33,395 bases of DNA, from contig JANXUB010000176.1 of NCBI GenBank assembly GCA_025352105.1, positions 1-33,395 on the forward strand, written 5' to 3'. Source of the DNA: Burkholderiales bacterium. Lineage in GTDB: Bacteria > Pseudomonadota > Gammaproteobacteria > Burkholderiales > Casimicrobiaceae. Position numbers and translations under genes: made by a program. The first letter of the stretch is position 1. Every line of letters begins with the position of its first letter. This document shows, in pieces, positions 1-33,395 of this stretch. The notes below the pieces were generated by a model. It ran no database searches, had not been told where the DNA came from, and worked only from the letters and a program-made list of their open reading frames with translations.

Positions 1-1260
1 CTTGCAGCCATAGGCCACGCTAATCGGCTTGCCCTTAACGGCGCACGGCGAGAGCTTGCAGCCGCCAGAGACGGGCGGGCCTTCGTTGCCGCCTGCGGGC
101 GGATGGCCGGGCTCTTTGGGCGGTGGGGACGTGTGCGGATGAGGCAGTGGCTCCTTCGATGGGATCTTGCCCTTGCCGGTCAGCTTGCCACTCAGGCGAT
201 CGCCAATGCGCTCGATAAGCTTGCCCACGCCCTCGGCCAAACCGGCGATTTTGCCGCCAGCTCCTGTGGCCTTGGCAACAGTGGCAAGCTTTGACAGACC
301 TTTATCGCCCACCACCGCAATGGCGACCTGACCTGCGACCTCGGCGGCCTGCTGTTGGATGGCCGCTTTGAGCTCGCCCATTTGTGTCGCTAACGATTTG
401 TCGGCGGTCAGGGCCTCTGACAGCACCTTGGCCATCTGGCACGCCTCGCCCTCGAGCTGCTCTCGGAGCCAGTTCTTGATTTCGTCAATGACCGCATCGC
501 GCTTTTCGGGGTCAGAGAGGACATCTATGCCTTGCTTGACCGCCTCATAGGCTGCAACGGCCGATTGCGCAGCGGACTCAGCGGCTGCCTTGGCCTGCGC
601 GTAGGCCGCCGCCGGGTCTTTGACCGCGCCGACGACAGCACCTGCACCGTCCGCGATCTTGCCGCCTACCCACTTGAAGCCATCCCATATCGCACCGGCG
701 GTGTCCTTTATTCCATCCCACACGGCACCCGGCAGATTCTTTGCCCACTCAAGATTTGACGCAGCTTCTGCGGCACTGAACTCCCGGTAGAACTTCATTG
801 GATCGGACGTTAGCTCGCCGTACAAGCGAGCCGCCATGAGCTCGATCATTTGCTCGAGCAGATTGGTGCAATTGACCTGATCGCTGGCAATCACCCCCGC
901 GTTGATTGCGCCGGGCAGCGGTGGCGTCGGAAACTTGCGCCCCGGCATCGGCGTGATCCAACCGGTGTTGCCGTGAATGGTTTGCCTTGAGCCATCGACG
1001 CCATTACTGCCCGATGCCTCGTCGGGCTTGAACTTCATCCCCTTGACGACGTCCAGTGCTTCCGAAGACAGCAAAAACGAAGGGAAACCGCCCTCGTTTT
1101 TGACCGTGGTTGAAACCCCCGTCGCAACCGCAAACGAAACGGCCGGGACGACCGGCACCATGCGGTTGGCAATGGGCAATGCCTTGAATCCGGGCGATAC
1201 TGGCGTCGCGAAATGATCGGGCCGCTGCTGCGCGTTCTTGATGACTTTGGGGGAACCCAT
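1..1260 (-). CDS. RHS-like polymorphic T6SS effector, N-terminal part (truncated by the window edge)
   Basis: An open frame runs leftwards from an ATG at 1260 to the window edge with no stop, giving at least 420 residues. The N-terminal 130 residues match nothing I recognise. The middle (about residues 165-340) is rich in Ala, Lys and Glu and probably helical. A Pro/Gly/His-rich hinge follows, and then a Cys-containing stretch ending in GKPISVAYGCK. That stretch resembles the entry segment of RHS/DUF6531 proteins (Cys, then PVxVATGxK), which precedes the RHS shell and a C-terminal toxin. The gene starts 2 bases after the DUF2169 stop codon and is the last visible member of the FHA-vgrG-DUF2169 operon, the usual place for a VgrG-delivered cargo effector. 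The toxin domain and any immunity gene would lie beyond position 1. The open frame is secure; the RHS assignment is an inference from a short motif and context. Confidence 0.6.
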   Translation of the reverse strand, partial: MGSPKVIKNAQQRPDHFATPVSPGFKALPIANRMVPVVPAVSFAVATGVSTTVKNEGGFPSFLLSSEALDVVKGMKFKPDEASGSNGVDGSRQTIHGNTGWITPMPGRKFPTPPLPGAINAGVIASDQVNCTNLLEQMIELMAARLYGELTSDPMKFYREFSAAEAASNLEWAKNLPGAVWDGIKDTAGAIWDGFKWVGGKIADGAGAVVGAVKDPAAAYAQAKAAAESAAQSAVAAYEAVKQGIDVLSDPEKRDAVIDEIKNWLREQLEGEACQMAKVLSEALTADKSLATQMGELKAAIQQQAAEVAGQVAIAVVGDKGLSKLATVAKATGAGGKIAGLAEGVGKLIERIGDRLSGKLTGKGKIPSKEPLPHPHTSPPPKEPGHPPAGGNEGPPVSGGCKLSPCAVKGKPISVAYGCK

Positions 1261-1262
1261 CG

Positions 1263-2393
1263 CTATGCCACCCGACCCATGGCAGCGGGCTTAACCAGCC
1301 CGATGACCTCGTACTCGTCAAAGCCTTCGCTTTGCTCAACAATAGTCTGCCAGCGCAACGTGACATGCCTGCGATCAGCGTCAATGATGACGGTGTCCAG
1401 ATCCATCATTTGTGAACGTCCGAGCACGCCGCCCCGCAAACAAACGACTTGCGCCGTCATCCGGGGCAGTGCAAAGTCGAGCGCTCCGTCGGGGGTTGGG
1501 AACAATCCGACCGTCTGTATCCTTTCGCCGCCCTCAAGGTATGGAGACACGACTTGATCGCGAGGCGCCATATTCCAGAAGGCGGTATCGAAATCAAGTG
1601 GCACGTTAGGCGCGACTTTGTCTCGCCATGCTTTGTCGTACGTGCCTGCAAATTGCAAGCGCTCGGTTTGTCGGGCCGACACCGCGCTGAGGCCAGCGGC
1701 CTCCATCGGCGCTTCGACTGAGGTTGCGACTTGATCCGGCCGCTCAATTTGCGGCGCAGGGTGCGACTGAAACGGGTCAGCGCCACGGCGTCCAAAAAAT
1801 CCGATGCCGCCGGGGTTATCCCAGTAGACATCCTTTTGGTGCGCGCCATCGTCAACGATTCCTCCGTAGGCGCTTGCAAAGCAGAGCGCCACCTGTCTCG
1901 CCTCGGTAGGCTCAGATCGCTTCCAGCCGCCCAGCAGCGTGTGAGTCCAACGGCTCGGGCCTGATACCTTGATTGTTTTGTCGATACAGACCTTTTGCTT
2001 TTTTGTCACCACACGCAGGTTGACCAACCAGCGCGGCAGTGGCTCGCCACCTTGTGTGCGAGCACTTCCCACAACGATCACATCGGTGGCGGGCTTGTAG
2101 GCGATGATTTCGCTCGGATACCGTATCGCTGCGTAGTCGTCGGGGTCGTACGGCTCGGCGTCTTTCTTACGGCGCTTCTCGGGTTTTTGGCGCACCACAG
2201 CGGCAGCTTCCGCTTCGGGCTCGGTTTGGTCGTTGAGCACGAAATCGGGCTGGTTGGCAAGCGGCAACAGCGTCCCGTCATGCGCGATCTTGAAAGTGGC
2301 CTTCAGCAACACGCAGTCGTAAATTCTGCCGTGGTAGAAGGCTTGTGGAATGCAAAGGGCCTTGAACGGCGAGATATTGGTAACGAGTGCCAT
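1263..2393 (-). CDS. DUF2169 family T6SS adaptor protein
   Basis: A 376-residue protein with the features of the DUF2169 family. It starts with a short beta-rich segment (TNISPFKA), followed by a YDPDDYAAIRYPSE stretch near residue 100, a WLVNLRV strand, an AYGG motif, and a conserved PFQSHPAPQIERPD region around residue 215. A region around residues 265-285 carries NMAPRDQ. DUF2169 proteins are cytoplasmic and are thought to help load PAAR- or VgrG-linked effectors onto the T6SS spike. The gene lies 17 bases after vgrG and 2 bases before the RHS-like effector gene, which fits an adaptor for that effector. A Lys/Glu-rich insertion (about residues 67-80) is the only unusual feature. Confidence 0.85.
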   Translation of the reverse strand: MALVTNISPFKALCIPQAFYHGRIYDCVLLKATFKIAHDGTLLPLANQPDFVLNDQTEPEAEAAAVVRQKPEKRRKKDAEPYDPDDYAAIRYPSEIIAYKPATDVIVVGSARTQGGEPLPRWLVNLRVVTKKQKVCIDKTIKVSGPSRWTHTLLGGWKRSEPTEARQVALCFASAYGGIVDDGAHQKDVYWDNPGGIGFFGRRGADPFQSHPAPQIERPDQVATSVEAPMEAAGLSAVSARQTERLQFAGTYDKAWRDKVAPNVPLDFDTAFWNMAPRDQVVSPYLEGGERIQTVGLFPTPDGALDFALPRMTAQVVCLRGGVLGRSQMMDLDTVIIDADRRHVTLRWQTIVEQSEGFDEYEVIGLVKPAAMGRVA

Positions 2394-2410
2394 AGCTTCG
2401 GGCGCTGCGC

Positions 2411-4807
2411 CTAGTTCAGGTCAATCTTGCGGCTGTCCACATCGACGATCTCATCACCGTCAATTTTTATTTTTTTCGCCTTAAGAATGATCGTCCCGCT
2501 CTCGGCGTCAAGCGTGATGCTGGTGTCGCCCGCTTGAATAACGATGCTCTTTCCCGCAGAGATGGCGATGGTTTCGCCCGCGCTAACTGCTGTGCTTTTT
2601 CCGGATTCAAACGTGGTCGTTTCGCCAACGGAGACTTTCTTGATCTTGCCGATGTTTTCGATATTGGCGAACCCGACATTGGTCATCCATGCGGCACCCA
2701 CGTTCAACATGTAGCCCGCGCCAATATTGGTCATCTGCGCGATGCCTACTGTTTTGGTGGACATGAGTTTGATCAACTCAGTCTTCGAGCTTCCGACCGT
2801 CAGGTTTTGGTTACGCCCGATCTTGACTTTCTCGTTGCTGCCAACCGTTTCAGTGCGGTTACTTCCGATTTTGATCGTTTCGTTTTTGCCAACGTCTTCG
2901 CTGCGGTTGTCACCAATGCTGATCGTTTCGTTGTGATCGACGCGCTCTTTGCGGTTGGAGTGAATGGTGATGGTCTCGTTGCCATCGACCTCCTCATCTC
3001 TCCACCCATGCACCGTGATCGTTTCGTTCCGATCCACCGTCTCCGTACGATCTCGCTGGATGTGGTTTAGCTCGTCGCGATCGATGGTTTTGCGGCGATC
3101 ACGTCCGACCCATTTGTCCTCGTCGTTCTCGACTTCGGTGAGCTGGTCTTTCTGGGCGTGGAGCCAGAGTTGTTCTTTGCCTTTCAGATCTTCGAAGCGA
3201 ATGGCGTTGGCGTCGCCTATTGCGGCCTTCATGCCGGCACCGGCGGCGCCGCCTTTGCTCGATCTCGTTAAGATGCCCGACTGGGTTTTGTTGTCCGGGA
3301 GGCTCCACGGGGGCATCTGGTCGGCGTTGTAGACGCGACCGGTGATGATCGGGTAGTCCGGGTCGCCGTCGATGTGATCGACGATCACTTCCTGCCCGAT
3401 GCGCGGGATGTGGATGGCGCCGTAGTTGCTGCCCGCCCACGGGTGGGAGACGCGCATCCAGCAGCTTGAGTTCTCGTTGTTCGCGCCGTAGCGATCCCAC
3501 GGAAACTGCACTTTGATGCGACCGTATTTGTCGGTGTAGATCTCTTCACCCGCCGGGCCGACGACGACGGCGACCTGGGGGCCGTGACTCTTTGGTTTCG
3601 GGGTGAGCGGCTGCGCCCGGTAGGCGAGCTTTGCGGGCTGCGTGAGTAGTGTGAAGTTCCAGAGCGCACTTACGTCGTTGTCGTCATCATGGTCTGCTTC
3701 TTTGCTGGCGTCGAGCGCGGTTTTGGTGGTGGTGGTGGCTTTGCTCGCTTTGCTGCCTGCTGTCGCTTTCGGCTTGGTGGCAGCCATGTTCTTCCTGCTG
3801 CGCGGCCTGAATGCGTAGGTTTCGTAGTCGTTGTTGCGCAGCCGGTAGTTGACGCCGACGATCAGGTGCTGGGCGTTTTGGTCGGCGAGCGGACAGCGCG
3901 TGAGGTTGAACAGGTAGCCGGGGGCTGCTGTCCTCACCGTGGCCTCGCCAGTGGCGCGCACCTGCTCGGCCTGGAGCGCTTCGATGCGGGCGCGAGCGTA
4001 GTTCTCGCCATCGCCCACATCGGTGTAGCCACCGGGCCAGGCGTAGCGCTCCCATGCGTCGTGGGTATGCCCCACCGGATGCAGTTGCTTGGTCAGCAGG
4101 TTGGCTTTGGGGCGCTCGAAGTCATAGTCGCTCGTGATGTACTGTCCGGGGTCGATCTCCTGGCGCGGTCGCCAGCCGTAAATGTGCTCCTCGGTGGCCA
4201 CCGTGCCTGCGTCGTAGCCGAAGTACTTGATCGTTGATCGCCCGGCGAGCGGGCTGTGCGAGGCGGCGCCGTCGCACAGGATCAGGCTGTGTTTGCCTGC
4301 GGCGTGCTCGAAGTAGTAGTAGATGCCTTCGTGCTCCATCAGCCGGGAGACGAAGTTCAAGTCTGTCTCGTGATACTGAACGCAGTAGTCCCAGATCCGG
4401 TAGCTGCCGGAGAGCGCTCGCTTGATCGGAAAGCCGTACGGCTTGAGTACCGATTCGATGATGTCGGGTATCCGCATTTGCTGAAAAATCTTGCTGTCGG
4501 AGCGGCGCGAAGCGAGCCAGAGCCACGGCTGTAGTCGGGCTTCGAAGTAGTGGTAGCGCCGGTTGCGACCGATAAATTCAAAGCGCGTGCAGAGCCCGTT
4601 GAAGAAGCGCTTCGGGCCATCGTCCTCGGTTTCGAGCGCGAGCGTCATGTCTTTGCCTAAAACCGCTCTGGGGTCAGCGCTCTTTTGTTCTGATGCGAAC
4701 GTAACGCGAAAGTCAAACAGCGTTGACAACGCCTCTGCGCCCGTCATCTCAAGGAACAACAGGGCGTCGTGCGCCAGGGGGGTCGTGGCTTCTACTAGAC
4801 GGGGCAT
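2411..4807 (-). CDS. vgrG: VgrG (TssI) T6SS spike protein with extended beta-helix
   Basis: A 798-residue VgrG, the trimeric puncturing tip of the type VI secretion system. Residues 1-335 are the gp27-like hub, with the characteristic YCVQYHETD and SRLMEHEGIYYYF motifs (about 141-166). Residues 410-500 are the gp5 OB-fold, with YTDKYGRIKVQFPWDR and WAGSNYGAIHIPRIGQEV. Residues 535-798 form a long spike of DUF2345 type. This includes at least five 16-residue repeats starting N-E-T-I (or N-E-K-V) at about 594, 610, 626, 642 and 658, which suits a triple-stranded beta-helix. A Lys/Thr/Ala then Asp-rich low-complexity linker (about 343-380) between hub and OB-fold is unusual. No enzymatic C-terminal extension is visible, so cargo is probably carried by the downstream gene. 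The start overlaps the end of the upstream FHA gene by 13 bases, implying translational coupling. Confidence 0.95.
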   Translation of the reverse strand: MPRLVEATTPLAHDALLFLEMTGAEALSTLFDFRVTFASEQKSADPRAVLGKDMTLALETEDDGPKRFFNGLCTRFEFIGRNRRYHYFEARLQPWLWLASRRSDSKIFQQMRIPDIIESVLKPYGFPIKRALSGSYRIWDYCVQYHETDLNFVSRLMEHEGIYYYFEHAAGKHSLILCDGAASHSPLAGRSTIKYFGYDAGTVATEEHIYGWRPRQEIDPGQYITSDYDFERPKANLLTKQLHPVGHTHDAWERYAWPGGYTDVGDGENYARARIEALQAEQVRATGEATVRTAAPGYLFNLTRCPLADQNAQHLIVGVNYRLRNNDYETYAFRPRSRKNMAATKPKATAGSKASKATTTTKTALDASKEADHDDDNDVSALWNFTLLTQPAKLAYRAQPLTPKPKSHGPQVAVVVGPAGEEIYTDKYGRIKVQFPWDRYGANNENSSCWMRVSHPWAGSNYGAIHIPRIGQEVIVDHIDGDPDYPIITGRVYNADQMPPWSLPDNKTQSGILTRSSKGGAAGAGMKAAIGDANAIRFEDLKGKEQLWLHAQKDQLTEVENDEDKWVGRDRRKTIDRDELNHIQRDRTETVDRNETITVHGWRDEEVDGNETITIHSNRKERVDHNETISIGDNRSEDVGKNETIKIGSNRTETVGSNEKVKIGRNQNLTVGSSKTELIKLMSTKTVGIAQMTNIGAGYMLNVGAAWMTNVGFANIENIGKIKKVSVGETTTFESGKSTAVSAGETIAISAGKSIVIQAGDTSITLDAESGTIILKAKKIKIDGDEIVDVDSRKIDLN

Positions 4808-5943
4808 GGGTGCATCTGAAGTTTAGGGACGGGGTTGGTGAGGTGGGTGAGGTCGTCGGATGCAGCGCGCTCCGGCCGAGGGCTTCGGTGCGAAGGCAGC
4901 GTCGGGGTTCCGGGCAGCGTCGGGGTTCCGGTCAGCGTTGAGGCGCCGGGCGGCTTGGCGAGGACATCAAGGCGGACGCGCCCGGCAACCTCGGTGTACG
5001 CCTCGACGAACGCGCCGCCCCACGCTTGATGAAAATCATCTTCGGTGAGCATCATTTCCTGTGCGAAGCGAGCGCTCTGCGCGTCCCACCACCGGGCTTT
5101 GTCGGCGCTTGCGGCGACATGAATGCGCTGCTCGGCGGTGTCCTTCAGAGCGGCGTCAAGTTGGCGCGGATCGAGCCGCGCCAGCACGTCGCTTAAGGCG
5201 CTGTGCATGCCCGCGATCACGCCAGCATCATGCGCGAGCAGATCGGCAAAAGCTTCGGGCAGCGCACGTGTGCCGTGCATAAAACCGGGTAGCTGTCCGG
5301 TGAGCATTTGCACGATCGCGGCCTCGGCCATCGGCAGGTAATGCAGCGGGTTATTTGATTGCTCGGAGATCAGCGTGGAGCCGACGCGAATCTCCCTCTG
5401 GGTGATGGCGCGTGCGGCGAGCAAGTCCATCGTGCCCTGCGTGATTTCGCGCAGCATCACGCCGAGTAGCTCCGCGTGTTCAGCGCTGAATCCGTCGTGG
5501 AACAGGGTGTGTGGCAGCTCGGCACCGTCAAGCAGCGCGAGGCGTAGCGCTTCGCTGGTGATGGCAGGTTGCGCGATGTTTGGCGCTTTGGGTGGAGCAA
5601 GGCCCGCAATGCGTTCGCTGTCGACAACGTTCGCGTACAGCAAATAGGGGCCCACTTCGATGACGTCTTCGTCCTGCACGATGGCGCTTTCGCCGGGCTC
5701 CAACTCTTGCTCGCCGACGTTGACCACCAGCGTGGCGCTGCGATTGCTGAGGATCGGAACGCCGCGAACGAATGTCACCTCGGCATGCAATCTCGACACG
5801 CGGCGATAGCGCTCATCGGCGAGCACCAGCGTGTTCTTCTCGTCGCGCCCGAGCGTGCCGCCACCCGGCCCGATGACGTGGACCGCGTACGGCGCCGGAA
5901 AGGCGTAGTCCAGCGCGGCAATTTTCAGATGAAGTTCAGGCAT
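4795..5943 (-). CDS. tagH: T6SS-associated FHA-domain protein (TagH/ImpI/VasC type)
   Basis: A 382-residue protein with an N-terminal forkhead-associated domain (about 22-105) that keeps the phosphothreonine-binding residues: G32-R33, S50-R51-L52-H53 and the SN at 66-67. Residues about 140-335 form the conserved C-terminal region of T6SS FHA proteins, including LLAARAITQREIRV and EQSNNPLHYL. In characterised T6SSs, such proteins sense Thr phosphorylation by a PpkA-type kinase and promote assembly. No kinase or phosphatase lies in the window. The gene heads the operon leading into vgrG. The C-terminal tail is low-complexity, with a duplicated GTPTLP hexapeptide. A paralogue lies at 24704-25900. 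The start is the first Met before the FHA strand; no strong ribosome site precedes it. Confidence 0.9.
   Translation of the reverse strand: MPELHLKIAALDYAFPAPYAVHVIGPGGGTLGRDEKNTLVLADERYRRVSRLHAEVTFVRGVPILSNRSATLVVNVGEQELEPGESAIVQDEDVIEVGPYLLYANVVDSERIAGLAPPKAPNIAQPAITSEALRLALLDGAELPHTLFHDGFSAEHAELLGVMLREITQGTMDLLAARAITQREIRVGSTLISEQSNNPLHYLPMAEAAIVQMLTGQLPGFMHGTRALPEAFADLLAHDAGVIAGMHSALSDVLARLDPRQLDAALKDTAEQRIHVAASADKARWWDAQSARFAQEMMLTEDDFHQAWGGAFVEAYTEVAGRVRLDVLAKPPGASTLTGTPTLPGTPTLPSHRSPRPERAASDDLTHLTNPVPKLQMHPCPV
4896..4931. repeat. Perfect 18-bp tandem duplication inside the FHA gene
   Basis: Two adjacent identical 18-base units (4896-4913 and 4914-4931, each starting gcagcgtcgg) are followed by a degenerate start of a third. 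The unit is a multiple of three and encodes GTPTLP twice in the low-complexity C-terminal tail of the T6SS FHA protein. It could change in copy number by slippage without shifting the frame. Confidence 0.8.
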
Positions 5944-6182
5944 GTGCGCGGCTGCGAGCCCGACGAGCGTCGCGCTTCGGTGTTGGCAAGTTTGCTGGCC
6001 TCGAAACGGGGGGGATGGAGCAGACTTGGCGCGGGCGGAAAAGCATGAACGGAGGTTTCGACAAAAAACGCGACCACGGCGAACACGGCGGACACGGGCT
6101 AGTCCTTATCTTAGTATGTTGTCATGAAATTAGCTATTTTTATGGCGTCAGCATAATCTGTATTTTTTGCTGCTAACTTCCG

Positions 6183-6473
6183 GTGCATTGGGGCGATCAG
6201 GCGACTAACGTCCTGCACGCTATCAAGCCATGGGACTGGCGTCACGAGCGAGTGTTCACTAACGCGATGCGAGTATTCGGCGCGTTCGCGAAAGAGGATA
6301 TTGAAAAACAGCTTTTGTCCAAAAGCGCCTACGCACTGGGGTTAGGTGCTATTTTCATAGCAAGTCGACTCATCGCAAAAAATCGTTCCAGCCCAAGAGC
6401 AATGGCGCTTTCATGCAAAAAGCTATTTTTCCCTAAAAGCTCAGAAAGCAGCACCGAAGACGCGACGCACTGA
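6183..6473 (+). CDS. Possible small hypothetical protein in a gene-poor region
   Basis: A 96-codon frame with a GTG start lies in the 746-base stretch 5944-6689 between the FHA gene and the ankyrin gene. The product has a short hydrophobic segment (AYALGLGAIFIASRLIA, about residues 49-65) followed by a basic Lys/Arg-rich tail, so it could be a small membrane protein or a gene remnant. I recognise no family. Only a weak ribosome site precedes the GTG, and the local sequence is more AT-rich than its neighbours. An internal ATG at 6267 is an alternative start. The rest of 5944-6689 holds nothing else I can identify except a short frame just before the ankyrin gene. Confidence 0.3.
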   Translation: MHWGDQATNVLHAIKPWDWRHERVFTNAMRVFGAFAKEDIEKQLLSKSAYALGLGAIFIASRLIAKNRSSPRAMALSCKKLFFPKSSESSTEDATH

Positions 6474-6591
6474 TCGAGCGTCGGGCGGATGCTGAGGACA
6501 GCTCATTTGCCGACGTTGATCAGAGCGCTGTAGGCGATTTGTAGGGCATGGAGCGCTAATGTGTCCATTCATAGTTTTCACAATGCGCCTC

Positions 6592-6693
6592 ATGAAAATC
6601 TTGCTCGTCCTCGGTAGTATTTTGCGCTGCCCCCCTCAAATGAACGCGTTCAACCGAGTGGTCGCTACGCTGCTGGCAGCGGCTCGACGATGA
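6592..6693 (+). CDS. Short upstream ORF overlapping the ankyrin gene start
   Basis: A 33-codon frame starting MKILLVLGSILRC (with an in-frame ATG also at 6583) ends in a TGA at 6691-6693. That stop overlaps the ATG of the ankyrin gene at 6690 in an ATGA arrangement. The geometry is typical of translational coupling, so this may be a leader peptide. The alternative is a chance frame. The product has a short hydrophobic start but no recognisable domain. Confidence 0.3.
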   Translation: MKILLVLGSILRCPPQMNAFNRVVATLLAAARR

Positions 6694-7694
6694 CCACAAC
6701 GCTTGCAACCGCCGCCTCGACGGCAACGCATGTGAAGTGGGCTTTCTGGTGCATCGCGACGATTGATGCAGCCCTGCTGCTGGTGATATTCGTCGCCACG
6801 CTGACTCATGAAGGCGGCGGGCACAACGATGGCGGGCGCGAGATGGGCATATTTTTCTTCCTGATCGTGCCCGGGGTCGCGCTAACGCTTGCGGTGCTGC
6901 TGTTCATTTTTACGGAGCATGTCGTCTGGCGCAGTATCGCCATCCTGATCGTTGCGGGGCCGGGTTTGTACTTTCTGGTGGATCAGGCCAACAGTTTGAA
7001 AGAAAGCTTTTTCTATGCGCAGAGAGAGCGCGGAAGCGGTCATTTTTCGATGTTCGGCTCACAGCGGGCACTACGACCATTGGCCACAGCCGTCGTCAAT
7101 GGCGATGTCGCGTTTCTGCGAAACAACGCGCCGGGCGTTGATCTCAATGCGCCCGGTGATCACGACATCACGCTGCTAAAAATAGCAGTGCGTGAAGCGA
7201 AAAAACAGGAGTACGAGCGCCAGCAACCGATTGATGGGCACTTGGCGGTGATCAAGGCGTTGCTGGAGCTGGGCGCGAAGCCCGGCGACGAGCTACGCGA
7301 GGCGCTGGAAATACGTGATCCTGCCGTGCTGAAAGCGTTGCTGGATGCGGGCGCGGACCCCAATCAAAAGAACGCCGACGGACGCTGGTTGATGGCGTTT
7401 GATCACAGCCAGACGCCGCTGCAACACTTTCGTTTGCTGACCGAACGCGGCATGAACGTGGACATGATGGACGGCAGCGAACCGCTCGACGTTGAGCTCG
7501 CGATTTTTGAGCGCTGGGATCTGGTGGCGCATCTCATCGAGCGCGGCGCAGATTTCCGAAAACCGCGCACTGACGACGGGCGAACGGTGGCAAGCGTGCT
7601 GGCGCAGCGGATTGAGGACAACGGCAAAGAAGGCAAGGCGCTGCCGCCTGATTTGCTACGTGTGCAATCGTTGATTAGCGAGAAACGACGATGA
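6690..7694 (+). CDS. Membrane protein with C-terminal ankyrin repeats
   Basis: A 334-residue protein with three predicted membrane helices (about 17-38, 52-75 and 78-98), followed by a soluble region with ankyrin-like units. The clearest repeats are around residues 183-197 (GHLAVIKALLELGAKP), 210-226 (DPAVLKALLDAGADPNQ) and 275-292 (ERWDLVAHLIERGADF). Ankyrin repeats bind proteins, so this is likely a membrane-anchored scaffold. The first 40 residues between helix 1 and helix 2 are followed by a Gly/His/Asp-rich loop (EGGGHNDGGRE). It lies between the T6SS genes and rhlE but on the opposite strand to both, so no functional link can be drawn. It may be translationally coupled to a short upstream frame. 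Specific function unknown. Confidence 0.75.
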   Translation: MTTTLATAASTATHVKWAFWCIATIDAALLLVIFVATLTHEGGGHNDGGREMGIFFFLIVPGVALTLAVLLFIFTEHVVWRSIAILIVAGPGLYFLVDQANSLKESFFYAQRERGSGHFSMFGSQRALRPLATAVVNGDVAFLRNNAPGVDLNAPGDHDITLLKIAVREAKKQEYERQQPIDGHLAVIKALLELGAKPGDELREALEIRDPAVLKALLDAGADPNQKNADGRWLMAFDHSQTPLQHFRLLTERGMNVDMMDGSEPLDVELAIFERWDLVAHLIERGADFRKPRTDDGRTVASVLAQRIEDNGKEGKALPPDLLRVQSLISEKRR

Positions 7695-7780
7695 CTCGTC
7701 GCGGATCAACAGGAAGCACTTTCCAATGCAGGGGGCGAGTAAAAAATCACCCATCCGGATCCCGCCCCGCCTGCAAACGA

Positions 7781-9532
7781 CTATCGGCCTCGCGCGCCGC
7801 CACCGCCCGTGCGTGGACGCGCGCTCGGTGTGCCGGCAGGGGCGCGACTGCGCGGCGCGCCGGACGGCGGACGCTGGCCGCTACCGGCTCCGCCAGCACC
7901 ACCCGAGCCGCCACCGTAACCTGCGCTGCCACCACTGGCAGGGCGCTTCGCTCCTGAACCACCGGGACGACCACGCGGAGCCGGACGTCCGCCGCGAGCA
8001 GCCCATTCGGCGTCCCGTGCATCAGCAGTAGTGGAAACCGGATCGGCAATCAACGCGGGGTTGAAGCCCTCAATTTTGACGCGTGCGATCACCTGTTTGC
8101 TGAAACGCTCGATGTCTTTCAACAGCGGCAATTCTTCGTTCGTCACCAGCGACATGGCTTGCCCGCTGGCACCGGCGCGACCGGTACGACCGATGCGATG
8201 CACGTAGTCTTCCGGCACGTTGGGCAGCTCGTAATTCACGACCTGCGGCAGTTGATCGATATCGATGCCGCGCGCGGCGATGTCGGTGGCGACAAGCGCT
8301 TGCAGGGTGCCCGTTTTGAATTCGGCAAGCGCCTTGGTGCGTGCGCCCTGGCTCTTGTTGCCGTGAATCGCCATGGCGGAAATTCCCGATTTTTCGAGCT
8401 GCTCGGCGAGACGGTTAGCGCCGTGTTTGGTGCGCGTGAAAATGAGCGACTGCGTCCACTTTTGTTCGCGAATGAGATGCACGAGGAGCTTCGCTTTGTG
8501 CGCCTTGTCGACCAGCACCACCGATTGATCGACCACTTCAATGGTCGTATTGCGACGTGCCACTTCGATCATCTTCGGGTTGTTCAGCAGACGATCCGTC
8601 AGCGCTTTGATGTCGTCCGAGAACGTCGCGCTGAACAGAAGATTTTGTCGTTTCGGCGGCAGTACCGCGAGCACCTTTTTGATGTCGTGAATGAAGCCCA
8701 TGTCGAGCATGCGGTCGGCTTCGTCGAGCACCAGAATTTCGATCTGCGAGAAATTGATCGCGCCCTGACTGTAGAGATCGAGCAAGCGACCCGGTGTGGC
8801 GACAACGATGTCAACGCCGTGGCGCATCGCCTGGATCTGCGGATTGATGCCAACGCCGCCAAAGATGCAGGTCGATGTCATCGGCAAAAACTTGCCGTAA
8901 ATACGAACGCTTTCTTCAACCTGAGCGGCGAGTTCGCGCGTCGGCGCGAGGATCAGTGCACGCGGGAGTTTTTTGCCGCGAGCGCCGTTGGTGGCTGGCA
9001 ATTGTGGTTTGGCGGAAAGCATCAGGCGCTGCAACATGGGCAACACGAAACCTGCGGTTTTGCCGGTGCCAGTTTGCGCGCCACCGAGCAGGTCGCCGCC
9101 TTCGAGCACAGCGGGGATCGCCTGCTTTTGAATGGGAGTCGGCGTGCTGTAACCGTGAGCCAGCACGGCGCGGACGAGTTCGTCACGTAGGCCGAGCGCG
9201 GCAAAGCCACCGTCGACGGTGGCGGGCGCGTGGGACGCTGTGGCTGCACCAGCAACGACAGTGGCGGCAACCGCAGTCGTAGGAATTGGCGTCGCCGTAT
9301 GCGCCTCGACAGCACGTGGCAGCGGGTTTTGCTGCGGCTGCGCGCGCGGAGCCGGCGCGGACTGCGGTGCGGGCTGCGACGCGCGATCATCTTGCAGCCA
9401 GTTCATCTGCTTCTTCGGCGGCGCGCTGAACAAAGCGGCGGAATTGCCACTGCCTTGAGGACGACCACCCGTATTGGGCAAAGGCGAACGAGGATGACGT
9501 GGCGCGTTGCCACGATTGGAATTTTGAGTCAT
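7781..9532 (-). CDS. rhlE: DEAD-box ATP-dependent RNA helicase, RhlE type
   Basis: A 583-residue helicase that unwinds RNA duplexes and usually acts in ribosome assembly and RNA turnover. All core motifs are visible: Q-motif (F110, Q135), motif I AQTGTGKT (152-159), PTRELA (197-202), TPGR (246-249), DEAD (270-273), SAT (301-303), [10 protein letters not shown] (415-424) and HRIGRTGR (445-452). The C-terminal tail (about 510-583) is Gly/Arg/Pro-rich, as in RhlE proteins, and probably binds RNA non-specifically. Unusually, about 105 residues of Pro/Ala/Gln-rich sequence precede the Q-motif, where RhlE normally starts almost directly with it. The upstream ATG is kept because the frame stays open and codon use looks consistent. 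The gene is monocistronic and convergent with the ankyrin gene; the 86-base gap between them shows no clean terminator. Confidence 0.92.
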
Positions 9533-9593
9533 GAGTAATCTTTAAATCGGAATCGGGCGCTGGGCCCGTGGAAGTGAAAATAGAAAGGCGGAT

Positions 9594-9736
9594 GAGTCAA
9601 AAAAGACTCTGAAAATCGCGCCCATCAAAGGCCGAGCGCGGGCCCAAAATGCCAGCGAGCAAGCAGAAAACGCTGTCGCTGACGGTAAATGTGTCGATCA
9701 GTTGATCGTTGCGGCCAGAGGTTTCATATTGAAACC
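9594..9736 (-). promoter_or_regulatory. Inverted-repeat-rich 5' leader of rhlE
   Basis: The 314-base gap 9533-9846 would be transcribed leftwards as an rhlE leader of about 230 bases if the promoter at 9770-9798 is right. It contains three small inverted repeats: gagtc-A6-gactc (9594-9609), cgatca-gt-tgatcg (9695-9708) and ggtttc-atatt-gaaacc (9720-9736). Long structured leaders are known for some DEAD-box helicase genes that regulate themselves. Here that is only an inference from length and repeats. Confidence 0.35.
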
Positions 9737-9769
9737 GGCTAGTGCTTGCTACACACCGCACTGGTTGAC

Positions 9770-9798
9770 GTATAAGAACAACGTCTCAAATGTCGCAA
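9770..9798 (-). promoter_or_regulatory. Predicted sigma70 promoter for rhlE
   Basis: On the minus strand, TTGCGA (9798-9793) and TTATAC (9775-9770) are separated by exactly 17 bases and resemble -35 and -10 boxes. Transcription would begin near 9763, about 230 bases before the rhlE ATG. Confidence 0.45.
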
Positions 9799-9846
9799 TG
9801 CAATATAAATTTTAACAGCAGCGAACGGGCAAGTCGCCCTTTGTGA

Positions 9847-12285
9847 CTAACCACGCGCGCCCGTCGTCGCCAGATATTGCTCCGGGCTCACGCGAATCGC
9901 CGCCCCGGTCGGGCAGGAGCGCACGCAGGCGGGCCCGGCGGGCAGGCCGAAACACATGTCGCACTTCACAGCGATTTTTTTTTGATCAGCGGATTTGTCC
10001 TTGTCGTACGCCTTGCCTTTGCCGCCTGCTTTGGCCTCAGTCGCGCTTGACCACAGCCAGGCCCAGCCGGAAGCAGGCTTGTACTTCGGGTTAGCGGGCG
10101 CAAGCGCGATAACGCCGTACGGGCAATTCGCCTCGCAATTGCCGCAGCCGATACAAGCGTCGCTGATCGTGACTTCTCCCGTGGGTTGTCGATGAATGGC
10201 GTTGGGTGGACAGTCCTTCATGCAATGCGGGTTTTCGCAATGGCGGCAGGAGGTCGGCACATGAATATTGGCGAAACTGGTGCCCGCCTCGCGATCCAGT
10301 CGCGACGTGCCTTTATGCGTATCAGCGCAGGCTTTTTCGCAGTTGTCGCAGCGCACGCACAAATCCTCATCGATCAGCAACACGTCGGTCGCTTCGCCGA
10401 GGCCAGCTTCCGCAAGGAAGGCCATCAGCCCCTCGCGCTTGCCGCCTGATTGGACTGCGTTTGACGCGATGCGGGCCAGTGTTTCCGCTTCGAGCTGTTG
10501 GCGAAGTTTCGGGTTCGCTTCGACCACACGCTTGAATCGCTCGGCGTCGAGCACGATGCACTCGGTAGCAATGGTTGTGCGTACGGTCTCGGTATACGGC
10601 TTGTTGTTGATGACGGCGGTTTCACCGACGTAATTGCCGCTGGCGACGTAGGAAAGAATGCGTTCAACACCGTCGCGCGTTTGCGCCATAAACACGGAGC
10701 CGCGACGAATCAGATAAAGGCCGTTCGGTGCGTCGCCTTCGCGGTACAGTGTTTCGCCAGCGGCAAACTCCATCAGCCGCGCGTCCGCTACGAGCACATC
10801 CGTCTCGGCACGCGACAGCCCCGGCGCAATTTGTGTGTGAATCGCAGTGCGCAGCACCAATGAGTCGATCGCAGCCGATACTTCCGGCAGCTTGGTCATG
10901 ATCTGGCGCATGGTGCGACGCGGGATTTCGAGCACCATGCAGGAACCGTCGGCACGAGCGGTGTCTGCGCGACGACGCCCCGAGATCAGGCCCATTTGCC
11001 CGAAGCATTGCCCCGCCGTCAGCACGGCACCTGCCTCGCTCGAACCCGGCGTCTGCAGGCGCACCGATCCTTCAATCACCGCATAAAACGAATTGGTGTA
11101 GTCGTTGCGCGCGTAGAGGACCGTGCCCGCTGACGGCACAAGCAGGCGGCTCTCCAGCAAAAGCTCGCGCATTTGCAGCGTCGAAAGCGGCTTAAGCACC
11201 GCCACCCGCGCTCGCAACCAGTCAAGCGCTGCGGCGACGTTGACGTTTTCATCGATCGGCTTCAAGCGATCGCGCAGCAACGGCTCATCAGCGGGCTCCA
11301 CGCGACGTCCCACAATCGCCTCGACTGCCTCGTACCCCTGATTGATGGCTTGCTTGATCAACGGATATCCAGCAAGCGCGCCGATGATGTAAATGCCCGG
11401 CACGTTGGATTCATATTGCGCCGATACCGGCGGCACACTGTCGATGGCGCTCGTCGCAAATTCGATGCCGAAGGACTCAACCAGTTTGCGTGGTGGCGTC
11501 GCGCCAAGCCTTGCCAGTACGCGGTGGCAGAGCATCGGCTCAACCCCGGTTGCGGTCTTGATCGTCAAGCGCATCATGTCGCCGAGTTCTGGCGAAGATT
11601 CAATCGCTGCCGGGCCAGCGCGGAAGCGAACATCGATTCGTTTGGTACGAATCGCCTCGTTGATCAATGTCAAATTGCCATCTTTGCAACGACTGAATTC
11701 CTCACCACGCACCAGCATCATCACGCGGTTTTGCTTTGCCAGCGCGACGGCGTTCTCAATGGCAGAGTCGCCCGCGCCGACGACCACGATGGTCTCGTCG
11801 GAGAACGCCTCTGCGGAATCAAGCTGATAAATAACACCCGGATGATCAGCGCCGGGAATCTCCAGTTTGCGCAGGTTGCCCTGCACGCCAATTGCCAGCA
11901 CCACCGCGCCGGCGTGGCAAATTGCACCGTTTTGAAAAGTGACGGTGAACGCGCCCTTTTTTCCGCCGATAGCAGTGACGGCGTGGCCATAGGCGATATT
12001 GATGCCGAGCGCATCGCTGCGATCCGCCCAGCTTTTCAGCACAGCCTCGCGCTTGGCAGCTTCGAACGGCAGCGATGCGCGCAACGGCAAAATGCCGGGC
12101 TCGTTCATCACCGGTTTGCCTTTTTGGTACTTGAAAATCGTGTCGGCAAGATGCGGGGATGATTCAAATAACGTGTGCGACAAACCCAGTTCGGCGCACC
12201 GCGCAGCAGCGGACAGGCCACTCGGTCCTGAGCCCAGTATGGCTACGTCGGTCGTCATGATGATTGGGTTCGCAGCTGTATTCAT
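9847..12285 (-). CDS. FAD/NAD(P) oxidoreductase fused to two cyclic-nucleotide-binding domains and a four-cluster ferredoxin domain
   Basis: An 812-residue cytosolic fusion protein with no signal peptide. Residues 10-330 resemble the thioredoxin-reductase/YpdA fold: FAD-binding GSGPSG (18-23), NAD(P)-binding VVGAGDSAIE (168-177) and a C-terminal FAD segment (IYIIGALAGYPLIKQAINQG). The redox-active CxxC of true thioredoxin reductases is absent. Residues about 367-480 and 488-600 are two cyclic-nucleotide-binding domains, the second with GETLYREGDAPNGLYLIRRG and YVGETAV. Residues 640-800 hold four Cys groups (643/646/649/653, 680/683/688/692, 711/714/717/721, 775/778/787/791), the pattern of four-cluster [4Fe-4S] subunits such as DmsB or NrfC. 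Electrons probably pass between NAD(P)H, FAD and the Fe-S clusters, gated by a nucleotide or small ligand. The start overlaps the previous gene by ATGA, and it is the last gene of the cytochrome operon. An alternative start is Met10. The redox partner is unknown. Confidence 0.9.
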   Translation of the reverse strand: MNTAANPIIMTTDVAILGSGPSGLSAAARCAELGLSHTLFESSPHLADTIFKYQKGKPVMNEPGILPLRASLPFEAAKREAVLKSWADRSDALGINIAYGHAVTAIGGKKGAFTVTFQNGAICHAGAVVLAIGVQGNLRKLEIPGADHPGVIYQLDSAEAFSDETIVVVGAGDSAIENAVALAKQNRVMMLVRGEEFSRCKDGNLTLINEAIRTKRIDVRFRAGPAAIESSPELGDMMRLTIKTATGVEPMLCHRVLARLGATPPRKLVESFGIEFATSAIDSVPPVSAQYESNVPGIYIIGALAGYPLIKQAINQGYEAVEAIVGRRVEPADEPLLRDRLKPIDENVNVAAALDWLRARVAVLKPLSTLQMRELLLESRLLVPSAGTVLYARNDYTNSFYAVIEGSVRLQTPGSSEAGAVLTAGQCFGQMGLISGRRRADTARADGSCMVLEIPRRTMRQIMTKLPEVSAAIDSLVLRTAIHTQIAPGLSRAETDVLVADARLMEFAAGETLYREGDAPNGLYLIRRGSVFMAQTRDGVERILSYVASGNYVGETAVINNKPYTETVRTTIATECIVLDAERFKRVVEANPKLRQQLEAETLARIASNAVQSGGKREGLMAFLAEAGLGEATDVLLIDEDLCVRCDNCEKACADTHKGTSRLDREAGTSFANIHVPTSCRHCENPHCMKDCPPNAIHRQPTGEVTISDACIGCGNCEANCPYGVIALAPANPKYKPASGWAWLWSSATEAKAGGKGKAYDKDKSADQKKIAVKCDMCFGLPAGPACVRSCPTGAAIRVSPEQYLATTGARG

Positions 12286-13742
12286 TTCAATGTCGCCTTG
12301 AAATTGGCCAGCGCCAGTTGAAACGCCTCGGGCTTGTAGCGCTCATCGTTTGACACAGCCGCCTGCAAGCCCGAGAGTGCGGCGTTGATACTGCGTGCCG
12401 AGGGCGTTTTGCCGGATTGGTACAGATAGCTCACGAGACTGCTGATCGCCATGGTCGCCTGTTCGGCACCAGCGTAATCAATGTAGCGACGGCTCATCCC
12501 GTCGTCGATGACGCCTGCGATCACAGCACGTAACAACGTCTCGTCGACTTTCGAAGCCGCCACGGCGAGCGCCACGCGACCTGCGAGCGCCTGCGTCTTT
12601 TTGGCTTCGACAATGGCGTCACCACCCACGCCGCCAATCGCGGCGTGCAGGCTGGTGAATTGCGCTGCAACCTCGGTACCGAGCGCAGGCGATATCTGCC
12701 GTGCAATCTGACGCAACATGATGAGATTGGCGTCGTTAACACGCACCCGCCCTGGCACCGCGATGGCGCTGGTGGTCGCCTGCCAGCGCTTGTCGCTCAT
12801 CGGATGATGGCAGGCATGGCAATCGAACAACGTCAGCTCAGGGAACAGACCGTCACGGCCACGCACCGGGTCGGCAAGAATTCCCATCTGCGTTTGCACC
12901 GCCACCGCCTGCGCAATCGCCCACGATTTCACCGTGTTCCAGGGCTGCTTGCGTTGCAGATAGTCGGCATCAATCTGGTAGTGCGGCGGCTCCAGCTTGA
13001 CGAAGGTTTCCAGTTCAAACGAGAGACGCGGATGCCCGGCAGCCATCAGCCGGTGGTTGACGTATTTGTCCGAGTTGCCCATGTGACAGGACAGGCAGAG
13101 CGTTGCTCGTGCGACCGGGTCAGACAGCGGTGTGAGCCCAGCCGCAACGTTTTGCTGATGGGTGACGCTTGGTTGCGCGTGCGATTCCACCCAGTTTGAC
13201 GCCGCACCGTGGCAGGCTTCGCACTGAACACCATCGCTAACCTGAATGCGCTCGCCTCGCTTTGCGGGTTCCGGATTATGCGTGTGGCAATCAAGGCAAA
13301 GCTTCGTCTCGTGAGCGCTGGTCGGCAAATCGAGTTTGCTGACGATACGTTTTGACGATTCTGAAAACAACGTACGGTACGAACGTGCGTGCCGATCAAC
13401 GCGGCTCCAGGTGATGTATTCGTTTTGCAAAACGTTGGATTCTTTCCAAGTTTTGACCGCGCCATGACAGAGCGAATTAGTGCAGTTGACAACGCCGATG
13501 TGACTGGCGGGCGGGAGTTTTTTCGTTTCGATAACGGCGGTAGAAGGAGTGGCAGGTGCGATGGCGCTCGGCAAAATCGGACGTACACGTACGGTGTTTG
13601 AACCGAGCGGCGTGATCGGCTGCGCAATGGCGAAACCGCAAAAAAAACTGACGGAGAGCGCGAGGAAAATTGTCAAACTTGACGACAACTTGCACCTTGT
13701 TTCGTCCAATCCGGGTTCCAGTTTCCTGTCAACAAAATTCAT
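12282..13742 (-). CDS. Exported pentaheme cytochrome c, c554-like
   Basis: A 486-residue periplasmic cytochrome. The signal peptide (about 17-41) has the hydrophobic core LTIFLALSVSFFCGFAIA. There are five heme attachment sites: an atypical C-x4-C-H (C87, C92, H93), then ordinary C-x2-C-H at C149, C174, C216 and C308. The spacing and the flanks (VQCEACHGA, LCLSCHMG, FDCHACHHPM) resemble the cytochrome c554 family, which carries electrons in the periplasm. The C-terminal 150 residues are helical with no heme. I placed the start at the ATG at 13742, which lies 10 bases after GGAAGG; the ATG at 13751 is too close to that site. A longer frame to 13820 would run into the upstream decaheme gene. 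It starts 22 bases after that gene and overlaps the downstream FAD/Fe-S gene by ATGA. Confidence 0.88.
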   Translation of the reverse strand: MNFVDRKLEPGLDETRCKLSSSLTIFLALSVSFFCGFAIAQPITPLGSNTVRVRPILPSAIAPATPSTAVIETKKLPPASHIGVVNCTNSLCHGAVKTWKESNVLQNEYITWSRVDRHARSYRTLFSESSKRIVSKLDLPTSAHETKLCLDCHTHNPEPAKRGERIQVSDGVQCEACHGAASNWVESHAQPSVTHQQNVAAGLTPLSDPVARATLCLSCHMGNSDKYVNHRLMAAGHPRLSFELETFVKLEPPHYQIDADYLQRKQPWNTVKSWAIAQAVAVQTQMGILADPVRGRDGLFPELTLFDCHACHHPMSDKRWQATTSAIAVPGRVRVNDANLIMLRQIARQISPALGTEVAAQFTSLHAAIGGVGGDAIVEAKKTQALAGRVALAVAASKVDETLLRAVIAGVIDDGMSRRYIDYAGAEQATMAISSLVSYLYQSGKTPSARSINAALSGLQAAVSNDERYKPEAFQLALANFKATLK

Positions 13743-13764
13743 GGTTTGCATACCTTCCGCCCGC

Positions 13765-16700
13765 CTAGCGCGGCGCCCCCGCAGTACGAGCACCAAGCGG
13801 TGGAGGAGCCGCTCCCGCATCGTCGTTCACGCGCCACACCTGCCCCGCCTTGTCGAGATAAAGTTTTTGCTGTTCCGCGAGCGTAAATGGTCGTGAACCG
13901 ACGCGGCCAAACACCGCAATCTGCCCGCCAGTTTCATCGACAGCGCGATCACGGTCCAGTCCCTTCGACAACGCTGTCGCAGCGCTCTTCGTTTTTTTCC
14001 ATGCGATGAGTTGTGGCTTTGGCTCAGGACTAAAGCCGTAGAACTTCGGCTGTGTATCCGGGGCCGTCAGTTGAACGACTTTGAGCCCATTTCGGCCATC
14101 GGCGACATAGGCAAAAAGCGAAGCATTGGTCGAACCGACCATCACGTCATATGCGTCGTTTAACTGACCACCGGCATTGAACTTCGTCAACACTTTGGGT
14201 GTTTCCGGATTTTCTACGTTGACAATAACGAGTCCGTCGGGACCTGCGGCTACGTAGGCATAAGTGCGTGCGACGTAAACGCGCCGTGCCTCGCTCAACG
14301 CAACCGTCACATTGCTGATCAAGCGCGCTTCACCCGGTATCGTCACATCAATCACGCGCAGCCCCGTGCTATCGGTTACAAACAGATAGCGAAACTGCAG
14401 AGCGCTGCTGTGCGCGCCATTGAGTGGAATAGTCTTGACCAGCTGCGGCTTGAGCGGGTCGTCAAGATCAACAATCACGAGACCCGCGTCAGCCGTGATG
14501 TAGGCGTAATGACCGCCAACAGTAATATGCCGAGCGCCGCGCAGAATTCCCTTCTCGTTCCATGTGGCTGCACGCTTCAAAAAGTTGTTTCTTGGCTCGC
14601 CATCAGCCAGCGTGTCGACGTTGGTGACGATCAAGCCCTCGCTGCGATCCGTGATGAAGGCGTAGTGATAAATCGGATGAAACGCCTGCTCTTGATTTTC
14701 TTCGCGCATCAAAGCGCCCTGATTTTTCTCGGGTGCGATGGCTTGATTGGTAGGCAACGCGACGCAGGTAGCGTCCGTTGAGCCAATGTGCGTGTCATGA
14801 CCCAATGGCGAAAAAGGCGCTGAGATGATGCGCTGTGACACGCCCTTGTTGGCAATCGACGCGACGTCATAGGCGCGCATGCCACCGCGTCCTTCGGCAA
14901 CGTAGAGATATTCGCCACGCAGTTGCAGGCAACCTACGGGATCGCGTGTTTTTTGAGCATGGCTGGTCTGCAATTCTTGCGACTGTTTGGCGTGCTTCGC
15001 AAAATAATCGGGATAGGCGTAGCGATGCAAATAGCTACCGATCACCGCCTGCGGCTCATCCCATTCCGTGACCTGAACAGCTTCAATATTTTGAGCGCCC
15101 CCCACCCACGCATTGAAACCCACAAAGTTCACAAAATTGGTTCCATGCAGAAGTAGCTGCGCCATGATGGCGTTGTTGTCGTTCTTCTCCGAGAGGTGGC
15201 AGTCCCTACAGGTCTTGGTCTCGGTCTTCCGCTCGGTGTGCGGATAATGCGGCGCAAACGCCTGCGACGAGAAACCCGATGCGGCAACGGGCGGCTGCTG
15301 AATATAGATGCGCTCGCGATTGATGTTGGTAGACGACAGCACCAGCGCGGAGCTTGACCGCACTGGCGCAATCTTGCCGCCTTTCACGCTGCCGTGGCGA
15401 CCGAGCTGAAACACGTCATCACGCGCAACCTGCGGGTTGTAGGTTGCGAAATTGCGCGTACTGCCGCCTTCATAGTGATGGCGCTCTGATTTCACGTTCG
15501 CCTGAATCGGCAAGTGGCAACCAGAGCAGCTCGTCGTCCACGACACATGGCATGAGTAGCACGTCATCTTGTCATCGCTGTGCGCGTAGTCTTTTTCAGC
15601 GACGCCATTGCCCCATTGTTGAAGCGAGTACAGCTGTTGATTTGCGCTGCCACTAGACACACTCATCGTCTTTGCGCGCGCCGCTTTTTCGTTGTAGCCG
15701 GGATGATTCGGATTGACGCTGTCTTTCACCAAACTCATTTTCCATTCAAGATCAGGCGTAACGGCAGAGCGCTGATAGAGCTTGCCATCGCGCCACTCAA
15801 AACGCTTGCGACCATCCTGCGTACGCAGCAGCGCCAGGTCGCGACCACCGGGCTGCGCTGCGGGGCCACTGGTTAGCAGGGTTGGATATTTATTCGCGGT
15901 GCCGTGACAGTCAGCGCAGTCAATTTCAATCGCGGCGGGGACTTCGCCATAAATGTGCCCGTTGCCGTGGCTGTCCTGCGAAAAATGACAATCAACGCAG
16001 TGCATGCCTTTGTCGAGATGGATCGACGACAGATGCACGGTCTTTTTGAATTTGTCAGGGTCGTTGTCATCGATGGCCTTGCCTTCTTTGTCGATCAAGG
16101 TGCCGCTGCGATCCCGCTTGTGCACCGCCCGAAAGTTCCAGCCGTGGCCGTGGTAGTCGGCGAACTGCGTGTCTTTAAGTTTCGGATTTAACTTCGAAAC
16201 ATCGGCGAGAAAGGCGGGATCGCTCCACAGGCCGCGTGTAGCTGCCTCTTCGGGGTTGCGCTCAAGAATTTTTCGCGACTCGTCAGCGGTCGGATATTTT
16301 TGCGCTTTAGGCCACATGAACGGCGCATCAGATTCGTAGTCCCACATCGTGTAGCCATAAAAGCTGTTCACGAAAATATTTGGCTGATGCATGTGGCAGA
16401 CCATGCATTGCGACGACGGAATGGCGCGTGTGAACGTGTGCTTTAGGGCATGACCGGGCTTGTCTTTGGCAATCGTTGGATCACTGCTCGCTGAGAGCCC
16501 GCCGTTGCCATGCACCGCGTACGGCCCCGAATGGCGCGGCTCGCGATCATTCGCGTAAATGGAGTGGCAGGAGCTACACCCGGACGCACGGTAGTCTCCG
16601 GGTTGATCATTGGTTCCAGAGAACCACGCCATCGGGTCGTTAAGTCGCGTTTTGGCGATGTTCAACAGCGGAATCGAAATACGGCTACCGGTGGCCGGAC

Positions 16701-17550
16701 CGCGATTGGACTGCTTGATGTCGGGCCTGCCGGGTTCGTCCAGCTTTTGCAGTCCACCGGTAGAGTTTGGCAGTCCAATCTCGGGAAACTGCGACGAAAT
16801 CACACGTCCACCGCGCTCGAATACGCGGAACACATCGGCAGGAGCGACCGTCTCCCATGTTGGCGTTGGGTGCACCTTTTCGAGGATGCCTTTGGACTTC
16901 ATCAACGCGTCAGGGACGATAGGGTTTAGTAAAGTACCCGCCAAACCCATCGACGTGTAACTCTCGCCCAGAATGCCACGCTTGAACGGCAGCACGCCGT
17001 TGTTGTACGCCGCACCGTTCCAGAACATCGCGCCTGTGGCCATCAAGCTGCGCTCGGCCGCTTCGATGATCGGCAGATGACACGTACCACAGGCCTCGCG
17101 CGCGACACGATAATCGCCGGGATTGATGAAGCGCACGAAGGCTGGTGCTTCCCGGTTTAGCAGCGTGTAAGTACGCTCCGGTCGCGTTCCGCCAGATTTC
17201 CATTCGTTTGGAAATTTGGACTGAACATGCGCTTCATTCTTTGCCAATTCATAGACGGCGTCGCCTTTGTTCGAGTTGGCGTTGGGCTTGGCTATTGACG
17301 CGTTACCGCCATGACAATCGGTGCAGCCCAGAACGACGGCCCGATTGACGTGCATGGTGCGATGCTCGCCCACGTTGTCGCCGTAGCTGTGACAGCTTTC
17401 GCAGCCTGCGCTTTTTGCTCGCGCCTGTTCGCTCGTTTGGTTGGCTGGTGCGGGAGGGTTGTTAGCCGCCGCCTGTCCACTGCACACCAGTGTCGTGAGG
17501 CAAGCGATCCAGACGCGAATCAACAATGAAACGGAAATGGGTTTGAACAT
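13765..17550 (-). CDS. Exported decaheme cytochrome c fused to an LVIVD-type beta-propeller
   Basis: A 1261-residue secreted protein. The signal peptide (about 1-29) ends near QAAAN. Ten C-x2-C-H heme sites follow, at C50, C76, C154, C325, C382, C518, C545, C664, C675 and C781. Long heme-free stretches separate sites 3 and 4 and sites 5 and 6. Residues about 870-1165 consist of repeats such as YAYITADAGLVIVDLDDP and YLFVTDSTGLRVIDVT, the LVIVD-repeat beta-propeller signature; such domains usually bind proteins or surfaces. No lipobox is visible, so it is probably held by a partner, most simply the outer-membrane barrel encoded 4 bases upstream. By analogy with MtrA/MtrC and porin-cytochrome complexes, it may carry electrons through or onto the outer membrane. 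Its size and the propeller fusion differ from those proteins. The ligand of the propeller and the terminal electron acceptor cannot be told from sequence. Confidence 0.9.
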   Translation of the reverse strand: MFKPISVSLLIRVWIACLTTLVCSGQAAANNPPAPANQTSEQARAKSAGCESCHSYGDNVGEHRTMHVNRAVVLGCTDCHGGNASIAKPNANSNKGDAVYELAKNEAHVQSKFPNEWKSGGTRPERTYTLLNREAPAFVRFINPGDYRVAREACGTCHLPIIEAAERSLMATGAMFWNGAAYNNGVLPFKRGILGESYTSMGLAGTLLNPIVPDALMKSKGILEKVHPTPTWETVAPADVFRVFERGGRVISSQFPEIGLPNSTGGLQKLDEPGRPDIKQSNRGPATGSRISIPLLNIAKTRLNDPMAWFSGTNDQPGDYRASGCSSCHSIYANDREPRHSGPYAVHGNGGLSASSDPTIAKDKPGHALKHTFTRAIPSSQCMVCHMHQPNIFVNSFYGYTMWDYESDAPFMWPKAQKYPTADESRKILERNPEEAATRGLWSDPAFLADVSKLNPKLKDTQFADYHGHGWNFRAVHKRDRSGTLIDKEGKAIDDNDPDKFKKTVHLSSIHLDKGMHCVDCHFSQDSHGNGHIYGEVPAAIEIDCADCHGTANKYPTLLTSGPAAQPGGRDLALLRTQDGRKRFEWRDGKLYQRSAVTPDLEWKMSLVKDSVNPNHPGYNEKAARAKTMSVSSGSANQQLYSLQQWGNGVAEKDYAHSDDKMTCYSCHVSWTTSCSGCHLPIQANVKSERHHYEGGSTRNFATYNPQVARDDVFQLGRHGSVKGGKIAPVRSSSALVLSSTNINRERIYIQQPPVAASGFSSQAFAPHYPHTERKTETKTCRDCHLSEKNDNNAIMAQLLLHGTNFVNFVGFNAWVGGAQNIEAVQVTEWDEPQAVIGSYLHRYAYPDYFAKHAKQSQELQTSHAQKTRDPVGCLQLRGEYLYVAEGRGGMRAYDVASIANKGVSQRIISAPFSPLGHDTHIGSTDATCVALPTNQAIAPEKNQGALMREENQEQAFHPIYHYAFITDRSEGLIVTNVDTLADGEPRNNFLKRAATWNEKGILRGARHITVGGHYAYITADAGLVIVDLDDPLKPQLVKTIPLNGAHSSALQFRYLFVTDSTGLRVIDVTIPGEARLISNVTVALSEARRVYVARTYAYVAAGPDGLVIVNVENPETPKVLTKFNAGGQLNDAYDVMVGSTNASLFAYVADGRNGLKVVQLTAPDTQPKFYGFSPEPKPQLIAWKKTKSAATALSKGLDRDRAVDETGGQIAVFGRVGSRPFTLAEQQKLYLDKAGQVWRVNDDAGAAPPPLGARTAGAPR

Positions 17551-17554
17551 GACT

Positions 17555-19855
17555 TTAATACGCCACCGTCAAATTCAGCAGGAATGAATATTGTGGACGT
17601 CCCGCATTACCGTACAAAGCCTTAAGCCCTCGACCCGGCAACAACATCGCTAACGATGAATTCAGGATCACGTTTTGCGTCATGAAGGGTCGCCATTGCG
17701 CACCGACCGACAGATCCCAGCCGATGTCTTTCGACATGGGTGCCTGGTTGCGCAAAGCAGCGAGCACTGCTGTGGAAGCGAACTGCAATTTGTTCACGTT
17801 GCCGGTGACGCGCAGCTGAGGCAACACGTCAGCGTCGACACCCACGCCGGCCAGTAGCAATCCGGGGTTGATGAAATTTGATTGGCCGTGCTCTTTTGAT
17901 GAGCGCAGCGACGCCAGAAGGCCATTGCGCGCGGAGAGAAATACGCCACCGCCGCCGACTAGAGGTACCGCCTGACGAATCCAGTAGCTCGTATCCGCAC
18001 CCGCAATCAGCGGGTTCTCAACGATGGCGTCAAAGCCGGAAGCTTTGTCATCAAACGGGTTCTTGTCGCCACTCGCCGCGACAACAGAGCCACGAACACG
18101 AAACCAACTGAAATCGCGCGAAACCTCGGCTGCTGCAAAGCCTGCTGAAATGCGCGCTCTTCGGCCCGTGAAACTGTTGTTGCGCAACTCGCCCAGCGCG
18201 CTGTAGGCCGAAACACTGACGTTCCATTCGTCAAAGTGACCGTCACCATTGGTGCCCAGATACAAAACGTCGTAGCTGCGCGGTCGCGCATCGCCAAACA
18301 CCGAGGGGCGATCCAGAAAACCATTGCGGTCGTAGAACTGGCCACCGTTCTCACGATTACGGTTGTAAATCGCCGTCGCCTGCCCAGTGAAACCGAGCAC
18401 GCCCAAGTCTTGTCGGCAGACGTTGAACACCAGCAGATCGTCACTGCGCATACGACGCCCAACGTCATTCAAACCGCTGTTGGTGTCTTTCTCAAGTCGC
18501 CGGAAAAGACCCAAGTTGTATTGCCAACGATTGCTTTCGCGCGTGCCAAACAGTCGCACGCCGAACGGACTATCGTTGAACAAAAAGCCGCGAAAATCAG
18601 CCGTGAATGGCTGAATGCCAAAGCGTACCGAATCAAAGTCATAGTTGACCGAAACATCGCGAAGATGTTTGTCAATGAACAACTCTTGCACACCGACATG
18701 CCGATCAAAACGCGTATGCCCACGCAATGGATCAACGCCGAGAATTCGCACTTCTTGCGCCACGGCCTCATTTAAGTTGATGACGGGTGCAAACTTAAAT
18801 TCGTAATCCGGTGGTTTAAAAACCGTATTGCCTTTTTGCAGCGACACCGAAAAGATGAAACTCTGCGCGAGCGCGCCGACACGACCGTTGCCAAACACAT
18901 CATTGCTGCGCGCATAACGTGTCGACTGCGCGCCGACGGGTAACGGTAAATTGCGTAACTCAAGGACCGTATCCGACACCGCACTCAAATTCAAAAACCA
19001 GTCCGTTCCAAACCACGGACGATCTCCTTTGAGATCGTTCTGGTTGTAGGGGTCGAGCCAGTTTTGTTGGGTCAGACCCAGCGCTGTGTTGAGTCTCCAA
19101 CGATCCGGTACAGGCAGTACAGTGCGCGCAAGATTTCGGGCGGGCTCGTCGATTTGACCGGGCCGCGCGGTGGGCGGCGTGTAGGTGAGCGGTGGCTGAG
19201 CCATGGGACGCTGCACCCACACGTCGTCCTCCGGCATCGGCTTCACGCGTAATGCTGCCGCCGCCTGCGCGACGTCGTCGGGGCTATCGAGCACGCGACT
19301 GCGTTCGATCGCAACCGGGATCGGTTTCGCCAGTATGCGGATCGTCGCCGTGGTATCGCTCGAAGCCGAATTGAGCCAGCCACTTCGCGCGTTTACGCCC
19401 GAGCCGCTCACAATGACACGCAACCAGTTGTCCCGGCTTTCGATGACATCCAGAACCTGCGGTGCGCGGACTGTTGCAACGATGGCGGCCTGGTCATTGG
19501 GCTCGCGGCGCACAGCCAGTACAGGTGCGGCTATTTCGGCCTGCAGCAATCCCGGCTCAACAACCAGAGGCGCTATCTCAGCGGCCGGCGCAGGTCGGCG
19601 CGTCGGATTCGCAACGGCGGACTTGGGCGCTGACGCGCTGGGTGTAGAAGAAGTTGGAGCCCCGGGTGCAGGAACGGACGGCACCACCGGTGGTGCCACA
19701 GGCGTAGCGGCCGGTTTTGGCGGCAATGGCACCCGCTCTGTGGTCGTTTGCGCCAGCGGCAACGGTTGCCAGCCGACGGCACATACCAACGCAATCGCCC
19801 AAACCAGCGCGCGCTGGGAGACGTCGCGCGATGACCGGTGGCGGCGCTTGCTCAT
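17555..19855 (-). CDS. Outer-membrane beta-barrel protein with SH3-like N-terminal domain
   Basis: A 766-residue protein with a signal peptide (about 15-36), a Pro/Ala/Ser-rich linker (41-92), an SH3b-like domain (about 108-163, with VLAVRREPNDQAAIVATV and NWLRVIV), then about 500 residues of alternating amphipathic strands ending in LLNLTVAY. A terminal aromatic residue is the usual outer-membrane barrel signal. SH3b domains often bind peptidoglycan. Its position between a GlcG-like lipoprotein and the decaheme-propeller gene, 4 bases before the latter, makes it the likely barrel component of a porin-cytochrome complex, in the role of MtrB. Similarity to MtrB was not seen directly; only the architecture and context agree. 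The start lies 75 bases after the preceding gene, and no strong ribosome site is visible. Confidence 0.8.
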   Translation of the reverse strand: MSKRRHRSSRDVSQRALVWAIALVCAVGWQPLPLAQTTTERVPLPPKPAATPVAPPVVPSVPAPGAPTSSTPSASAPKSAVANPTRRPAPAAEIAPLVVEPGLLQAEIAAPVLAVRREPNDQAAIVATVRAPQVLDVIESRDNWLRVIVSGSGVNARSGWLNSASSDTTATIRILAKPIPVAIERSRVLDSPDDVAQAAAALRVKPMPEDDVWVQRPMAQPPLTYTPPTARPGQIDEPARNLARTVLPVPDRWRLNTALGLTQQNWLDPYNQNDLKGDRPWFGTDWFLNLSAVSDTVLELRNLPLPVGAQSTRYARSNDVFGNGRVGALAQSFIFSVSLQKGNTVFKPPDYEFKFAPVINLNEAVAQEVRILGVDPLRGHTRFDRHVGVQELFIDKHLRDVSVNYDFDSVRFGIQPFTADFRGFLFNDSPFGVRLFGTRESNRWQYNLGLFRRLEKDTNSGLNDVGRRMRSDDLLVFNVCRQDLGVLGFTGQATAIYNRNRENGGQFYDRNGFLDRPSVFGDARPRSYDVLYLGTNGDGHFDEWNVSVSAYSALGELRNNSFTGRRARISAGFAAAEVSRDFSWFRVRGSVVAASGDKNPFDDKASGFDAIVENPLIAGADTSYWIRQAVPLVGGGGVFLSARNGLLASLRSSKEHGQSNFINPGLLLAGVGVDADVLPQLRVTGNVNKLQFASTAVLAALRNQAPMSKDIGWDLSVGAQWRPFMTQNVILNSSLAMLLPGRGLKALYGNAGRPQYSFLLNLTVAY

Positions 19856-19930
19856 GCTTTGACAGTTGCCGATAGCGCGTTCATCGTCAGCCGCGTTGCT
19901 GTTGCAGCGACACGCAGGAAGAACAGGCGA

Positions 19931-21835
19931 TCACAGCGCGCCGCAAACATTGCTTTCCTCGCTGTTGATGAAAGGCGCTTGCGGACATTGCACGTAACGC
20001 AAACGGGAGCCTTCACCCAGCGGCGCAATTTGATCAGCACGGATCGCTGCGGGCGCATGATTAAGCCCGGTTGCCAAGGCGGCAGCGCCACGTTGCAAGC
20101 CAAGCGCCGCGATCATGTCATCCTGATCAACACCATCGCCAGACACGCCAATCGCGCCTACCAATACCGATCCACGATAAATGGGAATACCGCCGGGGAA
20201 CAGTTGAATTCCGTTCCTTGCCTGCGGCAGCCCAGTGCAACTGCCTGCGGGTGTTGTTGGATCAAAGACCGCAGCAACCAAAGCACCGGCGATCAAATCC
20301 TGCTGCAAGCCCATGTTGAATGGGCTCCACGCGGTTACGAACGGCGTTGACAGCGGGCCGGGCGAAGCCGCGCGACCGTTGATACCATCGGGAAAGAAAG
20401 GTCGCGCCAGATTGCCCAAGGCGCGTGAGGTGTAAGCAGTGCCGTCTGCAAGAGAATTCGGCAGGCTAAGCAATGCCCTCATTGCAGAAACGTAGCGGCC
20501 GAGAGCTACCGTTTGCGGCGGTGTCGTTGGATACGTAACCGTTGGCAAGGCGGCAATCGCGCTGGCCGCGTTTGCGCTGGAGAACAGCACCGCCGAGCGC
20601 GCTTTTTGCACCGCCACATCGGCACCGAACATCGGCGCATCAGCCGTACGCACAAGGCCCAGCAATTCTCCTTTGGTGTCAACCACACTGATGTTCACTT
20701 GCGCGGCTGTACCCAGCGGCCTGCGAATTTGTGCTCTTGCCAGTCCAGCGACAGTGAGCGCGTTGCGCATCAACTCACGAACTTCACGTTCCGTCAATCC
20801 ACCGTCGCTACCTGCGCGTGGCGCAAAGCGATTTTTGTTGGCCGCATCGACCAGCACATGTGCGCCCAACGCTACAAAGTCAACGGTGTCCGCACGAATC
20901 CCAGAGACGGCATCGCCAAAGCGCGCGCCTTCGCGAATGCTCGCCGGGACGTAGCCGTTCACCGCGATCAGCCTGCCTACTGATGTGGACAGCGACGCAA
21001 AAGATGGCGTTGCGCCCGTGGCTTTCGCATCGACATTGTCAACATAGCGCAGGCTCCGACCGTCTACCAGAATGCGATCTGCGCGTCGATCAAGCGCTGC
21101 TTCAAAGCCAATTGCGCCAGCGGCGGCGATGGCTTCGTCATCGTCGTGATCGATGTCATCTACGTTGCGGTCCAGACCATAGATCGAATCCGCCACGACA
21201 CCAATGCCGCCCACAAGAACACCCGCTTTGTAAAGCGGCAAACCACCGGGATCAGCGGAAAAACCGAGTGGCGACCGATGCGGCCCCAAGCTACCGTCAC
21301 TTTCGCGCGTCATCACATCGGAACACGAAAGCTGCGAGAACTGCACGCCGAACAGCGGCCCCGCAGGGCTACCGACTTCGCCGGGACTAAAGTTTTCCTG
21401 TACGATCTGGCTGGCAGTGCGGGTCGAGAAAGCATTGCCTTCACTCGACAAGTAAGCACCCGTAAGCGCCTTGGATATCGCTGCAAGCTCAGACGGAAGC
21501 GCCAGCCCCTCCAACCCTCCGACCAAACCAGATCGACCCGATCGCACCGTCACCGTAGTTGTCGCGCTGACCATGCGATAGACCGCAAGTACGCGCCCCG
21601 TACGATCAACAACGGCGAGCGTTGCAGGGTTGGCGCGCGCGCTTGCCTCAGCGATTGCTTGCGCTAGCACGCGTTCAACATCGACCGCACTTAGACGATC
21701 TGCACTCGTTCCCGCAGCAGCGCAACTACCGCTACAACCGGCATTACCAACGACAGCGTCTCCACCGCCACCACAGCTCGTAACCAGCAGTGCAACAACC
21801 GAAAGTACCGCCGCCAACGCGTGATGCGACCTCAT
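19931..21835 (-). CDS. Lipoprotein with two GlcG/HbpS-like (DUF336) domains
   Basis: A 634-residue protein with a lipoprotein signal peptide. The lipobox is LVTSC with the lipidated Cys at 21, followed by a Gly-rich spacer. Two copies of the GlcG/HbpS fold are visible. The first (about 48-270) has NPATLAVVDRTGRVLAVYR and GLPLYKAGVLVGGIGVVAD. The second (about 347-600) has QVNISVVDTKGELLGLVR and GGIPIYRGSVLVGAIGVSG. HbpS binds heme extracellularly and stores or senses it, and other family members bind small ligands. No C-x2-C-H site is present. Its gene overlaps the FHA-cytochrome gene by ATGA, so the two are probably translated together. In this operon it could deliver heme to the multiheme cytochromes or sense a redox ligand; both are inference. 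Confidence 0.85.
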   Translation of the reverse strand: MRSHHALAAVLSVVALLVTSCGGGGDAVVGNAGCSGSCAAAGTSADRLSAVDVERVLAQAIAEASARANPATLAVVDRTGRVLAVYRMVSATTTVTVRSGRSGLVGGLEGLALPSELAAISKALTGAYLSSEGNAFSTRTASQIVQENFSPGEVGSPAGPLFGVQFSQLSCSDVMTRESDGSLGPHRSPLGFSADPGGLPLYKAGVLVGGIGVVADSIYGLDRNVDDIDHDDDEAIAAAGAIGFEAALDRRADRILVDGRSLRYVDNVDAKATGATPSFASLSTSVGRLIAVNGYVPASIREGARFGDAVSGIRADTVDFVALGAHVLVDAANKNRFAPRAGSDGGLTEREVRELMRNALTVAGLARAQIRRPLGTAAQVNISVVDTKGELLGLVRTADAPMFGADVAVQKARSAVLFSSANAASAIAALPTVTYPTTPPQTVALGRYVSAMRALLSLPNSLADGTAYTSRALGNLARPFFPDGINGRAASPGPLSTPFVTAWSPFNMGLQQDLIAGALVAAVFDPTTPAGSCTGLPQARNGIQLFPGGIPIYRGSVLVGAIGVSGDGVDQDDMIAALGLQRGAAALATGLNHAPAAIRADQIAPLGEGSRLRYVQCPQAPFINSEESNVCGAL

Positions 21836-23694
21836 GGATGAACCTTGCCAGCAACGCCACCTTCTCGAGCGAACTGCGAGAGTTTCATCAACGTTTCACC
21901 ATGGGGAGCATTGTCCACGCGACTCAGCGCGGGGCGAAGGCTGTCGGCGACTAGTGGCTTCATCTCGGGTGTCGATGGCTGGTGAAAACCATGACAGCTC
22001 GCGCAGGTCGTTGCGATCTTGCCGACCTCTCCGGCAGCGCTGGCATGGCATTTTTGGCAGGTAGCGGCATTCGGAATCAATAGGTCATTTGCTGTCTTGC
22101 TTGTGGTCGCGCCATGGCATTCGGTGCAAGCGCTCGTTTGGTGTTTGCCATGACTGAAACGCGCCAACGGATACCAGCTGTGCTGAACACCAATCGGAGC
22201 CACCGTCCACGTTACCGATTTGTTTTGTGCTGTGTGACGATCAATTTCGTGACAGGTAATACAAATGCGTTGCTCAATCGCTTCTTTAGCAACAAACGCC
22301 GCGCGGCGCTGCGCAGCTTGCAAGGCATTGATACGCTCACTTTCGCTAGGCATTTTTCCCGGCAAAATGCGCAGCAAATCAGAAGGCGGTCGCACATCTG
22401 TGGCAATATTGTTGAGCACAATTCCGGAGTAAAACTCATTCAACGTACGCACCACTTCTTCCGGCTTCGCATGAGGTAACTGCCGCGAACTCACCGCCGG
22501 TTCAAACTCAAGACTATGGCAGCTAGCGCAATGTTTAGCCATGGTGACCGGAGCGAAATTAGCACCGCGATCTTGCGCCTCGTGACAGCTTGGACAACTT
22601 AGCTGTGTGCGGCCCTGAGGGCTGCGAATGCCCTTCGCGCTCAAGTGCGTTTCGTGCGGAAAACGCAGATTGCTAGCCTGTACTGTAACCGCTTTGTCGG
22701 CGATAGGAACGCGCGCAAGCGTCGATCCATCAGCAGACAGTTTCAGCGGACGGAACACCGGATGCGTCTTGAAATCGACTACTTTGGCGAGACGCAACTT
22801 GCCAATCTCATCGCCCACTTTACCGTGGCAATCCGAGCATAGCGCCTCATCACGCAGCACATTGCCTCGCGGCCCTCGATGATCGGTGTGACAGCCTGAG
22901 CATGTCGAATCATTGAATACTTTTGATCCGCCAACGCTTTTCGAAATCGACGCACCAATCACCGCGCCGCCATGTCCACCAATTTTCGTGTGGCACTCAT
23001 TGCATTCCTGATTGCGTACGGCTTGAAACGGTACTTTGTGGCAGCTATGACAGTTTTTTTCAAGCGCTGAGTGACTTGTTGCAAGCGGGCCTACGTTCCA
23101 CGACATGTCAGGCGTGACCGTCCAGCCCCTTGCAAACTCGCGGACTTCGGGCTTGGTCGCGTTGAGCACCGGCAATAGAACGAATGCCGCAAGCGTTATG
23201 ACCAGTCCGAGCCAAGCGAGTGTGCGTTTGCTCCAGGCAACCTCGCGCAGACTTCGCGTTACTTTGAGCGAAGCAGCGAGGGGAGATGCTCCCGACACGG
23301 CTTCGCCATGCGCCGCGCTCGCCGATTTGGCAGAGGCCGAAGTGGGCGAAGATGCCACTTCTGTGCGCTCAATCGTGATTTGCCAAACCGCGCCTGTCCG
23401 CGCGTTTATGGAAAGCCGGTACGGACCAATGCCAAGCATGCTGCCCGCTGCGAGTACGCGTCGTTCATTGCCTGCTGTCGATGCAGCCGACCCGCCGCCC
23501 AACAGTGTTGCAACCAGCAAAAAGCCAGCACCCAACTGCAAACGCGCATGGAATTGAGCGACCGCCGGATCAGCCAGCACAATTGAATTTGCCTGACCGC
23601 GACCAATGGTGATCTCTTGTGCGCTGATCAGCTGCTCGCTACGGAGTACTTGCCCGGCGCGCCCGCGCGACAGAGTGGTGAGTCGAATGTCCAA
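21832..23694 (-). CDS. FHA domain fused through one membrane helix to a periplasmic decaheme cytochrome c
   Basis: A 620-residue fusion. Residues about 1-100 form a forkhead-associated domain (ITIGRGQANSIVLADPAVAQFHARL region: G31-R32, H49). An Ala/Ser-rich linker (112-145) leads to a single membrane helix (about 158-178, LAWLGLVITLAAFVLLPVLNA). The remainder has ten C-x2-C-H heme sites at C215, C231, C265, C286, C367, C389, C478, C523, C546 and C564. The FHA part should face the cytosol and the hemes the periplasm. FHA domains bind phosphothreonine, although the usual Ser before the His is replaced here (QFHA rather than SRxH), so phosphopeptide binding may be altered. It probably takes electrons from the membrane b-type protein encoded 15 bases upstream and passes them across the periplasm. 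Confidence 0.9.
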   Translation of the reverse strand: MDIRLTTLSRGRAGQVLRSEQLISAQEITIGRGQANSIVLADPAVAQFHARLQLGAGFLLVATLLGGGSAASTAGNERRVLAAGSMLGIGPYRLSINARTGAVWQITIERTEVASSPTSASAKSASAAHGEAVSGASPLAASLKVTRSLREVAWSKRTLAWLGLVITLAAFVLLPVLNATKPEVREFARGWTVTPDMSWNVGPLATSHSALEKNCHSCHKVPFQAVRNQECNECHTKIGGHGGAVIGASISKSVGGSKVFNDSTCSGCHTDHRGPRGNVLRDEALCSDCHGKVGDEIGKLRLAKVVDFKTHPVFRPLKLSADGSTLARVPIADKAVTVQASNLRFPHETHLSAKGIRSPQGRTQLSCPSCHEAQDRGANFAPVTMAKHCASCHSLEFEPAVSSRQLPHAKPEEVVRTLNEFYSGIVLNNIATDVRPPSDLLRILPGKMPSESERINALQAAQRRAAFVAKEAIEQRICITCHEIDRHTAQNKSVTWTVAPIGVQHSWYPLARFSHGKHQTSACTECHGATTSKTANDLLIPNAATCQKCHASAAGEVGKIATTCASCHGFHQPSTPEMKPLVADSLRPALSRVDNAPHGETLMKLSQFAREGGVAGKVHP

Positions 23695-23709
23695 GCGCTC
23701 TTGCTCCGA

Positions 23710-24546
23710 CTACCAGTAGAAAAACACGGACAGAATATGGGCGGCCATCGCACCGATCAGCGCAACACTAACGGGCACATGCACGTAGAGCCAGACATCA
23801 AGAATCGCTTTGTAGCGCACCACGTTGCGCGCCTGCTGAACGATTGATTCACGCTTGACGAGCAGCGCGTATAGCGCCTGATTGAGTTCCGCCTCCTCGC
23901 CGACTAACCCCTTTCCTTCGCCAGCGACAACGGCCAGAACATCCGAGCGACGTCGTGAAGTCTGGACTGAAAACATGCGCCGAAAGCTCCCGCCAATTTG
24001 CGTTAGCGTGCGCGCCTCAACGACGGCTCTGATTGTGGCGTCGCTCAAGTTCAGCGACATCGGATACGCCTCTTGGTCAATCGCGTCGATACGGGCAACT
24101 AGCGTATCGAGTGAGTCGCCAGCGGCCTCGCGCGTGAGATTTCCGGGAATCGTCGCGTAGAAAATTGTCCCGACCATCCCGCTGATGATCACAATCATCA
24201 TGAGCGCAAACGCGAGCGTGTGTACATTCAGGCCGAACTCAAAACTGGTGTGCAACAGCACCACGACAATCAACGCAAGGCCTAGGTAGACATGCGCCGA
24301 CAGCCAAGCCTGCGTGCTGCCCCATGTCCTTTGATGCTTACGTTTGCGCACACCGAACCAGCCTAGCCAGAGCATGATGAGCGTGCCCAGAATGCCAAGT
24401 CCATAGCCCATGAGGGTGCCGCCATTGCGTCCACCCACCGGTTTGTACATAACGTACGCAACTATCGAAACAACTGATAGCAGCAGCGCCATTTTCAGGT
24501 AACGAAAGCTTCGGTACTGCAGAAATGACGCGTGTTTGGCTGCCAT
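23710..24546 (-). CDS. Membrane protein with two H-x13-H helices (predicted di-heme b cytochrome)
   Basis: A 278-residue membrane protein with five predicted helices (about 17-35, 45-64, 82-101, 108-130 and 250-276) and a soluble loop from 135 to 245. Helix 3 carries H85 and H99, and helix 5 carries H256 and H270. Both pairs are spaced H-x13-H, the arrangement by which the cytochrome b of bc complexes holds two stacked b hemes between two helices. I infer a small di-heme b protein that could oxidise quinol and feed the FHA-decaheme cytochrome encoded next. No cytochrome b signature beyond the His spacing was seen. It is the first gene of the cytochrome operon and follows a well-formed promoter. 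Confidence 0.7.
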   Translation of the reverse strand: MAAKHASFLQYRSFRYLKMALLLSVVSIVAYVMYKPVGGRNGGTLMGYGLGILGTLIMLWLGWFGVRKRKHQRTWGSTQAWLSAHVYLGLALIVVVLLHTSFEFGLNVHTLAFALMMIVIISGMVGTIFYATIPGNLTREAAGDSLDTLVARIDAIDQEAYPMSLNLSDATIRAVVEARTLTQIGGSFRRMFSVQTSRRRSDVLAVVAGEGKGLVGEEAELNQALYALLVKRESIVQQARNVVRYKAILDVWLYVHVPVSVALIGAMAAHILSVFFYW

Positions 24547-24658
24547 GGGTGATCTATGAAAACCTTATCGGTTGAGACCAACAGCGCCTCGTCAACACTC
24601 CGAGCTGAATTGCAAAAAAACTCGACGTCGCGCCGCCTTCAGCTGCACACGACAATTC

Positions 24659-24687
24659 AGTTTAGAGAACTGCCACACCGCTGTCAA
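24659..24687 (-). promoter_or_regulatory. Predicted sigma70 promoter of the cytochrome operon
   Basis: On the minus strand, a perfect TTGACA (24687-24682) is followed after exactly 17 bases by TAAACT (24664-24659). Transcription would start near 24652, leaving a leader of about 105 bases before the ATG at 24546. It lies just after the second FHA gene, so the operon may have its own promoter as well as any read-through from that gene. Confidence 0.6.
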
Positions 24688-24703
24688 CGAAAGTACGCAG
24701 GTC

Positions 24704-25900
24704 TTATCCCGACTTCTCAGCGCTTGCTTTGCGCATCGCGACGAGTTTTGCTTCGCGCTGCGTCTCCTCACGGTAGGCATCCAGAAAAGCAGCTCCGAAC
24801 ACACCGTAAAAATCCTGTTCAGCGTGCTTAACGATACCCTGGTAATGCGCGTCATAAGCATCCCACAACTGTGCGCGCTTCTTTGACGGTAATAGCCGAT
24901 GCGCCACCGAGTCTGACGCAAGCTCAGTCGTCAGCGTGTCTGGTGAAAATCGTTCAAGCGCAGCAACGACCGCTGCGCGCGTGCCGGCGATCACGCCAGC
25001 TTCGTGAGCGCGTAGATCGGCGAACGTCGCTCGCATCGCGGTGTCTGGCCGCATAAAACCGGGAACCTTCTTGCCGAGCGCCAGCAAAATTACGGCATCT
25101 GCATCGTGCATGAATTTGAACGGATTGTTGGCCTGTTCGGCAAACGTTGTGACGTCCGCCTGCACCTGAAACTTGGTGATTGCGCGAGCAGCTAGCAAAT
25201 CAATCGCCCCGGCAGTTGCCGCTCGCAAACAGGTACCGATCACTTCGGCTGTTTCTGCCGTAAGCCCCGCTCCACATGCGTTCGGTGGCAATCGCGCACC
25301 TTCCAGAAACGCCGCAGTTAACGGATCAACAGGAGTATCTTTTGTCGATGTCAGCGGCACTGTGGGCACTGGGGTCACAGCCGCAAGATCGCCCGCCGGA
25401 GCCAAAACCGCATTCGCCGACAGAAAATCTCGCACCGGTGGCGCGTGAGCGACCGCAGCGGAGTCAGTCAGCCCAATTGCGGCTGATAATCGAACTGCCG
25501 CGACTGCCGTGCGGCGCTCAGAACGTCGATCAAAATGCACCTCCGTGGTTGGCCCCGAGGTCATGACTTTGGCGCTTCGCTCGACAAACTCAGCACAAAT
25601 TACATAAGGTCCGATTTCGATATTGCCATCGGCTGTCACCAAGACCGATTCGCGGTAAGCGAGATCAGAATCGCCTACGCGAAGCGGAAGCGTGACGCTG
25701 GCGTTGCTAATCGTTGCATAACCCGCAGGAAACGATACGGCAGCGTGTACGCGCGAGACGCGGTTGAATGAATCGGGAAGCACAAGCGTGTTCGATTCGT
25801 CTCGGCCGATACTGCCACCCGACGCTGGAAAAGTGGCGGACAGCGGATGCGGCGGGGAGGCGCCATCAACGGTAACCACGGAAAGAACCAGCACAAGCAT
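24704..25900 (-). CDS. Second T6SS-type FHA-domain protein, paralogue of the one at 4795-5943
   Basis: A 398-residue protein with an N-terminal FHA domain (about 22-105) keeping G32-R33, S49, H52 and the SN at 65-66. Its C-terminal region (about 195-375) matches the other T6SS FHA protein in the window. Shared motifs include DLLAARAIT, EQANNPFKF, PGFMRPDTAM and AHEAGVIAG, and the end has QDFYGVFGAAFLDAY against DFHQAWGGAFVEAY. The frame has a stop just upstream of the ATG, so the start is fixed to 25900 or later. The surprising point is the location: it lies directly upstream of the multiheme cytochrome operon, whose second gene also carries an FHA domain, and no T6SS structural gene is near. 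It may have been recruited as a phosphorylation-dependent regulator or scaffold of that system. The alternative is a leftover of a lost T6SS locus. Confidence 0.85.
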   Translation of the reverse strand: MLVLVLSVVTVDGASPPHPLSATFPASGGSIGRDESNTLVLPDSFNRVSRVHAAVSFPAGYATISNASVTLPLRVGDSDLAYRESVLVTADGNIEIGPYVICAEFVERSAKVMTSGPTTEVHFDRRSERRTAVAAVRLSAAIGLTDSAAVAHAPPVRDFLSANAVLAPAGDLAAVTPVPTVPLTSTKDTPVDPLTAAFLEGARLPPNACGAGLTAETAEVIGTCLRAATAGAIDLLAARAITKFQVQADVTTFAEQANNPFKFMHDADAVILLALGKKVPGFMRPDTAMRATFADLRAHEAGVIAGTRAAVVAALERFSPDTLTTELASDSVAHRLLPSKKRAQLWDAYDAHYQGIVKHAEQDFYGVFGAAFLDAYREETQREAKLVAMRKASAEKSG

Positions 25901-25948
25901 ACTAAGTCAGAGCAGGCAAAGGACGATGCTAACGAGTATAGGCAAACC

Positions 25949-25976
25949 AACATAAAACCCATTCGATTGGAGTCAA
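25949..25976 (-). promoter_or_regulatory. Predicted sigma70 promoter of the second FHA gene
   Basis: On the minus strand, TTGACT (25976-25971) and TATGTT (25954-25949) are separated by 16 bases. Transcription would start about 42 bases before the ATG at 25900. The rest of the 226-base gap to the tRNA gene contains a 10-base palindrome (gggtcgaccc, 26078-26087) and no gene. Confidence 0.4.
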
Positions 25977-26126
25977 ACGTAGTTTCAACTTGTTGAATCT
26001 GACCACATTCAAAAATGACACAGACGTTTTCTGTGGTTCATTTTGAAAGGTACCGGCAGACGGAGCTACCGCATCCGGGGTCGACCCGCGTGCCCCCTTA
26101 AGAAAGGGATCGCGACGGTCAAAAAT

Positions 26127-26201
26127 TGGTGCCGTTTGTCGGGATTGAACTGACGACCTACCGCTTACAAGGCGGTTGCTCTACCACTGAGCTAAAACGG
26201 C
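26127..26201 (-). tRNA. tRNA-Thr (anticodon UGU)
   Basis: Read on the minus strand, the sequence folds into a full cloverleaf. It has a 7-bp acceptor stem (GCCGTTT with AAACGGC), a D-arm GCTCAGTGGTAGAGC, a 5-bp anticodon stem (ACCGC with GCGGT) around the loop CTTGTAA, and a T-arm GTCAG-TTCAATC-CCGAC. The CCA end is encoded (26129-26127). The anticodon TGT reads ACA and ACG threonine codons. It begins only 11 bases after the sspB stop codon on the same strand, so it may be transcribed with sspAB. Confidence 0.95.
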
Positions 26202-26212
26202 GAAACTTAATT

Positions 26213-26653
26213 CTACTTGATGACCTTCAAGTGGCTGACCTTGCTCTTTGCGACGACAGCGATTTTCTCGGCAGGTTTGGCCGCGTCTGTTACGTGAGCA
26301 TCGCCCGTGGCCGTGTCGGTCACTTCTGAGCCCGCAGCATCAAGCGCGGGCTGAAAGCCCATGCCGTAGCCCGTTTCTTTGGCGAAGATGCCGATCACTG
26401 CAGAGAACGGTACAGCGACCTCTTGCGAGGTGCCGTTGAAGCGCGCGTTGAACAGAGTCCACTCGTTATCCATCGTGAGCTTGTGCGTCGCTAGCGGACC
26501 GACGTTGAGCACGATCTCACCATTTTTCACGAACGCTGTCGGGACCCGTGTCAACGCGTTTACGCGCACCGCGAGGTAGGGCGTGTAGCCCTGCTCGACG
26601 CACCATTCGTACAGTGCGCGGACGAGATACGGTTTGGCGGATTGCTCGCTCAT
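26213..26653 (-). CDS. sspB: ClpXP protease specificity-enhancing factor SspB
   Basis: A 146-residue protein matching SspB, the adaptor that tethers ssrA-tagged peptides from stalled ribosomes to ClpXP for degradation. The N-terminal dimer domain (about 1-105) shows KPYLVRALYEWCVEQGYTPY, GEIVLNVGP and the substrate-binding FNARFNG region, then VPFSAVIGIFAKETGYGM. A flexible Ala/Thr/Asp-rich linker leads to a short basic C-terminal tail (VSHLKVIK) that docks on the ClpX zinc-binding domain. It lies 24 bases after sspA, as in most beta- and gammaproteobacteria, and just before tRNA-Thr. Confidence 0.96.
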   Translation of the reverse strand: MSEQSAKPYLVRALYEWCVEQGYTPYLAVRVNALTRVPTAFVKNGEIVLNVGPLATHKLTMDNEWTLFNARFNGTSQEVAVPFSAVIGIFAKETGYGMGFQPALDAAGSEVTDTATGDAHVTDAAKPAEKIAVVAKSKVSHLKVIK

Positions 26654-26677
26654 GACCAGCGACTGCGCAAACGCGCC

Positions 26678-27277
26678 CTAACGCCGCATGCCGCGTTCAG
26701 CGGGCGTCAGCGCGTCAATGAAGCCTTGACGCGAGAACAAGCGCTCAGCGTACTTGAGCACCGGTGCTGCGGCCTTCGGCAGCTCAATTTCGTAGTGCGA
26801 CAAGCGCCACAAGAGCGGAGCCAACGCAACGTCGAGCATCGAATAGTCGTCGCCCAACATATGCTTTTGTTTGTTGAACACCACCGAGATTTCGGTCAGG
26901 CGATCACGAACGGCTGAACGTGCTTTATCGGCCGTCTTTGGATTTTTGCGTTCGAGTTCTTCGACGTGAACAAAGATTTCGCGATTGAAGCGATGCAAAA
27001 ACAGACGGGCGCGACCGCGCGTTGCCGGATCGGCGGGCATCAGTTGTGGGTGAGGAAAACGCTCATCGATGTATTCGTTGATGATGTTCGACTCATGCAG
27101 GATGAGGTCGCGCTCGACTAGCACGGGCACCGTGTTGTAGGGGTTCATTACCGCGAGATCTTCGGGCTTGTTGTCGAGGTCGACATCGATGATCTGGAAA
27201 TCCATGCCTTTTTCATGCAGGACGATGCGGCACTGGTGGCTAAACGGGTCGGTGGTGCCGGAATACAAAGTCATCAT
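26678..27277 (-). CDS. sspA: Stringent starvation protein A (SspA)
   Basis: A 199-residue member of the glutathione-S-transferase fold. The N-terminal thioredoxin-like part contains DPFSHQCRIVLHEKGM and NPYNTVPVLVERDL, and the helical C-terminal part includes the HVEELE region. SspA binds RNA polymerase with sigma70 and alters promoter use in starvation and acid stress. It is cytosolic and lacks GST activity in studied species. Two adjacent ATG codons (27277 and 27274) can serve as start. The gene heads an sspA-sspB unit lying 158 bases downstream of petC, beyond the bc1 operon terminator. Confidence 0.96.
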   Translation of the reverse strand: MMTLYSGTTDPFSHQCRIVLHEKGMDFQIIDVDLDNKPEDLAVMNPYNTVPVLVERDLILHESNIINEYIDERFPHPQLMPADPATRGRARLFLHRFNREIFVHVEELERKNPKTADKARSAVRDRLTEISVVFNKQKHMLGDDYSMLDVALAPLLWRLSHYEIELPKAAAPVLKYAERLFSRQGFIDALTPAERGMRR

Positions 27278-27384
27278 AAGGCGTAAGTTCCTTCGCTCTA
27301 GAGCGACAGCGCTGCGACGCGGCGCATGGTTGGGTAAATCATTGGCCCGACTACGGAAGTAGGCCGGGTACTACAAAAAGACAT

Positions 27385-27408
27385 AAGGCAGGCGCGATGG
27401 CCTGCCTT
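27385..27408 (-). terminator. Rho-independent terminator of the petABC operon
   Basis: A perfect 9-bp stem (aaggcaggc with gcctgcctt) and 6-base loop stand 27 bases after the petC stop. On the minus strand a T-rich stretch (CTTTTTG) follows a few bases later. Confidence 0.8.
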
Positions 27409-27435
27409 GTTTTCATTCCTAAGTTCAGGAGCGAA

Positions 27436-28299
27436 TCAGTGAACGTCTTTCCAGAATTCTTTCTTCATCCAGATCGCGGCACCGAGCAGAAACGCGAGCA
27501 AAAACAGCATGATGATGCCGATCTGAATGCGCTTTGCCTTGTTCGGCTCAGCCACAAAATCCATGAAATTCACGAGGTCAGCGACGGCGATGTCGTACTC
27601 GGTCGCTGACATCTTGCCCGGCGTGGCGTTCACCAGCGTACGCACGATGTAGCTGTTCTCGACTTTGCCGTCTTTTTTGTCGGCATGGTGTTCGAACGAA
27701 GACATCGTTTGCGCAGCGATGAACGCGCCCTGCGCTTTGGCCTCGGCGTCGTGATCGGTTTTCACCTCTTTGCCATCAGCTTTGTAAACGGTCTCCACCA
27801 GCTTGTTCGTGCCTGAGAGCTCCTGCAACACATGTGGCATGCCGATGTTCGGCGAGACCAGATTGTTCCAGCCGGTATCGCGCTTGTCGTCCTGATAAAA
27901 GCCGCGCAAATACGCGCCCAGTTTTTCCGTCGAATAGCTGCGCGCCATCACTGACAAATCAGGCGGCGCGGCCCCAAACCACTCTTTGGCATCTTTTGGA
28001 TTGATCGCGGCCTTCATGACATCGCCGATTTTGTCGGTGGTGAACATAAGATTCTGCTTGATCTGATCTTCAGTGAGATGAAGGTCGGTCAAACGGTTGT
28101 AGCGCATGTACTGCGCGCTGTGGCAGTTCAGGCAATAGTTGACAAACAGGCGAGCGCCGCGTTGCAGGGACTCGCTGTCGGTACGGTCAGCCGTGACGCC
28201 AACGTACTTGATTTCGGGACCTTCGTTGGCGAATGCAGCCGACGGAATGATTGCAGCGACCGACAATGTGAGCGCGGAAAGAAGCGTTTTCAATTTCAT
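27436..28299 (-). CDS. petC: Cytochrome c1 subunit of the bc1 complex
   Basis: A 287-residue cytochrome c1. The signal peptide (about 1-25) ends at AAFAN. The single heme site is CLNCH (C56, C59, H60), followed by the family stretch SAQYMRYNRL. The Met ligand is in IGMPHVLQ (about residues 160-170), and a C-terminal helix (IMLFLLAFLLGAAIW) anchors it to the membrane. It passes electrons from the Rieske protein to a soluble cytochrome c. A longer in-frame extension to 28428 would run back into petB, so the Met at 28299, 17 bases after the petB stop, was chosen. Last gene of the petABC operon. Confidence 0.96.
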   Translation of the reverse strand: MKLKTLLSALTLSVAAIIPSAAFANEGPEIKYVGVTADRTDSESLQRGARLFVNYCLNCHSAQYMRYNRLTDLHLTEDQIKQNLMFTTDKIGDVMKAAINPKDAKEWFGAAPPDLSVMARSYSTEKLGAYLRGFYQDDKRDTGWNNLVSPNIGMPHVLQELSGTNKLVETVYKADGKEVKTDHDAEAKAQGAFIAAQTMSSFEHHADKKDGKVENSYIVRTLVNATPGKMSATEYDIAVADLVNFMDFVAEPNKAKRIQIGIIMLFLLAFLLGAAIWMKKEFWKDVH

Positions 28300-28316
28300 T
28301 ATTTTTTGCCTCGCGC

Positions 28317-29618
28317 CTAGTGCATCGTGACCCGAGCCGGTTCCGGCTTGGTCTTGTCGGCCTTGGTGTACCAGGGCATCAGGAAGAAGAACGCGAAGTA
28401 GCCAATGGTCAGGAACCGCGCCACCCAAGTGGCGCGTTCCTTCGTATCAAGAATGCTCGCCCAATCGCCAAGCTGACCCCACACCGAAGTCGGTTTCACG
28501 CCAAGGTATCCGAGCACGATGAAGCACACAATGAACATTGCAAAGAAGCTTTTGTACAGCGTGCCGCGATAGCGAATCGACTTCACGGCACCGCGGTCAA
28601 GCCATGGCAGTGCGAAGAAAATCATCGTCGCCAGACCCATGCCGATCACGCCTGGGAACTGCGACCCGAACAGCGGCGGAATAGCGCGCAGAATCGAGTA
28701 GTACGGCGTGAAATACCAGACCGGAGCGATGTGCTCAGGTGTTTTCAGCGGATCGGCCGGGATGAAGTTGTTCGCTTCAAGGAAGTAACCGCCCATGTCC
28801 GGCAGGAAGAACACGATGATCGTGAAAATCATCAGGAACACGACCACGCCGACGATGTCTTTAACCGTGTAATACGGATGGAAGGCAATGCCATCGAGCG
28901 GGATACCCGTCTTCGGATCTTTGTTTTTCTTGATCTCTACGCCGTCTGGATTGTTCGAACCAACCTCGTGCAGCGCGAGGATGTGCGCGGCGACAAGGCC
29001 AATCAACACTAGCGGCAGCGCGATCACATGAAACGCGAAGAAGCGGTTCAGCGTCGCATCGCCAATCGAATAATCACCGCGAATCCACACAGCCAGCTCA
29101 GGCCCGATAAACGGGATTGCAGAGAAGATGTTCACGATCACCTGCGCGCCCCAGAAGCTCATCTGGCCCCAAGGAAGCAGGTAGCCGAAGAACGCCTCAG
29201 CCATCAGGCAGAGGTAAATCAGCATGCCGAAAATCCACAGCAGCTCGCGCGGTTTGCGGTAGCTGCCATACATCAGGCCACGACACATGTGCAGGTAAAC
29301 CACGATAAAGAACGCTGAAGCGCCCGTCGAATGCATGTAGCGGATCAGCCAACCGTAGTCGACGTCGCGCATGATGTATTCGACCGAGCCAAACGCGTAG
29401 GCCGCGTCCGGCTTGTAGTTCATCGTGAGGAAAATACCGGTGACGATTTGCAGCACCAGCACGAGGAGCGCGAGTGAGCCAAAGTAGTACCAGAAGTTGA
29501 AATTCTTCGGTGCGTAGTATTCGGTGAGATGCTCTTTGATCATCCCGGTCATCGGGAAGCGATCATCCACCCATTTAAGGACTGGGTTGGTGAACATGGA
29601 AGTGTGATTCGAGGCCAT
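28317..29618 (-). CDS. petB: Cytochrome b subunit of the bc1 complex
   Basis: A 433-residue cytochrome b with eight predicted membrane helices. It is the quinol-oxidising core of complex III. Heme ligands are H96 and H110 (x13), and H197 and H212 (x14). The quinol-site motif, normally PEWY, is PVWY here (299-302, in HIAPVWYFTPYY), so the conserved Glu that is proposed to take part in proton release is missing. I recall the same substitution in some other beta- and gammaproteobacteria, so it is likely lineage-typical. A strong ribosome site, AAGGAGG, lies 8 bases before the ATG, inside the end of petA. The petA-petB gap is 3 bases. Confidence 0.97.
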   Translation of the reverse strand: MASNHTSMFTNPVLKWVDDRFPMTGMIKEHLTEYYAPKNFNFWYYFGSLALLVLVLQIVTGIFLTMNYKPDAAYAFGSVEYIMRDVDYGWLIRYMHSTGASAFFIVVYLHMCRGLMYGSYRKPRELLWIFGMLIYLCLMAEAFFGYLLPWGQMSFWGAQVIVNIFSAIPFIGPELAVWIRGDYSIGDATLNRFFAFHVIALPLVLIGLVAAHILALHEVGSNNPDGVEIKKNKDPKTGIPLDGIAFHPYYTVKDIVGVVVFLMIFTIIVFFLPDMGGYFLEANNFIPADPLKTPEHIAPVWYFTPYYSILRAIPPLFGSQFPGVIGMGLATMIFFALPWLDRGAVKSIRYRGTLYKSFFAMFIVCFIVLGYLGVKPTSVWGQLGDWASILDTKERATWVARFLTIGYFAFFFLMPWYTKADKTKPEPARVTMH

Positions 29619-29621
29619 GGC

Positions 29622-30212
29622 TTACGCCTCCTTTCCGTCTTGACCCACACCAATCACGAGGCTCATGCCGTCCACTTTGTAGGGTGGAATCGTGAGATTC
29701 GTGGGTGCCGGCGAGCCGGTGAAGACGCGACCTGCGAGGTCAAACTTCGAGCCGTGGCAGGGACAGTAAAAGCCGCCCGGCCAGTCGTTGCCCATTTCTC
29801 CCGGCGTGAGCTTCGCTGTGGGCGAGCAGCCGAGATGCGTGCACACGCCTTCCATGACCATCAACTCGGGCGTGATGGAGCGCGTTTTTGCGTTCACATA
29901 ATCCGGCTGCTTGGATTTTTTTGAATCCGCATCGGTGAGTTGCGAGGCAGGAATTGCCTCGAATGCGGCGACTTGTTCAGGCGTCCGCCTCATCACCCAG
30001 ACGACCTTGCCGCGCCATTCGACGTTAAGCTTTTCGCCGGGTTTCAGGGCAGAAATGTCGACTTTCACCGGTGCACCGGCTGCTTTGGCGCGCTCCGACG
30101 GAGCAAGCGAAGCGACTAATGGAGCGACGACGGCCGCCCCGGTTATTGCGCCGGGCACCGCCGCGACGGCGATGACGGTATTGCGTCTGGATTTATTAAC
30201 TGGTCCACTCAT
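29622..30212 (-). CDS. petA: Rieske iron-sulfur subunit of the bc1 complex
   Basis: A 196-residue protein holding the [2Fe-2S] cluster that takes the first electron from quinol. Ligands sit in CTHLGC (C124, H126) and CPCHGS (C150, H153); C129 and C152 form the stabilising disulfide. The N-terminus ([20 protein letters not shown]) has the twin Arg of a TAT signal that stays as the membrane anchor. It is the first gene of the petABC operon. Only a weak ribosome site precedes the ATG. Confidence 0.97.
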
Positions 30213-30279
30213 TGATTGGATGTCCGCGATTCCGAAGGGTCGTTTTTTAAAGCTAGAAGAGGCCCGACGCAGGAGTCTC

Positions 30280-30295
30280 GGGGCAAAAAAGCCCC
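30280..30295. promoter_or_regulatory. Small hairpin in the petA-asd intergenic region
   Basis: The inverted repeat ggggc-A6-gcccc lies in the 294-base gap between the divergent petA and asd genes. On the minus strand it would fall in the petA leader, about 68 bases before the ATG, with a T6 loop. A candidate -10 box for petA (TAAAAT, 30331-30326) is 31 bases upstream of it, but no matching -35 box was seen. Its role, if any, is unknown. Confidence 0.3.
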
Positions 30296-30506
30296 AAGAT
30301 CATGAAAGGTCGGGAAAACCCAGAGATTTTATCTGAATCGCGCCCGCGTTTTGCGATGCCGCGACGAGCGAGGCTTTTTTGGCACGATCATCAGCCACTC
30401 AGGCCGCGACTTTGAGCAGCATCAGGCGGAATTCGAGCCCAAAATGCGATATTCTCCGCGTCCGCTGCGCCGCAGCAAAACTTATTCCACACCCTTTGAG
30501 GAAATC

Positions 30507-31655
30507 ATGTCCCTGCCCCTTCAAGTCGGCCTCGTAGGCTGGCGCGGCATGGTCGGCTCTGTGCTTATGCAACGCATGAGCACAGAGCGCGACTTTGACG
30601 CCATCGAAACTACCTTTTTCAGCACCTCTGCTGCTGGCAAAGCCGCGCCCAAGATCGACGGCTGCACGGTATTCGAACCGATTTTGAAAGACGGCAACAA
30701 CATCACTGCGCTTAAGGCGATGGACGTGATCATTACCTGTCAGGGCGGCGACTATACGAAGGCGATCTACAAGCCGCTTCGCGAGTCGGGCTGGAAAGGC
30801 CACTGGATCGATGCGTCAAAAATTCTGCGTATGCAGGACGACTCGATAATCATTCTCGACCCGATCAACATGCCGGTCATCCAGAAAGCGCTGGCCAAAG
30901 GCGTCACCAACTGGATCGGCGGCAACTGCACCGTAAGCTGCATGCTGATGGGTGTCGGCGCGTTGTACAAGGCGGGCCTCGTGGAATGGATGCAAACATC
31001 GACCTATCAGGCGGCCTCCGGCGGCGGCGCGCCGAATATGCGCGAACTGCTCACGCAATACGGCGCGCTGTATGGCGAAGTGGCGGATTTGCTCGCCGAT
31101 CCGGCCAGTGCGATTCTTGAAATTGATCGCAAGGTCGCTGCAAAACAGCATGCCTTCACGCCGGCGGAAACCGAAAACTTCCGGGGCATTCCGCTTGGCG
31201 GCAATCTCATTCCTTGGATCGACGCGGATCGCGGCGACGGCACGAGCCTTGAAGAATGGAAAGGCGGAGCAGAAACCAACAAAATCATGGGGCTGGGCGC
31301 AATGTTCGGCACGCCCGAAATTCCGATTGACTCGACCTGCGTTCGTATCGGCTCGATGCGCTGTCATGCGCAATCGCTTACGTTCAAGTTGACCAAAGAC
31401 GTGCCGCTGGCCGACATCGAATTGATGATCGCAAACGACAACGAATGGGTGAGCTTCGTCCCCAACGAACGCGAAAAAACCGAGAAAAATCTCACGGCAA
31501 TGAACGTCGCTGGCACCATGAACATCCCGGTCGGTCGCGTGCGCAAGCTTGCGATGGGACCGCAGTATCTGGGTGCGTTCACCATTGGCGATCAACTGCT
31601 GTGGGGCGCAGCCGAGCCTTTGCGGCGGATGCTGCGGATCCTCCAGGAAAGTTAG
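30507..31655 (+). CDS. asd: Aspartate-semialdehyde dehydrogenase
   Basis: A 382-residue enzyme that reduces aspartyl phosphate to aspartate semialdehyde, the branch point to lysine/diaminopimelate, threonine and methionine. NADP-binding GWRGMVGSVLMQRM lies at 11-24, the catalytic Cys is C141 in GGNCTVSCMLMG, and ASGGGAPNMRELL and GDQLLWGAAEPLRRML are also conserved. It closely follows the E. coli Asd layout (367 residues there). The frame is open back to 30351, but the ATG at 30507 aligns with the family start and is preceded by a good ribosome site (GAGGAA, 6 bases upstream). It is transcribed divergently from petABC. Confidence 0.97.
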   Translation: MSLPLQVGLVGWRGMVGSVLMQRMSTERDFDAIETTFFSTSAAGKAAPKIDGCTVFEPILKDGNNITALKAMDVIITCQGGDYTKAIYKPLRESGWKGHWIDASKILRMQDDSIIILDPINMPVIQKALAKGVTNWIGGNCTVSCMLMGVGALYKAGLVEWMQTSTYQAASGGGAPNMRELLTQYGALYGEVADLLADPASAILEIDRKVAAKQHAFTPAETENFRGIPLGGNLIPWIDADRGDGTSLEEWKGGAETNKIMGLGAMFGTPEIPIDSTCVRIGSMRCHAQSLTFKLTKDVPLADIELMIANDNEWVSFVPNEREKTEKNLTAMNVAGTMNIPVGRVRKLAMGPQYLGAFTIGDQLLWGAAEPLRRMLRILQES

Positions 31656-31750
31656 GCGAAAATGCGGGCAGCTAAGGCGGCACCGTCGTCCGTACCTGCC
31701 CTCGCCAAGCCAACATAGTCGGCCATCCGCCACAACAATAAGGACTACGC

Positions 31751-32572
31751 GTGCCGACTTCGAATGCCGCGCTTGACGCCTTTTTAGCCACAGACGAGCT
31801 TCGGCACATCACTCCGCTGAAAATGCTCGCGTTATTTCGCGACCACATACGCATTGTTCCAATCAACGCGCAGGGTGAACGTGCGTTCTTACTGTTAATG
31901 CCACGCTCGGCGAGCCTTTGGGACACGGCGCACTATCCGGAAGCAACACTCGTGATGTTCCCGGTGCTGGCGGCGGTGCATTCAGACGCCATGCTGACGG
32001 CGTGCGTGCAAGCAATACTTTTGAGTGCTGAAGGCGAGAAGTTCGTCGTCAAGACATGCGAGCGCGACGTGATTGCGGCCCTGCGCTCCGCCCTGCCGAC
32101 GCTAAGTTATCAGCGCGCGTTGTGTACCTTCACACCCGCCCACCAAGCCGAATCTAGCCTCGTCAGTGCGACGGATTTGCCGTCGACCGTGCAATTGACA
32201 GCGCACATTCCGCCAGACGCCTACCCGCTTCTCGAAGCACACGGCGTGTACAGTCACAGCGAACTTGAAACCATGTTTGCTGACGGTTCCGCCCGTTGCC
32301 TGCTGAGTCGCGTGGAGGGCGCTCCGGTGGCGATAGCGCTGAGTTTCCCCAATTCCCCCACGTTACATGAAATCGGGTCGCTCTACGTGTCGCCGCCCGC
32401 TCGACGTGCAGGCCACGCCACCGAGCTGGTGCGAGCCGCGCTGGCGCACAACGCGAGCTGTGGCCTGCGGGTTCGCTACGTGGTTGACAGCACGAATACG
32501 GCCTCCATCGATCTGGCGAAGCGCGCGGGCCTCCGCGAAGCGATGCGACTGGAACATTGGCTCGCGGCTTAA
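31751..32572 (+). CDS. GNAT family N-acetyltransferase
   Basis: A 273-residue protein whose C-terminal third (about 165-270) has the acetyl-CoA-binding fold of GNAT enzymes. It shows the strand EIGSLYVSPPARRAGHATELVRAAL (motif A, with R-x-x-G-x-A in place of the common Q-x-x-G-x-G/A) and the later NTASIDLAKRAGLRE. The N-terminal 160 residues are unlike standard GNATs and probably form a second, degenerate acetyltransferase-like half. Substrate unknown. The start is GTG, 6 bases after AAGGA (31740-31744). It lies 95 bases after asd on the same strand. Confidence 0.8.
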   Translation: MPTSNAALDAFLATDELRHITPLKMLALFRDHIRIVPINAQGERAFLLLMPRSASLWDTAHYPEATLVMFPVLAAVHSDAMLTACVQAILLSAEGEKFVVKTCERDVIAALRSALPTLSYQRALCTFTPAHQAESSLVSATDLPSTVQLTAHIPPDAYPLLEAHGVYSHSELETMFADGSARCLLSRVEGAPVAIALSFPNSPTLHEIGSLYVSPPARRAGHATELVRAALAHNASCGLRVRYVVDSTNTASIDLAKRAGLREAMRLEHWLAA

Positions 32573-32671
32573 GCAGCCAACGGGTCAACGCGCCGCAGCA
32601 GTCCTACGTTAGCTGCTCGCCGCTGACGGAACCTCTCTCAAAGCGCAGCTCAAAATCCAAGGAGAAATCTG

Positions 32672-33247
32672 ATGTCAAACAATGTGTTTCGGGCCTCACG
32701 CCGCGACTTTATGAGTGATTCCGCAAAGACCTGTGCGGTCGTGGCGGCTGCGGTGGCAGCCCCCGGCGTGTTTGCGGCGCAACTTTCAGCGGCCCCTGTG
32801 CTCGCTACAACGACGGCGTCGGGCCTGGCGATGGCGACCGTCGCCCACGCCGATTTGCTGCACGCTCTGGGCACACGCATCGGGCTCGAAATAGCCAACG
32901 AAATCGGCGGCGAAGGTGCCGATGCAGTGCCGCTCGCGTTGTCCTACACCGACAACGCAGGGCCCGCGATTGATCCACTTCAGGCGGGCATCGCTCATGC
33001 CATGGTGCTCGCTTGTGGCGCTGCGGGTGCGGCGTGTATCGAAACAAGCGCGCCTTACTCGTCAGTACTTGGGGTGGCGCTCATCAGCAACCCCGCGACA
33101 GGGCGTATGGCGCGTGTCGAAATATTTCCTGAAGCGCTGAGTCATCTCGCAATGATTCAGGAGGCAACCAACAGCGCATCGTTGCAGAAGCAGGCGGTGA
33201 TGTCGGCGAACGCCGATGTCTTTTATCGGGTGACGTACCCAAGCTAG
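32672..33247 (+). CDS. Exported protein of unknown function with TAT-like signal
   Basis: A 191-residue protein with an excellent ribosome site (AAGGAG at 32659-32664, 7 bases before the ATG). The N-terminus has SRRDFM followed by an Ala/Val-rich stretch (VVAAAVAAPGVFAA), which resembles a twin-arginine signal and suggests export of a folded or cofactor-bearing protein. The mature part is Ala/Gly-rich, with a few Cys residues around 112-120 (ACGAAGAACIE). I recognise no domain. It follows the GNAT gene by 99 bases. Confidence 0.7.
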   Translation: MSNNVFRASRRDFMSDSAKTCAVVAAAVAAPGVFAAQLSAAPVLATTTASGLAMATVAHADLLHALGTRIGLEIANEIGGEGADAVPLALSYTDNAGPAIDPLQAGIAHAMVLACGAAGAACIETSAPYSSVLGVALISNPATGRMARVEIFPEALSHLAMIQEATNSASLQKQAVMSANADVFYRVTYPS

Positions 33248-33277
33248 TCGCGGGCACAGTTCAACGTCGTGTAACAG

Positions 33278-33307
33278 CCCCTCCTAACCGTTCGGTTGTG
33301 GGGGGGG
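33278..33307 (+). terminator. Possible terminator after the exported-protein gene
   Basis: A two-part hairpin: ccccTcc (33278-33284) can pair with the G-run 33301-33307, and aacc (33286-33289) with ggtt (33294-33297). Only two T residues follow, so termination efficiency is uncertain. The remaining 88 bases to the window end hold no gene I can support. Confidence 0.4.
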
Positions 33308-33395
33308 TTCTCGCTAACGCAGAGGGTATCCCGCAGCCGCCTCAACCGCCATCATCCATCGCCGACGGCAGCGAAGCGGCATTAGCCCGCCGAAC

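Follow-up and report, generated by a model that had tools for sequence, protein, structure and literature searches.

A Seven-Gene Operon Encoding Three Multiheme Cytochromes

The ORF list of the window (the complete stretch of 33,395 nucleotides analyzed here) contains seven consecutive minus-strand ORFs running from position 24546 down to 9847. With the start of the sixth gene set at an in-frame ATG at 13742 (Met27) rather than at the ORF start at 13820, the intergenic gaps amount to 15, −4, 75, 4, 22, and −4 bases in gene order, which matches exactly the one-strand arrangement claimed in the initial annotation; domain, heme-motif, and membrane-helix searches also agreed with the contents it had assigned to the seven proteins. 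A possible sigma-70 promoter (TTGACA-17-TAAACT, 24659..24687, minus strand, 10/12 matches) lies 113 bases before the first ATG and constitutes weak evidence; the promoter scan returned three sites against a mean of 6.3 in shuffled sequences, that is, fewer than by chance. In the window, the operon is bordered by a VgrG gene and a pair of TagH-like FHA genes. A T6SS link was considered and rejected, given that the two TagH genes clustered solely with each other among the ORFs of 87 other loci, and these genes were hence treated as chance neighbors. All gene coordinates below refer to the minus strand.

The Inner-Membrane Side

The first gene (23710..24546) encodes an inner-membrane protein of 278 aa, hereafter IMP, with five hydrophobic regions and the motifs W81x3H85x13H99 and W252x3H256x13H270. 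Two WX3HX13H motifs were found in 61/61 IMP sequences and SGxxG in 58/61, the window included, and judging from these motifs IMP probably binds two b hemes. The second gene (21832..23694, with a TTG start) encodes a 620-aa protein in which FHA and Cytochrome_C7 matches indicate a cytosolic FHA domain, one transmembrane helix, and a periplasmic decaheme cytochrome. Ten CXXCH motifs are present in 59 of the 61 complete ORFs of this FHA-decaheme family and nine in the other two, one of which bears an extra CX4CH. Besides the ten hemes there are ten further conserved His residues, enough for bis-His coordination of all ten. In the window protein the FHA domain scores weakly (21.5 bits vs. a cut-off of 20.7), and the Ser that we take to be the phosphate contact is not conserved across the family; an essential role of the FHA domain was rejected, as it is absent in 11/61 sequences.

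The last operon gene in the window (9847..12285), whose counterparts elsewhere often stand beside the IMP gene, encodes a cytosolic flavoprotein of 812 aa with an FAD/NAD(P) domain, two cNMP-binding domains, and four 4Fe-4S sites (Pyr_redox_2, cNMP_binding, and Fer4_11; PF13247 match at E 2.2e-12), in which the membrane-helix search found no transmembrane helix. The FAD- and NAD-motif glycines are retained in 65/65 sequences, and 16 Cys residues in four 4Fe-4S-type sets in at least 90% of them. This protein matches YpdA and TrxR-like ferredoxin-NADP reductase, and CXXC is absent from the flavin domain of the window copy. Both cNMP domains of the window protein deviate, one at Q430 (E in 63/65) and the other at Y564 (R in 64/65), so that this genome may have lost cNMP gating. 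A NapC/NirT (CymA-type) match at E 0.001 was missing in four of the eight operon genomes searched, which we counted as support for a self-contained system.

The Outer-Membrane Side

The third gene (19931..21835) encodes a 634-aa lipoprotein with HbpS/GlcG-like domains (PF03928, three stretches). The window protein bears the lipobox LVTSC, and a lipobox-like pattern occurs in 33/62 sequences. HbpS as an essential component was rejected, with no match in the stretch read of 4/13 loci of a second phylum, nor in locus L071.

The fourth gene (17555..19855) encodes an outer-membrane β-barrel of 766 aa with an N-terminal SH3-like region, where SH3_3 and SH3_4 match under their cut-offs. No outer-membrane barrel family in NCBIfam matched this protein, and no PDB entry was retrieved by sequence at E 0.1. 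The predicted structure comprises 18 strands in an AlgE fold, and AlgE and OprD-type entries rank first in a structure search; an MtrB-type entry was not among the 50 matches listed, an absence which excludes nothing. MtrB has about 26 strands and is thus wider than an 18-stranded barrel, and AlgE is a polysaccharide exporter, both of which count against reading the barrel as part of a conduit.

The fifth gene (13765..17550) encodes a 1261-aa decaheme cytochrome with CXXCH motifs and a C-terminal β-propeller of LVIVD repeats. Of 80 ORFs counted as complete, 79 contain ten CXXCH motifs; L064, the remaining one, is an empty frame produced by the script. Eighteen additional His residues are conserved, 15 of which precede residue 800, within the heme-binding part. 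AlphaFold modeled the propeller confidently and the heme domain poorly, so that the model says nothing on the heme arrangement; no solved-structure relative was found by sequence at E 0.01. The N-terminus is signal-like, with a lipobox-like match in only 7/79 sequences, and GspD scoring over its family cut-off is missing in 5/16 operon genomes; hence, not every host can be assumed to export proteins to the surface in the manner of MtrC.

The sixth gene (12282..13742) encodes a pentaheme cytochrome c554-like protein (PF13435) with four CXXCH and one CX4CH, a set conserved in 62/62 complete ORFs, and its profile matches Nitrosomonas cytochrome c554 (1bvb, E 3.3e-6). A single copy was found in each of 11 genomes, nine of them picked because the fetched locus was without the pentaheme gene. 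Among 100 relatives, the pentaheme is present in three, all with the decaheme-propeller; the other three decaheme-positive genomes have truncated decaheme matches and no pentaheme, and none of the 94 genomes without a strong decaheme match contains it. The pentaheme is a fixed partner of the operon.

Conservation of the Gene Set

The loci first compared were the best 80 of at least 574, ranked by decaheme match, and column-wise conservation was determined in 61–79 sequences per family, window protein included. Among the 44 fetched loci with a length of 21 kb or more (42 from GTDB and two from plasmids), the complete set of seven genes occurs in 37, and the other seven are without one gene each (the pentaheme in six, HbpS in one). 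Heme motifs are nearly constant across loci (10, 10, and 4 + 1). Additionally, the distance matrices of all 21 family pairs are correlated, with r of 0.55–0.87 vs. a maximum of 0.21 over 200 permutations (n = 38). The operon is a conserved module, more than expected by chance and not a one-off. Within the window's phylum, the decaheme-propeller occurs in 11 of 398 genomes, all of which belong to the 12 whose IMP is closest (E ≤ 1.3e-98); in the 12th, the contig ends after the barrel. No LVIVD decaheme was found in 13 genomes with a weaker IMP match.

Because picking loci by the decaheme produces a biased sample, its conservation was re-measured in four loci picked by IMP, where identity reached 58–60% for the decaheme-propeller, 33–38% for IMP, 26–28% for the FHA-decaheme, and 35–36% for the pentaheme in two of the four. 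By these identities, conservation within the operon set is highest in the decaheme-propeller. The nameable host genera include Limnobacter, Haliea, Dokdonella, Steroidobacter, Silanimonas, and Sphingobium. The first four are aerobes, which counts against a conduit, and to our knowledge none of the four is known as a metal reducer.

A Second Phylum and the Neighboring Genes

The barrel and decaheme genes occur together in 13/13 loci read from a second phylum, and each of the 13 decahemes has ten heme motifs, no more and no fewer, which align in ten columns. This phylum may be Acidobacteriota, a name taken from locus L026, whose copy is 66% identical to betaproteobacterial copies, so that misbinning is possible. 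The inner part varies among the 13 loci, and IMP, FAD, and pentaheme matches are all missing in six of them within the stretch read. Two of these second-phylum loci carry an alternative NADH-type module, each found in that one locus. In L157, the gene for a NuoE/NuoF-type protein (TIGR01959 score 434 bits, under the cut-off of 558.65) adjoins a gene for a protein with three cNMP domains and 4Fe-4S, and in L155 an FHA-GAF-cyclase and a class II cAMP phosphodiesterase are encoded close to an NDH-2-like protein that has a cNMP domain fused to it.

Signaling genes were also seen around other copies. Metallophosphoesterase genes (PF00149) adjoin the operon in L089, L090, L144, and L145, the one in L090 being annotated cpdA and that in L089 scoring best with SpdA, below cut-off, and CHASE2-cyclases lie beside the operon in L032 and L144. 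PP2C, FHA, and kinase neighbors occur in several loci, and glutamate-dehydrogenase-type genes lie near the operon in L143–L145. Out of 321 ORFs within 3.5 kb, 126 met the size limit; a tally of neighboring genes covered 96 of these, after 30 mostly very long or probably spurious frames had been dropped by hand, plus three hand-picked signaling genes (two from L144, one from L155). It comprised five cyclases (two hand-picked) and three metallophosphoesterases (one hand-picked), and as it has no background control we claim no enrichment.

Comparison with Known Electron Conduits

Known outer-membrane conduits come mostly from metal reducers and iron oxidizers; those of which we are aware are quinol-linked (CymA, ImcH, CbcL), and we know of none gated by second messengers. 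The operon shares with MtrCAB, MtoAB, and PioAB the trans-outer-membrane idea of a barrel with multiheme cytochromes, and differs in that a CymA-type gene is missing from the operon and the predicted barrel is AlgE-type. Membership in these families was rejected, the best match to MtrA/DmsE (TIGR03508) reaching 23.6 bits vs. a cut-off of 192.2. With the Geobacter cluster ExtHIJKLMNOPQS, as far as it is described in the part of the source available to us (PMC5877670), it shares a porin, multiheme cytochromes (4, 5, 10, and 12 hemes there), an inner-membrane cytochrome b, and an Fe-S protein, whereas the Rieske-type ExtO, the rhodanese-like ExtH, and the 12-heme ExtM are the Ext cluster's own. 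ExtM (NF040943) is nevertheless the best NCBIfam match of the decaheme-propeller, at 59 bits, well below the cut-off of 800.

The closest description is that of PCC4, a hypothetical conduit type whose IMP has five transmembrane helices, SGXXG, and two WX3HX13H motifs and which, with PCC3, was proposed for electron uptake (He et al. 2017, PMC5566968). According to the accessible portion of that paper, the operon resembles PCC4 in its five-helix IMP, whose motifs are the same as in PCC3/PCC4, its porin, and its decaheme and pentaheme cytochromes, and resembles PCC4 subgroup II in having a pfam13247 Fe-S protein gene, which in many other loci is next to that for IMP and in the window closes the operon. 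Since the PCC4 cytochromes, which are all considered periplasmic, bear 4, 5, and 10 hemes and those of the operon 10, 10, and 5, we call the operon PCC4-related rather than a PCC4 member; the comparison was made with the description and with five loci that resemble it. These five loci contain distant homologs of the IMP, FAD/Fe-S, and c554-like proteins and gave no match to the barrel and HbpS families.

A metagenome paper of June 2026 on ghost-rock describes, in the sections available, a "group 1" with a decaheme gene of 4–5 kbp beside a porin of about 20 strands and a ferredoxin-NADP reductase (FNR) gene nearby in 7/11 cases (PMC13264449); here the decaheme gene is 3.8 kb, the predicted strands number 18, and the FAD domain is FNR-like. 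Group 1, which is given there by size and strand count, unnamed and without domain, family, or functional analysis in the portion seen, is probably the same type as judged by description. The initial annotation had not recognized the gene combination. For the inner part this no longer holds, as a PCC4-like inner module has already been described (PMC5566968), and group 1 of PMC13264449 is probably of the same type; the outer module of AlgE-type barrel and LVIVD decaheme differs from PCC4 as described. A literature search, with most subscription papers outside its reach, found nothing joining LVIVD repeats with multiheme cytochromes and no combination of multiheme cytochrome, cyclic nucleotide-binding, and FHA domains.

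A Proposed Electron Path and Its Alternatives

On balance, we consider it somewhat better than an even prospect that the seven proteins form a single trans-envelope electron path. The cytosolic flavoprotein, gated by its two cyclic-nucleotide-binding domains, would exchange electrons with NAD(P)H and hand them on through its four 4Fe-4S clusters, and the five-helix IMP with its two putative b hemes would move them over the inner membrane. The membrane-anchored decaheme, with bis-His potential on ten hemes, would serve as the periplasmic wire, its cytosolic FHA domain, where present, possibly providing a docking or assembly point. The predicted barrel and the decaheme-propeller would then constitute the outer-membrane unit, with the pentaheme and the HbpS lipoprotein aiding delivery to an acceptor either at the outer membrane or outside it. 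The barrel–decaheme pair would be the constant core and the inner-membrane input exchangeable. Net electron direction is more likely outward, with NAD(P)H as the donor, than inward. As NADH-type oxidoreductases accompany cNMP domains in two second-phylum loci, a conduit or envelope oxidoreductase that is linked to NAD(P)H and gated by signals is favored over a quinol-linked metal-reduction chain; the metallophosphoesterase and CHASE2-cyclase genes beside several copies speak for the signal link. Of the interpretation in the initial annotation, the inner-to-outer electron path is well supported by anatomy and conservation, and the proposed metal reduction or electron uptake is conjectural; a plain metal-reducing chain is opposed by the decaheme-propeller conservation, the few lipobox-like matches, and the five of 16 hosts without GspD over its cut-off.

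The high identity of the decaheme-propeller, far above that of IMP, the FHA-decaheme, and the pentaheme in the IMP-picked loci, is as compatible with a dedicated enzyme as with a wire. It is possible, albeit with well under even chances, that this cytochrome is catalytic toward a soluble substrate (for example, a nitrogen, sulfur, selenium, or metal-chelate compound), with the barrel as its substrate channel, the other proteins feeding electrons, and no solid-phase transfer. All ten heme columns are retained across phyla, the AlgE/OprD-like fold is that of a substrate channel, ExtM belongs to a Geobacter cluster tied to selenite/tellurite reduction, and glutamate-dehydrogenase-type genes are among the neighbors in three loci. 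Against such an enzyme, the 15 extra His residues in the heme part suffice for ten six-coordinate hemes, leaving no open catalytic heme evident, and no substrate-specific gene common to the loci was seen in the ORF clusters.

Electron uptake, in which the outer unit would oxidize an external donor such as Fe(II) or Mn(II) and the electrons would enter the cell to reach NAD(P)+ or the quinone pool, appears unlikely. The inner-membrane module appears homologous to that of the PCC3/PCC4 uptake model as described (PMC5566968), O2 could serve aerobic hosts as the final acceptor, and the flavin/4Fe-4S chain leaves direction unfixed. Reduction of NAD(P)+ from Fe(II) would, however, be uphill and require an energy input, none being encoded in the operon; the NADH-type modules of L155 and L157 resemble diaphorases; and carbon fixation is given for just 3/36 PCC-bearing MAGs, all PCC groups pooled, in the available part of PMC13264449. 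Redox-coupled polysaccharide export through the AlgE-like barrel, or envelope stress sensing via the cytochromes with FHA/cNMP domains, is highly improbable: the AlgE fold and the PP2C, FHA, and kinase neighbors agree with it, but neither a glycosyltransferase nor a synthase is among the 25 commonest of 105 neighbor families, and 25 conserved hemes in three cytochromes exceed sensing needs.

Significance

More tentatively, and with doubt prevailing, the trans-envelope electron path could represent a separate class of outer-membrane electron machine, built on an AlgE-fold barrel and a decaheme-propeller, fed by NAD(P)H without quinones, switched by cNMP/FHA, and distributed among aerobes of at least two phyla with lineage-specific NADH modules. 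With input modules swapped around a fixed barrel–decaheme pair, nature itself offers a comparison of which component determines the function. Several of the genera in which this conserved, conduit-like operon occurs have been cultured (Limnobacter, Haliea, Dokdonella, Silanimonas, and Sphingobium), so that the need of an aerobe for an outer-membrane wire is testable by gene deletion.

Operon Layout and Genomic Surroundings

The operon spans 24546-9847 on the minus strand, where its seven genes encode, in reading order, a membrane protein of 278 aa (IMP), a protein combining an FHA domain, a TM segment and ten hemes (FHA decaheme), a lipoprotein carrying HbpS/GlcG domains, a barrel whose N-terminal region is SH3-like, a decaheme cytochrome with an LVIVD propeller (the decaheme), a c554-like pentaheme and an FAD/cNMP/4Fe-4S protein (flavoprotein). 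With the start of the sixth gene taken at 13742, the intergenic gaps match in full those of the initial annotation (-4, -4, 4, 15, 22 and 75). A TTGACA-17-TAAACT element lies within 157 bases upstream of the first gene, to which we attach little weight because the scan gave fewer promoter-type sites than shuffled sequences. The operon is flanked on its two sides (1-5943 and 24704-25900, both minus strand) by genes for a VgrG-like protein, a DUF2169 protein, two TagH-like FHA proteins and a possible PAAR-type protein, assigned by reading of its C-terminus with no Pfam match; the location looks as if the operon lay within a T6SS/VgrG island. Upstream, the region 26127-30212 harbors tRNA-Thr (26127-26201), SspB/SspA-like genes and, by sequence reading, petABC-like cytochrome bc1 genes.

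Conservation of the Gene Set

Using the decaheme as query, 80 GTDB loci were fetched, the best 80 of at least 574, and two Sphingobium megaplasmid loci were added via the membrane protein. All seven genes were present in 44 of these 82 loci, many of which are short, and the six genes besides the pentaheme in 55. Among loci of at least 21 kb (n = 44, both plasmid loci included), 37 carried the complete set, six lacked only the pentaheme and one (L071) only HbpS. Heme motifs were similarly constant, the window included: ten CXXCH in 79/80 complete decaheme ORFs (the 80th being an empty script frame), ten in 59/61 complete FHA decahemes (nine in the other two, one of which also has CX4CH), and four CXXCH plus one CX4CH in all 62 complete pentahemes. 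Distance matrices were correlated for all 21 family pairs, as expected of parts inherited together, a pattern to which the hosts' shared descent also contributes. Downstream of the pentaheme gene, the Sphingobium megaplasmids encode very large hypothetical proteins (L089:29836-32825 and L090:28940-32825; ~2,070-2,090 aa from record coordinates).

The pentaheme belongs to the system even where it is encoded outside the operon locus. Nine genomes without it in the fetched locus had exactly one strong copy each, as did two control genomes. Across 100 relatives it was detected at E 1e-20 in three, all decaheme-positive; the 94 relatives lacking a strong decaheme match did not have it, and the remaining three strong decaheme-positive relatives had truncated decaheme matches only.

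Regarding export, a signal-like hydrophobic N-terminus was found in 76/79 decahemes and a lipobox-like match in only 7/79. Of 16 operon genomes, 11 had GspD scoring above its cut-off and the other five gave lower-scoring secretin matches only. Because lipobox-like matches are few and GspD is below cut-off in those five, we regard MtrC-like surface display of the decaheme as possible only.

The Inner Module

The membrane protein of the window bears the motifs W81x3H85x13H99, S122GxxG126 and W252x3H256x13H270; in its family, two WX3HX13H motifs occur in 61/61 sequences and SGxxG in 58/61. The same motifs in the IMP of PCC3 and PCC4, hypothetical porin-cytochrome cluster types, are interpreted as two b hemes in the accessible part of He et al. 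2017 (PMC5566968). In the flavoprotein, the FAD- and NAD-motif glycines are kept, as are 16 cysteines, fitting four 4Fe-4S clusters, and CXXC is absent from the flavin domain of the window copy. Its PDB relatives are YpdA, thioredoxin-reductase-like ferredoxin-NADP reductases, PKA-type tandem cNMP domains and HycB-type Fe-S subunits. The FHA decaheme conserves ten extra His for its ten hemes.

At E 1e-10, the IMP profile matched 25 of 398 genomes of the window's phylum (Pseudomonadota, judging by record titles), 12 of them at E 1.3e-98 or better. The decaheme occurred in 11 of the 398, all among these 12 closest; the contig of the twelfth (G251) runs no further than the barrel. The other 13 IMP-positive genomes lack the decaheme, and three of them (G100, G133 and G250, the last only 76% complete) encode closely related forms of the flavoprotein and FHA decaheme; the inner module can therefore occur without this outer part. 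NapC/NirT proteins are absent from four of eight operon genomes, which supports a self-contained inner module. Loci L128, L129 and L130 (the last from G250) hold a close flavoprotein, IMP and FHA decaheme with no decaheme-propeller match in the genome, the first two proteins being fused in L129 and L130. Cytochrome c maturation genes adjoin the operon upstream in L009, L014, L017, L022, L032 and L033 (CcmH family by Pfam; CcmB/CcmC by sequence reading).

Occurrence in a Second Phylum

Locus L026 is assigned by its record title to Vicinamibacteria, a class of Acidobacteriota; because its own copy is 66% identical to that of the window, this MAG could be a case of misbinning, or the copy a recent acquisition. 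Counting its own genome, 16 of 149 genomes of that phylum matched the decaheme, one (G635) in the propeller only. In the 13 of 16 loci analyzed, barrel and decaheme were always present, accompanied by HbpS in nine, FHA-decaheme-like proteins in nine (several very weak), pentaheme in five, flavoprotein-like proteins in five and IMP in three; in L160, the IMP motifs lie within a fused protein. These decahemes have ten heme motifs each (CXXCH plus CX4CH), which align in ten shared columns across all 14 sequences compared.

The inner partners vary. L152-L154 have the usual IMP and FHA decaheme, and L158, L163 and L164 combine barrel and decaheme-propeller with no further cytochrome within a 19.9 kb stretch. 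L157 encodes a decaheme, a NuoE/NuoF-like FMN protein and a protein that combines Fer2 and 4Fe-4S with three cNMP domains; L155 encodes an FHA-GAF-cyclase, a class II phosphodiesterase and an NDH-2-like protein to which a cNMP domain is fused. Though single loci, the two agree in pointing to input from NAD(P)H and to control by cyclic nucleotides. In L159-L162, multiheme cytochromes with 8-9 motifs adjoin the barrel-decaheme pair, possibly as another input module, with matches to the MtrC/MtrF domain II/IV family in two of those from L159.

Signaling and Metabolic Neighbors

As raw occurrences, metallophosphoesterase genes adjoin the operon in L089, L090, L144 and L145. Counted in the same way, CHASE2-cyclases lie by it in L032 and L144 (by clustering also L033 and L066), and PP2C genes and, by sequence reading, FHA genes lie downstream in eight or nine gammaproteobacterial-type loci. 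L076 has a kinase by the operon. In the window flavoprotein, each cNMP domain has lost one signature residue, a point against control by cAMP in this genome. Glutamate dehydrogenase-type genes were also found nearby, by Pfam (L143:9834-11363) or homology clustering (L144:5280-6650 and L145:13805-15160).

Relation to Published Clusters and Proposed Role

As described in the available portion of PMC5566968, PCC4 comprises a porin, cytochromes with 4, 5 and 10 hemes, an IMP and a pfam13247 gene. Five PCC4-looking loci (L118, L119, L121, L124 and L127), selected without regard to porin, encode a ten-heme protein bearing a hydrophobic segment and distant homologs of the IMP (49-72 bits), the FAD/Fe-S protein (152-202) and the c554-like protein (60-69), with no match to the decaheme-propeller, barrel or HbpS families. 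Since its heme counts (10, 10 and 5 versus 4, 5 and 10) fall outside the PCC4 definition, the operon is related to PCC4 and not a member. PMC13264449, in its accessible part, reports 11 PCCs in which a decaheme of 4-5 kbp adjoins a porin of about 20 strands, seven of them with a ferredoxin-NADP reductase gene; comparing descriptions only, we think that these are the operon's system, left nameless there. The accessible parts of PMC13322032 and PMC5877670 concern an MtrAB-type cluster and the Ext cluster, respectively, and those of PMC10654088 and PMC4245776 do not treat the system.

The main rival explanation is a dedicated outer-membrane oxidoreductase, which overlaps in part with a conduit that would carry electrons from NAD(P)H to the outer membrane; the anatomy of the system favors the conduit. 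The operon is a genuine, conserved and uncharacterized gene set encoding a putative electron-transfer system.
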